The position numbers and the translations under genes were made by a program. A stretch of DNA of 64,000 nt from Asaia prunellae JCM 25354 (GTDB lineage: Bacteria > Pseudomonadota > Alphaproteobacteria > Acetobacterales > Acetobacteraceae), in the NCBI RefSeq assembly GCF_000613885.1, contig NZ_BAJV01000008.1:1-64000 (forward strand), given 5' to 3'. The notes under the pieces were generated by a model, which was not told the origin of the DNA, did not search any database, and saw only the letters and a list, made by a program, of their open reading frames with translations. Shown in pieces: positions 1 through 64,000 of the stretch; position 1 is the stretch's first letter; the number at the start of each line of letters is the position of its first letter.

Positions 1-378
1 CTCTGCGATCTGCAACGTTGCGTCATAAAATGTGTGTTGTTTCCCTCCCCCTCACCCGGCGTAGTTAATGACATGCCAATACGAAGTGAGTTTTCCCACC
101 CTGGCATCCTTGAATGTCAGGAATCCGGGTCAGACGCATCGGCACGGACGCTCCTCCGATTGCAAAAATTTAAGCCTTCGTTTCTTCACGTTTATCGCAC
201 TCTCCCTTGCAACCTGGCTGGTGAGACACAAAAAACAGCCGCAGTACGGCCATGGTCCCGCTCAATATCGGGTCTACAGGGTTATGCCGCCACATTAAGG
301 CACAAGGTGAAGGACGTGATACTCATGTCGATGACATATCCTGCGTCCACGCAGCACATTGGTAACTGATCCCCGATC
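1..378. other. Leading stretch without a recognisable gene
   Basis: I see no credible gene in the first 378 bases. Short open frames at 34-369 (+) and 68-298 (+) have low-complexity, family-less translations and no ribosome binding site. The stretch may carry the promoter of the CDP-glycerol-transferase-like gene at 379, but I cannot point to convincing -35 and -10 boxes. Confidence 0.5.
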
Positions 379-1512
379 ATGATGAAAATCGCGTTTCCCT
401 ATATCGCCCAACCCCATCAGACCCTGCACTCTCTGCCCATCGCCATGGAGATCGCCTCAAGGCACGCAGATACCGAAGTGCATGTTGCGTGCACGACAGA
501 AGCCCATCTCGATTATGCCAAGACGCTGAGCGCTCTCTATCCTCAGGCACGAGCCCGTTTCGATCTGCTCAAGATGCCTCAGATTCTTCGCCGACGCATT
601 GAGATTTCCGGACCCGGCGTTTTGGGCAAAATGGCTAGCCTGTTTTTCAATCGCGACTATTTTTCGCGTTTCGAGGCTATTGTCGTCCCTGAACGCACGT
701 CTCTTTATCTACGCCGCATGGGTATTCACAAACCACGCCTTATCTGGACGCGCCATGGCGCGGGAGATCGAGCCATTGGCTTTGCCCGCGACGTGAAGGA
801 ATTCGACTTCGTCCTGCTCTCAGGCAAAAAAATTGAAGAACGCCTGTTATCACAAGGCGCCATAAGCCCAGGTCGTTACTATCGAGGATCCTACGCCAAA
901 TTCGATATCGTCCGGAAAATGGCACGTTCGCGTCCGGCCCTGTTCGATAATGACAAGCCGATCGTATTATACAATCCGCACTTCTCGTCACGCCTGTCGT
1001 CCTGGCCACTTATGGGCGAAAAAGTTCTGCAGTATTTTGCCAATCAGGACCGGTACAATCTCATATTTGCACCGCATTATCGCCTGTTTGACAAATACCG
1101 ACAGGAAGGAGAGCAGCTTGTTGCACGCTTTGCCAATCATGATCATCTTCTGATCGATCCTGGCAGTCCGCGCAGCATTGACATGACCTATACCATGGCC
1201 GCCGACTTATATCTTGGAGATGTAAGCTCTCAGGTCGCCGAGTTTCTTGTTCGCCCCAGACCCTGCATCTTTCTCAATGCGCATCAGGTCTCTTGGCAAT
1301 CGGACAGGAATTACCATTTCTGGAATCTTGGCGAGGTTCTCGACAATCTCGAAGAGCTTCCAGGTGCGCTCGCAGCTGCCGTAACAAAACATGACGATTT
1401 CCTTGAGGCGCAGCGGCAATATATATTAGAGACTTTCGAATTCAACGACGACGGACCCACCGCCCCCGGGGCTGCGGATGCCATTGTCGATTATCTTCGC
1501 AACGCAGCCTAA
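379..1512 (+). CDS. CDP-glycerol glycerophosphotransferase-like GT-B protein
   Basis: A 377-residue protein with the outline of the CDP-glycerol glycerophosphotransferase / UDP-GlcNAc epimerase-like GT-B fold. Visible signs are TRHGAGDRAIGF around residue 124, a second Rossmann-like start at PIVLYNPHF (about 194), FAPHYRLF (about 231) and the C-terminal ADLYLGDVSSQVAEFLV (about 275), which corresponds to the usual ADVLITDYSS motif. There are no membrane segments or signal peptide, so it probably acts at the cytoplasmic face of the membrane. It begins with two consecutive ATG codons (379 and 382) and no strong ribosome site. It lies 81 bases before a fatty acyl-AMP ligase of the sphingolipid set. 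By context I infer that it transfers a CDP-activated phospho-group onto a lipid, possibly a ceramide, as proposed for ceramide phosphoglycerate synthesis in Caulobacter. The substrate is not shown by the sequence, and a polysaccharide-related role remains possible. Confidence 0.6.
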   Translation: MMKIAFPYIAQPHQTLHSLPIAMEIASRHADTEVHVACTTEAHLDYAKTLSALYPQARARFDLLKMPQILRRRIEISGPGVLGKMASLFFNRDYFSRFEAIVVPERTSLYLRRMGIHKPRLIWTRHGAGDRAIGFARDVKEFDFVLLSGKKIEERLLSQGAISPGRYYRGSYAKFDIVRKMARSRPALFDNDKPIVLYNPHFSSRLSSWPLMGEKVLQYFANQDRYNLIFAPHYRLFDKYRQEGEQLVARFANHDHLLIDPGSPRSIDMTYTMAADLYLGDVSSQVAEFLVRPRPCIFLNAHQVSWQSDRNYHFWNLGEVLDNLEELPGALAAAVTKHDDFLEAQRQYILETFEFNDDGPTAPGAADAIVDYLRNAA

Positions 1513-1593
1513 CCCATTACGCATGGATCTGGCCGGGGTTCCCTTGACCCTGCACATCCATGACAGAGCGAAAAGCAGAGCAGATCCATCACT

Positions 1594-3327
1594 ATGACGT
1601 CGAACCAAACGCCCGTTCCTACTGCATCGAACCAGAAGCGCCGCTACGGCGATTTTCCGACGTTCAGCGCTGCCCTGGATTACGCGGCACAGGGCACGGC
1701 AGGGTTCAATATCTATAATGGTCGCGGACAGCTTCTCGAAGCCCTGCCTTACAGCCTGCTCCGTACCCAGGCGATTGAAACGGCACGCCGCTTGTTGGCC
1801 GCAGGACTTTCCGTCGGGGATCGTGTCGCCATTATTGCGGAAAGCGATGGTGATTTCGCCCGCATTTTCTTTGGCTGCCAGTATGCGGGGCTTGTACCCG
1901 CCCCATTGCCATTGCCCATCGCGTTCGGCGGTCGCGACGCCTATATCTCCACATTAAGAGGCATGGTAGCCGCCTCGGGTGCCCGCGCCGTTGTCGTTCC
2001 CGACCTGATCGGCTCCTGGAAGCAGGATATCACCGAAGGCCTCGATCTGGCTTTTGGCGGCTCACCGGCCGAACTTCTCTCCCTACCCCCTTCCGATCAG
2101 GATCTTCCTGCAATTAGGGAAGAAGATCTCTCTTATCTGCAATTCTCATCGGGCAGTACACGCTTCCCTATGGGAGTGGCTGTTACTCAGTCAGCTGGTA
2201 TGGCCAACGCGCGTGCCATTGCCCGCGACGGGCTCAAGGTAACCGAGACCGGCGATCGCTGCGTGTCATGGCTCCCGCTTTATCATGATATGGGCTTGGT
2301 CGGTTTTTTCCTGACTCCGATGACCTGCCAGCTGACAATCGATCTCCTGCCGACCCGGGAGTTCGCTCGTCGGCCGCATGTCTGGCTCGATCTGATCAGT
2401 CGGAATCGTGGTACGATTGCCTATAGCCCATCATTTGGCTACGAGCTCTGTGCGCGTCGCCCGGTATCAGGCGATCTCGATTTGTCCTGCTGGCGTATCG
2501 CCGGCATTGGCGGTGACATGATCCGCCATCATATTCTTGAAAATTTTGCCCAGCGTTTTGCAGATTCCGGTTTCGATGGCCGCGCTTTCGTCGCCAGCTA
2601 TGGCATGGCAGAAGCAACACTCGCTATCAGCTTTGCCCCACTCAATACCGGCATCGTTACCGACACGATCAATCTGCGTACGCTGGAGACTGATGGTGTG
2701 GCGGTTGCCTCTGACGATCCATCACAGGCGCTTCGTACCTTCGTTCTTTGCGGCGTCGCCCTGCCGGAACACGATATTCAGGTACGTGGTGCGAAAGGTG
2801 ATCTCCTCACCGAACGTCACGTGGGAATGGTCTATGTTCGCGGGCCAAGCCTGATGCGTGGATATTTCGGTCGAGATGAAGAAACAGCCGAAGTACTGGA
2901 CGACAAGGGCTGGCTGAACACGGGCGATCTTGGCTACATGCTGAATGGTCAGGTGGTGATCACAGGCCGGGCAAAAGATCTGATCATCATCAATGGACGC
3001 AATATCTGGCCGCAGGATCTTGAATGGTCGGCGGAACATGAAATTCCTTCCCTGCGTTCACGTGACGTCGCTGTTTTTGCTGTTGAGGAAGAGACAGGTG
3101 AACGTGTCGTCGCGCTGGTCCAGTGCCGTGCCACAAATGAGGAAGACCGGGCCAAGCTCCGCGAGGAGACAATGGGCCTGTTCCGTCGTCAGCATGGCAT
3201 TGAGGTCGATGTTATTCTCGTCCCTCCGCACACACTCCCCCAGACATCTTCCGGCAAGCTGACACGAGCCCGCGCCAAGGCAATGCTTCTTTCAGGGCAG
3301 TTCGAAACCAGCTGCACCGCAGCCTGA
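1594..3327 (+). CDS. Fatty acyl-AMP ligase / acyl-ACP synthetase (FAAL type), sphingolipid pathway
   Basis: A 577-residue adenylate-forming enzyme. It carries the nucleotide-binding loop LQFSSGSTRFPMG (about residue 181), the FAAL hallmark LPLYHDMGLVGFF (about 227), the SYGMAEATLA adenylation motif (about 333), the NTGDLGY hinge (about 440) and the C-terminal SSGKLTRAR catalytic lysine segment (about 553). FAALs activate a fatty acid with ATP and pass it to an acyl carrier protein. The next gene is an ACP and the one after it is serine palmitoyltransferase. In Caulobacter an equivalent acyl-ACP synthetase, a dedicated ACP and SPT cooperate in ceramide synthesis, so the same role is likely here: charging the ACP with the acyl chain used by SPT or by the N-acyltransferase. 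Its length is normal and the reading frame is intact. The start at 1594 has only a weak ribosome site. Confidence 0.85.
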   Translation: MTSNQTPVPTASNQKRRYGDFPTFSAALDYAAQGTAGFNIYNGRGQLLEALPYSLLRTQAIETARRLLAAGLSVGDRVAIIAESDGDFARIFFGCQYAGLVPAPLPLPIAFGGRDAYISTLRGMVAASGARAVVVPDLIGSWKQDITEGLDLAFGGSPAELLSLPPSDQDLPAIREEDLSYLQFSSGSTRFPMGVAVTQSAGMANARAIARDGLKVTETGDRCVSWLPLYHDMGLVGFFLTPMTCQLTIDLLPTREFARRPHVWLDLISRNRGTIAYSPSFGYELCARRPVSGDLDLSCWRIAGIGGDMIRHHILENFAQRFADSGFDGRAFVASYGMAEATLAISFAPLNTGIVTDTINLRTLETDGVAVASDDPSQALRTFVLCGVALPEHDIQVRGAKGDLLTERHVGMVYVRGPSLMRGYFGRDEETAEVLDDKGWLNTGDLGYMLNGQVVITGRAKDLIIINGRNIWPQDLEWSAEHEIPSLRSRDVAVFAVEEETGERVVALVQCRATNEEDRAKLREETMGLFRRQHGIEVDVILVPPHTLPQTSSGKLTRARAKAMLLSGQFETSCTAA

Positions 3328-3493
3328 ACCGGCAGGGGGAGACAGGATTATGAATCTTCCCCTTCATGTCATGGCAAGACGTGCGCGACGTGTGAAAACA
3401 GGTCGTGCTCTGGCGTTAAGACATACAGTGTCGCATAAGACCCATCACCACAGGGCGTAAGCCGCCCGAATGCCTCTACTCGGAGACTTTGAA

Positions 3494-3751
3494 ATGGCCG
3501 ATACGGTCGCCTCCATTGCCTCGTTGATCATCGACAAACTGCTTGCCAACCCGAAAGTCCCCCGGGACATCACAGGTGAAAGCAAAATTGTGGAAGATCT
3601 TGCCTTCGATTCTCTTGCCGTCATGAACTTCGTGATGGAAATCGAAGACGAACTCGATGTGTCCGTACCGCTGGACAAACTCGCTGATATCCGCACGATC
3701 AACGATCTTGCATCCTGTCTCGCTACCTTGAAGACAGGCACCTCCTCGTGA
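3494..3751 (+). CDS. Dedicated acyl carrier protein of the sphingolipid cluster
   Basis: An 85-residue acyl carrier protein with the phosphopantetheine attachment motif LAFDSLAVMNFV; the carrier serine is about residue 40. I chose the ATG at 3494 because GGAG at 3482-3485 sits eight bases before it. An in-frame ATG at 3470 would add eight residues and has no ribosome site. It is distinct from the housekeeping AcpP at 18085-18324, which has GADSLDT at the same place. Its stop overlaps the GTG start of serine palmitoyltransferase (GTGA at 3748-3751), so the two are translationally coupled. Known biology of the Caulobacter system suggests that it delivers the acyl thioester to SPT in place of acyl-CoA. 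The 166 bases before it show no other gene. Confidence 0.9.
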   Translation: MADTVASIASLIIDKLLANPKVPRDITGESKIVEDLAFDSLAVMNFVMEIEDELDVSVPLDKLADIRTINDLASCLATLKTGTSS

Positions 3752-4940
3752 CCGATATCTTTGCCAAATATGCAGGGCTCAAGGCCGCTGCAGCCGGGCT
3801 GACGGCCCATTCGCCGCGCAACCCTTTTGGTGTCGTTATCGATCACCCCGTGTCAGCCACTGTTGGCCTGATTGAGGGCCGTGAAACACTGCTTTTCGGT
3901 ACGAATAATTATCTCGGCCTCAGTCAGTCCAAGGCCGCTGCCGATGCCGCGATCGAGACGGTGCGTCGTGAAGGTGTAGGGACTACGGGTTCCCGCATCG
4001 CCAACGGTACATTCGCCCTGCATCGCAAGCTCGAAATGCGCCTGGCTGAAGTATTCCGTCGTCGCCACTGCATGATTTTCTCGACGGGATACCAGGCCAA
4101 TCTCGGGGCCATATCAGCGCTGGCAGGCAAGGACGACGTGCTGCTTCTCGATGCAGACAGCCACGCCAGCATCTATGATGCAAGCCGCCTTGGCTACGCA
4201 CAGGTCATACGCTTTCGCCACAATGACCCGACAGATCTGGACCGCCGTCTTGCCCGCCTGAAAGATCATCAGGGAGCAAAGCTCGTCGTCGTCGAGGGCA
4301 TCTATTCGATGACGGGCAATGTCGCACCCATGCGCGAATTTGCCGAGGTAAAAAAGAAGCACGGCGCCTATCTGCTTGCCGATGAAGCGCATTCGTTTGG
4401 TGTTCTTGGCGAAAACGGTCGTGGTGTAGCCGAACGTGATGGCTGTGAAGATGATGTCGATTTCGTTGTCGGCACTTTTTCCAAAAGCTTGGCACGGTTG
4501 GCGGTTATTGCGTGTCCAATCTCGACGGTCTGGAGCTGATCCGTCTCTGCTCGCGTCCTTACATGTTCACAGCTTCGCTGCCGCCTGAAATCATTGCGGC
4601 AACGCTTGCTGCCCTTGATGACATGTTAGCCCATCCCGAATTGCGCACCCAGCTTCATGCCAATGCCAGGCAGCTCAACCATGGCCTACATGCTCTGGGT
4701 CTCAAAACCAGCCCACATGTAAGTCCTGTTGTGGCCGTTACACTCGACAATGTCGAACAGGCTCTGGCTTTCTGGAATCGCCTTCTTGAACTGGGCGTTT
4801 ATGTCAATCTATCCCTGCCTCCCGCAACTCCTGACGAACACCCGCTTCTGCGCTGTTCGGTCATGGCGGTTCATACTGCCGAGGAAATAGATCGTACTCT
4901 GGCTATTTTCGCACAGGCCAAACAGGATGTCCTGGGCTGA
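3748..4940 (+). CDS. spt: Serine palmitoyltransferase, with one frameshift
   Basis: An alpha-oxoamine synthase that condenses serine with a fatty acyl thioester to 3-ketosphinganine, the committed step of sphingolipid synthesis, with PLP as cofactor. Seen: GTNNYLGLSQ near residue 51, GTTGSRIANGT, FSTGYQANLGA, DADSHASIYDA, DEAHSFGVLG (cofactor Asp and His) and TFSKS with the PLP lysine near residue 246; the C-terminal part has SRPYMFTASLPPEII. The frame breaks near 4491 directly after the PLP lysine: TTGGCACGG should read TTGGGCACGG, giving SLGTVGGYCVSN and joining the second frame at 4512. With that base restored the protein is 397 residues, normal for the family. I therefore treat it as a functional gene carrying a sequencing error. 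The start is GTG, overlapping the ACP stop. If the shift is real, this strain makes no sphingolipid. Confidence 0.88.
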
Positions 4941-4967
4941 AGCAAAGACCTGACGTTATAAAAAAAA

Positions 4968-4991
4968 GCGAAAGGTCACATGACCTTTCGC
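4968..4991. terminator. Palindromic terminator between convergent genes
   Basis: A perfect inverted repeat, GCGAAAGGTCA-CA-TGACCTTTCGC, lies between the ends of the SPT gene (4940) and the nucleotidyltransferase-like gene (5004). On the - strand it is followed by a run of seven or more T (bases 4960-4967), and on the + strand by CTTCTTC, so it can serve both genes and is strongest for the - strand. Confidence 0.8.
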
Positions 4992-5003
4992 CTTCTTCAT
5001 ATC

Positions 5004-5947
5004 TCAGCCTCGCATACCGCGGATAAAAACCGATCGTGCGCGCCAGAGCAAAACAGGCAGACAGATCAGCGGATGGCGCGCCTCGAACGGTGAGAGCGCC
5101 AGGACAAACCCGCTATGACGCTCTATTTTCCATGCCAGATAGCGGCACCATTGCGAAAAGTAAATGCCGCCTTGACCAGACGGGCAATATTCTTCCAGCG
5201 GCCACGGCTTGCCATATGCTTCCATCGGCGTGCTGCCCGCAGACGCTGAGCATTGGTCAGTCTTGGTGCCAGGCTTTCACCCATTTCGTCGAAATCAAGA
5301 TGGGCATTCTGCCAGGCAAGACGGGTCAGAGCAGCATATCGCGCCTCCTGACCATGCATGATCACCGAACCGCGCCCTGACCGCTCAACCCGCAATTCAG
5401 CACGGTAAGTCTGCCTGAAAAGCGCCTCCCACCATTGCTCAGGAAGATGTGCCCCCTTCTCCAAACGTGCAGCCCAGCCTGCTGCCGTCGTAACACATGT
5501 GCGGATCACCGAAAGGATCGCGTCCGCTGCCTGAGGATCTCTTACCCAAACGAGGCGTACAGGCTGACAGAAGCGTGCCCAGAGAGTTGTATCATCCGAA
5601 CGGGGCGTGACACCTGCTCGAAACTGCGACAGTGTCAGCACAGCAACCTTTGCCCTCAATACCTGACCGTCATTTTCATGTTCGGCATAAAAGACATTGG
5701 GAGGCAGGACGCGATTACCCAGCTTTGCCAGAGGCGACCCCGGCCAGTCGGACAAATTTTCAAGCACGACATAGAAATCGAACAGGCCATCAGGATCGAA
5801 TTTTCTCAGGCCAGAACCATAGAAAAGCACACCAAGGGGGCGGGCCGGACCAAGTATGTGTGTCACCAGGGCAGAAAGTCGTGAATCGACCGGGGTTGTC
5901 AGTTCGCCAATAAGGAAATGATCAAGAGCGACACGGGCTTCAGTCAT
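5004..5947 (-). CDS. Nucleotidyltransferase-like protein of unknown substrate, with one frameshift
   Basis: The N-terminal half has GVLFYGSGLRKFD followed by LFDFYVVLENL, then LPPNVFY and KVAVLTLSQF, and later WARFCQPVRLVW. The GSG plus D-F-V pattern is that of a polymerase-beta-like nucleotidyltransferase and recalls, weakly, the TAM41 type of CDP-diacylglycerol synthase; I rate that family match as tentative. The ATG at 5947 overlaps the stop of the upstream lipid kinase (ATGACTGA at 5947-5940), so the two are coupled and probably act in sequence on a lipid. The frame breaks near 5140: as read, the protein ends at 5123 with AAIWHGK, while one added base gives AAYLAWKIERHSG and continues to a stop at 5004, for 314 residues in all. 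The C-terminus is basic and hydrophobic, which suggests membrane association. An activated phospholipid or phospho-ceramide product is inferred from context only. Confidence 0.6.
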
Positions 5948-6899
5948 GCACAAACCCGAATTCCGGTCCCTGGGACAGAATGATCTGATTATTCGCTCCA
6001 GGTGAGAAACACTCGCCATCCAAGACGAAATCGCCCTTGCAGGTCAGGGTCAGACTTTCCGCCCGCCCGCTCGTATAATCAGGACTCTCACGCAGCCAGT
6101 CTGGTGCACGACCACGTAACAGAGCCCATGTTGCCTGCATCAGCCGTTTCGGGTGATCGGCAACATGGAGATAATGCAGTCCATCTGTTTTCGTCTTGTC
6201 CGCATTCCAGAACGGCCAGATACCAAGATTAAGCTTTTGCAGGGCCGTCGATAGGAACATGAAACTCCGGCCCTCAGCCACTGTCCTGCCTTCGCTTTCA
6301 AGAACAAAGCGATCTCCCGCCAGCCAGGTTTCCCGCTGGCGACGCCGTAGCAGACCACCAAAAGCCTCAATCAATGTTACCGCTACAGCAAGATTATGCG
6401 GCGCATAGCGCAGGACATGGGGAGAATGGGCTATGGCAATTGCCCGTGCATAGCCGGAACTGCCCTGAAACATGCCCAGACGGAATTCATGTTCATCTTT
6501 TGGCCATGATATCTTGAGCGGGCGGCGCATGGTACGCTGAAAAATTCCGCTTCTCTCATACAGCTGCCGCAGGGCCTGAATACCCCGACGTGAGAAACCT
6601 ATATCCTGAGCAATCAGATTCGTATTGCCGGAGGGAAAGATGGCAATGTCGGGCAGGGAGCCGGAAGGATAGCTACGCGCTATGGCGGTCATTACATCAC
6701 TGACAGTGCCATCGCCGCCATTGATTGCAATGAGTGGCACTGCAGAACGGGCAAGTGCGGCAACCATTTCCTGCATCTCGTCATGCGAGGACGGTACCAG
6801 AAAGCCGTCACCGAGAAGAGCACTCGCATGGAGCGCGAATTTTCTGCCATCCCGCCGGTTTTTGCGACTGCGCGGATTATGGATCAGGGCTAGACGCAC
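5940..6899 (-). CDS. Diacylglycerol kinase-family lipid kinase (possible ceramide kinase)
   Basis: A 319-residue protein with the DAGK catalytic domain: IHNPRSRKNRR at the N-terminus, NGGDGTVSDV (about residue 59) and FPSGNTNLIAQD (about 88), plus the C-terminal LDGECF loop typical of YegS/DgkB-type lipid kinases. It would phosphorylate a lipid hydroxyl with ATP at the inner membrane. It starts with GTG at 6899. It sits between serine palmitoyltransferase and a fatty acid hydroxylase and is coupled to a nucleotidyltransferase-like gene. In Caulobacter a homologous kinase (CpgB) phosphorylates ceramide, so ceramide is the best guess for the substrate. Diacylglycerol or a sphingoid base are alternatives. 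The frame is intact. Confidence 0.8.
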   Translation of the reverse strand: MRLALIHNPRSRKNRRDGRKFALHASALLGDGFLVPSSHDEMQEMVAALARSAVPLIAINGGDGTVSDVMTAIARSYPSGSLPDIAIFPSGNTNLIAQDIGFSRRGIQALRQLYERSGIFQRTMRRPLKISWPKDEHEFRLGMFQGSSGYARAIAIAHSPHVLRYAPHNLAVAVTLIEAFGGLLRRRQRETWLAGDRFVLESEGRTVAEGRSFMFLSTALQKLNLGIWPFWNADKTKTDGLHYLHVADHPKRLMQATWALLRGRAPDWLRESPDYTSGRAESLTLTCKGDFVLDGECFSPGANNQIILSQGPEFGFVHD

Positions 6900-7066
6900 G
6901 GCAGTATCATTTATGTTATGGTCATCCCTTCAGCCCGACGGAACATCTGGGATCCGTCATGGGCGGCGCCATAGCATGACTAAGGCAGAACGACCAGAAA
7001 CCGATTGGTCATTTTTAACTTTTGCCGCTATCAGCCTCTGACATGTGGCAAGGATGAGAAAGGCTG

Positions 7067-7969
7067 ATGACCCTGAACAAAGACTCACCGGTGGTTCTGG
7101 CGCATCTGTCCGACGTGCATCTCCCCCCTCCCTCACCTCTGCCATCCTGGCGACATTTTACCAACAAACGCGCCCTCAGCGTGGCCTCATGGAAGCGTCA
7201 TCGCGTTCATCACCACCTGCCTGCCCTCTCCGATGCCATTCGCGAGGACATCAACAAGGCCCGGCCCGGTCTGATCCTGAATACCGGAGATCTGACCAAT
7301 TTCGGTCTGAGCGAGGAATTCAGCAATGCTGCTGCCTGGCTCCGCACGATGGAAGCACCATGCCTCGTCGTGCCTGGCAATCATGACGCTATGATCAGAG
7401 AGTCCTGGCAGCAAACAGGAGCCTGCTGGTCTCCCTGGATGCAGGCATGCGAAGAAAACGCCTTTCCTTACCTGCATGAGCAGGGCGATCTTGCGATCAT
7501 CGGCTTGAACAGTGCCATACCAAGCCTGCCTTTCATGGCATGTGGCCGTATTGGTAAGGCCCAGCGCGCGCGTCTTGCCGATCTTCTTGCCGCGACCCGT
7601 GACCGCTGCCGCGTCGTTATGATTCACCACCCTCCCAGAGGCAGGCTCGTGCCGTGGCGCAAATCCCTGCTTGACCTCAAGGCGGTCGCTGCCGTCATTG
7701 CCCGCCACGGTGCAGCCATGGTTCTTCATGGTCATTCGCATGATGCCACACTCTCGACGGTACCGGGAACATCCATTCCTCTCATCGGTGTGGCTTCGGC
7801 GTCTTTGCACTCCACAAAGCCATGGCGCCATAGTGGCTGGAACAGGATTGCGATAGAGCGCAGGGATTCAGGTTGGGAGGTCGATCTGACGACACGCCAA
7901 TTCACGCAGGCGCTGGGATGGCGATATAGTCGTCACCGCACCTGGCTTATCCGCGACGGACAGGGCTGA
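7067..7969 (+). CDS. Calcineurin-like metallophosphoesterase
   Basis: A 300-residue phosphoesterase with all five metal-binding blocks: HLSDVHL (about residue 13), TGDLT (about 72), PGNHD (about 104), HHPP (about 187) and HGHSHD (about 222). The family cleaves phosphomonoesters or diesters, including cyclic nucleotides, UDP-diacylglucosamine and phospholipids. The substrate cannot be read from the sequence. GAGAAAGG before 7067 is a fair ribosome site. The stop codon shares its last base with the LptF start (TGATG at 7967-7971), so the gene is coupled to lptF-lptG and then to the hydroxylase, NTP transferase and glycosyltransferase. A role in trimming a lipid phosphate intermediate is a reasonable inference. 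Confidence 0.85.
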   Translation: MTLNKDSPVVLAHLSDVHLPPPSPLPSWRHFTNKRALSVASWKRHRVHHHLPALSDAIREDINKARPGLILNTGDLTNFGLSEEFSNAAAWLRTMEAPCLVVPGNHDAMIRESWQQTGACWSPWMQACEENAFPYLHEQGDLAIIGLNSAIPSLPFMACGRIGKAQRARLADLLAATRDRCRVVMIHHPPRGRLVPWRKSLLDLKAVAAVIARHGAAMVLHGHSHDATLSTVPGTSIPLIGVASASLHSTKPWRHSGWNRIAIERRDSGWEVDLTTRQFTQALGWRYSRHRTWLIRDGQG

Positions 7970-9159
7970 TGCGCCTTCCCCATTTTCCGACTCTGGATCG
8001 TTATCTGCTTGTCCAGCTCGTACCGCCATTCGTCGTCTCTCTTGCTGCTGTTCTTGCCGCCCTGCTGCTCGAACGCCTGCTTGTCCTTTTTGACGATCTG
8101 GCGGCTGAAGGCAGTTCTCTTGCCACGTTCGTCTCTCTGCTGACCGACCTTCTGCCTCATTATCTCGGACTGGCTCTCCCCGCCGCACTTTGCGTCAGTG
8201 TATTCCTCATCATCAGACGCATGAGTGACAACAACGAGATTGATGCTCTCATGGCGAGTGGCGTATCCCTGCTTAGGATTGCGCGCCCCTATAAGTGGAC
8301 AGGTGTCCTGGTGGGGCTCGGCAGCGTTCTGCTCTATGGGTATATCCAGCCCGTGGCACGCTATGATTTCCGTTCGGGTTTCTACTATGCTGCCCATTCC
8401 GGCTGGGCTCCTCATCTGCAGGGGGGTATGTTTGCCACGACCTCCGGAGATTCAATGCTCACTGCCAATCGCGTCACGCATAACGGCACCGTGCTGTATG
8501 AAGTCTTCATCCGTCAGCGCGAACCCGATGGCAGCGTCAGGATTATCACAGCCCGTCGCGGGCTGGTTACAGCGGTTCCTTCACTGAGACAGACGCGTCT
8601 CGATCTGTGGGATGGTCTGATTGTCTATGACCCACGAAATAGCAGCAACAAGCCAAGCCAGACCCGCTTCGAGCACAGTATGCGGACCTTCGACCAGAAC
8701 CATGATACCGCAGCCTTCCGGTCTCGTGGCATTGATGAACGTGAACTGACCCTTGTGGAACTGGCTACCCGGCTGGAAGCTTCCCATCAGCCAGACACGC
8801 CTGTCGGCGATAATGTCATCACCCGCTCCAGCCTGCGCGCTGAACTCGATTTCCGCCTCGCCCGCGCGATCGCCATTCCCTTCATTCCATCCCTGGCCGT
8901 GGCTCTCGCCATCGGCGCCAAACGGCGTCGCCCGATCATGGGACTTATTGCCCTTGCTCTTGTGCTGGTCGGCTTCGATCATATGCTGCAATTCGGGCAC
9001 GGACTTGTCGCAACAGGCCGCATGAGGGGACTTTACGCCATATGGCTGCCTGAAATCCTATTCTGCACCCTCTGCATGGCATCTATTTTCAGGCGATCAC
9101 GGGGTTCATGGCGTCGTCGCAAGGCCATTCCGCTTTCCGGGTCGGGGCGCATGGCATGA
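7969..9159 (+). CDS. lptF: LptF-family permease (LPS or lipid export)
   Basis: A 396-residue LptF/LptG-family permease. It has an N-terminal membrane helix after RYLLVQLVPPF, further helices at about residues 60-105, a soluble periplasmic beta-jellyroll region (about 125-280), and three C-terminal helices ending with RRSRGSWRRR. In the known system LptF and LptG form the transmembrane part of the LptB2FG extractor that pulls LPS out of the inner membrane. The gene overlaps the preceding phosphoesterase stop by one base and the next gene by ATGA. Unusually, lptD, surA and pdxA, which I recall following lptFG in many acetic acid bacteria, are absent. This pair sits instead in a sphingolipid cluster, so it may be a second copy with another lipid cargo. 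Confidence 0.85.
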   Translation: MRLPHFPTLDRYLLVQLVPPFVVSLAAVLAALLLERLLVLFDDLAAEGSSLATFVSLLTDLLPHYLGLALPAALCVSVFLIIRRMSDNNEIDALMASGVSLLRIARPYKWTGVLVGLGSVLLYGYIQPVARYDFRSGFYYAAHSGWAPHLQGGMFATTSGDSMLTANRVTHNGTVLYEVFIRQREPDGSVRIITARRGLVTAVPSLRQTRLDLWDGLIVYDPRNSSNKPSQTRFEHSMRTFDQNHDTAAFRSRGIDERELTLVELATRLEASHQPDTPVGDNVITRSSLRAELDFRLARAIAIPFIPSLAVALAIGAKRRRPIMGLIALALVLVGFDHMLQFGHGLVATGRMRGLYAIWLPEILFCTLCMASIFRRSRGSWRRRKAIPLSGSGRMA

Positions 9160-10248
9160 CCGGCCTTCCCCCATCAGGCGCTGTGCTGCGCGCCTATCTG
9201 ACACGCTCCTTTCTAAGCCGGACCCTGCTCTGTGCAGCAATCCTGATTTCCATGCTGGAAATACTGGGTCTGCTCGAAATGACGACGCCCATCCTCGAAC
9301 GCCATCTGGGAGGCATGGGCCTGATTCATTATGCCCTACTGAGGCTGCCTGTACTGGCTGTGCAGACTCTGCCACTCAGCACGCTGATCGGCGCCCTGTT
9401 TCTTCTGATGCAGATGACTCTGAACAGCGAAACAGCCAGTTTGCGGGCTGCTGGCCTGTCAACAAGACGCCTGCTGATCCTGCTGCTGCCCTCAATAGCC
9501 ATAATCAGCCTGGCGGGAATCATCACACAGGAATTCATTGCGCCCCATACCGAGATTGCTCTTGCCAAGTGGTGGAACAAGACAGATCCGGAAGCACGAT
9601 CGGACAGCCATGGCTTCTGGTTTCATGCCCGGGGCAATGTGGTGCATATTGACGGTTTCAGCGACGGGGGACGTCGTATCTCGAACATCACCCTGTATCA
9701 CCGTATTCCGGGCGGCGATCTTGTCGCATCGGATACCGCGCCGGAAATGACCTATGATCCCACAACCGGATGGCACGCTGCATCGGTACGAAGCCTTCTG
9801 CTCAGGAGCAATCGGGTCGACATCGAGCATCGCACAGATATCGTGCTGCTGCCTGCCAGCGTCACTCCTGAAACACTGATCCAGCTTTCGCAGAATTATC
9901 CTGTTCTTTCTTTCTGGAGCCTCTGGGCCATTCTGCATGGACACGCCCCGTCGAGCCTGCCCAAAGCAACCTACCGCATGGCCCTTTACGCACCGTTTAC
10001 GCTACCCATATCACTCTGTGCCATGCTGTTCCTCGCCCTGCCCGTGATCTATATTCCCCCCCGTACGGGTACACGCAGTCTGCTGCCGATTGCGGCACTT
10101 GCCGCCGGTTTTGGTTTCATCGTCCTGCAAGGACTGATACAGGCACTGGGTAACGCGGGGACTGCCTGCCTCGATTGCCGTCATGGCACCTCCCGTCCTG
10201 GCATTTCTCCTTGGAGGGGCCTGGATTGTGAAGATGGAAGAAAAATGA
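9156..10248 (+). CDS. lptG: LptG-family permease, with one frameshift near the C-terminus
   Basis: An LptG-type partner of the preceding LptF: N-terminal LRAYLTRSFLSRTLLCAAILISM, helices to about residue 115, a periplasmic domain (HARGNVVHIDGFSDGGRR) and C-terminal helices. I take ATG 9156, which overlaps the lptF stop (ATGA), rather than 9108, which would lie well inside lptF. Near 10160 a run of four G should be three. The corrected frame then reads GNAGLPASIAVMAPP and ends WIVKMEEK-stop at 10246-10248, giving 363 residues. As sequenced, the frame runs on into the downstream hydroxylase and gives a false 600-residue fusion. The corrected stop overlaps the next ATG (ATGA), which supports the repair. 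Confidence 0.85.
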
Positions 10249-11075
10249 GCACGTTCGATCCTGAACCTTCTGAAGGCTTCTGGAGAGCCTTCTGGAAAGC
10301 CCGGAAAAACCAGGGTTCCCTCCGCACTGGCCGAAGCTTCGATCTTGGCAAGATGAGTCTTCCCCAGCTCTGGATGGCCTATCTGACCTATCCCACTATC
10401 CTGCTTTATTTTGCCCTGATCCTTGTCTCAGCCGGTATTGCCATTGCCTTGACACCACGACTCGTGCCGACACTGATCGTTGCCGTACTGGTCGTCGCCA
10501 TCTATCCTTTTGCCTGGTACGCCATTCATCGTTTCATCCTCCATGGCCGCTGGCTCTATCGTAACCCGTTGACCGCCTCTTTGTGGAAACGTGTGCATTT
10601 CGACCATCATCAGGATCCCCATCTTCTAGATGTTCTTTTCGGCTCACCGCTGAACACCATCCCGACCATTGCCATCATCGTCATGCCTATCGGCTGGGCA
10701 CTTGACGGACCAAGCGCCGCCTTTACAGCGCTGGCAACCGGTCTGATCATGACCTGCATCTACGAGTTTTTTCACTGCATCCAGCATCTGGCCTACAAGC
10801 CCCGCTGGGCCTGGGTGGCCAAGATCAAGCAGTTGCACGTGCTGCACCATTTTCATGATGAAGACGGCAATTACGGTATCACCAACTATGCTGCCGATCG
10901 CCTCTTCCGCAGTTTCTACAAGGATGCGCGTGCGCGGCCGCGCAGCGCTCATGTGTTTGATCTCGGCTACGATATTGATGAAGCCAAACGCTATCCCTGG
11001 GTCATGAAGCTCACTGGTGCTCCACCCAAACAACGTCCCGATGGTGCGCGCAGCAGCGGTAGCTCTGCACGGTGA
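10245..11075 (+). CDS. Fatty acid hydroxylase (sterol desaturase superfamily)
   Basis: A 276-residue integral membrane di-iron hydroxylase. The histidine clusters HRFILH (about residue 89), HFDHH (about 110), HCIQH and HVLHHFH (about 175-205) match the eight-histidine pattern of PF04116, and membrane helices surround them (about 45-65, 70-90, 130-165). Enzymes of this type hydroxylate acyl chains or sphingoid bases (FA2H, Sur2). Acetic acid bacteria are known to contain 2-hydroxylated ceramides, so hydroxylation of the ceramide acyl chain is the likely reaction; C4 of the long-chain base is the alternative. The start ATG overlaps the corrected lptG stop, and the stop overlaps the GTG of the NTP transferase. 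The reading frame is intact from 10245. Confidence 0.85.
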   Translation: MSTFDPEPSEGFWRAFWKARKNQGSLRTGRSFDLGKMSLPQLWMAYLTYPTILLYFALILVSAGIAIALTPRLVPTLIVAVLVVAIYPFAWYAIHRFILHGRWLYRNPLTASLWKRVHFDHHQDPHLLDVLFGSPLNTIPTIAIIVMPIGWALDGPSAAFTALATGLIMTCIYEFFHCIQHLAYKPRWAWVAKIKQLHVLHHFHDEDGNYGITNYAADRLFRSFYKDARARPRSAHVFDLGYDIDEAKRYPWVMKLTGAPPKQRPDGARSSGSSAR

Positions 11076-11830
11076 CATTTCCGGTTCTGGTTCTCGCAGG
11101 TTCACGCGACGGGGCGCAGGATCCGCTTGCCCGGCTGGGCAAAGTGGCTCACAAGGCTCTTCTTCCGGTTGCTGGCCGCCCCATGATCGACCGTGTTCTC
11201 GAAACACTCTCGAGGACACCGGATATAGGGCCGGTTCATGTCAGCACAGAAGCACCCGAAGCGCTTGAAACTCTCGACAGAATATTCACCTGCCTGCCGA
11301 CGGCCAAAGGCCCCAGCGGGAGCGTCGCTCTGGCGCTCGACCATCTTGGCACGCCATTGCTGATCACCACAGCCGATCACCCCCTTCTGCAATCTCTCTG
11401 GATTACCGAGTTTCTCAGGGCAGCCCAGTCCACGCCTTGTGACCTTGCTGTCGGTATTGCCCTGCGTCACGTGATAGAACGCGATGTACCAGGGACCAGA
11501 CGCACCTATATCTCCCTGCGTGACATGCGGTTTTCAGGTTGCAACCTGTTCCTGCTGCGCACGCCAGAAGCCCGGGCAATCATTACCCTCTGGCAGAAAC
11601 TCGAACGCGATCGCAAACACCCTCTGAAAATGGCGCGCACACTGGGCCCGACCATTTTACTCCGCGCTCTGCTCGGACGTCTGGACAGCCAGACACTGAC
11701 AGCGCGTATTCATGCCCTGACCGGTGCAACCGTCACACTCGTACCCATTGATCACGGTCGCGCTGCCGTAGATGTCGACAAACCCCAGGATCTTGCCCTG
11801 GTTGAATCGCTTCTGGCTGAAGCCCCATGA
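11072..11830 (+). CDS. NTP transferase domain protein (GT-A nucleotidyltransferase)
   Basis: A 252-residue protein of the MobA/GlmU-like nucleotidyltransferase fold. It has LVLAGSRDG at the N-terminus (in place of LAGGxGTR), HKALLPVAGRPMIDRVL (about residue 27) and TTADHPLL (about 90) as the metal-binding Asp motif. No membrane segment is visible. The family makes NDP-activated small molecules such as CDP-alcohols or NDP-sugars. It starts with GTG at 11072, overlapping the hydroxylase stop, and its own stop overlaps the glycosyltransferase start (ATGA at 11827-11830). In this setting it could make the activated head-group donor used by the CDP-glycerol-transferase-like protein at 379. A phosphoglycerate cytidylyltransferase (CpgD) has been described for Caulobacter sphingolipids, but I cannot tell whether the two are homologous. 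Confidence 0.7.
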   Translation: MTFPVLVLAGSRDGAQDPLARLGKVAHKALLPVAGRPMIDRVLETLSRTPDIGPVHVSTEAPEALETLDRIFTCLPTAKGPSGSVALALDHLGTPLLITTADHPLLQSLWITEFLRAAQSTPCDLAVGIALRHVIERDVPGTRRTYISLRDMRFSGCNLFLLRTPEARAIITLWQKLERDRKHPLKMARTLGPTILLRALLGRLDSQTLTARIHALTGATVTLVPIDHGRAAVDVDKPQDLALVESLLAEAP

Positions 11831-12900
11831 AAATTGCCTATGTCATCAATTCGGTCGAGGGCGGCGGTGCGGCGCTTCCCGTACCTGCGATTACTCAGGT
11901 TATGCGCCAGAACGGACACGAGGTGATTGTCCTTGCCCTTACCCGACGTGATGGGCGAGCAATAAAACCCATGATCCAGGCCGGGCTGACCGTGCATGTG
12001 CGCGAAGGGGGCAAAAAAGATCATCTTGCTGCTTTGCTATGGCTCAATCGCGAGATAGCCGAGCAAAAACCCGACCTGATCTGGACATCGCTCACACGAG
12101 CCACATTGCTGGGCCAACTGACAGGATTGCGTCAGCGTCTTCCGGTTGTGAGCTGGCAACATTCTGCACGTCTCAAACCAGCCAATGCGAGGCTACTTCG
12201 CCTGATGCGCAGGCTCTCTCGCCTGTGGATCGCTGACTCCCTGTGTGTTCAGCAGGAAACAGAACGCAAGCTTGGTCTGGGCGCGAACAAACTTACCTGC
12301 TGGCCGATCTTTCGCGCGAGCGACAGCTTCCCGATCGCACCACCATGGTCCCAAGGTAGCCCGATCCGTATTGGAAGCCTCGGTCGTCTGCATCCGGTAA
12401 AGGGTTACGACGTATTGTGCGAAGCAGTACGTCTGCTTCAGAAGATAGATAATCTCCCGGCGTATGAGGTCCATATTGCCGGCGAAGGAGAAGAGCGAGA
12501 CCGTCTGGCCGCACTTATTGCACATGACGCTCTGCCAATCGTCCTTGATGGCTATAACGCTGAACCGAAGCAGTTTCTCTCTACCCTGCACGTCTATGTT
12601 CAGCCGTCGCATTGGGAAGGGCTCTGTCTGGCCGCTCATGAAGCTCTGCTCTGCGGTGTACCCGTGATCGCTTCCGAAGCCGGTGAATTGCCGCATACGA
12701 TCGACCACAGCTGTGGCCGTATCGTACCCCCAGATAATCCGGAAGCCCTCGCCCTGGCCCTCGTCAATCTTCTTCGCCAGCCTCAGCACCTTGCCCGGAT
12801 GGGACGGGCCGGACGTGATCGGGTTCTCGCGCGTTTTGATGCCGAATCATTCGACAGGCGCGGTCAGGAAATCCTAACGCGCCTCGAAAGAACTCTGTGA
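11827..12900 (+). CDS. GT4-family glycosyltransferase
   Basis: A 357-residue retaining GT-B glycosyltransferase. The N-terminal acceptor domain begins MKIAYVINSVEGGGAA; the donor domain begins near residue 178 at RIGSLGRLHPVKGYD, and carries HIAGEGEERDRL, the acidic PSHWEGLCLAAHEAL motif (about 260) and VIASEAGELP. It is cytoplasmic or membrane-peripheral. It closes the chain of overlapping genes that begins at 7067. Glycosylation of a ceramide (a glycosphingolipid) or of a head group is a reasonable inference, since Caulobacter sphingolipids are glycosylated by similar enzymes. An LPS sugar transfer role is the alternative given the neighbouring lptF and lptG. The frame is intact. Confidence 0.85.
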   Translation: MKIAYVINSVEGGGAALPVPAITQVMRQNGHEVIVLALTRRDGRAIKPMIQAGLTVHVREGGKKDHLAALLWLNREIAEQKPDLIWTSLTRATLLGQLTGLRQRLPVVSWQHSARLKPANARLLRLMRRLSRLWIADSLCVQQETERKLGLGANKLTCWPIFRASDSFPIAPPWSQGSPIRIGSLGRLHPVKGYDVLCEAVRLLQKIDNLPAYEVHIAGEGEERDRLAALIAHDALPIVLDGYNAEPKQFLSTLHVYVQPSHWEGLCLAAHEALLCGVPVIASEAGELPHTIDHSCGRIVPPDNPEALALALVNLLRQPQHLARMGRAGRDRVLARFDAESFDRRGQEILTRLERTL

Positions 12901-13200
12901 GCGCGTCTGGGTAAGATGACTGGACAGCCGGAAATCCATCTGGGCAAAGACGACCGAGGCAACCAGTAACAGAATCCATACCATGCGTGGGGCCGCCTGA
13001 TGCTCGAGAAAGATCGCGGCACCGAAAGCTACAACCGCAAGCATATCAAGGACGAAATGCAGGCGCTCATCAAGATGACCACATAAAAAACCCAACAGAA
13101 ACAATGCCATACCAAAAAGAGCGCAGCTCAGTGCTCTTTCCCGGCGCATCCAGTCAAAAACCAGCATAACCCGGTCAGTTGTGTCACGTTTATCAGGCAA
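12874..13200 (-). CDS. Small membrane protein of unknown function
   Basis: A 108-residue hydrophobic protein with three or four predicted helices: about residues 23-42 (LSCALFGMALFLLGFLCG), 48-65 (VLDMLAVVAFGAAIFLEH) and 72-88 (VWILLLVASVVFAQ). The N-terminus is charged and the C-terminus short and basic. Its 3' end overlaps the 3' end of the GT4 gene by 27 bases on the opposite strand. I do not recognise the family. The clear helix pattern and its fit between two + strand genes make it likely to be real, but no domain supports that. Confidence 0.5.
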   Translation of the reverse strand: MPDKRDTTDRVMLVFDWMRRERALSCALFGMALFLLGFLCGHLDERLHFVLDMLAVVAFGAAIFLEHQAAPRMVWILLLVASVVFAQMDFRLSSHLTQTRSQSSFEAR

Positions 13201-13250
13201 GAATTTCTCCAGTCAGGTGAAAACGGAATGCGAGCAATGAGTAACCACAA

Positions 13251-13802
13251 GTGAGCGTCAGGCAAAGTTACGAAGAAGACAATCGACCCTCTCTGGACGC
13301 CGGGAAAAATGCACTGAGCCTGCCGGAAAACCAGTTCGCCATAAGAAGGGCAATGCTGGGCCTGGCACGCAATCTGAACTGGGGATGCATTAACGAATTC
13401 TCGCTGCCTGCAGCCGGTCGGCGTGCTGACATCATGGCACTGACCCCCGATGGCATGCTGCATTGCATCGAGATCAAATCAGGATCACGTGACTTCCTAA
13501 CTGATCGCAAATGGCCCGAATACCGGGCCTGGTGCGACAGGCTTTATTTTGCGGTCGATCAGCACTTCCCAAGGAATCTGATTCCTGATGATGTTGGCCT
13601 CTTCGTGGCACATGTCATGGAAAGTCCCTCAACCATCCTGCCGGAATGTGCCATGATCCGCGAAAGTCCGCTTGCCAAACTGGCAGCGGCGCGCAGAAAG
13701 ACCCTGATGCAGCTTTTTGGCCATAATGCCGCGCTGCGTCTCATGGCTCTGGAAGATCCTGCCATGACAGCATCTCTCCGCGCAGCCCGACGTGTCGAAT
13801 AA
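13251..13802 (+). CDS. mmcB: MmcB family DNA repair protein
   Basis: A 183-residue protein resembling MmcB (PF06319), a PD-(D/E)XK-like nuclease-fold protein induced by DNA damage in Caulobacter. Visible signs are RRADIMALTPDGMLHCIEIKSGSRDF (about residues 58-83, quoted here in pieces as ADIMAL and IEIKSG), the D...E-x-K core of the fold, followed by KWPEYRAWCDRLYFAV. No ATG is available upstream in frame, so I take GTG at 13251. The first 25 residues are poorly conserved in character and the true start may lie a little downstream. It is followed 11 bases later by an inositol monophosphatase gene, probably in one operon. Confidence 0.8.
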   Translation: MSVRQSYEEDNRPSLDAGKNALSLPENQFAIRRAMLGLARNLNWGCINEFSLPAAGRRADIMALTPDGMLHCIEIKSGSRDFLTDRKWPEYRAWCDRLYFAVDQHFPRNLIPDDVGLFVAHVMESPSTILPECAMIRESPLAKLAAARRKTLMQLFGHNAALRLMALEDPAMTASLRAARRVE

Positions 13803-13813
13803 GGAGTGCCTGC

Positions 13814-14607
13814 ATGACCGATCACCGTCTCATTGCGCAACGTCTGGAGGTCGCACGCGCCGTGGTTGCCGATGCCGCTGCCCTGGCTATGGCAATGCGC
13901 CCCCCGCCGGGCGGTCCGGTTGGCAGCATGAAGGGTGTGCAGGATTACGTAACCGAAGCCGATATGGCCGTTGAAGCCCTTGTCTCGAAACGTATTGAGG
14001 CTCTGTTCCCTGAAGATGGTTTCATGGGTGAGGAAGGCGGTCGTCAGCGCGAGGGGGGACTGACATGGGTCATCGACCTATTGACGGAACGTCCAACTAC
14101 GCGCGCGGAAGGGAGCGCTGGTGCGTCTCGCTGGGTCTCATGGAGGGTGCCGTACCCGTTGCCGGAGTGATCAATGCTCCTGCCCTAGGTGAAGTCTATA
14201 CAGCACAGCGTGGCGTCGGTGCCTGGTTGAATGGCCAGAAACTGATTGCCTCTCCCGTAACGGATGCAAAAAGCGCCATGATCGAAATCGGCTGGAGTGC
14301 CAAAGTCTCCCCCGAGACCTATGCCAGCCGCGCCAAAGCCTTTCTTGAGCTTGGCATGGCACCACGGACAGGCGCCTGCGGCGCTCTCGCACTTGCTGAT
14401 GTCGCTTCAGGACGCTCTGACGGCTATCTTGAAATTGCAATCAATCTCTGGGATGTCGCCGCTGCGCTGGTTCTGATCGAGGAAAGCGGCGCACGCGTCT
14501 CCCCCTTTCTTGTCAACGGCGGTCTGACCGGTGCGATTCCCATTCTGGCAACCGCACCGGGGGTAGCCGAACTGGTCGCCAGAGCGGCAGGAATGGACCT
14601 TCTCTGA
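13814..14607 (+). CDS. Inositol monophosphatase family protein, with one frameshift
   Basis: A magnesium-dependent phosphatase of the IMPase/FBPase superfamily. The signature WVIDPIDGTSNYARG (near residue 89) binds the metals, EEGG lies before it, and the second signature INLWDVAAALVLIEESGA lies near residue 212. The frame breaks in the first signature near 14078: GACCTATTG should read GACCCTATTG. The upstream frame ends at 14170 and the second frame is open from about 14065. Repaired, the protein has 264 residues, as usual. Substrates of this family range from inositol phosphate to histidinol phosphate and 3'-phosphoadenosine nucleotides. GGAGTG before 13814 is a good ribosome site. Confidence 0.87.
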
Positions 14608-14711
14608 AGGCTGATCCTGCGCACCCATTGTCACCATGTTCACGCCATAATTCCCGGTCAGGCTGACAACCCCGGATTCCTGACCGTTTCACGATACGAG
14701 GCCCTTCATCC

Positions 14712-15566
14712 ATGGTTTCTTTCCCCCTCCGACTCGTCGCCTCCACGGTGCTTCTGGCTACAGGTCTGACGGCTGTACCGGCCATGGCCACATCAAAACA
14801 GCAGGCGCTGGTCGATCGTGCCACACTTGCCGTGCAGGATATCTTCCAGGGTACAACGCCCAGCTCACGTGCCCAGCGCTATCTGGCCCGGGCGCGGGCT
14901 GTCATGGTCTGCCCTTCCGTATTCCGCATGTCGATCGTCTTCGGAGGTTCCGGTGGCGGATGCCTTCTGCTCTCCCGAGATGCCCGTGGGTCCTGGTCCG
15001 ATCCCGCTTTCTACACACTCAGCTCTGCTTCAATGGGCATACAGCTGGGTGTAGAAAGCTCTGAGCTGATGTTCTTCGTTATGTCCGATCGCGGGCTTCA
15101 GGCTTTGCTGGACAGTCAGTTCAAATTCAGTGCCGGGGCCTCGGCTTCTTTTGCAAATATGGGAAGCGGAATCGAAAGCGGCTCTGCTGGAGCCTCGAAT
15201 ACCGATATTCTTGCCCTTCAGAAATCCTCAGGGCTTTTTGCAGGAGCCTCGCTTGGCGGCGCCAAGCTGACTATCGACAGCGGTTCCAATCGCGCCTTCT
15301 ACAACCAGCAGGTAGGGCCTGAAGACATTGTCATTTCCATGCGTGTGAACAACACAGGAGCCGATCCGCTACGCCGGGTTCTGATGCAGGTTGTGCAACA
15401 GCAGGGAGCCGCAACGCCGGCTCCACTGACCGGTGGAAAAACAACCACACCAACAAGCGCGACGACTGGCAACAATCCCTATCCGGCCAACTACGACAGC
15501 AGCAAATCATTTACCAGCCAGTCTCATGGCGCGGTAAAAAGTGAATCTCTCGCAGCACCGAAATAA
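14712..15566 (+). CDS. Secreted SYLF-domain lipid-binding protein
   Basis: A 284-residue protein with a signal peptide (residues 1-26, ending VPAMA), then a Ysc84/SYLF domain: ARAVMVCPSVF (about 64), FGGSGGGCLLLSR (about 80), PAFYTLSSASMGIQLGVESS, and LFAGASLGGAKLTIDSGSN. SYLF domains bind phospholipids and occur in periplasmic proteins of Gram-negatives, where the exact role is unclear. The C-terminal 50 residues are rich in Thr, Ser, Asn and Gly and look disordered. It stands alone, with a 104-base gap after the IMPase gene and a hairpin after it. The frame is intact. Confidence 0.8.
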   Translation: MVSFPLRLVASTVLLATGLTAVPAMATSKQQALVDRATLAVQDIFQGTTPSSRAQRYLARARAVMVCPSVFRMSIVFGGSGGGCLLLSRDARGSWSDPAFYTLSSASMGIQLGVESSELMFFVMSDRGLQALLDSQFKFSAGASASFANMGSGIESGSAGASNTDILALQKSSGLFAGASLGGAKLTIDSGSNRAFYNQQVGPEDIVISMRVNNTGADPLRRVLMQVVQQQGAATPAPLTGGKTTTPTSATTGNNPYPANYDSSKSFTSQSHGAVKSESLAAPK

Positions 15567-15573
15567 AACTGTA

Positions 15574-15606
15574 CGATCAGAGGGGGCGAATCACCCCTTC
15601 TGATCG
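15574..15606. terminator. Bidirectional terminator hairpin
   Basis: CGATCAGAGGGG and CCCCTTCTGATCG form an imperfect hairpin with an eight-base loop between the convergent SYLF gene (ends 15566) and mltG (ends 15607). The flanking T runs are short, so its efficiency is uncertain. Confidence 0.6.
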
Positions 15607-16623
15607 CTATCTGTGGTGATCCACAACAGAGCCCTCTCCATCCGCCCTGGACTGGCTGGCCCTGACAGTTTTAAGAGCATCAATGCGCCGGTTGTGCTCG
15701 TGCAGATCACGGGAAAAACCATGTTTCCCGGTACCGTCCGCTACAAAATAGAGCATATCACCGGCTGCAGGATGAGCGACGGCCTGAAGAGCCGCAAGAC
15801 CTGGCGAGCAAATCGGCCCCGGTGGGAGCCCCATGATATCATAGGTGTTGTGTGACCCTGCCCTGTGTAATTCCTCATGGGTCACTGGATGATCGAGAAC
15901 ACCCAGACCGTTACTCAGATCGTAGATAGCCGTCGGATCCGATTGCAGCTTCATGCCCTTGGCAAGCCGGTTGAGAAAGACCCGCGCCACTTCGGGACGC
16001 TCGGAGTCATCACCAGTCTCTCGCTCTACAACAGAAGCCAGAATCAGCAGATCCTGTGACGATTTCAGCGTGAGATCTGGATCGCGCCCTTGCCACACCC
16101 GATCGAGAGTCTGCGTCATGAGAACTTCAAGACGATGCACAATCTGAGTGCGCAATGCACCACGCTCATACGCGATGGTCTGCGGAAGAAGAGCGCCTTC
16201 TGCAATCATGGGCATAGGACCGGAAAGCAGCTGGTCCTGTTCAATTATTGTCGCGATCTGGCGGGCCGTGCGACCTTCAGGAATCGTCAGATAATGGCGC
16301 ACAGGCGAGCCATGGCGCAGTATCCTGAGTACGTCCATTACTGAGGCACCATGAGGGAAATGCAGCTCGGCGGCATGGAGTGCACCATCGGATTTCGTCA
16401 GTCTTGCCACAAGCCGGAACTGGGTTTCCGCCATTTTCCCTGCAGGAATAATTCCGGCACTGGCCAGATCCCTCGCAATCCTGACAGTACTGCCACGCGG
16501 CACAACATGATCGACAGCACTGTCAAGTGGACCAGGTCGATGGGAAAAATTCCACAGTGTCGCCACGCTCCCTGCTGCCAAAAAAGCAAGGATCAGGGCG
16601 AGGGCAAGAAAGACGCGTTTCAT
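15607..16623 (-). CDS. mltG: Endolytic murein transglycosylase MltG
   Basis: A YceG/MltG protein of 338 residues. One N-terminal membrane helix (VFLALALILAFLAAGSVATLW) anchors it, followed by the LysM-like region (PRGSTVRIARDLA, about residue 42) and the catalytic domain with ILASVVERETG, whose first glutamate is the expected catalytic acid, and FLNRLAKGMKLQSDPTAIY. It cleaves nascent glycan strands and sets chain length in the cell wall. I take ATG 16623 (MKRVFLAL) because the helix follows directly; ATG 16644 is an alternative. It is the last gene of the fabD-fabG-acpP-fabF-mltG operon, a common arrangement in Alphaproteobacteria, 30 bases after fabF. Confidence 0.9.
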   Translation of the reverse strand: MKRVFLALALILAFLAAGSVATLWNFSHRPGPLDSAVDHVVPRGSTVRIARDLASAGIIPAGKMAETQFRLVARLTKSDGALHAAELHFPHGASVMDVLRILRHGSPVRHYLTIPEGRTARQIATIIEQDQLLSGPMPMIAEGALLPQTIAYERGALRTQIVHRLEVLMTQTLDRVWQGRDPDLTLKSSQDLLILASVVERETGDDSERPEVARVFLNRLAKGMKLQSDPTAIYDLSNGLGVLDHPVTHEELHRAGSHNTYDIMGLPPGPICSPGLAALQAVAHPAAGDMLYFVADGTGKHGFSRDLHEHNRRIDALKTVRASQSRADGEGSVVDHHR

Positions 16624-16653
16624 GCCCGTCCCTTCATACCTCAAAAGCGCGAA

Positions 16654-17936
16654 TCAGATACCCTTGACGATCAGGCTGGCATTGGTGCCACCAAATCCGA
16701 AACTGTTTGAAAGCGCGATATTGATTTTCCGTTGCTGCGCTTCATGCGCCACGCGGTCGATCACGCTCTCCCGGGCCGGGTTGTCAAGGTTCAGTGTAGG
16801 AGGGGCAACATTATCGCGAATAGCCAGCATAGAGAACATTGCTTCAACCGATCCGGCAGCCCCAAGGAGGTGACCTGTAGCGGATTTGGTTGAAGACATC
16901 GCAACCTGCTTCGCATCATCGCCGAACAGACGTTCAACGGCATCGAGCTCCAGATCGTCAGCCATGGTCGAGGTTCCATGTGCGTTAACGTAATCGATAT
17001 CAGCCGGAGTGATACCGGCGGAACGCAGCGCCGCCTTCATGGCACGGAACGCACCTTCATGACCCTCTGCTGGTGCCGTGATATGATGAGCATCCCCTGA
17101 CAGGCCATAGCCGATGATCTCACCGTAGATTTTTGCACCACGAGCTTGGCGTGCTCATATTCCTCGAGCACGACGATGCCGGAACCTTCCCCCATGACGA
17201 AACCGTCACGATCCCGGTCCCAGGGACGCGAGGCCTTCTCCGGCGTATCGTTAAATCCGGTTGAAAGTGCGCGTGCCGAAGAGAACCCGGCGATACCAAG
17301 CGGGCAGACAGCTGCTTCGGCCCCGCCTGCAATCATCACATCAGCATCACCGAGCATAATGAGGCGCGTCGCATCACCGATGGCATGTACACCAGTGGCA
17401 CAGGCTGTCACGGCAGAATGGTTCGGGCCCTTGAACCCGTACCGAATCGAAACGTGACCAGAGATGAGATTGATCAGCGCCGAGGGTATGAAAAATGGCG
17501 ACAGACGGCGGGCCTTGCCGCTCGCCACCGTCAGGGACGCATCATATATGGTCTGAAGACCACCAATGCCCGAGCCGATCATCACGCCGGTAGCGCAACG
17601 GTCTTCTTCAGTCTCGGGCTTCCAGCCCGAGTCCTCGACAGCCTGTATGGCAGCCGCCATGCCAAGATGGATAAAGCGATCCATCTTCTTCTGGTCCTTC
17701 GTCGGAACCCAGTCGGAAAGCGTCAGACCACCTTCTGCCGTCGGTCCTTCAGGCACCTCTCCCGCCACATGGGCCGGAAGATCGCTCGGATCGAAGCAGG
17801 AGATACGACCAATACCGGTTTTTCCGGCAATCAGACGCTGCCAGGTCTGTTCCACGCCCACCGCCAGTGGCGTGACAAGCCCCATACCGGTGACGACAAC
17901 GCGTCTTTCTTTCATTGCCGATAGGTTTGCCATCAT
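16654..17936 (-). CDS. fabF: Beta-ketoacyl-ACP synthase II, with one frameshift
   Basis: The elongating condensing enzyme of type II fatty acid synthesis, acting on acyl-ACP with malonyl-ACP. The N-terminal part has RRVVVTGMGLVTPL and the active-site cysteine segment SAVTACATGVHAI; the C-terminal part has NAHGTSTM and KSATGHLLGAAG with the two catalytic histidines, and NSFGFGGTNASLI at the end. Near 17145 the coding strand reads AAGCTCGT where AAGGCTCGT gives KARGAKIYGEIIGYG and joins the second frame. Repaired length is 427 residues from ATG 17936, or 420 from the ATG at 17915 (MKERRVVV). An essential gene with a perfect continuation after one missing base is best explained by a sequencing error. 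Confidence 0.92.
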
Positions 17937-18084
17937 GGGCGGACGAAGCTCCAGTCATAAAGGCCAGCTCCCGGCGGGCTGCCATAAGGAAGCGGGCTGT
18001 AAATCTCGTCGTATGTCCCGGCTCCACTCGCTGGGGAGCCGGAAAAGATCAATGCACCGGATCGAACAATCCGGTACAGCCGGA

Positions 18085-18324
18085 TCAGGCGGCCTTCTGC
18101 TTTTCGATGTAGTCGATGGCGTCCTTGACGGTCGCAATCTTCTCGGCTGCATCTTCAGGGATCTCAACGCTGAAGGCTTCTTCGAACGCCATGACCAGCT
18201 CAACCGTGTCGAGGCTGTCAGCGCCCAGATCGTCGATGAAGGAAGCTTCAGGAGTTACCTTGCTCTCTTCGACGCCGAGATGCTCAACAACGATTTTCTT
18301 AACCTTATCGGCGATTTCGCTCAT
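18085..18324 (-). CDS. acpP: Acyl carrier protein AcpP
   Basis: The 79-residue housekeeping acyl carrier protein, with the phosphopantetheine motif [15 protein letters not shown] (carrier serine 37) and an acidic helix II-III region typical of AcpP. It lies between fabG and fabF in the usual order. The 239-base gap before it (18325-18563) has no gene and may hold an extra promoter, as acpP is normally made in great excess. Confidence 0.97.
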
Positions 18325-18563
18325 CTGTTCTGGCTTTCCGTGTGCCCATTCTCGGGCGGTTCGAATCTGTTTACCATCCGTCTGGTCGCCCAGTCGGTCC
18401 CCGTCTTTACTCCAGAGCAGGCAGGAACTGCCAGTTCTCTGAATCGCGAACCGAAGTTCGGGCCCCGGCGGGCCTGGATGCCCACACTTCGGACGAAGCA
18501 GCGGGCGCTTAGCATGGTTTTACCTTCCACGCCAAGCTTTGCTTGCAGGCAAGCGTTCAGCCC

Positions 18564-19304
18564 TCAGGGCATCGCCATGCCACCATTCACATTCATGGTC
18601 ATTCCGGTGACCCAGCCAGCCTCTTCCGACGCGAGATAGACCACGGCTGCGGCGATATCCTCGGGTTTGCCCATACGACCGAGGGGGATAGAGCCCAGCA
18701 GCTTCTCACGCTGAACATCAGGGAGAACAGCAGTCATGGCTGTCTCGATGAAACCGGGTGCAATCACGTTCACCGTTACGCCACGGGAACCAACTTCCTG
18801 TGCCAGGGATTTGGTCATGCCGATCATCCCGGCTTTCGCAGCAGAATAATTGGACTGACCGCCATTACCCGTCACTCCGACGATTGAGGCGATGTTGATG
18901 ATACGTCCTCCGCGACGACGCAGCATCCCCTTGAGGGCAGCACGACACAGGCGGAAGGGGGATTCCAGATCGACAGTCATGACCTGGGACCAGTCTTCAT
19001 CCTTCATACGGATAATCAGGCCATCCCGGGTCAGGCCGGCATTGTTGACGAGAATATCGAGCGGCTTGCCCAGCAATGCCTCGGCCTTGCCCACCAGAGC
19101 ATCGGCTTCCTCGCCGCTGGAAAGATTGGCGGCGCAGACATGCACACGCTCGCCAAGACTGGCCGCCAGTTCAGCCAGAGCCGCTTCACGCGTACCCGAA
19201 AGCACCAGCTCTGCACCGCGATCATGAAGGGCGCGCGCAATGGCTGCCCCCAGGCCTCCGGAAGCGCCTGTAACCAGCGCCGTCTTGCCTTGCAGACTGA
19301 ACAT
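18564..19304 (-). CDS. fabG: 3-oxoacyl-ACP reductase
   Basis: A 246-residue short-chain dehydrogenase that reduces 3-oxoacyl-ACP with NADPH. It has TGASGGLGAAIA (cofactor glycine motif, about residue 13), NNAG, the catalytic serine in IINIASIVG and YSAAKAG with catalytic Tyr and Lys (about 152), and the C-terminal VNGGMAMP. I take ATG 19304 (MFSLQGKTALVTG); an upstream ATG at 19370 would run into the fabD gene. It starts 20 bases after fabD ends. Confidence 0.95.
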   Translation of the reverse strand: MFSLQGKTALVTGASGGLGAAIARALHDRGAELVLSGTREAALAELAASLGERVHVCAANLSSGEEADALVGKAEALLGKPLDILVNNAGLTRDGLIIRMKDEDWSQVMTVDLESPFRLCRAALKGMLRRRGGRIINIASIVGVTGNGGQSNYSAAKAGMIGMTKSLAQEVGSRGVTVNVIAPGFIETAMTAVLPDVQREKLLGSIPLGRMGKPEDIAAAVVYLASEEAGWVTGMTMNVNGGMAMP

Positions 19305-19323
19305 TGTTGTTTTCTCCACTTTT

Positions 19324-20295
19324 TCAGAGGTCGCGCAGCAGCGCCTCGATTTCTTCCGGAGTACCTGCATGACGCGCCGTCATGTCCGGCACGATACGAC
19401 GCACCAGCCCGGTCAGAACCTTGCCTGCACCAAGTTCGATCTGTGAGGTCACGCCCATGGCGGCCATCGCCAGAACACTCTCACGCCAGCGCACCGATCC
19501 GGTAACCTGCTGCACCAGCAAACCGGCAATGCGGCTCGCATCGGTATTTTTTGCTGCTGTAACATTCGTGATAACCGGAATGGCAGGCGTCCTGATCTCA
19601 GTACGTTCCAGTGCCTCAGCCATCCTTTCTGCAGCAGGTCCCATCAGGGAGGAGTGGAAAGGTGCCGAGACCGGTAGCAGCACCGCACGCTTCACCCCTT
19701 TACCCTTGGCGATCGTGAGCGCGCGCTCGATGGCTGTCAGACGGCCGGAGATGACGATCTGGCCTCCGCCATTGTCATTGGCAAGTTCGATCACCTCCTG
19801 AGTGATCTGTCCTGCCTCGTTTTCGGCTCGGGAGGCCTCATTGCAGATTTCCTGCGCCAGTTCGACTTCGACACCGAGCAGGGCCGCCATGCCACCCTCT
19901 CCTGCAGGAACGGCCTCCTGCATGGCCAGACCGCGCAGGCGCAGAAGACGCGCCGTTTGCGCAATCCCGAGCGCGCCGGAAGCAGCAAGGGCCGAATATT
20001 CTCCAAGAGAATGCCCTGCCACCACAGTTGCCTTCTCGACAAGGCTGAAACCGCCCTCGGACTCAATCACACGCACTGTGGCAAGAGAAGTCGCCATGAG
20101 GGCAGGCTGTGCATTCTCGGTACGCGTCAGCTCAGTCGCATCACCCGAAAAAATCAGCTTTGACAGATGCTCACCAAGCGCATCATCGACTTCCTGAAAA
20201 ACCTCCCTGGCAGCCGGAAACGCCTCATGGAGCCCCTGCCCCATTCCGACAGACTGGCTGCCCTGGCCCGGAAACACGAATGCATGCACTGACAT
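19324..20295 (-). CDS. fabD: Malonyl-CoA:ACP transacylase
   Basis: A 323-residue transacylase that loads malonyl groups onto AcpP. It starts AFVFPGQGSQSVGMGQG and carries the nucleophile elbow GHSLGEYSALAA (about residue 94) and the catalytic histidine in VSAPFHSSLM (about 206). It heads the fabD-fabG-acpP-fabF-mltG operon. The 75-base gap to the next upstream gene on the same strand leaves room for a promoter, though I see no clear consensus. Confidence 0.96.
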   Translation of the reverse strand: MSVHAFVFPGQGSQSVGMGQGLHEAFPAAREVFQEVDDALGEHLSKLIFSGDATELTRTENAQPALMATSLATVRVIESEGGFSLVEKATVVAGHSLGEYSALAASGALGIAQTARLLRLRGLAMQEAVPAGEGGMAALLGVEVELAQEICNEASRAENEAGQITQEVIELANDNGGGQIVISGRLTAIERALTIAKGKGVKRAVLLPVSAPFHSSLMGPAAERMAEALERTEIRTPAIPVITNVTAAKNTDASRIAGLLVQQVTGSVRWRESVLAMAAMGVTSQIELGAGKVLTGLVRRIVPDMTARHAGTPEEIEALLRDL

Positions 20296-20370
20296 CAGCT
20301 CTTTCTCACCCTAAGCTTTGAGCAATTCCGGCTGGGGTGATGGCGGAGGCAGGGCCGCCCTGTCAAATCG

Positions 20371-21135
20371 TTACTTGCGCTCAAGAGCGCCATGAAGAGG
20401 AAAAGGCAGGTACATGATAAGACGTGCAAATGGTTTGCCAGCCCGGAAAACAGCATCACGCGGATAGTCCTGAGGCCTGAAAACAAAGCGGTAGGGTACT
20501 TCCCCCCTGTTATCGACCAGAAGATGGGTTACCCCCGCCTCGATCACGTCGAAGCGGCTCCCTGGTGCAATCTCAACGGTCAGCCTGTGCGTATCCGGTA
20601 AAAGCAGGGCAATCAGAAATCCACCTTCATCCCTCACACAGCGATCGAGCAGCGTCAGCCAATGACGCGCCTCGCTCCCTGTAAAGCGCATTGGATCCGA
20701 AGACATTACGGTAAAGAAAAAGCTGACACTGAGCGTCTCTCCCTTGCGCAGACGCGCATAGAGCATTGGATCAGCCGCCCATAAGCTGGCCTGGCGAGGA
20801 AAGATGATCTCGCTTCCAGGGTTGGGGATAAGATGGATGATTTCCTCTCCGTTGCGCAACATCAGACCTGAAGCATAGCCAGGACGATCACCCGGCTGGA
20901 GAGTCGCCTGAAGATGAAGCGTCAATCCAGCGCGATCAGCCCCGGGAAAAGACTCAAAACGTCTGTAGATGCGTTCCAGCCGGCGATAGCTTTTCGACAG
21001 CGGCACAAAAGATGTGCTCGTGACGTTGATCGTCTCCGGAACTGGTCCGGGCCGTTCCTGCGCCAGACTGTCACCCGGAATGACGCAAAAAACCAGGAGT
21101 AGAAAAACAGCAAGAGAGATGACACGGACCATCAC
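20371..21135 (-). CDS. Secreted protein of unknown function
   Basis: A 254-residue protein with a signal peptide (VISLAVFLLLVFCVIPGDSLA, cleavage about residue 25), so it is periplasmic or exported. The mature part is beta-rich with no cysteine pair or catalytic motif that I recognise; FRPQDYPRDAVFR and a short C-terminal LPFPLHG stand out only as possibly conserved patches. Its start overlaps the stop of the methyltransferase gene (ATGA at 21135-21132), so both are made from one transcript. I cannot name a family. Confidence 0.6.
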   Translation of the reverse strand: MMVRVISLAVFLLLVFCVIPGDSLAQERPGPVPETINVTSTSFVPLSKSYRRLERIYRRFESFPGADRAGLTLHLQATLQPGDRPGYASGLMLRNGEEIIHLIPNPGSEIIFPRQASLWAADPMLYARLRKGETLSVSFFFTVMSSDPMRFTGSEARHWLTLLDRCVRDEGGFLIALLLPDTHRLTVEIAPGSRFDVIEAGVTHLLVDNRGEVPYRFVFRPQDYPRDAVFRAGKPFARLIMYLPFPLHGALERK

Positions 21136-22040
21136 GCAACCTTCTGCAAGACGACAAGGACCTGAGGCACCCGGGTAGGGTCATCCAGAAACTCGATAAT
21201 CCTGAACAGATGTCCCCATTTCTGAACGATATACGCTCGGGGGATGATCGCCTCACCATAATGCGCGCCGGGATGAGGGCGTCTGACCGGCGTGGCATGA
21301 AGAAACCGTCCTGCATCATAACGCGCATGCGCCCTTGCCTCATCGGTAAAACTGTCAGCGCAGACCTCGTGCCATGCATGATCGAGACGAATACCTGATG
21401 CCCGGCGGAGACGCTGCTCGGCACAGAAATCGATAAAACGCCGACTTTGGGTCGTAATGATCACAAGGCCGCCCGGCCGAAGGAGACGATGAAATTCCGC
21501 AATCCATAGCCCTGCAATAAACTCGTCCAGATGAGAGAAAACTGAAAACGAGACGATCAGATCAAAAAATCCTGCGCTGACCATCGAAGGCGGTGCCACC
21601 CCGGTCTGCATAAACCCCAGAGCCGGATTGCAGCGCCGGGCCTCCATCAGAAACCGTGAGGTCGAATCGAAGCCAAAAAGATTTTCCGGGCGTATGTCCT
21701 TCATGAAAAAACGCAGAATACGCCCCCACCCGCATCCGAAATCGAGAAGCTTCATTTCAGAATTGAGCGGTCTGCCTGCATAGCAGCAATAGGATTTTAT
21801 CTCACGATAGAACGTGAAGGCCTCATGAAGCGAGACCTCTCCAGAATGGCCATGAATTTCACTCTGAACAACTGGATCCGGGAAGAGCGGCATCCGGACG
21901 CCTTCGATTTCCGGAAGCTGAAGAGAGGCGACCAGAATCTGTAGCCACGTTTCGTCACTGCATTGCCTGAATCTCTCATATAGATCAGATGCGTCTGGAT
22001 AAGAAGACATGCGCGGCCTGTCGAAAATCTCAGGAAGCAT
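21132..22040 (-). CDS. SAM-dependent class I methyltransferase
   Basis: A 302-residue protein with a Rossmann methyltransferase core: LLDFGCGWGRILRFF (motif I, about residue 98), LFGFDSTSRFL (motif II), FFDLIVSFSVFSHLDE (motif IV/V, about 158) and LLRPGGLVIITTQSR (about 189). The N-terminal 70 residues have no clear match. The substrate is unknown. ATG 22040 is used here; ATG 22007 (MSSYPDASD) is a possible later start. It is coupled to a secreted protein gene, which might hint at a cell-envelope substrate. Confidence 0.75.
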   Translation of the reverse strand: MLPEIFDRPRMSSYPDASDLYERFRQCSDETWLQILVASLQLPEIEGVRMPLFPDPVVQSEIHGHSGEVSLHEAFTFYREIKSYCCYAGRPLNSEMKLLDFGCGWGRILRFFMKDIRPENLFGFDSTSRFLMEARRCNPALGFMQTGVAPPSMVSAGFFDLIVSFSVFSHLDEFIAGLWIAEFHRLLRPGGLVIITTQSRRFIDFCAEQRLRRASGIRLDHAWHEVCADSFTDEARAHARYDAGRFLHATPVRRPHPGAHYGEAIIPRAYIVQKWGHLFRIIEFLDDPTRVPQVLVVLQKVA

Positions 22041-22140
22041 ATCCTATAGTATAGAATGACGTGTTGTAAAAATTTCTCCAAAGGAAACAAATCAATACTT
22101 TATCAGTTAGAAACCTGACCAAGTGCACGTCATTCAGAAC

Positions 22141-22164
22141 AAAACGCCCCCTTGTTTGGAGGCG
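22141..22164 (-). terminator. Terminator after the betaine-binding-like gene
   Basis: Read on the - strand, CGCCTCC-AAACAAG-GGGGCG forms a GC-rich stem with one G-T pair, followed by TTTTG. It lies 57 bases after the stop of the gene ending at 22221. The surrounding 22041-22220 is AT-rich and holds no gene, so the promoter of the methyltransferase gene may lie there. Confidence 0.5.
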
Positions 22165-22220
22165 GGAAAACTGTTTTCGCGATATCACATTACCGCATCG
22201 ACAGATAAACCGACAGATCG

Positions 22221-22939
22221 TTACCTTGCGACAAGACGACCGCGCTGCCAGGCTTCCGCAGCTTCTTCCGGATCCATTTCGTCTATCTGAATTGCATATT
22301 CGAGTGCACTCATGACCTTGTTTCCAAGAGTCATCTCGGACAATTCGTCCAGCATATCCTGATCGGCGCAAGCTGCGACAGCTTCGCGAACCAGAAGAGC
22401 TGCTTCCATCTCCTGCGAAAAACGGGGATCGTTGATCGGCTGGAAGGCTTCATCATGAAAAAGCGCATGCGGCTGGGCAAGAAAAACAAGAAACTTTCTG
22501 CCATCAAGCCGTGATTTTTGTACGGTGTCATAAAGCGCATCATCATTGCATACAGATACAGTAAGACCTGACAGGACCGGAGTTTGCGAAAGCACATCCT
22601 GCATCATCGTCGCATCGGACTGCGCGACAAATACCGTTTTAAACCGGTCATCGGAAAACTCTGTTACCGACGAGATCGTTTCGTAGCTGCCCCAACAGTA
22701 ATAGGGACGATAGAGCGTCCCGAGAACACGCATACCATGCTGCACCAGATCAGCATCGCGTGGCAGCCAGGCGGAAACCAGCAGATCGACAGCGCCTTCA
22801 TCCAGCAGGCCGGGCAATTCGTCCCGCTCTGCATCGACAAACTCCACCTCGACCTCATGGGCATCGAGCACGCGGGCCACCGCACTGGCGCAGCTGCATG
22901 CAGGGCATTACGTAAATAGCCCAGAGATATCGTGGTCAT
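22221..22939 (-). CDS. Glycine betaine-binding (OpuAC-like) domain protein, with one frameshift
   Basis: The protein resembles the substrate-binding domain of glycine betaine/choline ABC importers: VDLLVSAWLPRDADLV, and further on LVREAVAACADQDM. Near 22890 one base is missing: the first frame begins MTTISLGYLRNALHAA at 22939 and the second continues AVARVLDAHEVEVEFV. Repaired length is 239 residues, shorter than most OpuAC proteins (about 280-300). There is no signal peptide and no permease or ATPase gene beside it, so it may be a cytoplasmic sensor or a stand-alone binding protein rather than part of a transporter. Family assignment is moderate. Confidence 0.6.
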
Positions 22940-23081
22940 GGTGCATCCTTCAGCAGACTACAATCAAACGATTTGCCTGTGTTCGATCACTTCAGGGCGG
23001 GAATGGCAAGAGGCTAGTCCGGCTTTACCGCTTTTACGCCCTTTCCTGCCTGGCTCCGCCGTTTTGTTTCAAACAGTGCTC

Positions 23082-24982
23082 TCAGTTTTCCTGCGCCTGT
23101 CGCAGAGGGATGGTAAAGAGGGCTTCACAACCGGTTTCCAGATAATGCATTTCCGTGGCACCCTGATGTCCAAATCCGGCCCTGAGCAGACGTGAACCAA
23201 AACCTGTCGATTGTGGTGGTATGACTGCAGGCCCGCCGGTCTCACGCCAGTGCAGCTTCAGGTTTTCACGAGTATCCTCGGTAACAATGGTCCAGAAGAG
23301 ACTGACTTCGCCCTTTTCAACACTGAGCGCGCCATATTTGGCTGCATTGGTTCCAAGCTCATGCAGCATGAGACCGAGTGTGGTTGCCGTGTTGGGTCCA
23401 AGAGACACAGCAGCCCCTTCCAGCCTGAACCGTTCAAGAGGTGCAATACGTCCCAGCACATCACGCGCGAGTGTTTCAAGGTCACCACGTTGCCAGGCCT
23501 GACGCATGAGCAGATCATGCGCCGAACCCAGAGCCACCAGACGTTTCTCGAACGCCTTGACGGCCTCGCGATTTTCCACGCCTCGCAGACTCTGATTGGC
23601 CAGAGCCTGAACCAGCGCCAGAGTGTTCTTCAACCTGTGCGCCAGTTCCTGATGCATTGTCTGCTGATGTGCCCGCGCCTCCAGCGATGCTGCCGCTGCC
23701 TGGGCACGATCAGAAATAGCCCGCATGAAGGCCAGCTCCTGATCGGTCCAGTCACGCGGGGTACAGCACTGCACATAAAGACAATGCGTTAATCGCCCCT
23801 GATTCAGAACCGGCATCAGGAGCTGCGATCTGATCAGATCGTCACCATCGATCTTGCGGCATGGCAGCCAGATATTTTCGCGTGCATCGCGAATTGACAG
23901 AAGCAGCCCCTGCTCAAGTACGTGAAGAGCATCTCGATAATCGGCACGCTGGTAGATACCCGCCGCATCCGGCAGATCAGCACCGTGCCAGTCCTGCTCA
24001 ATTCTGAAAGTTTTCTCGTCACCAAGCTCGAAAAGCGCCCAACCTGCCCGATCGACACCCAGAGCATCAGCCAATGCCGCTGCTGCGGCCTGATAGGCCT
24101 CAGCAGAAGTTGTCACCCTGCGCAGCGCATCCCCAAGCACCACCATGGCCGAGAGACGATTGGTCGCCACCCTGTCCCGAGTAATATCCTCAAGGGTACC
24201 AATCATGCGCCAGGGCATCCCTCGATCATCAGTTTCGATTTCGGCTCGACTCGTACCCAGCTTCGTGTCTGGTCCGACAGATTTTCAATGACAAAATCCG
24301 TTTCCGTAAAGCGGATAGTGTCATGGGAGCCGTCGGCAAAAAGCATCAGATCGGCATCAGGCACTGGCATACAGCGCAGAAAGACATCCATTGGACACTG
24401 AACAGCCGTAGAAACGCCTGTCAGACGCATCACTTCAGCAGACAGTGAGATGCATCTGCTTGCGAAACGGATCTCGAAAGTCCCTATGCCCGGCAAAGCA
24501 TCTATGGATGGCAATTCAGGCGACACTTTTTTGCTGCGTCGGCGGGAAGGCAACGCTCCCGGCAAAAGGAGCGCATCAGTTTCCTCGATGCTGCAGGTTT
24601 CAGATCGCGTCAGAACCAGCGCTATCTGCCGGACAACGGCCTCAAGCCCGTCTCGCACCGATACGGCTTGCGGGTCGAGAAGCCCATGGGTCAGAAAGCA
24701 TAAAGTGCCATTTCCGTCTGTACCCGAAAACGGCACGGGCAGACGAATCTGCAGAGCATAGCGCCATGGTGCCTGAGCAAGCTCATTGAGCGGAGACAGA
24801 ACCTCCTGCACCAGAGGCCGCACAGGGGCCGGGGCCGTAACTGCAAGACGCTCTGGAAGCGGGCCATAACTTGCCGCCACACTTTGCCGAGCCGCATCGG
24901 GCAGTGCGATATAGGCAGCAGGAGCACGCACTATGGCTGCAGCGACCGTGAGCAGGTCGTGAAGATCATGCTGGCGTCTCAT
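23082..24982 (-). CDS. HWE-family histidine kinase (GAF-PAS-GAF-kinase), with one frameshift
   Basis: A soluble sensor kinase of 633 residues once one base is restored. Order: an N-terminal GAF-like region (about residues 1-130), a PAS domain (about 165-265) ending with the PAC motif PWRMIGTLEDITRDR, a second GAF (about 275-420, with LLMPVLNQGRL), and an HWE kinase core with the phospho-acceptor HQELAHRLKNTLALVQ, the N-box HELGTNAAKYGALS and WRETGGPAV. The frame breaks near 24236: TCGAAACTG should read TCGGAAACTG, giving VEPKSETDDRGMPWRM. HWE kinases often respond to light or general stress; no response regulator is next to it. It has no membrane helix. Confidence 0.82.
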
Positions 24983-25160
24983 GCGAGGCCAAAGACATGG
25001 ATTATGAACGGATAGGTCATCTCTTCTTCCGGAGACTGTTCCCTTACCGTTCCAAAGACATACATAATGCCCTACTGCCTTCCCGCCATGACCTCTCCTT
25101 CCTGGAAAAAGAAAGAAGAAAGGCCACGCTTACTTTGGTTCGCTGATGATTAGAGAGTAA

Positions 25161-27286
25161 TCACCATATTTTAACGCGATCCTGCGGCGAGAGATAGAGC
25201 TTGTCTCCTGCTTTCACACCGAATGCTTCGTACCAGGCATCGATATTATGCATCGGCATGTTTACGCGCGCTTCCGGAGCAGAATGCGGGTCGGTTACTG
25301 CACGATTACGGATTGAATCCTCTCTCAGTTTTTGACGCCAGACCTGTGCCCACCCCAGGAACACGCGCTGATCACCGGTCAGGCCATGCACAACAGGAGC
25401 AGGCTTGCCATGCAGCGAGGCATGATAGGCATCCAGTGCCAGCGTCAGACCACCGAGATCGGCGATATTTTCACCCATGGTCAGTTTGCCATTGAGATGC
25501 ACGCCAGGCAGGACCTCGAAAGCGTCGTACTGTTTGCCGTAACGATCTGCCAGTGCCTGAAAACGCTTGACGTCATCAGCTGTCCACCACTGATGCAAAC
25601 GACCATGTTCATCATATTGACGCCCCTGATCGTCAAAGGAATGGGTCATTTCATGACCAATCACCCCACCTATTGCCCCGTAATTGACCGCAGCATCTCC
25701 CTTCGGATCGAAGAAGGGCGGCTGCAGAATGGCCGCCGGGAAAACAATCTCCACCTGATTGGGATCGTTATAGGCATTGACCGTCTGAGGCGTCATGAAC
25801 CACTCGTTACGATCAACCTTCTTGTCGAGATGGCCAAGATTGTACTGCCAGTCGAAAGCGATCGCGCGTGCCGCATTGCCATACAGGTCGCCCGGTTTGA
25901 TGGTAAGCCCCGCATAGTCGCGCCATTTGTTCGGATAACCCACCTGAATTTCAAAATTCTGCAATTTGCGCCCCGCAGCATCACGGGTTGCAGGGGCCAT
26001 CCAAGCATTATGAGCCAGACGGTTGGCAAAAGCAGCCTTCACATCCTGCGTCAGCTCGGTAATGCGCGCCTTGGCCGCAGGCGGGAAGTACCGCTCGACA
26101 TAGATCTTGCCGATCGCCCAGCCCATGGCATCTTCCGTATGGCTGACAGCCTGCTTCCAGCGCACCGGGAGCTGAGGCGATCCTTCGAGTTCATGATCAT
26201 AGAAGTCGAATGAGCTCTGGACAAAAGCCTGGCTCAGATAGGGCGCTGCATTGCTTGCCAGATGGAATGCAAGCCAGGAACGTATCGTACCATAATCAGC
26301 CGTCGAAAGGATTTTGGCCATACCGGCAAGCGCCGTGGGTTCACCCACATGATACGACGGTTTTCGAGGCCCTCACGCGGAATACCAGCCGAAACCAGAA
26401 ACTCTGCCCAATCGATACCAGGCGTTTTCCTGGCCAGCTCAGCCACGGTCATCGGATTATAGGCTTTCACCGGATCACGCATCTCGGTACGTGACCACTG
26501 GGCCTTGGCCAGATCCGTTTCGAGCGCCACAATCTTTGCCGCTTCCTGATCCGCTTCCGGCCAGCCGATCATTGCCAGGGTTTTGGCAATATAGGCCTGA
26601 TAGGCCTTCTTCTTCGCGGCAAAATCGGACTTGAGATAATAGTCACGATCTGGCAGGCCAAGTTTTCCCTGGTGGAGCTGTAATGCGTACTGGCCAGGAT
26701 CCTTGTCGTCGGCGTTGATCATCAGGCCAAACGGTGTGTACTGGAAACCGAAAGCCGCCTGACCGAAAAGATGCGCCAGCGACGCAGGATCCTTCACAGC
26801 ACGCACGGCTTCAAGGTCGTCTCTGAGCGGGGTTGCCCCCAGCTTGTCAGCCTTTGCCGTATCAAGAAGGGTTGCATAGAACGCACCCAGTTTCTCTTCG
26901 GTCGTTTTGGGATCTGTCGAAGGATGCTTGCCTGCATCGTTCAGAATTGACTGCACACGTTCACGCGCCGTTTCGGCAAGGATAACGAACGGCCCGAAAG
27001 ACGCGCGATCAGACGGGATCACAATATTCTTCAGGTAGGTGCCGTTGGCATATTCAAAGAAATTGTCGCCGGGCTTTACGGTCTTGTCCATCCCGGACAT
27101 GTTGAACCCCCAGCTGGGATCATAAGGTTTTACGCTGGTATCAGCTGCCTTCGCCTTCGATACGGGGGGCTGGGCCGAAGCCGACTGGGCGGTGAGTGCA
27201 AGAACGCTTGCAGCGCCGAGCCAGAGCGAGGAAGCACGTTTCAATTTTCCGGTCACGAAGCAGCCTTTTCCACAAATAATCTTCAT
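25161..27286 (-). CDS. M13-family zinc metallopeptidase (PepO/neprilysin type), with one frameshift
   Basis: A secreted endopeptidase. The N-terminus has a signal-like segment (SSLWLGAASVLALTAQSASA, residues 19-38). The body shows the M13 pattern PGDNFFEYANGTYLKN, and the C-terminal catalytic half carries GGVIGHEMTHSFDDQG (HExxH, zinc ligands and catalytic Glu), ENIADLGGL (third ligand) and PEARVNMPMHNIDAWYEAF. The frame is broken near 26344: ATGTGGGTGAACCC should have one more G, giving IMWGEPTALAGM. Repaired length is 708 residues, normal for bacterial M13 enzymes. It would act in the periplasm on short peptides. It stands alone on the - strand. Confidence 0.85.
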
Positions 27287-27338
27287 GTCTTTCTTTCAGG
27301 AAGAAGGACATATTACGCAACGTTACGACAGTTTCTGT

Positions 27339-28016
27339 TTAGCGGCGAGTCTGTGTATTCCCTCTATGGGATGACATTTTGTGCCGTGATGGTTCGAGGC
27401 TGGCAGAAGCGAGAACATCAAAATCGAACACAACAACCTTCTCAATCGCCGGAGCCGCAAACTCCTTGAACGCTTCATGCGCCGGATCGAACCAGGCCGG
27501 ATCCATAATCACCGGTTTGCCAACATAGAAATTCCGATCACCTTCGGAAGCAAAGGTTACTATGAAAGCCTGCTGCAATCCGGCATCCACACCTTCACCG
27601 CTATTCTGCATCCCCATCTCGATCGATTTTACCGGATGTGTGCCATCGGGACGGCGCGAGTCCTGAACCAGCCTCAGGAAACGCGCGGTTACTTCAGCTC
27701 TCATCGCTGGTGTTGCACTGGATTTGTAGCGAAACATCACGACATGACGCAGCAGACCAGGCTTCCAGCTTGAAGAGGTAAACTGCGGCAACCCGACCTG
27801 GGCTGCAAGCTGGCGTGCGGCGATCGTACCATCGTCAGCGACGGGAGGCAGGACAACAGGCCCGGATGACGCAATCGGCAGTGAATAGGGATCAGCTTTT
27901 GCCGATGTCGCTGCAAGCGTTACCACGCCACCTGCGACGATCGTCCCCACAAGGGTCAAACGTGTGAAATGAGACAACACAGCAATACCACTCCACGAGA
28001 AAAAATCCTGACCCAT
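27339..28016 (-). CDS. Secreted Dabb-domain (stress-responsive A/B barrel) protein
   Basis: A 225-residue protein with an N-terminal export segment (LTLVGTIVAGGVVTLAATSAKA, cleavage about residue 42), a Pro-rich linker, then a Dabb domain (PF07876) from about residue 88: LLRHVVMFRYKSSATPAMR, VKSIEMGMQNSGEG, and the HEAFKEFAAPAIEKVVVFDF end. Dabb proteins are small alpha/beta barrels linked to stress and cyclisation reactions; function here is unknown. The start is uncertain, because the residues before the export segment are odd (MGQDFFSWSG) and a GTG about 12 codons downstream would also work. The next gene upstream on the same strand is 60 bases away. Confidence 0.7.
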   Translation of the reverse strand: MGQDFFSWSGIAVLSHFTRLTLVGTIVAGGVVTLAATSAKADPYSLPIASSGPVVLPPVADDGTIAARQLAAQVGLPQFTSSSWKPGLLRHVVMFRYKSSATPAMRAEVTARFLRLVQDSRRPDGTHPVKSIEMGMQNSGEGVDAGLQQAFIVTFASEGDRNFYVGKPVIMDPAWFDPAHEAFKEFAAPAIEKVVVFDFDVLASASLEPSRHKMSSHRGNTQTRR

Positions 28017-28076
28017 ACTAGATCAGGATCGCATCATGAGAGGGCTTAATTTGTCGTAAAAGAAAAAACGCTTTCG

Positions 28077-28901
28077 TTATGAAGCAGCCAGAGACCGTCT
28101 GAAGCGCTTCGCTTTGAACTGGATCAGCTGATACATGGCTTTGGCGACAAATACCTGCACCTTCGAATGCGGGGTAAAACCGATCGTCTTGAAAATCATA
28201 CTGGTCACGCGATTGATGTGTTTGAGCTGATAACAGCCCATTGCCCGTGCCATATAGGCGGCAATACATTCTTTGTGATCGTATGGCGTACTGGCCGGCA
28301 TATTGGTGGTATAATAAGCTGTTGCCAGCTCGTCATCCTCACTCTCGGTCACGCGTCCAAGGGCAATTTTCGTTCGCTGCCAGACACTCAGTTTCTCACG
28401 CTTCAGATAGCGATGCATATGATCATAGAAAAGCTTGAAATGCCGGTACTCATCAGCCGCAATCTGTTTGCAGATCGCCTTGAGAACCGGCTCGTCCGTC
28501 GCATCCGCCATGGCGGTATAGAATGATGAAGTCCCCGTCTCGACCATGCAACGTGCGATCAGTTCGCCCGTACGTGATCCACGGATAGACGCATCAACAT
28601 CCTGCTCGATATGATAGGTTGAACGATAGCGGTCGAAAGCCTGCATATAGTCCCAGCCCGGATCAGCGAGCATCGCCCATTTGCCAAGCGCATCGCCGTG
28701 CTGCACTTCCTCAATTGCCCAGTTATCTGCGGCCTGGCGGAAATCGGGGTCGCCGACAAAGACGTTGCCGAGATAAACAGCATAATCCAGTCCGTTCCGC
28801 TCAACGACGGCCGCGGCCTTGATCACCGGAATGATGTCCGGATCCACACGGGATGCGTCGAAAGCATCCCAATCCATCTGATCGATGCGCCAATGTTTCA
28901 T
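28077..28901 (-). CDS. Ferritin-like di-iron protein
   Basis: A 274-residue protein with paired di-iron ligand motifs of the ferritin-like superfamily: AIEEVQHGDALGKW (about residue 58) and IAADEYRHFKLFYDHM (about 142), plus a helical build. The pattern is closest to acyl-ACP desaturase-like or MiaE-like proteins, but I cannot decide between them. I take ATG 28901 (MKHWRIDQMDW); ATG 28928 would add MSQTCHHCV with a C-x-x-C motif. It is divergent from bioB and shares about 127 bases with it as promoter region, so the two may be co-regulated. A role in oxidising an acyl chain or in redox or iron handling is inference. Confidence 0.7.
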   Translation of the reverse strand: MKHWRIDQMDWDAFDASRVDPDIIPVIKAAAVVERNGLDYAVYLGNVFVGDPDFRQAADNWAIEEVQHGDALGKWAMLADPGWDYMQAFDRYRSTYHIEQDVDASIRGSRTGELIARCMVETGTSSFYTAMADATDEPVLKAICKQIAADEYRHFKLFYDHMHRYLKREKLSVWQRTKIALGRVTESEDDELATAYYTTNMPASTPYDHKECIAAYMARAMGCYQLKHINRVTSMIFKTIGFTPHSKVQVFVAKAMYQLIQFKAKRFRRSLAAS

Positions 28902-29028
28902 GACGCAGTGATGACATGTCTGGGACATTTTGGGTAGGTATCTCGCGCAGGCGCGTGACAAGCGCCCCCATGCTGTGGCATCGCTGCCTGAGATTTTCGT
29001 TCTCAAATGTTTTGGAGCCATGCCCCGC

Positions 29029-30051
29029 ATGTCCCTCGATACCCTGACCCGTGATCCGGTCCTTCCCCGCGAAATCCGCAACCAGGCAAGCTGGAAACCA
29101 GAGATCAGGCATGACTGGACGCGCGACGAAGTGGCCGCCCTCATCGACCTTCCCTTCCCTGAGCTGATCTTTCGCGCGCAACTCGCGCATCGGGCCTATT
29201 TCGACCCGACGCGGGTACAGATCTCCACCCTGCTCTCGATCAAGACCGGCGGGTGCCCTGAAGACTGCGCCTATTGCCCGCAAAGCGCGCTGCACGAAAA
29301 AAGCGTCAAGGCCGAGCGCCTGATGGCAGTCGAAAAAGTCCTGACCGAAGCCCGCGCCGCCAAAGCTGCCGGAGCCGGGCGGTTCTGCATGGGGGCGGCC
29401 TGGCGTTCGCCCAAGGATCGCGATCTTGATACGGTCTGCGCCATGATCGAGGGAGTGAAGTCCCTTGGTCTTGAAACCTGCGTCACGCTTGGCATGCTCG
29501 ATGGCGACCAGTCGCGCCGCCTCAAGGAGGCCGGGCTTGATTATTACAACCATAACCTCGACACCTCGCCGGAATATTACGACAAGATCATCACGACACG
29601 CACCTATCAGGACCGCCTTGATACGCTGTCCAATGTGCGCGATGCTGGCATCAATGTCTGCTGCGGTGGCATTGTGGGCATGGGTGAAGACGAAAGTGAT
29701 CGCGCTGGACTGATCGCGACCCTGGCATCTCTGCCCCAGCACCCCGAAAGCGTGCCCATCAATCTTCTTGTTCGCGTCGAGGGCACACCCCTTGCCGAAG
29801 CAGAAGCTGTGGACCCCATCACCTTTGCCCGCATCGTAGCCGCGGCACGCATTACCATGCCTGCCAGCCATGTTCGTCTGGCCGCAGGACGCGAACTCAT
29901 GAGCGACGAGGCCCATGCTCTGGTGTTTCTGGCAGGCGCCAATTCCATTTTCTGCGGTGACAAGCTTCTGACCACACCCAATCCTGCGGAACATCGTGAC
30001 CGCAAGCTACTGGCCAATCTGGGCATGAAGCCCATGACCGAGGGGCACTAG
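29029..30051 (+). CDS. bioB: Biotin synthase
   Basis: A radical SAM enzyme that inserts sulfur into dethiobiotin to give biotin. The cluster-binding cysteines lie in [12 protein letters not shown] (about residues 75-82); further family signs are [37 protein letters not shown] and the C-terminal [17 protein letters not shown] with the cysteines of the [2Fe-2S] site. Length from the chosen ATG is 340 residues, typical of the family. I take 29029 because GGAG at 29014-29017 lies 11 bases before it; ATG 29020 is only two bases from that site. No other bio genes are next to it. Confidence 0.95.
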
Positions 30052-30080
30052 TCTCTCCTTTTCCTGCCTACCAACACGAA

Positions 30081-30114
30081 AAAGGCCAGCCCCTGAACGG
30101 AGCTGGCCTTTTTT
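30081..30114 (+). terminator. Rho-independent terminator after bioB
   Basis: AAAGGCCAGC and GCTGGCCTTT form a ten-base stem around an 11-base loop, followed by TTTTCT. It lies 30 bases after the bioB stop. Confidence 0.9.
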
Positions 30115-30150
30115 CTGAACTAGCCTGTTGAGGCCCCACTCCGCATCAGG

Positions 30151-30170
30151 AAAGGGGCCAAGGCCCCTTT
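30151..30170 (-). terminator. Hairpin at the end of the TonB receptor gene
   Basis: AAAGGGGCC-AA-GGCCCCTTT, 11 bases beyond the stop of the - strand receptor gene at 30182. The T run on the - strand is short (TTTCC), so it is a possible rather than a certain terminator. Confidence 0.5.
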
Positions 30171-30181
30171 CAACCCGCAGA

Positions 30182-32440
30182 TCAGAAGTCTGCTGTAACC
30201 GAGAACTTGAACGTACGCGGCAGGCCCTGAAGCAGATAGCCACCGAATGCACTTTCCCAATACCGGGTATTGGCAAGGTTATCGACACCAAGACGGGTCG
30301 TGACGGCCCTGTGCTCAACAACAAAGCTGTAACGTGCGCCAACATCAAAACGCGTCCAGTTCGGCACACGCAGCTTGTTGAGATTGTCGGCATATTGATG
30401 ACCGGTCTGGATCACACGCCCCGTAACGGTCGCCCCCTTGATGAAAGGAAGATCATATTCGAGGTTACCGTTAATGGTATATCCCGGCACACCAATGGCA
30501 CGATTACCATCATAGAGCCCACCGCTCGTACGGCGCTGGTCAGCGTCGATAATGGACGTCCCACCGTTGAAACGCAGTCCCTTGATAATCTCGCCATTGA
30601 CGGTGAACTCGATACCACGATTGCGCTGGAGACCATTCACTGCATAGATATTGTAGCTCGTACCGGCGACAGGAACCGTATAGGCATTGGGCTTGTCGAT
30701 CTGGAATACCGATACCGCTGCCGAGAAACGGCCAATATCGTATTTCGCACCGATCTCATATTGAACCGCCTGATAAGGCGCAAAGATCTGACCGAGATTG
30801 ACGACGTTGCCCGTTGCCGGCGGAACCTGCGACAATCCTTCGATGCGGTTGAAATAGATCGAAGTCTCATGCGTGGGATGCACAACAAGGCCCACGACAG
30901 GGGTAAAGGCTCCCTTGTCATAAGACGTCGTACTGTTCCCGTAATTATAGGAAACCGCTTTGATAGACTGGTAACGGAAACCTGCCGTCAACGCTACACG
31001 ATCATGAAAGGCCGAGACCGTATCGGAGAAAAACAGGCTCCACAGACGTGTTGTATTGTTCTTTCGCGGGTTATCGAGGTTTCCGCCGATATAGGTTTCC
31101 GGCTGCGACGCACTATAGAACGTCGGACGATAGAGATTCGTCTGCTGTCTCGTCAGCGCCAGGGCATAGGCTGACGCATTTTCTTCCCACAGGCCTGAAC
31201 CGCCGGCATTGATCTCGTGTTTGATGCCACCTGTGCGGAAATGGGAGCGCAAACCAGCCTGCGTGCTTTCGTTGGTCTGCATATAAGGCACATACATCGC
31301 ACCATTATATGCAGCACCTGTCTGACTGTTCGTCACATAGGTGCTGCCATAATTGCCTTTCTCGTTGCCACCAAGGCCACCGAACTGCGCATAGGCAGTC
31401 AGATACTTGCTGAAGTCATGCTCCACCTTCAGCTTCCCATAGATGTAATTCAGCTCGGTGTAGGTCCAGGGCTGGCCATAATTGGCCCCGGCACCCGGCA
31501 CTTTCGGCACAGTTGTGACACTGCTCAGGAACACGCCACCCCGACCGCCATTCACACCCTGGTTTTCATAGGCCATATCAATCGTTACTCGCGTGTGATC
31601 GGCGCGGTCATGCCAGTCAAAGCCGCCGCCAACCGCAACCTGATGACGTTTCGCCCGATCGATCGCCGAGACACCGCTGCGACCTGCAACGTTGATACGG
31701 ACGCCGAACTGCTTGTCCTGACCAAAACGACGCCCCACATCGATCGCACCTCCCCCCATGGAGGAGCTGGTATAGTCACCCGTGACGCGTGTCAGGGGCG
31801 TATCACCCGCATGCTTGAATTCGAGATTGATATTACCGCCCTGCGCCGATCCACCCGGAGCCGCGCCATTCAGGAATGCGCTTGCGCCGTTCAGAACCTG
31901 AACCGAATCATAAAGCTGGGGAGAGACAAGCTGGCGAGGCGTAATGCCGTAAAGCCCGTCAATCGATACGTCATCACCATAGACCGGAAAGCCGCGAATG
32001 ATGAACTGTTCGGAGAAATTACCATAACCGTAGGTGGTGCGTACAGTTGGATCGTTCATCAGCACCTCACCAAGAGTCTGAGATTGCTGATTGAGGATAA
32101 GAGCTGAAGTATAGCTGCGCACATTGAACGGGACATCAATCCCTTTCTTGTTCCCCAGCGCACCAAGATTACCGCCTGATTTGACTTCCATGCGGTTCTG
32201 GCGCTGAGCCCGCACTTCAATCTGTTCATCACCGGTCAATGCAGCCGTTTTGGCCGAACCTGCCGTGTGTTTTTGTGCATCTTTACCTTGTTTCGATTGA
32301 GCCTGTGCTTGAGTTGCCTTCTGGTCTTGCGCATGTCCCGTACAGGAAAAAGCCGCAGAGATCATGAGAAGAGCAGAAAATGCGACGCGGTGTGAGCGCC
32401 GACCAAGCGGGTTCAGTATGGGTAAAGTTGTTTTGTACAA
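30182..32440 (-). CDS. TonB-dependent siderophore receptor
   Basis: A 752-residue outer membrane receptor for ferric siderophores. It has a signal peptide (ALLMISAAFSCTGHAQ, cleavage about residue 37), a Gln/Lys-rich linker, a plug domain starting near residue 85 (DVPFNVRSYTS; VRTTYGYGNFSEQFIIRGF; SVQVLNGASAFLNG), and a 22-strand barrel that ends with TARYWESAFGGYLLQG and a terminal Phe (KFSVTADF), the usual assembly signal. The frame is intact and the length normal. It is divergent from a DUF3649-PepSY-DUF3325 set with an iron uptake role, across an intergenic region (32441-32571) that should hold an iron-responsive promoter; I see no clear Fur box. Ligand unknown. Confidence 0.92.
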   Translation of the reverse strand: MYKTTLPILNPLGRRSHRVAFSALLMISAAFSCTGHAQDQKATQAQAQSKQGKDAQKHTAGSAKTAALTGDEQIEVRAQRQNRMEVKSGGNLGALGNKKGIDVPFNVRSYTSALILNQQSQTLGEVLMNDPTVRTTYGYGNFSEQFIIRGFPVYGDDVSIDGLYGITPRQLVSPQLYDSVQVLNGASAFLNGAAPGGSAQGGNINLEFKHAGDTPLTRVTGDYTSSSMGGGAIDVGRRFGQDKQFGVRINVAGRSGVSAIDRAKRHQVAVGGGFDWHDRADHTRVTIDMAYENQGVNGGRGGVFLSSVTTVPKVPGAGANYGQPWTYTELNYIYGKLKVEHDFSKYLTAYAQFGGLGGNEKGNYGSTYVTNSQTGAAYNGAMYVPYMQTNESTQAGLRSHFRTGGIKHEINAGGSGLWEENASAYALALTRQQTNLYRPTFYSASQPETYIGGNLDNPRKNNTTRLWSLFFSDTVSAFHDRVALTAGFRYQSIKAVSYNYGNSTTSYDKGAFTPVVGLVVHPTHETSIYFNRIEGLSQVPPATGNVVNLGQIFAPYQAVQYEIGAKYDIGRFSAAVSVFQIDKPNAYTVPVAGTSYNIYAVNGLQRNRGIEFTVNGEIIKGLRFNGGTSIIDADQRRTSGGLYDGNRAIGVPGYTINGNLEYDLPFIKGATVTGRVIQTGHQYADNLNKLRVPNWTRFDVGARYSFVVEHRAVTTRLGVDNLANTRYWESAFGGYLLQGLPRTFKFSVTADF

Positions 32441-32571
32441 AAGGGCAGTCTCATTGACAAAGGGTAAATGACGGGATCAAATAGACGCGATTAAGAAACG
32501 ATCGCAACTAAACTTTAGCCGTCTTCCGCTATGCCGGGCAGGAAATACGCGCCCTGTTGCACAGGAACCAC

Positions 32572-32850
32572 ATGCGAAAGAGTCTCAAAAAGAAACAGGC
32601 CAGAACGCTGCGACGCGCCTGGATGCTTCGGCTCATACTTGGCCTTATCTTGTCCTATCTTGCCGCCTATGGAGTGCTTTGCCTGTTTCACTCCAGGTGG
32701 GGAGAAGATCTGATGAATGTCGGATTTTTGTGTGTATTCTCCCTGATGCCAGTTCTGCTTCTTCTTCTTTTCTCTCTTCCACCCCGTCGACGTCCTGACA
32801 CCATGCACTGCCTGGTTCTGCTTGGTGTCCTTCTCGGATGGACCTGCTGA
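32572..32850 (+). CDS. Small membrane protein of an iron uptake operon (DUF3649-like)
   Basis: A 92-residue protein with two membrane helices (about residues 19-38, LRLILGLILSYLAAYGVLC, and 48-65, LCVFSLMPVLLLLLFS). Such small proteins, often annotated DUF3649, precede a PepSY-domain reductase-like protein in siderophore operons. ATG 32572 (MRKSLKKK) is the best start; a TTG at 32557 would add five residues. The stop and the next start share one base (TGATG at 32848-32852), so it is translationally coupled. The function is not known; a helper role in iron release at the inner membrane is inferred from context. Confidence 0.65.
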   Translation: MRKSLKKKQARTLRRAWMLRLILGLILSYLAAYGVLCLFHSRWGEDLMNVGFLCVFSLMPVLLLLLFSLPPRRRPDTMHCLVLLGVLLGWTC

Positions 32851-34337
32851 TGCGCGACACATTACGTCTTCGCATGGGATGGCTGCATGAATGGGTAGGG
32901 TTTATCGGAGGCCTCATACTGGTGATCGTGTTCACCGGAGGCTCGCTTGCCATGTTCGACACTGAACTGACGCATTGGATGCAGCCGGAACTCTCCCGTT
33001 ATCCAGCAACGCCACTGAGTGATGAGGCGCTCAACAAGATAGGAAGCATTGCCCAGGAAATGCGCAAGGAGGGTGAGAACCCGTTCATCACATTGCCGAC
33101 TTCCCGCGATCCGATGCTCCGTATCCTGCATTATGACGGCCATGCCTTCATCGGCTCGGTCTATAACCCGGAGGACGGTTTTCCGATCCTCGCGCGGGAA
33201 ACGGGTGGTGGCCAGCTGTTTTTTGACCTTCATCACTCGCTGTATTACGGCCCCTTCTGGGGAAACATGCTGACCGAGATCGCTGCAATCGGACTCCTGA
33301 TTGCAGTTGCTTCAGGCGTCATTATCCATTTCAGAAGCATTCTGAGCGATCTTCTTCTTTTCCGCCCCTTTTCATCCAGAGCGCGCGCCTGGATGGATGC
33401 CCATATCCTGATGGGACTGTTGTTCCTCCCTTTCATGGTCATGATGGCCTATACAGGCGCCGTTATTCACGCACCGCGCCTCTTTCCCATGTTCAGTACA
33501 GGACATCACGGGCGTCCGGCTCATCCACAATCCCATGGTCCGAAAGAAAGGAAGACACAGAACAACGTTCCTGGCGCGCATAAATCTGCCGGCCTGGCGG
33601 CCCTCGCCCCGATGCTTCACAAAGCAGAAACCGTGCTCGGTCCCGATACGATCGGACTCATTCTCTTCGACCGGGGTAGCGTGTCGATGACGAAGGCTGA
33701 TTCAGCCTCCTTCACACTGAGTCGTGATCATGTCAGTTTTTCGGAAAAAGACGGTGCGCAAATCGCCGTAGTGCAGATACCCGATAACCTGCATCGTATC
33801 GGCGGCGTCTTGCGTGGATTGCATTTTGTGCGCTGGGCTGGCCTTCCCATGCGCTGGCTTTATTTTATTTCCGGCATCGTCGGCAGCATCATGATGTCAG
33901 GCGGACTGATCCTCTTCCTCATGAAACATCGTCCCAGAAAAGCAAGAACCTTCCTGTTCCGCCTGGCAGAAACACTCACCATTGCCGTAACGACAGGGCT
34001 GCCTCTGGCATGCCTCGCCTATCTCTGGGCCAATCGCCTGTTCTGGTCGGATCTTCCGAATCGTGCTGATCTTGAGATCAGAGCCTTTTTCATTGTCTGG
34101 GCTCTCTCGCTGCTTCACGCGGCATTACGCAGCTTTGGTCCGAAACCAAGACGGGGCTGGAACGAGCAATGCTCGGTCTTTGCGGCCTACGCTCTGGCCT
34201 TGCTCCCGCTCGACCTCATGACCCGCAGTGTGAATGGCTTTCTGACCAGTTTCGATGTCTACAAGGCGGTCGATCTGACGGCTGTGGGCTTTGGTCTCAT
34301 TGCCCTCTTCATTCATCGCAGACTGGTCGCCCCATGA
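32850..34337 (+). CDS. PepSY-associated membrane protein, siderophore/iron uptake
   Basis: A 495-residue PepSY-TM protein. The N-terminus MRDTLRLRMGWLHEWVGFIGGL and the following helix are typical. Helices lie at about residues 17-38, 143-165, 190-212 and 335-360, with four more in the last 110 residues, and histidines such as FDLHHSLYYG lie near the helices. In related systems these proteins act at the inner membrane in reductive iron release from siderophores. The start at 32850 overlaps the previous stop; ATG 32838 (MDLLM) is an alternative. A His/Lys-rich stretch (about 222-250) faces the periplasm. Its stop overlaps the next gene (ATGA at 34334-34337). Confidence 0.8.
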   Translation: MRDTLRLRMGWLHEWVGFIGGLILVIVFTGGSLAMFDTELTHWMQPELSRYPATPLSDEALNKIGSIAQEMRKEGENPFITLPTSRDPMLRILHYDGHAFIGSVYNPEDGFPILARETGGGQLFFDLHHSLYYGPFWGNMLTEIAAIGLLIAVASGVIIHFRSILSDLLLFRPFSSRARAWMDAHILMGLLFLPFMVMMAYTGAVIHAPRLFPMFSTGHHGRPAHPQSHGPKERKTQNNVPGAHKSAGLAALAPMLHKAETVLGPDTIGLILFDRGSVSMTKADSASFTLSRDHVSFSEKDGAQIAVVQIPDNLHRIGGVLRGLHFVRWAGLPMRWLYFISGIVGSIMMSGGLILFLMKHRPRKARTFLFRLAETLTIAVTTGLPLACLAYLWANRLFWSDLPNRADLEIRAFFIVWALSLLHAALRSFGPKPRRGWNEQCSVFAAYALALLPLDLMTRSVNGFLTSFDVYKAVDLTAVGFGLIALFIHRRLVAP

Positions 34338-34642
34338 TTATTACTCTCATCACCATGGCATTCTGGGGCATTGCTCTTTTCTCACATGCATTGCTTCAGC
34401 CAAAATTTCTGCGTTTGCAGGGTTTTGAAGCACCTCACCGTCTACCCCTGCATCTCTTTCGCCTCGTTCTGCCAGTGCTTGCCGCTTTCCTGTGCTGCCA
34501 GCTCGATTTTCCCGAAGGTGTGCTGGTCTGGTTCGGCTCGGCCTCGATCGCAGGTCTTCTTGCCACTGCCCTGCTTACCGTTCTGTCTGTCAGGAACATG
34601 AAACGGCTGGGACATCCGGACAAAGTGCCCCGCTCCTCCTGA
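34334..34642 (+). CDS. DUF3325-like small membrane protein
   Basis: A 102-residue protein with three hydrophobic helices (about residues 3-20, 36-55 and 62-85) and a basic C-terminus. It matches the DUF3325 proteins that follow PepSY proteins in siderophore operons. It starts at ATG 34334, overlapping the PepSY stop, and ends the operon. The function is unknown. Confidence 0.75.
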   Translation: MIITLITMAFWGIALFSHALLQPKFLRLQGFEAPHRLPLHLFRLVLPVLAAFLCCQLDFPEGVLVWFGSASIAGLLATALLTVLSVRNMKRLGHPDKVPRSS

Positions 34643-34712
34643 AGGCTCTGTACGGGTGCAACATTGAGACGCTCTGTCCGGAACTATAACTCAGCCTCCT
34701 GGGTGCCGCAGA

Positions 34713-35501
34713 TCAGGATTTCTCCGTGACCTGCGCCCGGCTTTCAGCAGCACGCTGTGCATAGGCTGCGGCTCGTTCAGTTTGCCCGGACGCCCGTGCT
34801 GCGTTGGCCGCGCAATCAAGCCCACGGGCCATACCGCGGTAATCAAGCATATTCCGACGAAGCGTCACTGCCTCCAGTGCAGCTTTCTCCGCCTGGGAAA
34901 AAGCATTCTGACGCAAAGCCAGACGTGAATCGAGCTCTGCCAGATCGGCCTGCTCAAGTGCTGGGGGCTTTGAGGAATGAGGCAAGGCATTGCGTGCCGA
35001 AACAAGAGCTCCCGTGTCGCCCACTCCGTCGGCAGCAAGTCCTGTCAGAAAGGCGCGTCTCTCGGCAAGTGCGGGATCATCGGTCTGGACCTGCCTGCCG
35101 ATGGCAAGCGCCTGCTGAAATTGACCCAGACGGCAATAAGCCGCCATATCAATCAGTGCCAGTCCGGGACCGGGCGTGGCACCTCGCAGTACAAGATCCT
35201 GTCTTGTCCGGGCAGTCGTCTTCAATGCCGCCTGAGCCTCATCGGCATCAAGCTGCGCTATGCCCATATTATATCCGGAATCACGAATGGCTTCGGAATC
35301 GTCACGCAGAAGCGCCCGATCATAAGCTGTCCGGAACTGTGACTCGGCCTGTTTGGCACGCGTCATGTCAAAGGATTCACGCCCGACATCCATGGCATTC
35401 GCATAATCCTGATCCGTACGAATTCCAGCTGAGTCCTCATGGGCTCCGCAGGCGGCCAGGCCAGTCAAGGCCAAGCCCAGAACAACGTGCCTGAGACTCA
35501 T
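34713..35501 (-). CDS. Lipoprotein with TPR-like repeats
   Basis: A 262-residue lipoprotein: LALTGLAACG gives a lipobox with the modified cysteine at residue 18. The rest is nearly all helical with TPR-like units (QFRTAYDRALLRDD, LGQFQQALAIGRQV, NAFSQAEKAALEAV, SGQTERAAAYAQRA). It is the last gene of the Mla-like operon and overlaps the MlaD gene (ATGA at 35501-35498). By position it may take the place of the periplasmic or outer membrane partner of the MCE protein, as PqiC or MlaA do elsewhere, but the fold is different from either as far as I can see. Confidence 0.75.
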   Translation of the reverse strand: MSLRHVVLGLALTGLAACGAHEDSAGIRTDQDYANAMDVGRESFDMTRAKQAESQFRTAYDRALLRDDSEAIRDSGYNMGIAQLDADEAQAALKTTARTRQDLVLRGATPGPGLALIDMAAYCRLGQFQQALAIGRQVQTDDPALAERRAFLTGLAADGVGDTGALVSARNALPHSSKPPALEQADLAELDSRLALRQNAFSQAEKAALEAVTLRRNMLDYRGMARGLDCAANAARASGQTERAAAYAQRAAESRAQVTEKS

Positions 35502-36466
35502 GGCTTGATGTCTCCTGCATGAAGTCTGTGTGGCTGCACCTTGCTACCGCTTCCTCCAAGTATCCAGAGGCCTCGTATCTGATCGGTCAGCTTCTTGAGA
35601 CTGTTTGCTGTAGCCTGTGCCTGGGTCAGAAGAGCAGGAAGCTGGGCACTTGCCTCATCAAGATGCTGCATTGTCTCCTTGAGCTGTGGTGTCGCCTTCT
35701 TCACGTCGCTGGAGCTTGACCGCAGATTATTCATGGTTCCCTCGGTCTGCTTCAGTACACCGGAGACCTGTGCCTCGATCGGCTTGAGGCGTTCGATCGA
35801 TTCCTGAAGCGTTTTCAATACATCGTCGGCATGATTGAGAAGCTTGTCATCCATGATGATCCCGCCGACAGATCCCTTCCCTGCCCTTATGGCATTCGTC
35901 ACCGTTGCCAGATCTGCCATGATACGATCTGCATTATGGAGACTTGGCATCATCCCCGCACGAATATCGGCGATCGTCTTGGTGATCATATCAGCAGGAT
36001 TGGGCTCGACCGTCGCCTCAAGCTCGGCAAATTCCCAGTCCATGGGCGGTCCCTTGCTACGCTCTAGCTCGATATAGCTGGCGCCAGCCACCACAAAACG
36101 ATGTCGGATGATAGCGTGACTATCCCGACGGATATACGGCTCGAACTGGGGATCAATCTCTGCAATGGCATACATATTGCCATGGGGATTGATCTTCACA
36201 GCTCTGATCGACCCGATACGGATACCCATAAGCTCGATATCATTACCAACGGCGAGCCCGGCAATGCCACTTTCGGGCAGGTTGAAATGCAGCTTGCCTG
36301 ACGGGGTCAGCCAGTCACGAAGCACACCGGCTTCGATAATAGCGAAAATGAACAGTCCGAAAGTCGCGACAACAAGGATACCGACCCACTCATCAGCGTA
36401 GCGTATGCGCATCAACGGGCGTGTGCGCCCGTCAGTTTCGGAATTGGTACGAACTCGAAACATCAC
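35498..36466 (-). CDS. MlaD-type MCE domain protein
   Basis: A 322-residue protein with one N-terminal membrane helix (VGILVVATFGLFIFAIIEAGVL, about residues 28-49), an MCE domain (about 57-135: GLAVGNDIELMGIRIGSI and IRHRFVVAGASYIELER), and a long helical C-terminal part (170-300) with heptad-like ESIERLKPIEAQVSGVLKQ, which may form a coiled-coil channel or needle. MCE proteins carry lipids across the periplasm. It is coupled to the degenerate ATPase upstream (ATGA at 36466-36463) and to the lipoprotein downstream. It has one MCE domain and a longer tail than E. coli MlaD. Confidence 0.88.
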   Translation of the reverse strand: MMFRVRTNSETDGRTRPLMRIRYADEWVGILVVATFGLFIFAIIEAGVLRDWLTPSGKLHFNLPESGIAGLAVGNDIELMGIRIGSIRAVKINPHGNMYAIAEIDPQFEPYIRRDSHAIIRHRFVVAGASYIELERSKGPPMDWEFAELEATVEPNPADMITKTIADIRAGMMPSLHNADRIMADLATVTNAIRAGKGSVGGIIMDDKLLNHADDVLKTLQESIERLKPIEAQVSGVLKQTEGTMNNLRSSSSDVKKATPQLKETMQHLDEASAQLPALLTQAQATANSLKKLTDQIRGLWILGGSGSKVQPHRLHAGDIKP

Positions 36467-37164
36467 ATCACCTGCTTCATTGGCATCAGACCTTCATCCA
36501 GCAGCCTTAACCGCTGGGTTCCTGCTGCATTGTAACCCCGCCAGAGATCCGGCTCGCGTGAGAACCAGATGACACCGCAGCCGCGCTCCCGCGCCGCTGT
36601 AAGCTCGGCCAGAAAGGCGGTCATCATATCTGCTGTCTCCAGATCCACAGGATCTTCCAGAAGGAGCAGACGAGGCTCTCCCATGAAGGCTCTGACACAA
36701 GCCGCCTTTGCACGATCGGCTGCGGTCAGTCTGGCGGGATTCAGTGTCGGCAGTCCGGGCAAACCGAAGCGGCGGGACAAGGCAATCGCCTCAGCGACAA
36801 TAGCCTCGGTTTTGGTACGCGTATGATGCAATTGCTGGATAAGAATATTCTGGTCTGTTCCAAACAGGTCAATCCACGCCCCCTGCTGCATGACACGCCC
36901 GATCCTGCCCCTGAGAGCCCAGGCACGCGTCTCGGCAAGGCCGTGCCAATCGAGTCCCTGACACAGAACCTGACCGGAAATAAGCGGCACAAGTCCGCTG
37001 CACAGATCGGCAAAGCGCGAGGCGCGAAGGGAGTCGCGACAGGCTATGAGCAGACAGTCCCCCGGCATGAGACGTAGTGAATAGGGAATGGAGGTAAGAC
37101 CGCTCTCTTCGAAAACAGGCTGTGCCTCACGCAATTCCAGAACAGCAGAAAGATCGTCGGTCAT
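36463..37164 (-). CDS. MlaF-like ABC protein with degenerate nucleotide-binding motifs
   Basis: A 233-residue protein in the MlaF position, with the general ABC layout but lost catalytic motifs. Where Walker A (GxxGxGKS/T) should be it has ACRDSLRASRF, without the lysine; the signature LSGGQ is LTAAD; Walker B ends LLLLEDPVD instead of LLLLDEP; and the switch histidine position has WFSRE. The Q-loop (RVMQQGAWIDLFG) remains. I infer that it is unable to hydrolyse ATP alone and may be structural, or that it works with another ATPase. The frame is intact, so a sequencing error does not explain the changes. It overlaps MlaE (GTG/ATG-type overlap at 37164-37161) and MlaD. Confidence 0.75.
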   Translation of the reverse strand: MTDDLSAVLELREAQPVFEESGLTSIPYSLRLMPGDCLLIACRDSLRASRFADLCSGLVPLISGQVLCQGLDWHGLAETRAWALRGRIGRVMQQGAWIDLFGTDQNILIQQLHHTRTKTEAIVAEAIALSRRFGLPGLPTLNPARLTAADRAKAACVRAFMGEPRLLLLEDPVDLETADMMTAFLAELTAARERGCGVIWFSREPDLWRGYNAAGTQRLRLLDEGLMPMKQVM

Positions 37165-37967
37165 GCCACTGTTACCCCAAGCACGACATTAACCACCATG
37201 ATCACCATGATGCCGCGCGCAAAGCCGCGTGGCAGCAAGGTGGCAAGTGAGTCCGAACGTGTAGCATCGAGCCCGGTCAGCTGTGTTGCCAGACTGAGCA
37301 GAAACCCACTGATGATGAGTTTGAGCGGGATACCCAGATAATCGATCGGTTTCATTGCGCCAACAATGTCATACAGGAACGTCCAGAGCGGCATGGTGAT
37401 GACCGAACTGAAACGGCAGACACCGTACCCGACTGAAAGCGAAATCGCGCTGAATACGACCCCCAGGGTAAAAGAACTCAGCATCATCGCCAGGGCACGT
37501 GGCATGACAAGAACCAGGAACGGATCAACGCCCTGGGCCTGAAGTGCCCGCAATTCGCCACCGATTGTCAGCTGGCCAAGCTGTGTCAGGCTCAGCATGG
37601 CGCTCCTGCCCAAAAGGATAATACCGACAAGAACCGGGGCAATTTCGCGCACCAGAACGGTTGCGAGAAGAGAATCCGTAGTGTCTGCCATACCGGCAAT
37701 GCCGAGCCAGTAGATGGCCTGTGCCACGATACCGAAGCCGGTAAGTGCAGCTGTAAACAGCGTACTGAACAACCCGCCCCCTGCGGCCTGGCGCAAAGTA
37801 CTCTTGAATTCGAATATCACGGTGCGCCGCCAGGATGTCGGACGACAGGCCTCGCGCAACACGCCCCAGCTGGCACCGACGAGCATGAGTGTGAAGCGCA
37901 ACTGGCGTCGGGTCAGCGCACCAAGGCGAAGCAGAAAGCGCCGATAGAAGGGAAGTTCGTCCTTCAC
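37161..37967 (-). CDS. MlaE-family permease
   Basis: A 268-residue permease. It has an amphipathic N-terminus, helices at about residues 50-75 (the FKSTLRQAAGGGLFSTLF segment), 95-115, 145-170, 190-215 and 245-265, and the family-typical SLTQLGQLTIGGELRALQAQGVDP loop. It should form the membrane part of the lipid transporter with the MCE protein. I take GTG 37967 (VKDELPFYRR) because it overlaps the corrected cyclase stop (GTGA). As sequenced, the frame stays open further upstream to 38201, but that part is cyclase-domain sequence in another frame. Confidence 0.88.
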   Translation of the reverse strand: MKDELPFYRRFLLRLGALTRRQLRFTLMLVGASWGVLREACRPTSWRRTVIFEFKSTLRQAAGGGLFSTLFTAALTGFGIVAQAIYWLGIAGMADTTDSLLATVLVREIAPVLVGIILLGRSAMLSLTQLGQLTIGGELRALQAQGVDPFLVLVMPRALAMMLSSFTLGVVFSAISLSVGYGVCRFSSVITMPLWTFLYDIVGAMKPIDYLGIPLKLIISGFLLSLATQLTGLDATRSDSLATLLPRGFARGIMVIMVVNVVLGVTVA

Positions 37968-40267
37968 CGCCGTGCTGCCAGAACATAGGTGTTGGTGATA
38001 CCAAGGGCGGCAGATAGAACATGCCCCTCGGCCTGAAGAGATAATAGTCACGCAAAAGCGCATGAGCGGATTCGGAAACCTGAATGGTCCCCGAATCGGG
38101 TGCACTGATGGCCAGGAGCTCTGATGTCTGGGCAGCCTCCCCCCAGACATTGAAGACCCCCGGATCTCCACCGAGAATGGCGCCGAAAGCCTGCCCCACA
38201 TCGAGACCTATACGAAAGCTCGGTGTAAGATCGGCATCGGCCAGGGTAACCAGTGCCAGCTCGCGCAATGCAAGAAGGGCATCGGCAACGCGACGTGCCG
38301 CATCGGGATCAGGATCCTGCGAACATCCCCCGATTAGTACGATGCGTCCACCGAGAATCTGGGCGGAGAAAAGACGCTCGCTCTGAACCACTTCCTGAAA
38401 TTTTCTGACCAGTTCCTGTACGATCGGAATCAGATCGACACTGGCTTCGGACTTGGAGTCCTGAAAAAGGATCGTGGCAACCGGCACCATAGCGTATTGA
38501 CCAGCCGCAAAATGCGTTTCCCCCTGTTCACCAGGAGCAGCAATAAATCCCTCGCTCAGCTGCGTGGGTACGGCATCGATCTCGTCATGCGACTTGCGCT
38601 CGGGCTTTGCTGCATGCGCCTCGTTTTCGCGCAGGGTCGCAAAACGTATGGCAGCAATTTCCGCAACGATGGCGATGATATGCGACACGGCTCGGGGACG
38701 TACCGCATCCTCGAGCACCACCATGCCAATCACGATACCCCGGGCAAGAACAGGCTGGATATAGACAGATCTGGAGCTATCTGCGTCATCACGATACGCT
38801 GGAAGGTACGTAACCCCTCCTGCGTCGCGGCATGGTCACTCTCGATCACCTCTCCCGCCATCAGAAGGGCAAAAAAGTTCTTCAAATCGCTATGTGACAG
38901 CTCCATACCCGCACTGTGCGCATCAGTCGTACGGTCGTAGGAATCCTCACAGAGCAGACGCTCATCATCACCGACCGAACGCCAGAATCCAACACGTCGT
39001 GCTTGGCAAGCTCGGCAAGACGCTGGCTGAGCAATGGCGCATCCTGTGCCGGGTCAAGCAGATTGGGCGTTCCTGCCATGGCATTGAGTGCCTGGCTTTC
39101 GGCCCTGACCTGAACACGCTCCAGACCGATCTGCCGACGCAACCGTTCTGTCCTGCGGTTCTGCCTTACCAGAAACCCGGCCAGAAGCGCTGCCAGAACA
39201 ACAATAACCATAGAGAAAATCAGACCCTGCCGTCCTGCGGCGGCGGCAAACGCGGCAAAATCATCTTCCGGCGCGTTGAGAATCAACACCCAACCCGGCC
39301 GGATCTTATGAAGCGACGCCATGATAGTGACGTACTGCGTATCATGCGCCTTGATGAGATGCACACCGGCACCGTAAATACGAAACAGGGAGAGCGCTCT
39401 CGAAAATACCGGCTGTGTATTCGGATCAAGTAGCATCTTGTCGAATTGCCAGTTTGCCTTGCGGGCAACATCGAGCAGCCGGTTTCCGGCAATAATACGC
39501 CCTTCCTTGTCAACAACAACCGCTTGTCCGCTCTTGCCTATCTTTATCTCTTCAAGGAAGTCGGTGAGGCGATTGAGAGAGATGTTGATGGCAAATACTG
39601 CCTGATGCCCGTCAGACGTGTGCAGGACACTCGCAGCCGTGACGATCAACTGCTTCGTGGCAGCAGTGGGATAAGGATCGGACCAGTTCAGATCAGGACG
39701 CTCGAAAGCCCCCTTGTACCAGGCACGCTGGCGCGGATCGTAATCTATACCATGCGTGTCCGAAGTGCGTACGAGTTTGCCCTGTTTGTCATAGTACCAG
39801 TGACGGAAAATTCTCTGGTCACGGAGGAGATGAACCCATTCCATCCCGTCGGAGATGTCCTTGGGCGCTCGATCAATAAACCAGAATGATCCACGATCAT
39901 CGGCCAGATAGAAGCTCTCTACCTGAGAAACATTGCGCAGCATGGAGGCGCCATAGGCGAGGAAAACCCTGGGGGGTTCGTCAGTTACAGGATCGGTCAG
40001 AAGATCACGGGCAACGATCGCCGTCGCCGATGCCGGAGCGAGGTAATCCGACACTTCCCGCGTGATGTTTTTCTGTTCCTCACGCAACAGATCCTGAGAG
40101 AGGGCAATCACACCACCACGTGTCTTGTGGTAGGAATGCAATGTCAGCGCAACAATCGCGATAATAACGAGCACAACCCCAAGAATGGGGCCGACAAGCT
40201 CGAGCAACCGGCGCCTTCTTGTCTCGGCCTCAGGATCAGCCGGATCAATAATCTCGGAAACAGGCAA
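37964..40267 (-). CDS. Membrane sensor with dCACHE, GAF and degenerate class III cyclase domain, three frameshifts
   Basis: A 768-residue protein after three one-base repairs (near 38984, at about 38770-38815, and near 38002). Order: helix 1 (about residues 27-48), a periplasmic dCACHE-type domain (about 50-340, with GIDYDPRQRAWYKGA and IKIGKSGQAVVVDKEGRII), helix 2 (about 352-372), a GAF domain (about 410-590, VLDSWRSVGDDERLL and HSDLKNFFALLMAGEV), and a C-terminal class III cyclase homology domain ending ITNTYVLAARR. That domain keeps the first metal Asp (ILFQDS) but has ILGGRI where the second Asp is expected, and WGEAAQTSELL instead of WGDxVNTAxR, so it is probably not catalytic. It heads the Mla-like operon and overlaps the mlaE start. 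A sensory control of lipid transport is my inference. Confidence 0.72.
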
Positions 40268-40424
40268 AAATCACGTCTCCCAGGACCTCCCCTCCTGCGG
40301 GGAATAACTTGATTTGACACGACAACGTGCAGAAAACTCTCACGTCGCGTTCACATCTTCTCTCTTGTTTCCGGGAGCTGCAACCCGCATCTCCTTTTCA
40401 TACTGTCCGAACTGGAGAATGATA

Positions 40425-41222
40425 ATGGCAAGAGCATGGCTCACGGACCGTTCGGTCCTCTCTGTGACCGGACAGGACCGGGTCGGCTTCCTGCAAGGGC
40501 TGGTGTCGAATGATGTGACAGCTGCCAATGCGCAAACTCTGGTCTGGTCCGGTTTTCTGACCCCGCAAGGACGCTATCTTGCGGATTTTTTCATCTGGCA
40601 TACGCCGCAGGCGCTGCTGCTCGACGTACCGGCCGATCAGGCGTCGTTTCTGTGCACCCGGCTGTCGCGTTTCCGTCTGCGTGCCGATGTCCAGATTGAA
40701 GAAACATCTCTCGCTGTCGAAGCCTTGTGGGCAGAGGATACCGCTCATGATTCCCGCCCCGATCCAAGGCTTGAGGGTGCCGGTTCACGCCGCATCATCC
40801 AAGCCCCCCAGAAAGATGACAGCACCTCGCTCGAGCACTACCATCAGCACAGGCTGCTTCTCGGCCTGCCGGATGCGAGGGATTGCGAGTACGAGAAGAC
40901 CCTGCTGATTGAAGCCAATTTTGACTGGCTGAATGGCATTTCTTTCCAGAAAGGATGTTATATGGGGCAGGAACTTACGGCCCGTACCCATTACAGAGGC
41001 CTGGTGAAAAAACGTCTTGTCCCCGTTCGCAGTGATCATGGTCTCCCGCCGTCTGGAACGATCCTGTTCGAGGGCGAGCGTGAGATTGGCCAGATGCGCA
41101 GCAGTATCGGCATGAATGGCCTTGCTTTTCTGCGTCGCGAGGTCTGGATGAAAGATATTCACCACGAGGGCCTGACCCTCACCCCCTGCCTGCCCGCCTG
41201 GTTCAGAGAAGAGTTATCATGA
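40425..41222 (+). CDS. ygfZ: YgfZ/GcvT-like folate-binding protein
   Basis: A 265-residue protein of the YgfZ (IBA57) family, which uses tetrahydrofolate to support assembly or repair of certain iron-sulfur clusters. The signature KGCYMGQELTARTHYRG (about residues 174-190) with the conserved cysteine is present, and the N-terminus has LQGLVSNDV and GRYLADFFIW. I take ATG 40425 (MARAWLTD), seven bases after GGAG; ATG 40419 is too close to that site. Its stop overlaps the hisI start (ATGA at 41219-41222). Confidence 0.92.
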   Translation: MARAWLTDRSVLSVTGQDRVGFLQGLVSNDVTAANAQTLVWSGFLTPQGRYLADFFIWHTPQALLLDVPADQASFLCTRLSRFRLRADVQIEETSLAVEALWAEDTAHDSRPDPRLEGAGSRRIIQAPQKDDSTSLEHYHQHRLLLGLPDARDCEYEKTLLIEANFDWLNGISFQKGCYMGQELTARTHYRGLVKKRLVPVRSDHGLPPSGTILFEGEREIGQMRSSIGMNGLAFLRREVWMKDIHHEGLTLTPCLPAWFREELS

Positions 41223-41641
41223 GCTATATTCCGCCCGACCGTCAGACCCTTGATGCCATTCTCGATACCGTCAATTTCAACAAGGACGGGCTGATTACCG
41301 CCATGGCCCAGAATGCCGAGGCTCCGCATGATATCCTGATGCTGGCCTGGATGAATCGCGAAGCCCTTGGAGAAACACTTCGGACAGGACGTGTCTGCTA
41401 TTATTCCCGCAGTCGCGGCAAGCTCTGGCGCAAGGGAGAGAGTTCCGGCCAGACCCAGAATCTCGTCTCGGCCCGCCTTGATTGCGACCAGGATGCGGTT
41501 CTTCTTCTGGTGGAGCAAAAAGGTGTGGCATGCCACACAGGTCGTCGAAGCTGTTTCTATCAGGAGGTCACGTCGCAGGGCCTGCGCAGCATCATGGCTC
41601 CTGAAATTTTACCGGAACAGCTTTACAACAGCACAGACTGA
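41219..41641 (+). CDS. hisI: Phosphoribosyl-AMP cyclohydrolase
   Basis: A 140-residue HisI, which opens the purine ring of phosphoribosyl-AMP in histidine synthesis. It has the magnesium motif LDCDQDAVLLLV (D-x-D-x-D, about residue 90) and zinc cysteines in CHTGRRSCFY, plus YYSRSRGKLWRKGESSG. The HisE domain is not fused. It is coupled to ygfZ and away from other his genes. Confidence 0.95.
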   Translation: MSYIPPDRQTLDAILDTVNFNKDGLITAMAQNAEAPHDILMLAWMNREALGETLRTGRVCYYSRSRGKLWRKGESSGQTQNLVSARLDCDQDAVLLLVEQKGVACHTGRRSCFYQEVTSQGLRSIMAPEILPEQLYNSTD

Positions 41642-41648
41642 GAAAATC

Positions 41649-42869
41649 TCAGTCGCGCCCAGCCTCTGTTCCCTGACGGGCGCGAGGTGATTTTTCATCA
41701 AGAATACGCAATACCGCCTCTGCCGCAGCATCAGACGGCGTGCCGTTATGCCCGGACGAGGGCGTTGGTCTGAGCTGAGCCATAATCTCGTCGAAGGCCA
41801 TCCGCTGTTCCTGGCCCAGTTCCTGATCGGTCAGGAGGGCATAAGCGGCTTCAGCCAGCTGCTCGGGGGTACAACGTTCCTGAAGCAACTCCGGCACGAC
41901 CTCGCGCCCAGCAAGAAGATTGACCATGGCAACATATTTCACCTTGATCATTCGGCGCGCCATAAACGCAGTCACCGGATTGACGCGGTAGGCAACAGCC
42001 ATGGGTACATGAGCCAGAGCCAGCTCGAGTGTCGAGGTGCCAGATTTGGTCAGAGCTGCCCCCGCTGCAGCAAACGCATCGTGCTTATCATGCAGCTCGG
42101 TCACGATAATCGGCTTGACCGGCCATTTTGCGACTGCAGTCCTTACCGTCTGAGCCACCAGCGGAGAAAGAGGGAGAACCGGACAAATATCCGGCAGACG
42201 CTTCTTCAGCAAGGATAGCATCCTGCCGTAGACGGGCAGAAGGCGTGGCACCTCCGAACGACGGCTACCCGGCATAAGAATGAGTACGGGTGCGTCCTCA
42301 GTCAGGCCATGACGCAGCCTAAAACGTCTTGCATCACCCTGATCAGCACCTGATTGCAGGACCGGGTGACCAACGAAATCAACAGCCACACCGCGCTCGG
42401 CAAACCATTCCACTTCAAAAGGCAGGAGACAGAGCAAACGGTCCCAGAGCTCTGGAAAGCTGTGTACGCGTTTTTCATGCCATGCCCAGACCTGCGGACC
42501 AACATAGTGGATTTTCGGAATTTTCTGGTCGCGCAGGCGTTTGAGAAAACGCAAGGCAAAGCCGGGTGAGTCGATGGTAACGATCATGTTCGGCTGACGC
42601 AGCACCACATCATTAACCGCCTCGTTGAGACGTTGTGAAAGCTGCCGGACGCGCGGCAGCACTTCGACTAGGCCCATGACCGCCAGATCACGCATGGGAA
42701 ACAGGCTGTTAAGCCCGAGGGCCTCCATGCGCGGTCCGCCAATACCAACGAAAATCAGATGAGGGTCACGCGCATGCAAGGCCTGCATGAGATGCGCCCC
42801 CAACACATCGCCACTGGCCTCACCTGCCAGAAGCCAGATGACACGAGGGACGATTGCTGATTGGGTCAT
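41649..42869 (-). CDS. lpxB: Lipid-A-disaccharide synthase
   Basis: A 406-residue GT19 enzyme that joins UDP-2,3-diacylglucosamine and lipid X in lipid A synthesis. It has LLAGEASGDVLGAHLM, FVGIGGPRMEALG, IDSPGFALRFLK, HYVGPQVWAWHEKR, PVFLGHP-like VDFVGHPVLQ, LLMPGSRRSEV-like ILMPGSRRSEVPRLLP and the acceptor-side KSGTSTLELAL. Frame and length are normal. It lies immediately after pheT on the same strand (six-base gap) and converges with hisI. Confidence 0.95.
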   Translation of the reverse strand: MTQSAIVPRVIWLLAGEASGDVLGAHLMQALHARDPHLIFVGIGGPRMEALGLNSLFPMRDLAVMGLVEVLPRVRQLSQRLNEAVNDVVLRQPNMIVTIDSPGFALRFLKRLRDQKIPKIHYVGPQVWAWHEKRVHSFPELWDRLLCLLPFEVEWFAERGVAVDFVGHPVLQSGADQGDARRFRLRHGLTEDAPVLILMPGSRRSEVPRLLPVYGRMLSLLKKRLPDICPVLPLSPLVAQTVRTAVAKWPVKPIIVTELHDKHDAFAAAGAALTKSGTSTLELALAHVPMAVAYRVNPVTAFMARRMIKVKYVAMVNLLAGREVVPELLQERCTPEQLAEAAYALLTDQELGQEQRMAFDEIMAQLRPTPSSGHNGTPSDAAAEAVLRILDEKSPRARQGTEAGRD

Positions 42870-42875
42870 AAGGGT

Positions 42876-45337
42876 TCAGCGTCGCAGGGTCGCACCGGTT
42901 GCCTTGGCAACAGCGGCAATGATCTTTTCGGAAACGGCTTCAATCTCCTCATCCGTCAGGCTGGATTTAACCGGCTGAAGCGTGACCTCAATTCCAAGCG
43001 AACGATATCCTGCCTCAAGGGGCGTACCCTCATAGACATCGAACAGACTGACATCGGTAACGAGAGTACGGTCTGCACCGCGCGCGGCCCGGATAACGGC
43101 CTGAGCTTCAACCCCCGGCGCCACAATAAACGCAAAATCGCGCCCGACTGGCTGAAATGCCGAAAGTACAGGCGTCTGGCGACGTTTCACCTTGGGTAGC
43201 GGCACCACATCGAGCCAGAGTTCGAACGCAACGAGCGCACCATCAATGCCCATGGCCCGGGTCACACGGGGATGCAGCTCACCGAAGCAGCCAAGAACCG
43301 TTTTTGGCCCCTGGCGAACAACACCTGAACGGCCCGGATGATAATGACCGGGCGCATCTGCCGTGATGCTCAGCGCCTCGGCAGGCAGTTTCAGCGTATC
43401 GAGCGCCGCCACAAGATCAGCCTTGGCATCCCAGAGCGTTCTGGCGTGAGCTTTACACCCGGGCTGCGCGGCGTTTCACCACCACGCAAACCCGCCAGAA
43501 CGAGCTTCTGACCATCAACGTGGAATGACGGGCCAATCTCGAAAAGAGCCGCATCCGAAAAACCGCGCGCCGCATTGCGCTGCCAGCCACGCACCAGATT
43601 GACAAGCGGAGTCGGACGCATCTGGTTGAGATCGGAGGCGATGGGATTGAGCAGCCGCAGCCCCTCGGGTGCGCCACCGAACAAAAGAGCATCTTCATGG
43701 GAGACGAAAGAGAAGCCGACCGTTTCCATCATGCCGCGCATGGCGCAGAGACGGCGCAAATCCCCCAGACGCTTCTGCGCGGGCGTCAGAGCCGGCGCTG
43801 CAATAGCCGTTTTCTGCGGTAGCGCCTGCGGCGGAATCGAGTCCAGTCCGTGGATACGCAGGACTTCCTCGATCAGATCATTTTCTGCCTCGATCGCGTG
43901 AACCGCAGCCGCAGCCGTCCTGGCCTGATCCGGATCAAGATGAGGAGCCTGATCCAGCATCACGCCCATGGCGATGTCATTACGCCAGGACGGGACTGCA
44001 AAACAGGCGCGCCCTGCGTCACGCTCTTTCACCGTGAAGCCAAGATGTTCGAGAATACCTACGGCCTCATCAGGAGCGATACTTGCCCCACCCAGACTCT
44101 CCAGACGTTCGAAGCGCAGCCAGGCTTGGCGATGCCAGTCGGGAAGACTACCAGCACTCGTGACCTCACTGGCTTCTCCCCCGCAAAGGTCCAGAATCAG
44201 ACGTGTTGCAGCCTCGAGCCCGGGCAGGATCAGCGCCACGTCAATACCACGCTCGAAGCGCTGGCGCGCATCTGTATGGACTGCCAGACGACGACCCGTA
44301 AGCGCGATACGAACAGGATCGAAAAGCGCCGCTTCTATGAAGACATCGCTTGTGTCATCTGAAACGCCGGTTGCCTCACCGCCTATCAGCCCGGCAAGAG
44401 ACTGCACGCCCGACTGGTCGACAATAACCAGATCATCCGTTCCCAGAACCAGATCACGCCCATCTAGCGCACGGAAGGTTTCGCGTGCAGCGCGCGTCAG
44501 AGACAGAGTTGTGCCACTGATCTTCGCCGCGTCGAACACATGGAGCGGGCGACCAAGATCGAATGTCAGGTAGTTGGTGATATCAACCAGCGTGCTGATC
44601 GACTTCAACCCGATCGATTCCAGCCTCTGGCGCAGCCAGTCGGGGCTCGGGCCATTTTTGACACCGCGCACCAGACGCCCGACTACGAACGGGCAAGCAG
44701 TTTCATACTGGATATCCCATGAAATCGGGGAATCAAAATGTCCCTCGACCGTATCGACCAGCCAGGGTTTGAGATGACCGAGGCCGGCAGCGGCAAGATC
44801 GCGCGCTATGCCGCGCACACTCAGGGCATCGCCACGATTGGGCGTAATGGAAATATCGATAACCGGATCGTCGAGCCTGGCGTAGTCCGCATAGGCCTGA
44901 CCGAGCACGACTGTTTCGGGAAGTTCGGCAATGCCGTCTGATTCGGCACCAAGACCCAGCTCACGCAGGGAGCAGAGCATGCCACCGCTTTCCTGTCCGC
45001 GGATTTTGCCTGCCTTGATGGTAATATCGCTGCCCGGCACGTAGGTGCCCGGCGGAGCGAAAATGACATGCAACCCGGCGCGCGCATTGGGCGCCCCGCA
45101 AACGACCTGTACCTTTTCGTAACCACCGCCCGCAGCCACGACACAAACCTGGAGACGGTCAGCATCGGGATGACGATGTGCCTCCAGAATCTTTGCGACG
45201 CGAAAACCGCGCAGGGAGTCTGCCGGGTTCTCGACGCTTTCGACTTCAAGACCGATGGTATTGAGTGTCGCAAGAATCTCATCGAGCGATGCCGTGAAAT
45301 CGAGATGCTCACGCAGCCAGGAGAGGGTGAATTTCAT
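42876..45337 (-). CDS. pheT: Phenylalanyl-tRNA synthetase beta subunit, with one frameshift
   Basis: The beta chain of the tetrameric PheRS: MKFTLSWLREHLDF, a tRNA-binding OB domain (residues about 40-150, RLQVCVVAAGGG), the B3/4 editing domain (about 210-390), B5 and the inactive synthetase core, and a C-terminal anticodon-binding FDX-ACB domain (HPGRSGVV, HPRVTRAMG). A base is missing near 43461 (CCCGGG run): restored, the frame reads SPGCKAHARTLWDAKADLVAALDTL. Repaired length is 820 residues, normal. I take ATG 45337, four bases after pheS ends. An essential gene cannot plausibly be broken here, so this is one of the clearest cases of a sequencing error. Confidence 0.93.
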
Positions 45338-45341
45338 TGTT

Positions 45342-46412
45342 TCAGACTCCTTCGGCGAGGCTGGCGGATGACAGGGCAGAGAAGCCATAATGGCGCAACC
45401 ATCTCAGATCGCTCTCATAGAAGGAGCGCAGATCGGGGATACCGTTCTTGAGCATGGTCAGACGTTCTATTCCCATGCCGAAGGCGAAGCCTTGCCAGAC
45501 AGATGGATCGAGCCCGCAATTGGCCAGAACGCGCGGATGCACCATTCCTGAGCCGAGCACTTCCAGCCAGTCAGTACCGCCACCGATTTCGCCCGTCTGG
45601 CGCGACCAGCCGATATCAACTTCCATCGAGGGTTCGGTAAACGGGAAGTAGGAGGCACGGAACCGTACCGGCAGATTGGGCTTGTCAAAAAACACGCGCA
45701 GGAATTCGATCAGACACCCCTTGAGATGACCAAGGGTGATGCCCTTGTCGATGACAAGTCCTTCACATTGATGAAACATTGGTGAGTGTGTGGCATCATG
45801 ATCGGCACGATAGGTGCGACCCGGCGCAATAATACGGATCGGCGGCTCTTCAGTCAGCATGGTACGGATCTGTACGCCCGAAGTCTGGGTACGCAGCACA
45901 CGCGCTGGCGCGTCCTCATTCACTGCGGGCAAATAGAATGTATCATGCTCGGTACGCGCCGGATGATGGTCCGGCGTATTGAGGGCCGAGAAATTGTGCC
46001 ACTGGGACTCGATATCCGGCCCCTCGGCAACATTGAAGCCCATCGCACCGAAAATGGCCGTCATCTCCTCGATAGTGCGGCTGATCGGATGAATGAGACC
46101 TGTCGGAGTCGCGGGGGCAGGCAGAGTCACATCGACCTGCTCTGACTTGAGACGCGATTCGAGGGCAGCCTCGGCGATTTCCTGCCCACGCTGTTCGACC
46201 GCAGTATTCAGGGCGTCACGCAGACGGTTGAGCGCCTGTCCACGCTCCTTGCGCTCCTCGGGGCTCATCTTGCCCAGTTCCTTGAGCAGACGGGTCAACC
46301 GTCCCGATTTACCCAATACCCCGACACGGATGGCATCCCAGGCAGCGTGATCCTGGGCCTGCGCCAACGCTTCGAGAGTTTCGCTTCTCAGAGCTTCCAG
46401 ATCATCGCTCAT
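45342..46412 (-). CDS. pheS: Phenylalanyl-tRNA synthetase alpha subunit
   Basis: A 356-residue class II synthetase alpha chain. It has an N-terminal coiled coil (about residues 1-85), motif 1 around the GPDIESQWHNFSALNTPDHHPAR region (GPDIES and HHPAR quoted), motif 2 IIAPGRTYRADHDATHSPMFHQ (as GRTYRAD and HSPMFHQ) and motif 3 GFAFGMGIERLTML. I take ATG 46412 (MSDDLEALRS); ATG 46430 is a possible earlier start. Order rpmI-rplT-pheS-pheT is common in bacteria. A terminator lies between rplT and this gene. Confidence 0.95.
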   Translation of the reverse strand: MSDDLEALRSETLEALAQAQDHAAWDAIRVGVLGKSGRLTRLLKELGKMSPEERKERGQALNRLRDALNTAVEQRGQEIAEAALESRLKSEQVDVTLPAPATPTGLIHPISRTIEEMTAIFGAMGFNVAEGPDIESQWHNFSALNTPDHHPARTEHDTFYLPAVNEDAPARVLRTQTSGVQIRTMLTEEPPIRIIAPGRTYRADHDATHSPMFHQCEGLVIDKGITLGHLKGCLIEFLRVFFDKPNLPVRFRASYFPFTEPSMEVDIGWSRQTGEIGGGTDWLEVLGSGMVHPRVLANCGLDPSVWQGFAFGMGIERLTMLKNGIPDLRSFYESDLRWLRHYGFSALSSASLAEGV

Positions 46413-46456
46413 CACTACCTGTCCCATCATGCGTCTGGTGGTATCATCAAAAAAGA

Positions 46457-46497
46457 AAACGGGCCGTCCTGATACAGGACGACCCGTTTTCTATCAA
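46457..46497 (-). terminator. Terminator or attenuator between rplT and pheS
   Basis: On the - strand, GAAAACGGGTCGTCCTG and CAGGACGGCCCGTTTTC form a long stem with a three-base loop and one mismatch, followed by a T-rich stretch (TTTTTTG). It lies 26 bases after the rplT stop and 45 bases before pheS. It could stop rpmI-rplT transcription or act as a read-through control of pheST. Confidence 0.85.
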
Positions 46498-46522
46498 ATC
46501 GGCAAATCCGAAAAGCGGCAGA

Positions 46523-46909
46523 TCAAGCCTGGGCCGTCTGCTCCTGGGCAGGCTGCTCAAGGGCCATCCGGGCCAGCTTCACGATCTCTGCAAAGGTTGC
46601 TGCGTCATCGAATGCGATGGCGGCCAGAACCTTACGGTCGATTTCGATACCAGCCTTTGCAAGACCATTGATGAACTTGCTGTAGGTCAGGCCCTGCTCG
46701 CGAACGGCAGCGTTGATACGCTGGATCCACAGAGCGCGGAAATCGCGCTTCTTGTTGCGACGGTCGCGATAGGCATAACGAAGAGCCTTCTCGACGCGCT
46801 CAAGAGCGATACGATAGTTGGTGGAAGACCGGCCGCGGTAACCCTTGGCGAGATCCAGAACCTTCTTGTGACGGGCGTGCGTCGTTACGCCGCGCTTAAC
46901 ACGTGCCAT
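46523..46909 (-). CDS. rplT: 50S ribosomal protein L20
   Basis: A 128-residue L20: [55 protein letters not shown] and [21 protein letters not shown] (parts quoted). It binds 23S rRNA and often represses its own operon. The C-terminus has a Gln/Ala-rich extension ([11 protein letters not shown]). It follows rpmI by 12 bases. Confidence 0.98.
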
Positions 46910-46921
46910 TTATATTGCTCC

Positions 46922-47125
46922 TCAAGCCAGTCCGTAGGGGGCCCACTGCTTCACGGTCTTCGCATCCATGTCCGTCATGGTCTGCGGGCCGCGATTGGTG
47001 CGCTTCATTTTCTGCGGACGGTTGATGAGGCCATGGCGCTTGTTGCCTGGACCGCACATCACCTTGCCGGTCGCGGTGATCTTGAACCGCTTCTTGACCG
47101 ACGACTTGGTCTTCATCTTGGGCAT
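46922..47125 (-). CDS. rpmI: 50S ribosomal protein L35
   Basis: A 67-residue L35 starting [20 protein letters not shown] at ATG 47125, with GGAG-like GAGAGGAGAA just upstream. The C-terminal part is unusual only in ending WAPYGLA. infC, often first in this operon, is not next to it; instead the 287 bases to gcd hold the divergent promoters of both units. Confidence 0.97.
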
Positions 47126-47327
47126 TTCGTTCTCCTCTCGACATATCAGGCGGCTTGTCGCAATCACTCGCAACCACCACCAAGCGGCCAGGCATGCCCT
47201 ACCATCGCCTGGACGCGCGTTCGAAAGGGGGCACTTATAGGACATCTCTGCCCTACACAACCCGTTTTAACGCGCATAAACATTTACTTTGGGTTAGACG
47301 GGACCTTAACCATAATGTGGGACGTTC

Positions 47328-47341
47328 TTGACGTAGATCAA
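47328..47341. promoter_or_regulatory. FNR/ANR-type operator upstream of gcd
   Basis: TTGACGTAGATCAA matches the FNR/CRP-family consensus TTGAT-N4-ATCAA in nine of ten conserved positions. It lies 71 bases before the gcd ATG, in the divergent region between rpmI and gcd. It is a single site seen by eye. Confidence 0.5.
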
Positions 47342-47412
47342 CATTTGCGCCTTTTTCCACGCGGTCTCTTTTCACAACGTTTCCGACCACGAAACCTCTT
47401 ATAGGACGACGC

Positions 47413-49832
47413 ATGAACACGGTTTCCCGGCCGCGGTTCTGGGCAGCCCTCACCGCCGTGATATTCGCCCTTTGTGGCATATATCTGACACTTGGCGGTG
47501 TCTGGCTCCTGAGCTATGGCGACACCCCTTATTATGCAGTCTGCGGTATCGCCCTTCTGGCCACCGCCTATCTTGTCTGGACCGGCCGCCCGGCGGCTTT
47601 CTGGCTCTACACCCTCATCATTCTCGGCTCGCTTGTCTGGGCGATTGGCGAAATCGGACTAGATTTCTGGTCTCTCGTGCCGCGTGGTGACGTCATCGTC
47701 ATTCTGGGCATCTGGCTGCTGCTTCCTTTCGTGAGCCGCCAGATCACGACCAGCCGTCTGGCCACCTTTCCTCTTGGCGCCAGTGTACTTCTCGCGCTTG
47801 TCGTGGTGGTTGCGGCCTTCGTGCAGGATCCGGGTGATAAGGCTGGCAATCTGCCTACTGACAAGATTGCCGCTGCTGGTAGCGACGCTCCGCAAATGCC
47901 TGACGGCGACTGGCAGGCTTATGGCCGCACCCAGTATGGCGACCGGTTCTCACCACTGACCCAGATCACTTCTGACAATGTCAGCAAGCTCAAGGTCGCC
48001 TGGACAATGCGTACCGGTGATTTCAAGGGGCCAAACGATCCCGGCGAAGCACCAATGAAGCAACGCCGCTCGCTATTGATGGTACGCTGTACTTCTGTTC
48101 ACTTCATCAGAAACTCTGGGCTGTCGACGGCGCAACGGGCAAGACAAAGTGGGTGTTCGACCCCCATCTCTACGTCAATCCCGGCTTCCAGCATCTGACC
48201 TGCCGCGGCGTGACCTATCACAAGTCTGATGCCAGTGCTGTGACCTCGGATGGCACGCCGGCACCCGACGAGTGCCATGAGCGCCTGTTCCTGCCGGTTA
48301 ATGACGGTCGTCTCTTCGCTGTCGATGCCAAGACCGGCAAGGCCTGCCCGAGCTTCGGCAAGGATGGCGAAATCGACCTGCGTACGCCGTTCATGCCCTA
48401 TGATCATGTGGGCGGATATGAACCGACATCGCCGCCGGTGGTGACTGACAAGCTCGTCATCATCTCGGGTGCCGTTACCGATAACGACTCCACAAAGGAG
48501 CCGTCAGGTGTCACACGTGCTTTCGATTTGTTCACGGGCAAGCTTGTCTGGGTATTCGACACGGGCAACGCTGATCCGAACCAGATGCCGAGCGACGACC
48601 ACAAATATGTCGCCAACTCTCCCAACTCCTGGATTACCGCGTCCTATGACGCCAATCTCGGCCTGATCTACATCCCGACAGGCGTGCAGACCCCCGACCA
48701 GTGGGGCGGTGATCGTAACGCAGATTCCGAGCGCTACGCTTCGGCCGTTCTTGCCCTGCATGCTGATACCGGCAAACTGGCCTGGAGCTATCAGACGGTT
48801 CACCATGATCTGTGGGACATGGATCTTCCTGCCCAGATGAGTCTTGTGGACATCAAGCAGAAGGACGGCACTGTTGTTCCGGCCATCTATGCGCCGGCCA
48901 AGACGGGCAACGTGTTCGTTCTTGATCGTCGTGACGGCAAGCTGATCGTCCCCGCCCCGGAACTTCCGGTACCGCAGGAAGTGGTCAAGGGTGATCATGT
49001 TGCCCCGACGCAGCCTTTCTCTGATCTGACACTGCGTCCGAAGGCCCTGCTCACCGGCAAGGATATGTGGGGTGGCACCGTATTCGATCAGCTTATCTGC
49101 CGCGTTGCCTTCCATCAGCTTGACTACAAGGGCACGTTTACAGCGCCGTCAGAACGCGGAACGCTGGTTTTCCCTGGTAATCTCGGTGTGTTCGAATGGG
49201 GCGGCCTTGCCGTCGATCCGCAGCGCCAGATCGCCATTTCCAACCCGATCGGCCTGCCTTTCGTCTCGAGGCTCGTGCCACGCGGTCCGGGTAACCCGCT
49301 CTGGCCTGAAGAAGGCAAGAAGAAGGGCTCGGGCGGAGAAACCGGTCTGCAGCATAATTATGGCGCACCTTACGCCGTCATGCTCAGCCCATTCCTGAAC
49401 CCGATCACCACCAAGATCGGCCTGCCCATTCCATGCAAACGTCCGCCGTGGGGTTATATGGCCGGCATCGATCTGCGCACCAACAAGGTTGTATGGCAGC
49501 ATCGTAACGGAACACTGCGCGACACGCTTTACAACAGTTCCGTGCCCATTCAGCTGCCCCCTCTTAAGATCGGGGTACCGAGCCTTGGTGGTCCGCTTAC
49601 CACCGCTGGTAACGTCGCTTTCCTGACATCCACAATGGATTTCTACATCCGCGCCTATGATGTCACGACAGGCAAAACGCTCTGGCAGGACCGTCTGCCT
49701 GCAGGTGGCCAGTCCACCCCGATGAGCTACTCTGCCAACGGCAAGCAGTACATCGTGACCTATGCTGGCGGCCATGGCTCGTTTGGCACGAAGATGGGTG
49801 ACTACGTCATCGCCTATGCTCTGCCGGATTGA
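47413..49832 (+). CDS. gcd: Membrane-bound PQQ glucose dehydrogenase, with one frameshift
   Basis: A quinoprotein that oxidises glucose to gluconolactone at the periplasmic face and gives electrons to ubiquinone. It has five N-terminal helices (about residues 10-140) and an eight-bladed PQQ beta-propeller with WQAYGRTQYGDRFSPL, WVFDPHLYVNPGFQHLTCRG, PNSPNSWITASYDANLGLIYIP (parts), DQWGGDRNADSERY, HHDLWDMD, GLQHNYGAPYAV and the C-terminal YAGGHGSFGTKMGDYVIAYALPD. The match to the Gluconobacter oxydans enzyme as I recall it is close. A base is missing near 48051 (GAAGCACC); restored it gives NDPGEATNEATPLAIDGTLYF. Repaired length is 806 residues. Quinate dehydrogenase is the alternative within the same family but is less likely. 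Confidence 0.93.
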
Positions 49833-49854
49833 TCCTGATCCTCAGACAAAAGAA

Positions 49855-49880
49855 AAACCCGCCTCACGGCGGGTTTTTTT
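49855..49880 (+). terminator. Rho-independent terminator after gcd
   Basis: AAACCCGCC-TCAC-GGCGGGTTT with a T7 run, 22 bases after the gcd stop. Confidence 0.95.
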
Positions 49881-49987
49881 GTGGCCCAGGAAGAGAGGTT
49901 AACACTTGGGGCAAAAGGGCAAAGACCCTTGCGCTGATCCACATAATGTCAGAGTGTTTCAATACTCTCAAACAAAGGAAATGAGCC

Positions 49988-50230
49988 ATGCTCCGTGGTT
50001 TTCTTGCCCTGACACTCCTGCTCGGCGCAACAGCTGCGCCAGCCGCCTATGCCAAGCCCTGCCGTGACGCCACGACCGGGAAATTCACCAAATGCGAAAA
50101 ACCCAAAGCCGAGAAATGTCGCGATGCAAAGGGCAAGTTCATGAAGTGCAAGGCCGATGCTGCACCGAAAGACGACGCAAAGACGGCTCCGGCGGCAACG
50201 CCCGCCGACGGCGCGCCCGGCAAGAACTGA
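49988..50230 (+). CDS. Small secreted protein with repeated Cys motifs
   Basis: An 80-residue protein with a signal peptide (FLALTLLLGATAAPAAYA, cleavage about residue 22). The mature part has two near-identical units, CRDATTGKFTKC and CRDAKGKFMKC, each with two cysteines 10-11 residues apart, then a Lys/Ala/Asp/Pro-rich tail. The spacing suggests a metal site or disulfides in the periplasm. AAAGGAAATG before the ATG at 49988 is a good ribosome site. I do not recognise the family. The gene stands between two hairpin terminators, so it is its own transcript. Confidence 0.75.
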   Translation: MLRGFLALTLLLGATAAPAAYAKPCRDATTGKFTKCEKPKAEKCRDAKGKFMKCKADAAPKDDAKTAPAATPADGAPGKN

Positions 50231-50267
50231 GACAACTCGCCACATCTGATCGACGAATCAGAAACGC

Positions 50268-50295
50268 AAAGACCCGGCAAAGCCAGGTCTTTTTC
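50268..50295. terminator. Bidirectional terminator between the small secreted gene and sufE
   Basis: AAAGACC-C-GGC-AAA-GCC-A-GGTCTTT makes a two-part stem with one mismatch and is followed by TT. It fits both converging genes; the A run on the other side gives a U tract for the - strand. Confidence 0.75.
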
Positions 50296-50297
50296 GT

Positions 50298-50744
50298 TCA
50301 GGCACGGGCACGGGTACGTATGGCCTGCGCCATCGCCTCGACCCCGTTGCCCCGGTTGGTCGAGAGCGCCTGGACCAGACCGAGTTCGTGCAGGAATTTC
50401 GGATCTGTCGCCTCGATTTCCTCTTTGCTACGGCCGGAATAGACGCGCAGCAGAAGAGCCACCAGTCCGCTTACTATGGCGGCGTCAGATGCCCCGGCAA
50501 AGAAAAGCCCGGCTTCAGTCTCATGAGCCTCAAGCCAGACCTGACTCTGACAGCCAGGCACACGATGCCCGTCATTCTGCCACTCCAGGGGAAAAGCCGG
50601 CAAACCTCGCCCCATTTCGATGATATATTCGTAACGGTCCATCCAGTCATCAAACATGGCCAGCTCATCGCTGATTGCACCAATCGCTTCCTCTGCCGAG
50701 GTATCGACTGGTTGCACCCATGGTGCCAACACCGCATCACTCAC
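50298..50744 (-). CDS. sufE: SufE cysteine-desulfurase activator
   Basis: A 148-residue SufE-family protein. The sulfur-accepting cysteine is Cys65 in [14 protein letters not shown]; the domain also has [16 protein letters not shown] and the C-terminal [17 protein letters not shown]. It takes sulfur from SufS for iron-sulfur cluster assembly. Its start overlaps the hslU stop (ATGA at 50744-50741), so it is coupled to hslV-hslU rather than to a suf operon, an arrangement seen in other Alphaproteobacteria as far as I recall. Confidence 0.93.
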
Positions 50745-52060
50745 AGAATGAACCTGCTGAGATCACCCTTGCTGGCAAGAGGTGCAACACGCTCCTGAAC
50801 ATCCTTCGCCGTGACAGTCACGGTTTCACCGCCACGATCGGATGCACGGAACGATATGTCCTCCAGCAATCGCTCCATAACGGTCGCCAGACGTCGGGCA
50901 CCGATATTCTCGACGCGCTCGTTGATGTCAGCCGCAAGCTCCGCCAGTGCGTCCACGGCACCATCCTCGAAAACAAGCGTCAGATTCTCTGTACCCAACA
51001 GGGAAACATACTGCTTGAGCAAGGAATGTTCCGGCTCAAGCAGGATACGCTTGAGGTCGTCACGTGTCAGACCGGCCAACTCAACACGGATCGGCAGGCG
51101 CCCCTGCAGTTCAGGCAGCAGATCAGAGGGCTTCGCAAGATGGAAAGCCCCGGAGGCGATGAACAGGATATGATCCGTTTTCACGGGACCGTATTTTGTC
51201 GAGACGGTCGTGCCTTCGATCAAGGGCAACAGGTCGCGCTGCACACCCTCACGCGAGATATCACTACTACGTCCCCCTCCCTCACCTGACCGGGCACAGA
51301 CCTTGTCGATTTCGTCGAGGAATACAATGCCGTGATCCTGCGCATGGTGCACGGCATTCTGGGTCAGGGCGTCATTATCGACCAGTCGATCCGCTTCCTC
51401 ACGAATCAGCACCTGACGGGCTGCAGCGATCGTCATGCGGCGCTTCTGCGGTGAACGGTTCATCAGGTTCTTCATCAGATCGCCAAAGGCGGCGGCATTC
51501 ATGACCGTACCGCCAGCTATCTCCGGCATCTCTCCGGGACCGCCTTCGCAGCCAACCTGAATGTCGATTTCCTTTTCTTCAAGTTCGCCATTACGCAGCA
51601 TCTGACGGAACTTGGTTTTCGTGTCGGCAGACGCTGTTTCGCCGACCAGAGCATCGACAAGACGTGCCTCAGCTGCAAGCTCAGCCTTTGCGTTCACGTC
51701 CTTGCGACGCGCCTCGCGCAGCATGGTCAATGAAACCTCGACCAGATCTCGCACGATTGATTCCACATCGCGCCCGACATAACCGACTTCGGTGAATTTC
51801 GTGGCTTCGACCTTGAGAAAGGGTGACTGGGCCAGACGCGCCAGACGGCGGGCTATCTCGGTCTTGCCGCAGCCGGTCGGCCCGATCATCAGGATGTTTT
51901 TGGGAACGACTTCTTCACGCAATCCTTCAGGCAGCTGAGCCCGGCGCCAGCGATTGCGCATGGCGATGGCTACGGCACGCTTGGCCTCGTTCTGACCTAT
52001 GATGAAGCGATCAAGTTCGGAAACGATCTCGCGAGGTGAATAATTCGGAATATCCATCAC
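50741..52060 (-). CDS. hslU: ATP-dependent protease ATPase subunit HslU
   Basis: A 439-residue AAA+ unfoldase. Seen: [34 protein letters not shown] (first 20 residues quoted in part as [20 protein letters not shown]), Walker [16 protein letters not shown] (about residue 56), the [14 protein letters not shown] pore segment, Walker [13 protein letters not shown], and the C-terminal [16 protein letters not shown] sensor 2. It unfolds substrates for HslV. Its ATG overlaps the hslV stop (ATGA). Confidence 0.97.
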
Positions 52061-52638
52061 AGCGCCTCCCCGCCAAGAAGTTCCACCCTGACGGAGTGGT
52101 TTGTATAGACGCAGATATCGCCAGCAATCTTCATGGCCTTGCGCGCCACATCCTCAGCACTCAGCCCGTCCACATCGATCAGCGCGCGCGCCGCCGACAA
52201 CGCATAATTGCCGCCCGAACCAATCGCTATGATGCCGTCTTCAGGTTCGAGTACATCGCCATTGCCCGTGAGTGTGAATGAGCGATGGACGTCTGCCACA
52301 GCCATCATGGCCTCAAGGCGGCGCAGATAGCGGTCAGTACGCCAGTCTTTTGCCAGATCGACACAGGCCCGCTCCAGCTGATCCGGATAACGTTCAAGCT
52401 TCGCTTCCAGCCGCTCCAGCAGGGTGAAAGCGTCAGCCGTTGCTCCGGCAAATCCGGCCAGAATGGCACCTTTGGGTCCGATACGCCGCACCTTGCGCGC
52501 GTTACCCTTGATTACCGTCTGGCCCAGCGTCACCTGACCGTCGCCTGCCATGGCCACCTGGCCATTTCGGCGAACACAGAGAATAGTGGTACCATGCCAG
52601 CCCACGGGATCATGGGGGGAAGAAGGAGAGTTCTGCAT
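52057..52638 (-). CDS. hslV: ATP-dependent protease subunit HslV
   Basis: A 193-residue proteasome-like threonine protease. The propeptide ends at Gly16 and the mature enzyme begins [11 protein letters not shown] with catalytic Thr17; [20 protein letters not shown] and [16 protein letters not shown] are also present. It forms the HslVU complex that degrades misfolded and regulatory proteins. It leads the hslV-hslU-sufE operon; the 105-base gap before it holds no gene. Confidence 0.97.
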
Positions 52639-52743
52639 GCCTCAAGACATAGGCCGTATGCGTCATCAGACAAGCCTGAAACCATCTCCGTGCAGCCTTA
52701 TGATGCAGCCTCTCCTGCGAAAAAGATGTCGAACCGCAGCGTT

Positions 52744-54669
52744 TCAGGAGCTCTTTCGCATCGTGGCACTGATCGCGTCGCGCAGTTCCTGGGGTGTAAA
52801 GGGCTTGCCCAGAACGAAAGCCTGGGCGGGCAGATTTTGCGGATCGGCATAACCACTGACATAGAGTACAGGCAGCCCGGGATAACGCTGCTCCAGAATC
52901 TGTCCACATTCACGCCCTCCCATCCCGGGCATAAGCAGATCAAGCACGACCAGATCGAAGCATTCCCCCTTGTCCAGAACAGCGATCACATCCGCGCCAT
53001 CTGGCACACTCACGACCTTGTGCCCATCCTGGGCCAGAAACTGTTCGGTAACGAGTCTCACACCGGCTTCATCATCAGCCAGCAGAATACGCTGCTTGTT
53101 CAGAGGTACGTCCGATGCGCCTGCCTCTATGGACTGGTTTTCCGGTGCGGGGGTACAGACGGGTAACGTCACAATCATGCTGGTGCCTTCATCGGGAACG
53201 CTTTCAACCCGGATATCGCCACCGCTACGCTGCAGAAAACCATAGATGGTCGACAGACCCAGACCTGTACCACTTCCAAGCCCCTTGGTCGTAAAGAAAG
53301 GCTCAAATATACGGCGTACAACATCAGGGGACATCCCGCATCCCTGATCCTCGACCTTCAATATCACACAGGGTTCTCCAGCCCCGCTCGTATCATCTGC
53401 AAGATAGATCGTGATGATCCCCCCCTGGGGCATGGCATCACGCGCATTGATACACAGGTTGAGAAGTGCCATTTCGAGCTGCCCCGGATCACTCAATACC
53501 GAAGCAACCCTGAGATCACGTGGCACGTGCTCCAGATTGAGAGCGCACCGACCGGTCTCACCACGAAGATCACTCGCGCGACTCAGACTTTGCACGATGA
53601 GATCGTGCATGTTCCAGATCAGTTCGACCAGATTGACGGGCCGCAACGCAATCGGCTTTGGTCGTCCGAATTCAAGCAGACGTCGCGTCAGTACGGTTCC
53701 ACGACGCGCTGAGTCGAGCGCATTGTCAAAAAGCTTTGTCACCATGGGATCACTGGCAGGCGTCATGTCCTGCAGCAATTCGAGCGACCCGAGCATGGCT
53801 GTCAGCAGATTATTGAAATCATGAGCAATACCACCCGCCAATGTGCCGAGCGCATGCATCTTGTCATCCTGACGCAGGCGTTCCTCCATTGCGAGACGCT
53901 CTGTCACATCACGACCAAGACTGAGCTGCCATCTCTGTTCAACGGGAAAAGGCACACCTGACGCATTACGTGGCCATGGCAGGGTCTGACGGGTGATTTC
54001 ATGCCAGCGCACTTCCCCCTGGGTCATTTCCGCGACGAGGCGCGTGGCTTCGCCACGTTCCCTTGCCTCGACACGCATTGCCTCTATTTCAGGACGGAGC
54101 GCTTCGCTGAAAAGCATGTCTTCAGCAATATTTCCCCTGGAATTGATAGGGGCATCGACCGCTACATTATGACGCAGTACTGTGCCATCCGACTCCGAAA
54201 AGACGACATTCATCGGCACGGATTCAAGGGCGCCATGAAGGAGTACACGCTCAGTCATCAGCGCACGTTCAAGCCGGTGATGGGCAGCCACCTCACGCAC
54301 CATGGCGCGCAGAGAGTCCGACTCCCAGGGCTTGTGAGCGTAGAACTGGATGCGTCCCTGATTGAGGGCAGCGACCACTGCTGCCAGATCTGCATAACCG
54401 GTCAGGAGGATGCCACGCGCATCGGAAAACTCGCGGGCCTTGCTGAGCAGTACATCTCCCGTCATGTTTGGCATACGCTGATCCGAGACGATCACTGCAA
54501 TATCGGAAGATTTCTTCAGGAACCCTAAGGCTTCCAGAGGATCGGTGCTCGAGAGGATATCGAATTCATCCTCAAGAAGATCGGTCAGCGCCACAAGGAT
54601 TTCAGCCTCGTCGTCCACAATCAGAATACGGCTCCGCCCGTGGGGAACAGACATCTCGGTTCGTTTCAT
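52744..54669 (-). CDS. Hybrid histidine kinase (REC-PAS-kinase-REC)
   Basis: A 641-residue cytoplasmic hybrid kinase. REC1 lies at about residues 14-130 with the phospho-Asp in IVSDQRMPNMTG; a PAS-like region (about 155-265); the HisKA H-box GTLAGGIAHDFNNLLTAMLG (about 285) and HATPase with NLCINARDAMP, VEDQGCGM and GSGTGLGLSTIYGF; and a C-terminal REC with DLVVLDLLMPGMGG. ATG 54669 overlaps the stop of the upstream kinase (ATGA at 54669-54666), so the two are translated together. No membrane helix is present. What it senses is unknown. Confidence 0.9.
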   Translation of the reverse strand: MKRTEMSVPHGRSRILIVDDEAEILVALTDLLEDEFDILSSTDPLEALGFLKKSSDIAVIVSDQRMPNMTGDVLLSKAREFSDARGILLTGYADLAAVVAALNQGRIQFYAHKPWESDSLRAMVREVAAHHRLERALMTERVLLHGALESVPMNVVFSESDGTVLRHNVAVDAPINSRGNIAEDMLFSEALRPEIEAMRVEARERGEATRLVAEMTQGEVRWHEITRQTLPWPRNASGVPFPVEQRWQLSLGRDVTERLAMEERLRQDDKMHALGTLAGGIAHDFNNLLTAMLGSLELLQDMTPASDPMVTKLFDNALDSARRGTVLTRRLLEFGRPKPIALRPVNLVELIWNMHDLIVQSLSRASDLRGETGRCALNLEHVPRDLRVASVLSDPGQLEMALLNLCINARDAMPQGGIITIYLADDTSGAGEPCVILKVEDQGCGMSPDVVRRIFEPFFTTKGLGSGTGLGLSTIYGFLQRSGGDIRVESVPDEGTSMIVTLPVCTPAPENQSIEAGASDVPLNKQRILLADDEAGVRLVTEQFLAQDGHKVVSVPDGADVIAVLDKGECFDLVVLDLLMPGMGGRECGQILEQRYPGLPVLYVSGYADPQNLPAQAFVLGKPFTPQELRDAISATMRKSS

Positions 54670-56537
54670 GCGCTGCGTCCTATTGTAACCGGGCCTGTCG
54701 GGGTCAGTCGGACCGGAACGGTCAGGGTAAAACACGCGCCTACTCCCTTGCCACCGCTGAGATTTGCATCCTCGATATCAATCGAGCCTCCATGAGCCTC
54801 GATGACGCCATAGGCAATTGCAAGTCCGAGGCCTGTTCCCATACCTACAGGTTTAGTGGTGAAAAAAGGCTCAAAGACCCTGGCACGCAGATCAGGCGGC
54901 ACGCCAGGACCATCATCTGCCACGCGGATCACGTAATTTGCAGCATGCTCATTCTGCTGAAGAAACGTCTCGATCACGATTTTCCCACTTGGCGCTTCAG
55001 ATCCTGTCCCTTCTGTTCCGGCGCGCAGCCGGATGGCATCAGCGGCATTACTGACAATGTTCATGACCACCTGGTGAAGAAGAGCTGGCTGGCAGACCAG
55101 CATGCGTGGTGCACCCAGATGCCGTTCCACTGTGATTTCGCGACCGAATTTATGAGTGAGAAGCGCGAGTGCCGTATCGATCGCTTCGACAACATCGGTG
55201 TCCTGGAACGCACTTTCATCAAGACGAGAGAAACGGCGCAAACTTAGAACGAGATTCTGGATACGCTGTAACCCCAGACGCATCGCGCTTATGCGACTTG
55301 AGCATTTCTCGAGCAAACCAAGTTGTTCAGGTTGAAGAGGTCCCTGTGTCTCGATCAGTTTACGCAGGGCACGGGCGATCGTTTCTTCATGCGCCAGGGT
55401 GAAAGCCAGAGGGTTGTTGATTTCATGAGCAATACCCGCCACCAGCTCGCCAAGCGATGCCATTTTGGCCGTCTGAACAAGCTTGGCCTGTGTTTCGATC
55501 AGGCGGGCATTCGCATCGGCAAGCTCGGCGTTGGCGTGAGCGAGTGCCTCGGCCATGGCAGCTTTTGCCGCAATGGCGCGTGCCTCACTCTGGGCCGTCT
55601 GTAACGCGACCTCACGCACCTGACGCTTGATTTCCTGCTGCCTGATTTCATCCTGTGCCAGCTTGCGACGCACCAGCACCCTGATACGCAGAGCCAGCAC
55701 ATCGGGCGCGATGTCACTCGGCACAAGATCATCCAGCCCCGCATCGAACAGATCGGCAGCCGAATGACGCCTGAACCGGTCCGCATCGACGATACCCAGA
55801 ATGCGGAAAGACGTCCCTCCTGCTTCAAGCACATCCTGCCTTCTCGCATCGAGACGACGACAGAAATTGACTCCATCCAGCAGACGTGAGGTGAGATCGA
55901 GCACAAGACAGTCAGGCCCCTCCTCTCCTCCCAGCCAAGCACCATTGATCAGCTCGCTGGAGGCCGTGACGGTAGTTACCGTATGCCCATCACGCCAGAG
56001 CAGTTCACCAAGCGAAGCTCCGGCAGCATCACGCGCCCAGTTGGCAATATCGGCTGTCTCATCCTCGCCATCCTCATCGCGCGGACTTGTAACAATGACG
56101 ATACGCGCGCGTCTGAATCTTCCGGCTTCCTCAGCCTGCAGAAAATCCGACCCTTCCCGAAGCAGGGCCCTGATACGCAGCACAAGCAGATCGGGGTGAG
56201 CTGATTTGGAGATGTAGGCATCTGCACCGCTCTCCAGTCCTTCACGCTCCAGATCTGGAGCCACATCTTCGGTCAGCATCAGGATCGGGATGGAGCGTGT
56301 CTGTGCATTCATGCGGAACTGACGTGCCATCTGGCCGCCATTCATGCCCGGCAGATGATAATCAGATACGACCAGATCAGGCAGACACTCATCCAGGCAG
56401 GAAAGCGCCTCTTCACCACTGGCAACACGACGTACCGCGAAACCGGCATTATCAAGCAGAGAGATCAGAGCCTGAGCCTGGCTGTCCGATTCCTCTACGA
56501 TCAGAATGAGGGGAAGCTGCGTGTCAGAGGTGGTCAT
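54666..56537 (-). CDS. Histidine kinase with N-terminal receiver domains
   Basis: A 623-residue protein with REC1 at about residues 9-125 ([32 protein letters not shown]), a second receiver-like domain at about 150-290 ([15 protein letters not shown]; its Asp is kept), a coiled-coil linker (about 295-365, rich in Ala, Glu and Gln), the H-box [18 protein letters not shown] and an HATPase with [21 protein letters not shown] and [18 protein letters not shown]. It is coupled to the downstream hybrid kinase gene, so the pair may form a phosphorelay. No membrane helix is seen. Frame intact. Confidence 0.88.
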
Positions 56538-56741
56538 ACGGTATTATGGTCCATCATATCGTGTGCGCCTCAGGAAACAATCCGGATCAATTCAGGGAAG
56601 AGAATATGTGATCATCGAGGTCGGATCTTGTCGATCATTGCATTTCGTCGCGCCCGCAGCTACCTCAACGACAGACATTGTGGCCAGCCTCGACTGGACG
56701 CTCTTTCGATACTGATGATCACGCCCAGCTGAAAGCGCCCC

Positions 56742-57155
56742 ATGGAAGTTCCGCCTCGCCCTTCCCTGTCACGTCTGGCTCAGGCAAGCGAAGACCGCGA
56801 AACCCGGCAGCACAGTTCCGGCTTCGGTGTCATCCGGACGACGTTCTGGGCCATTTGCTATTTCGCCTTCTATTTTGCGCAGCAAGTCGCCGAAGTCCTG
56901 GCTCCCCTTTGTCTGGTGATCGGCATTGGCTGGATGGCCCTGCCTCATGCACTTTCAGCCATCACCACTGGCGGTGTGGCCAGTGATCCCCAAGCGCAGG
57001 ACGTGATGAATCATGTTGTGGGTAGTATTCCGTCCCATCTTGCGATTGGCAGCCACGTCATGACGGCTGGCGGATTGATTTTCGACGGCTTCCTGCTCAT
57101 GGCAATCGCAGCATTCGGCGCGACAATTTCCGCCGTTGCTGCCCGCAATATGTAA
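56742..57155 (+). CDS. Small membrane protein upstream of ftsE
   Basis: A 137-residue protein with a charged N-terminus (about 30 residues) and two or three hydrophobic segments: about residues 34-70 (FWAICYFAFYFAQQVAE and LCLVIGIGWMALPHAL) and 105-130 (MTAGGLIFDGFLLMAIAAFGA). I do not recognise it. It lies 19 bases before ftsE, where other Alphaproteobacteria have a zinc-ribbon protein; this one lacks such a motif. The 204 bases before it (56538-56741) form a divergent region with the histidine kinase gene. Confidence 0.6.
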   Translation: MEVPPRPSLSRLAQASEDRETRQHSSGFGVIRTTFWAICYFAFYFAQQVAEVLAPLCLVIGIGWMALPHALSAITTGGVASDPQAQDVMNHVVGSIPSHLAIGSHVMTAGGLIFDGFLLMAIAAFGATISAVAARNM

Positions 57156-57174
57156 CTCCTCGGCCAGGACATCC

Positions 57175-57908
57175 ATGATCCGGTTTCGAAATGTCAGCTA
57201 TCGACATGGCAGGGGCCGCAGGGCTGAAGGACACCTCGTCCTGCAGGGGATCTCTCTCGATATACCCCGTGGCGGATTCTACTGGCTGACAGGCCCTTCC
57301 GGCGCAGGGAAATCGAGTCTTCTGCGCCTGATGCATATGGAATCCCTACCCGATACAGGGCAGATCGATATTCTCGGCATCAATATCGCGACGGCAAAGC
57401 GCCGACAACGCGCCCAGCTCCGTCAGAAGATCGGCTTCATTCCGCAAGATCTGCGCCTGCTTTCAGAACTTGACGTCTTCGACAATATCGCCCTGCCGCT
57501 TCGCCTCTCGGACACCCCACGTGAGACAATCAGCGCAGAAATCCCTTCGATCCTCGATTGGCTGGGTCTGAGCAGTAAGAAAAACAGTCTGCCAGAACAG
57601 CTCTCAGGAGGAGAGCGTCAGAGGGTTGCCATTGCACGTGCTCTTGTCACGCGCCTGCATTGCTTCTGGCCGATGAACCTACCAATGCCCTAGCTGAAAG
57701 CCAGAGCTGGCAACTGATCGAGGCTCTTCAGGCACTAAGCCGCCAGGGGACGACTGTTATTGTCGCTACCCATAACGAAGCCCTTTTGCGTGCCATCGAC
57801 TATCCCAGCATTATCCTGAAAAACGGTCGCCTCGCGAGCACTGTCCCCACAGGGACATCCATGGATTCCACATCGGACGACATCGCGGCAGGGATCAGAC
57901 ATCCATGA
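57175..57908 (+). CDS. ftsE: Cell division ATP-binding protein FtsE, with one frameshift
   Basis: The ATPase of FtsEX, which controls peptidoglycan hydrolases at the division site. Walker A TGPSGAGKSSLLRLM (about residue 40), Q-loop IGFIPQDLRLL, signature QLSGGERQRVAIARALV and Walker B ALLLADEPTNAL are present, as is the switch VATHNEALL. The frame breaks just before Walker B near 57654: CGCCTGCA should read CGCCCTGCA, giving RPALLLADEP. Repaired length is 244 residues. I take ATG 57175 (MIRFRNVSYRHG). The stop overlaps ftsX (ATGA at 57905-57908). Confidence 0.92.
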
Positions 57909-58812
57909 GCCGGGCCTTGCCTGATGGGCTGCATCTGGGTCGACGCGATCATGGACTCATTCCGGTCATCGCGGCAGTTGCTGCTATCGCAGCCCTGGCT
58001 CTGGGCGGCTGGACAGCAGCGCGCAGTCTCTCACGTGAATGGGAAGATGGTGCTGCTCAGCAAGTCACGATCGAGATACCGGATTTTACGGGCGAAGCAA
58101 AAGCGACGGCTGACAAGCTCATTGCGGTTCTGAGCAGCGATCCTGGCATCGCTGCTGTCGAAATGCTACCTGAAGTCCGCATACGTGACAGTCTGCGTCC
58201 CTTTCTTGGCTCCATGCAGGGGGGACTTTCCGATCTACCCGTCATCCTGGCAATCACGCGCAAAAACGGTGTAAAAGCGACTGATCTGTCCTCATTCTCG
58301 ATACAGTCGCTCCATCCGCCATTCTGGAAGAAAATGCCCAGTGGGGTGAAAGGCTGGCTCTGCTGGGCAGAAGCCTGCAAGCCTGCGCCTGGCTTGCAGT
58401 ACTGCTTGCTGGCTTTGCCACGGCAGGAGTGACCACCTTATCGGTACGCATGACCCTGACTGCCAGGCGACGCACAATCGAGATCCTGCATGGTTTCGGG
58501 GCCCGCGACAGCCTGATTGCACGACGCATCGCCTGGCGAAGTGCGGCACTGGGCCTGGCTGGTGGTATTCTCGGCACAGTTCTTGGCGGCGCAACACTAG
58601 CCGTATTGCACCGCCTGATCCTGCCCTTCCTGGATCATCAGAGTGCAGGACTCTCGCTTTGGCCCCGGAGTCTTGTCGAGTGGCTTGCCATATGGACAGA
58701 GCTGCCACAGGGACTGTTTCAGTCCCTGGCCTGTGTACCGGTTCTGGTTTCTGTCCTGAGTTTTACCGTGGCGCAGGCGACAGTACGCCTCTGGCTACAG
58801 AGACTACCATGA
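57905..58812 (+). CDS. ftsX: Cell division protein FtsX, with one frameshift
   Basis: The four-helix membrane partner of FtsE. Helix 1 is LIPVIAAVAAIAALALGGW (about residues 18-36), then a periplasmic domain (about 40-155), and three helices in the C-terminal half (SLQACAWLAVLLAGFATAGV, then ALGLAGGILGTVLGGATLAVL, and ACVPVLVSVLSFTVA). The ARRRTIEILHGFGARDSLI cytoplasmic loop is family-typical. A base is missing near 58300 (TTCTCGATAC should read TTCTCGGATAC), giving FSDTVAPSAILEENAQWGERL. Repaired length is 302 residues. Both ends overlap neighbouring genes by ATGA, which supports a single gene. Confidence 0.9.
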
Positions 58813-59399
58813 AAGCCTGGCTCGCCCTGCCACTTGTTCTTGTGCTCCTCATCCTGAGCTGGTGTGCCGGTTTTGCGTGGTTCTGCGTCGATGCCCTGCA
58901 TCCGGTCCCTGATCCTGTCCCCTGCGACGGTATCGTGGCTCTGACAGGCGGCAGAGACCGTATCGAGGCCTCTCTCCTTCTGCTGGACAAGGGAATAGGC
59001 CAAAAACTCCTGATTTCCGGCGTGGGGCCTCATGCAACACTGAACCAGCTTACAGAACATTCTCCCATAACGCTCAGTCCGGAACTGATCAGACGCATCA
59101 CCCTTGGCCGCCGAGCCATTTCAACCATAGGTAACGGCTCGGAAACAGCAGAATGGTCTGAAAAAAACCATATCCGTTCCCTGCTCGTCGTTACGGCGGG
59201 TTACCATATCAGACGGGCCATGGTCGAATTGCATCGTGCCGCTCCTACCTTGTCATTACATCCTTATCCCGTACGATCTCCTGCTTTGAGACGCAGCCCG
59301 GATCGCGCAACCATCAGGCTTTTGCTGCACGAATACATAAAGTGGATCGGCTCTCACCTTGGCCTGTCACGCGGAACCAATCTCGCACCCCGAAACTGA
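58809..59399 (+). CDS. YdcF/DUF218 family membrane-anchored protein
   Basis: A 196-residue protein with one N-terminal helix (LALPLVLVLLILSWCAGFAWF, residues 4-24) and a DUF218 domain facing the periplasm: GIVALTGGRDRIEASLLLLDKGIGQKLLISG (parts), HIRSLLVVTAGYHIRRAMVELHRA and an Arg-rich C-terminal part. The family includes ElyC and SanA, linked to envelope integrity. The start overlaps ftsX (ATGA). Order ftsE-ftsX-ydcF-plsC is common in this order of bacteria as I recall it. Confidence 0.85.
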   Translation: MKAWLALPLVLVLLILSWCAGFAWFCVDALHPVPDPVPCDGIVALTGGRDRIEASLLLLDKGIGQKLLISGVGPHATLNQLTEHSPITLSPELIRRITLGRRAISTIGNGSETAEWSEKNHIRSLLVVTAGYHIRRAMVELHRAAPTLSLHPYPVRSPALRRSPDRATIRLLLHEYIKWIGSHLGLSRGTNLAPRN

Positions 59400-59636
59400 T
59401 CTGTGTCACGTGTCAACCGGCGAGGCGACCTGCCATCCCAGCTGGTCTCGAGCGACATCGATTCCTCCCCCCCGGAATTCCATCACGACGCATGTTGCTC
59501 TAGAGCTTCCTCCACTCAGGTCGAATCGTCTGATCGGAAGAAGCACGCGGCAAAGGCGAGCCCATTCCCGATCTGCAACCCTGCGTGGAAACAGGCTCTG
59601 ATAACATCAGTTACCGAGCCGGAAATGGGGGAGTTC

Positions 59637-60379
59637 ATGAACCGGATACGCGCCGTTTGCTTCATTGTCTATTTTGTCATCCTGACCCTGATCATGGGGC
59701 TGGGTGCAATGCCCATACGTGTTTTCAAGCGTCACGAAGCTGCCCTGCGCTATGCAAAACTCTGGTCATCTCTCACTCTTCTGGGTCTGAAAACATTTTG
59801 CCGGATCCGGGTGCGCGTGATCGGCGCCGAAACCTGCCTGATACTGCCTGCCTTATCGCCTCCCAGCATCAGGCCTATTTCGACGGGTTCATATGGATGA
59901 CTCTGGTCAAGCGTCCTGCTTACGTGATCAAGCAGGAGCTTACACGTATTCCGTTCATCGGCCCGATGCTCCTGCTCTCGGGTATGGTCCCGGTTGAAAG
60001 GGCTGCCGGAGCCAAGGCTCTGCGTTCCCTTATGAAAGCAACCCAGGACCATTTCGATGAAGGCAGACAGATCATCATCTTTCCCGAAGGCACACGCACA
60101 ACACCTGGCGAGCGAGCGCCTCTGCAGCCAGGTATTGTGGCTCTGGCGAAACAGGCCGCTGCCCCCGTCATCCCGGTAGCCACCAATTCAGGGAAGCACT
60201 GGCCTCGTCGAGGCTGGATAATGACACCGGGTGAGATCGTTATTGCCATTGGCGCTCCCTTACCCGCCAATGCCGGACGCCTCTCACTGATCGAGTCGAT
60301 CTATAATTCCTGGGATACACTCTGCGAGAAAAACGGATTGCCCCGACCTGTGGATAACTCTGTGGACCCGGTGCGGTGA
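59637..60379 (+). CDS. plsC: 1-acyl-sn-glycerol-3-phosphate acyltransferase, with one frameshift
   Basis: An inner membrane acyltransferase that makes phosphatidic acid. N-terminal helix AVCFIVYFVILTLIMGLGAMP; block I SQHQAYFDGF (H-x4-D catalytic pair), block II GMVPVERAAG, block III FPEGTRTTPG and block IV PVIPVA. The frame breaks near 59831: GCCGAAACCTG should have four A, giving VIGAENLPDTACLIASQHQ. Repaired length is 247 residues, normal. I take ATG 59637, after a GGGGGAG ribosome site. The 237 bases between it and ydcF hold no gene I can support. Confidence 0.92.
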
Positions 60380-60697
60380 TCAGGAAAGATACTGTGTAAA
60401 AGCAGTGCGTCTTCTGGGGATAGAGCTGACCGGTCGCACTCTGTCGCGAGAAAACCTGCCCGGGAGGTGAGTCAAGAGACAATCGCCAGAAAATCTAGGT
60501 TTTAGCCGGATATCATGCCGGTAAACCATGGAGGCCGGGGCATCTAACACAGGCATTTGCGCTTTCATAGCCCTGTATCGCAGAGTCTTTTCTTTTCCGT
60601 GAACACCATTGTGCAACCTCTGGGGATAATTTGTGCTGTTTCTCATCAGACATGTGAAATCGACCAGTGGAGATGCATTTCTCTGCAATAATCAGGG
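60380..60697. other. Intergenic stretch without a recognised gene
   Basis: 318 bases between plsC and the DUF2125 gene. I find no plausible coding frame and no clear hairpin. It probably holds the promoter for the gene at 60698, with an AT-rich part at about 60625-60660. Confidence 0.5.
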
Positions 60698-61718
60698 ATG
60701 TTTTCCCTGATGCGAAAGCGCCTCTTCTTTGCTCTTGTTTTTGTTGCAGCCCTGTCTTTGCTGTCTATGGGTATTGAGGCATGGCAGCTAACCCGCCTTG
60801 GGTATGAAATAGACCACCTCCCTGCCCGCCTCGATCCGCAAGGCTGGCATATCGCCTGGCAGGGAAGAGAGACGATATGGCGCCCGTGGGGTTCGCGGAT
60901 CGTGGTGGTTCGCCCCCTTCTGACCGGCCCGAATGACCGGTTCTGGGCGGGAAGCCAGATCACGCTTGGTACAGATCTGCTCCATCCTTTCTCCCTGTCG
61001 CTCTCAGCCAGAGGCACACAGATCATACACTGGGGGCCTCGTTTCACCCTGGGCACCGGTACCCTGAACGGACGTCTCGTACCGAAATCTGGTCAGATAA
61101 CGCTCAGGACAGACACTTTGACGGTTGCGGGCGCGCCGCTGCCAGGCGTGGAGATGATCAGTTTCCAGAACGTCACGGCACATATCCTGATGCCTTTATC
61201 CGAAGACAGACAAGCCACTGCTCTGGGCGTCGATCTACGTGCCGAGACAGCCATGCCTCAGTTCACCATCGACAAAACACCAGCCAACCGATTGAGAACC
61301 CTGCTCTCCCTCCTACCCCCTCCCCGCAACCTGCGTCTGATCGTGGCGGTACCAGGGATCCAGCCATTGATGGCGGAGTCCTCCTCTTTTTCCGGCCTTA
61401 CGGGAAATGGACGCTATTTAATTCAGGAGGCTTCTTTTCTGCTTGGCCCCCTGTCCTGTGTGGCCCGCGGCACACTTGACCATGAAGGAACGGGCACACT
61501 CTGCTCATATAACCGGCATGAGAGAGTTTGCCCGCTTCGGCGTTGATCATGCTCCCGTCTGGCTTCGCGCCAATCCCGATTATGCACCTCTTTTCAGGAC
61601 TCTGGATGAACAAACAGTAAGGATACCGGACCGGATAGATCTGCCTTTGCAGGTGGGTAGCAATGACAATTTATTGCAAAATCACATTCTCGCGATAATA
61701 ACAGGGCATTCTCGATGA
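60698..61718 (+). CDS. DUF2125 family protein, with one frameshift
   Basis: A protein with an N-terminal helix (LFFALVFVAALSLLSMGIEAW), so exported or membrane-anchored, then a long beta-rich domain of repeated short strands (WHIAWQGRETIWRPWGSRIVV, FSLSLSARGTQIIHWGPRF, LRTDTLTVAGAPLPGVEMISF) as in DUF2125 proteins of Alphaproteobacteria. The first frame ends at 61546; a second frame continues AHITGMREFARFGVDHAPVW to 61718. The shift is near 61489-61505 and needs one base less or two more; removing one base gives 339 residues, close to the family length. The function of the family is unknown. It lies 84 bases before cioA. Confidence 0.7.
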
Positions 61719-61802
61719 ACCGGAGGGGAAGCTGACGCCTTATGGCGGAAGCTGTTTCCAGTTCCCCTTCACGACTGGCCTTGATGGCCGCGGATCACTG
61801 CA

Positions 61803-63211
61803 ATGCCCGATTTGAGTGCCCTTTTCCTCGCACGATTGCAATTCGCGTTTACCGTCGGATTTCATATCGTCTTTCCAGCTTTCTCCATCGGCCTGGCCGC
61901 CTTTCTGGCCGTGCTCGAAGGCCTCTGGCTCAAGACGGACAAGCCCGTCTATCTCGATCTGTTCAAATACTGGCTGCGCGTCTTTTCGGTCGTCTTCGCC
62001 ATGGGTGTCGTCTCGGGACTGGTCATGTCCTACGAGTTCGGCACCAACTGGTCGCAATTCTCGCAAAAAGCAGGGCCGATCCTTGGTCCGATGCTCGCTT
62101 ACGAAGTGATGACCGCCTTCTTCCTTGAAGCCGGTTTCCTCGGCGTCATGATGTTCGGTCTCAACCGCGTAGGCAAGCATCTGCATTTTGCTGCCACCTG
62201 CATGGTGTCGATCGGCACACTGATCTCGATGAGCTGGATCCTCGCATCCAACTCCTGGATGCAGACCCCGCAAGGGTACAAGATCGATGCCGCCACAGGC
62301 CGCTTCCTGCCGGCAGACTGGTTTGCGATCGTCTTCAACCCGTCCTTCCCGTTCCGTCTGGTGCACATGGCACTGGCCGCATTCCTGTGTGTAGCCTTCA
62401 TCGTTGGGGGCGTAGGCGCATGGCATCTGCTCAAGGCCAAGCGCCAGAACCGTGCGCCGACCGATGCGGTCAAGGTCATGTTCTCGATGGCCATGTGGAT
62501 GGCCGCCATCGTGGCTCCGCTCCAGATTCTGGCCGGTGATGCCCATGGCCTGAACACGCTGAAATACCAGCCCGCCAAGATCGCGGCGATGGAAGGTGAC
62601 TGGGAGTCGGAAAGCCGTGCACCCGAGCTGCTGTTCGGCGTGCCGGACATGGAACATGAAGTGACACGCTACAAGGTCGGTATTCCGCTCGTCGGCTCAC
62701 TGATCCTGACACATAGCCTCGACGGCAAGGTGCCCGGTCTGAAAGACTTCCCCAAAGACCAGCGCGCACCGATGTATGTCGTATTCTATACCTTCCGCGT
62801 GATGGTCGCCCTTGGCAGCCTGATGGCGCTGCTTGGCTTCTTCTCGCTGTTCCTGCGCTGGAAGGGCGGATTCTACACCAATCCGATCCTGCTGCGCGGG
62901 GCACTGCTCATGACGCCAGCCGGGTTCATCGCGCTGCTCTGCGGCTGGGTAACCACAGAAGTCGGCCGCCAGCCCTTCACGATCTATGGCCTGCTGCGTA
63001 CCGTCGATAGCGTGTCACCCGTGACACTGCCGAACATGGAAATCTCCATGGTGGCATTTGTTATCGTCTATTTCATCGTCTTCACGGCCGGTATCGGCAT
63101 TCTGTTACGCGATTTCGCCAAGGAGCCCAGCACGGACGAACACGAACCCCCGCGTGATCAGCGCATCGTGCTGCTGGCATCACACAAATTTCTCATCACC
63201 CGGCGGAGTAA
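61803..63211 (+). CDS. cioA: Cytochrome bd-type quinol oxidase subunit I (CioA), frameshift near the end
   Basis: The heme-bearing subunit of a terminal oxidase that passes electrons from ubiquinol to oxygen. Nine helices; ARLQFAFTVGFHIVFPAFSIG holds the heme ligand His, SYEFGTNWSQFS and LLFGVPDMEHEV the other conserved sites, and TTEVGRQPFTIYGLLRT is typical of the short-Q-loop CioA group often called cyanide-insensitive. The last codons are shifted near 63186: CACAAATTTC should have four A, giving ASHKISHHPAE and a TAA at 63209-63211. As read, the frame would run on to 63338 through the cioB start. Repaired length is 469 residues. The ATG at 61803 has a weak ribosome site. Confidence 0.9.
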
Positions 63212-63219
63212 GCGTCTCG

Positions 63220-64000
63220 ATGAACACCCTCGCCTATTGGTTGCCCATTGTCTGGGCGACCCTCGCCGCCTTCGCCATTTTTGTCTATGTCTGCCTCGAC
63301 GGGTTCGATCTGGGCATCGGCATTCTGTTTCTCGGTGAACATCGCAAGGATCACCGAGATGTCATGGTCAACACCATCGCTCCTGTCTGGGATGGTAACG
63401 AGACCTGGATGATCTTTGGCGGTGCCACGCTCTATGGTGTGTTTCCGGTAGCCTACGGCACCATCCTGCCTGCGCTCTATTTGCCGATCCTTTTCATGCT
63501 GCTCGCACTTATCCTGCGTGGCGTGGCCTTTGAGTTTCGCGTCAAGGCAAGCGGCGTTTTTGGCACGACCTTCTGGGATCGTTCCTTCTGCCTGGGCTCG
63601 CTGGTGGCCTCCATCATGCAGGGCGTCATTCTTGGTGAACTGATCATGGGCATCAAGGTCGAAAACAATGTTTTCGTCGGCAGTGCCTGGGACTGGCTGG
63701 CCCCTTTCCCGCTCTTCTGTGGCTTTGCCGTTGCCGTAGGCTACACACTTCTCGGAGCTACCTGGCTCGTCTGGCGTACAGAGACCGATCTGAAAGCTGT
63801 CATGCAGCGGCTTTCGGCTCCGCTCGGTCTGGCCATGCTGGTGCTGATCGCCATCGTTTCCGTCTGGACACCATATCTGCATGCGACCTACATGCACCGC
63901 TGGACCGATTTTCCGGAAATCATCTGGGTAGCGCCAGTGCCTGTTGCCGTGATCGTTCTGGCGGCGCTGTTCTTCCTGTCGCTGCGCAAGGCAACCACGC
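63220..64000 (+). CDS. cioB: Cytochrome bd-type quinol oxidase subunit II (CioB), cut by window end
   Basis: The first 260 residues of CioB. MNTLAYWLPIVWATLAAFAI begins the first helix; YVCLDGFDLGIGILF, APVWDGNETWMIFGG and FEFRVKASGVFG are family signatures, and six or seven helices are visible before the end of the window. GGAG at 63205-63208 lies 11 bases before the ATG. It starts eight bases after the corrected cioA stop. The frame is open to base 64000, so the gene continues beyond the window. No frameshift is seen in this part. Confidence 0.93.
   Translation, partial: MNTLAYWLPIVWATLAAFAIFVYVCLDGFDLGIGILFLGEHRKDHRDVMVNTIAPVWDGNETWMIFGGATLYGVFPVAYGTILPALYLPILFMLLALILRGVAFEFRVKASGVFGTTFWDRSFCLGSLVASIMQGVILGELIMGIKVENNVFVGSAWDWLAPFPLFCGFAVAVGYTLLGATWLVWRTETDLKAVMQRLSAPLGLAMLVLIAIVSVWTPYLHATYMHRWTDFPEIIWVAPVPVAVIVLAALFFLSLRKATT

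Follow-up and report, generated by a model that had tools for sequence, protein, structure and literature searches.

The question raised by this locus of Asaia prunellae JCM 25354 is whether its sphingolipid genes constitute a form of the phosphosphingolipid locus of Caulobacter crescentus, CC_1168–CC_1152 (PMC11324152, PMC12275187, PMC10331486), and, if so, how acetic acid bacteria (AAB) would complete the ceramide. The genes occupy positions 379–12900 of the window, the whole stretch of 64,000 nucleotides that was analyzed (GCF_000613885.1, NZ_BAJV01000008.1 positions 1–64,000), and are collected in Table 1. Every gene named in an earlier note on this DNA was confirmed at its place within this interval; the phosphoesterase, LptF-like and LptG-like genes were absent from that note's list. 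In a comparison of 51 AAB loci with 29 non-AAB loci (among the loci listed), the AAB loci share a conserved gene order, which also extends beyond the AAB. An Rfam search of three loci returned only rRNA and a tRNA, both near the locus of the Asaia relative G149.

Table 1. Genes of the A. prunellae sphingolipid cluster, with window positions and supporting matches
Feature	Position	Strand	Evidence
CDP-glycerol:glycerophosphotransferase-like, head-group transferase candidate	379..1512	+	PF04464 5.3e-07, above cut-off
Fatty acyl-AMP ligase (FAAL, aasR-like)	1594..3327	+	NF006624 E 1.5e-267, 888.5 bits, cut-off 600
Dedicated acyl carrier protein (ACP)	3470..3751	+	PF00550 2.1e-10
Serine palmitoyltransferase (SPT), two frames	3748..4940	+	NF047599; PDB 2x8u E 3.8e-77
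CpgC-like nucleotidyltransferase, Tam41 fold	5007..6019	-	Conserved family; predicted fold; C-terminus frameshifted near 5141-5174
CpgB-like lipid (ceramide) kinase, DAGK family	5940..6899	-	PF00781 8.3e-12
Calcineurin-type phosphoesterase, CC_1158 slot	7067..7969	+	PF00149 1.4e-14; conserved position
LptF2, dedicated LptF-like permease	7969..9159	+	PF03739 1.4e-52
LptG2, dedicated LptG-like permease	9108..about 10163-10220	+	PF03739 5.8e-55; frameshift runs frame into hydroxylase
PF04116 hydroxylase (HYD), ceramide acyl-chain hydroxylase candidate	about 10221..11075	+	PF04116 1.4e-18
NTP transferase (NTPt, NTP_transf_3), CC_1153 slot	11072..11830	+	PF12804 1.6e-17; PDB TTHA0179 2.6e-23
GT4 glycosyltransferase	11827..12900	+	PF00534 1.8e-27, PF13439 1.7e-10

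Comparison with the Asaia siamensis proteins placed frame breaks at about 4491 (SPT), 5141–5174 (CpgC) and 10163–10221 (the LptG/hydroxylase junction). The first piece of SPT matched NF047599 with E 3.8e-119 and 398 bits, below the cut-off of 500 that applies to the whole protein. Frameshifts in SPT, CpgC and LptG2 might be taken as signs of decay of the locus in A. prunellae JCM 25354, but the neighboring inositol-monophosphatase-like and FabF genes are broken as well, and the A. siamensis copies used for comparison are single open frames. Sequencing error is therefore the likelier cause, which is what the frameshifts look like, and decay is very improbable. A natural LptG2–hydroxylase fusion was rejected, as the frame break lies at the overlap and, of 20 loci in relatives, 15 encode the two proteins separately.

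The cluster is the counterpart, in AAB, of the Caulobacter ceramide-phosphoglycerate locus. Both contain FAAL, ACP, SPT, CpgC, CpgB and the phosphoesterase in comparable order, together with a second LptF/LptG pair and a CofC-like NTP transferase (E 0.0034 against the CofC model, far below that model's cut-off); the correspondence rests on position, family and phylogeny. The combination of SPT, FAAL and ACP is present. CpgB is recognizable, putatively, from its DAGK family, its conserved slot and a GGDG motif that is invariant across 54 aligned cluster kinases of 300–360 residues, and clusters outside the AAB, among them that of a Caulobacteraceae MAG (L272), have homologs of the window CpgC at the corresponding place. 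The earlier proposal of a Cpg-type cluster for an anionic ceramide is supported, and the kinase and the nucleotidyltransferase next to it match CpgB and CpgC in family and in conserved position.

The Asaia cluster differs from the C. crescentus locus in that CerR, canonical CerS and a PF01066 CpgA were not found in Asaia, and in holding the PF04116 hydroxylase, the PF04464 gene and the GT4 gene. CpgA is the PF01066 protein, by the wording of the published description and by position; this family gave no match at E 0.001 in the source genome or three other Asaia genomes, and scores of 381–409 bits were confined to G121, G063 and G102 among 18 genomes, the remaining hits reaching 18–24 bits. The CDP-glycerol-transferase-like gene, which the earlier note had set beside the Cpg proteins, encodes a PF04464 protein, and its identification as CpgA was rejected. 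It gave no match at E 0.1 in a PDB sequence search, was found in 33 of the 51 AAB loci (among those listed; contig ends cut some loci), and was not seen in the part of the G149 genome that was retrieved. The GT4 gene is present in 27 of the 51 loci, again among those listed. The NTP transferase occupies the place of CC_1153 in the Cpg locus; by inferred numbering, CpgD is CC_1152. With no ortholog of CpgA found, a phosphoglycerate-type head group is a tentative assignment for the Asaia lipid.

CpgC itself, whose nucleotidyltransferase-like reading frame in the window spans 5123–6019, returned no Pfam match at E 0.01 and no meaningful PDB match by sequence. A structural model built for the A. 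siamensis ortholog, from an alignment that included the window protein, reached a pLDDT of 89.8, and its top four Foldseek hits against the PDB were all Tam41, the CDP-diacylglycerol synthase (best 6ig4 and 7ecd; probability 1.00, E 1.2e-07 to 1.4e-06), although the TM-scores are moderate (0.45–0.58) with rmsd values of 5–7 and 11–15% identity. From this predicted fold we infer that CpgC is a Tam41-like enzyme catalyzing CTP-dependent cytidylylation of a lipid phosphate, the substrate of which, in distinction to that of Tam41, is presumed to be ceramide-1-phosphate.

The LptF/LptG pair in the window is a second pair that lies closer to the Lpt pairs of other sphingolipid clusters: LptF2 shares 26–27% identity with the other LptF/G copies of its own genome versus 30–39% with LptF2 of six clusters elsewhere. 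One LptC match was detected in the source genome and no second LptC, in contrast to the Caulobacter locus, although a diverged copy could be missed. LptF2/LptG2 probably carry the acidic ceramide toward the outer membrane. The hydroxylase, which the earlier note had included in the cluster, does belong there, because it adjoins CerS in 16 of 25 non-Acetobacteraceae loci (among those listed) and because its only PDB sequence matches are two entries for the yeast ceramide hydroxylase Scs7, albeit weak ones (E 0.0066 and 0.009).

The AAB loci depart from the others in the genes for ceramide completion. Among the loci listed, neither CerR nor CerS occurs in any of the 51 AAB loci, versus CerS in 24 and CerR in 19 of the 29 non-AAB loci. 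Absence of CerR from a locus is by itself a weak indication, as 10 of those 29 lack it too; they include five Methylopila-type loci (L248, L256, L259, L261 and L262) that have FAAL, ACP, SPT and CerS. The source assembly is 95% complete and the three other Asaia genomes 99–100%. As the earlier note had stated, no ceramide reductase or N-acyltransferase gene lies in the window. In the genome as a whole, no CerR ortholog was found, in agreement with the three other Asaia genomes, and no CerS of the canonical clade; the only GNAT of this family is a sister-clade relative (aGNAT), encoded with a short-chain dehydrogenase (aSDR) on another contig than the cluster.

The pathway of Caulobacter might nevertheless operate unchanged, with a diverged CerR encoded elsewhere reducing the ceramide and aSDR and aGNAT serving another pathway, for instance that of a different aminolipid. 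At E 0.001, CerR does match proteins of the epimerase family in 42 of 42 genomes searched. In G102, moreover, GNATs related to aGNAT adjoin genes for a polyketide synthase and an SPT-like enzyme, and G016 is arranged similarly. However, the CerR profile scored 249–690 bits in eight of these genomes and at most 88 bits in the other 34, and the best Asaia match (68 bits) is at the level of background paralogs, as represented by the second-best matches of all eight CerR-bearing genomes (65–84 bits). It also falls outside the CerR clade in the tree (support 100/100). This best match, an epimerase on contig C24, was rejected as CerR by score and tree; the NCBIfam model HpnA, the best for both it and CerR, does not separate them because both are far under its cut-off (66 and 77 bits versus 368). 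Furthermore, the aSDR/aGNAT pair is present in all 45 CpgC-positive genomes that lack canonical CerS, and in one genome (G056) an SPT-like enzyme, an SDR and a GNAT stand together inside the CpgC/LptF2G2/HYD cluster. We consider the unchanged pathway unlikely.

The best reading of the sequences is instead that aSDR and aGNAT reduce and N-acylate the sphingoid base. In a sample of 200 Acetobacteraceae genomes, 54 of them CpgC-positive, the two genes were found in the same 48 genomes, adjacent and divergent in 47, and the pair occurs in 45 of the 54. Each of these 45 has a single member of the GNAT family at E 1e-20; of the other nine CpgC-positive genomes, the eight that were searched all have canonical CerS and CerR. 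Fisher's exact test of the pair against CpgC gave p 5.6e-32, a value that ignores relatedness and so is no evidence of independence; the co-occurrence falls largely in one clade, the AAB, and therefore represents few independent events. In a RecQ ranking, CpgC is present in every one of the 26 genomes closest to Asaia (66–100% identity, the last being G060), and the AAB thus offered no loss event against which to test the link. The scan of named genomes for CpgC used a 7-row alignment and the best 80 of 568 matches, an 18-row alignment being too varied.

The protein families agree with these roles. aGNAT belongs to the family of the bacterial ceramide synthase bCerS, with 29–42% identity over most of the length of canonical CerS, but it lies in a separate clade (SDR-paired GNATs on one branch, 100/98, and canonical CerS on another, 94/92) and in a different gene neighborhood, divergent from an SDR. 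aSDR has the classical GxxxGxG, S and YxxxK features of its family; the residues T-G-S-G-G, S and Y/K do not vary among 29 distinct sequences. By description, in family, motifs and its proposed part in reducing the sphingoid base, it resembles Bacteroides BT_0972 (PMC9278070) and the eukaryotic KDSR/Tsc10, but its gene, unlike theirs, stands beside a relative of bacterial CerS. It is conceivable that aGNAT acylates the sphingoid base while a different oxidoreductase is the reductase and aSDR a mere neighbor: the role of aSDR is putative, and SDRs are numerous, with 45 first-look candidates in the source genome, of which 12 were scored (the maximum per genome). Against this, aSDR and aGNAT adjoin each other in 47 of 48 genomes, and SPT-like/SDR/GNAT triples recur, in G056 and, standing alone, in G010 and G105, although the triples may make another product, as the G010 SPT-like enzyme scores best as a BioF type. 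A separate reductase is thus improbable, even more so than an unchanged Caulobacter pathway.

From gene content, conservation, position, phylogeny, pairing and the CpgC fold, we infer the following activities and transport. FAAL and ACP would provide the fatty acyl-ACP that SPT joins to serine, giving 3-ketosphinganine; in Asaia and other AAB, aSDR would then reduce the ketone and aGNAT acylate the amine, in either order. HYD may hydroxylate the acyl chain, CpgB would phosphorylate the ceramide, and CpgC would activate ceramide-1-phosphate with CTP to CDP-ceramide, leaving a further enzyme to complete a head of phosphoglycerate type. NTPt, the phosphoesterase, the PF04464 protein and GT4 may provide lineage-specific decoration, and LptF2/LptG2, presumably with a shared LptB, would move the product outward. 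It is likely, in our estimate, that the product of the cluster is an anionic ceramide with a hydroxylated acyl chain, probably exported to the outer membrane, with aSDR and aGNAT providing reduction and N-acylation. With somewhat less confidence, we favor completion of the ceramide in the cytoplasm of AAB, the divergent aSDR and the CerS sister family having jointly replaced periplasmic CerR and canonical CerS while the kinase, the Tam41-like CDP-ceramide synthase and LptF2/LptG2 were kept.

Ceramide production by AAB is not itself new: Acetobacter is reported to make dihydroceramide, and AAB have been tried as a source of ceramide in the diet (PMC10626005, PMC11722302). For the gene route, which the note had also regarded as undescribed, our literature search found no description in AAB. 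What is new here is the absence of CerR and CerS from all of the AAB loci listed, with an SDR/CerS-relative pair instead. How sphingolipids reach the outer membrane is called not known in PMC11324152, and the dedicated Lpt pair in these tractable bacteria offers a second place for testing that transport. The aSDR/aGNAT pair in AAB could, in turn, bear on whether reduction or acylation goes first.

The twelve genes that span window 379-12900, the window being the opening 64 kb of contig C31 of the Asaia prunellae genome (3.18 Mb, 38 contigs, 95% complete), are listed below together with a candidate gene pair from another contig. All genes named for this interval in the earlier note proved right, but a phosphoesterase and an LptF/LptG pair had been left out. 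The best match to the window CpgC in the collection of named records is from Asaia siamensis. When the proteins of this species are aligned to the initial 22 kb of the window, SPT lies in two frames (break near 4491), CpgC lies in two frames (break at 5141-5174), and the end of LptG (10163-10221) reads in frame into the hydroxylase. Frame breaks were also observed in an inositol-monophosphatase-like gene (window 13814-14607, break at 14077) and in FabF (window 16654-17936, break at 17145). FabF, a housekeeping gene, is ~98% identical to its A. siamensis counterpart on both sides of the break, so the frame breaks in the window genes are likely to be sequencing errors of the assembly. Several draft assemblies start ~5 kb from CpgC, like the window's contig. 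In G149, an Asaia relative whose assembly is a single contig, 23S and 5S rRNA and a tRNA (L037, 15990-18573) precede FAAL by some kb; within the region fetched, no PF04464 gene was found.

Genes of the cluster and of the candidate reductase and N-acyltransferase pair in A. prunellae
Feature	Location	Strand	Remark
PF04464 transferase, FAAL, ACP, SPT (in this order)	first block of window 379-12900	+	
CpgC-like, kinase	after SPT	-	
Phosphoesterase, LptF-like, LptG-like, PF04116 hydroxylase, NTP transferase, GT4 (in this order)	after kinase	+	
aGNAT, CerS relative, 34% identical	contig C28, 91582-92946	-	sole match in CerS search of the genome
aSDR, classical short-chain dehydrogenase, 268 residues	contig C28, 92972-93778	+	25 bases from aGNAT, divergent

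At E 0.01 no Pfam entry matches the CpgC family, and sequence comparison with PDB gave nothing meaningful; conserved motifs of the family include FYGS-LR, LDFY, LPPNV, WARF-QP and TY-AELR-E. A structure model of the A. siamensis ortholog, from an alignment of 34 sequences including the window's (mean pLDDT 89.8, pTM 0.87), found four Tam41 CDP-diacylglycerol synthase chains as its best PDB folds (E 1.2e-07 to 1.4e-06, probability 1.00, TM-scores 0.45-0.58), with aminoglycoside nucleotidyltransferases ranking behind. According to PMC11324152, Caulobacter CC_1161 has an InterPro CDP-diacylglycerol synthase domain and might make NDP-activated ceramide; the Tam41-like fold of the model agrees with this predicted chemistry.

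Correspondence with the Caulobacter locus is drawn from published gene order, families and relatives, the nearest named record being a Caulobacteraceae MAG (L272). CpgD (CCNA_01210) makes CDP-glycerate, as shown in PMC12275187, and from the constant numbering offset of other gene pairs we infer that CCNA_01210 is CC_1152. A PF01066 protein located between CpgB and the phosphoesterase in L269 (Niveispirillum) and L195 (G535) fits the description of CpgA, as judged from its family and position. Among 18 genomes searched for it, scores of 381-409 bits are confined to G121, G063 and G102; another five matches (18-24 bits) are not orthologs, and no match was found in A. prunellae or three other Asaia genomes. 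The CDP-glycerol-transferase-like (PF04464) protein of the window is thus not CpgA. Two PF01066 CDP-alcohol transferases occur in the L195 cluster (4985-10831); one adjoins CpgB, the other LptG2.

The other LptF/LptG copies of A. prunellae are on contig C38. Partial alignments of window LptF with these show 26-27% identity (best E 2e-14), against 30-39% (E 1e-42 to 1e-68) with LptF of six sphingolipid clusters from other orders and classes. Its greater proximity to the latter favours an inherited, dedicated pair, as likewise proposed for Caulobacter LptF2/LptG2. No second LptC was detected in the genome. We infer that LptF2/LptG2 transport the lipid outward. A PDB search with the PF04116 hydroxylase, down to E 0.1, gave just two weak matches (E 0.0066 and 0.009), both entries of yeast Scs7, a ceramide very-long-chain fatty acid hydroxylase. 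The gene is present in 50/51 AAB loci versus 6/29 others among the best 80 of 568 named-record matches, and adjoins CerS in 16/25 loci outside Acetobacteraceae. Hydroxylation of the ceramide acyl chain is its likeliest role; AAB contain 2-hydroxylated ceramide.

These best 80 matches comprise 29 loci from other bacteria and 51 AAB loci by title (Asaia, Swaminathania, Gluconobacter, Saccharibacter, Bombella, Parasaccharibacter, Neokomagataea, Novacetimonas, Komagataeibacter, Acetobacter, Gluconacetobacter, Nguyenibacter, plus two titled just Acetobacteraceae). CerR and CerS were found in 0/51 AAB loci, with flanks fetched up to 10 kb and many ended by contig ends; among the 29 non-AAB loci CerS is present in 24 and CerR in 19. 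In non-AAB clusters (Nevskia, Stagnimonas, Niveispirillum and others) CerR is commonly flanked by FAAL and ACP, and CerS has LptG2 or the hydroxylase on one side and the NTP transferase on the other. Five of the ten non-AAB loci lacking CerR are Methylopila-type (L248, L256, L259, L261, L262), with FAAL, ACP, SPT, CpgC and CerS; therefore, absence of CerR from a locus alone proves little, and the Methylopila-type reductase may sit elsewhere or be replaced. Compact FAAL-CerR-ACP-SPT-phosphoesterase-CerS loci were observed in G264 and G553 (L147, L148), with no CpgB/CpgC in the 20 kb fetched. In the sphingolipid cluster of a Nevskia MAG (L263), a fatty acid desaturase (13426-14406) carries a sphingolipid delta4-desaturase domain (PF08557), which suggests bacteria that may make sphingosine-type unsaturated bases.

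When 42 Acetobacteraceae genomes were searched for CerR, eight scored 249-690 bits and none of the remaining 34 exceeded 88 bits. As every one of the eight CerR genomes carries a further match of 65-84 bits, the best Asaia match (68 bits, 30% identity) is at background-paralog level. In a tree of 45 proteins (38 CerR loci given, five outside length limits, 33 kept), the Asaia protein and eleven from genomes without CerR are split from the 33 CerR by a 100/100 branch, and score and position together rule it out as CerR. The earlier note had proposed to search the rest of the genome for both missing genes: a relative of CerS was recovered there, and no CerR was found. Ceramide and dihydroceramide production has been reported for Acetobacter malorum (PMC10626005, PMC11722302), so a reductase should exist.

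The candidates aGNAT and aSDR share the same 48/200 Acetobacteraceae genomes, at cut-offs of at least 265 bits for aGNAT (next score 226) and at least 175 bits for aSDR (next score 137), chosen after the gaps in the score lists were known, with at most 12 SDR candidates scored per genome and G126 counted as positive though its genes are split. The two are adjacent and divergent in 47/48, with 25-526 bases between matches, and lie on two contigs in G123. The pair is present in 45/54 CpgC-positive genomes, none of which has a second GNAT-family member at E 1e-20 (the two matches in G126 are pieces of one gene). In the other nine the GNAT scores as canonical; eight of these, searched with CerS and CerR, have both (the ninth is G138). 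G010, G105 and G132 have the pair without CpgC. Nine more CpgC-negative genomes, chosen because their GNAT scores were intermediate, carry canonical CerS (52-69%), and in eight of them a clear CerR lies close by. A search across the class gave CerS-type loci as its 25 best outside Acetobacteraceae, and the SDR adjoins none of them. In a tree of 50 GNAT proteins (last 395-400 residues; 19/30 fetched AAB loci and 26/29 chosen CerS loci, three being without usable CerS), the SDR-paired GNATs form one branch (100/98), canonical CerS another (94/92), and two GNATs beside a very long ORF (polyketide synthase where checked) stand apart. In L105 (923-12421, G102), which also holds a capsule-synthesis protein, a very long ORF for a type I polyketide synthase is followed by an SPT-like enzyme and then a GNAT of CerS-like type; in L115 (967-11015, G016) the two likewise follow a very long ORF. 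This layout possibly represents a second class of sphingoid-like lipids.

As the AAB are one clade with no cluster loss seen within it, the co-occurrence reflects few independent events; stronger evidence comes from the adjacency and from the G056 locus. An SPT-like enzyme, SDR and GNAT are grouped in G010 and G105, and in G056 such a triple is set within a locus of CpgC, LptF2, LptG2, phosphoesterase, hydroxylase and NTP transferase. Because its three SPT-family proteins are each 32-33% identical to A. siamensis SPT and no CerR scores above 88 bits in G056, the triple is the likeliest candidate for its ceramide route. As counter-evidence, the best-scoring type for the G010 SPT-like enzyme is BioF. 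Our literature search, which covered few subscription papers, found no account of an AAB gene for ceramide reductase or ceramide synthase. Nucleotide-binding and catalytic residues of aSDR are kept in 29/29 distinct aligned sequences. The Bacteroides enzyme BT_0972, which is an SDR, reduces 3-ketosphinganine (PMC9278070). CerR is periplasmic and CerS cytoplasmic (PMC11087976). Since no signal sequence is evident by eye on aSDR, its reduction step would take place in the cytoplasm.
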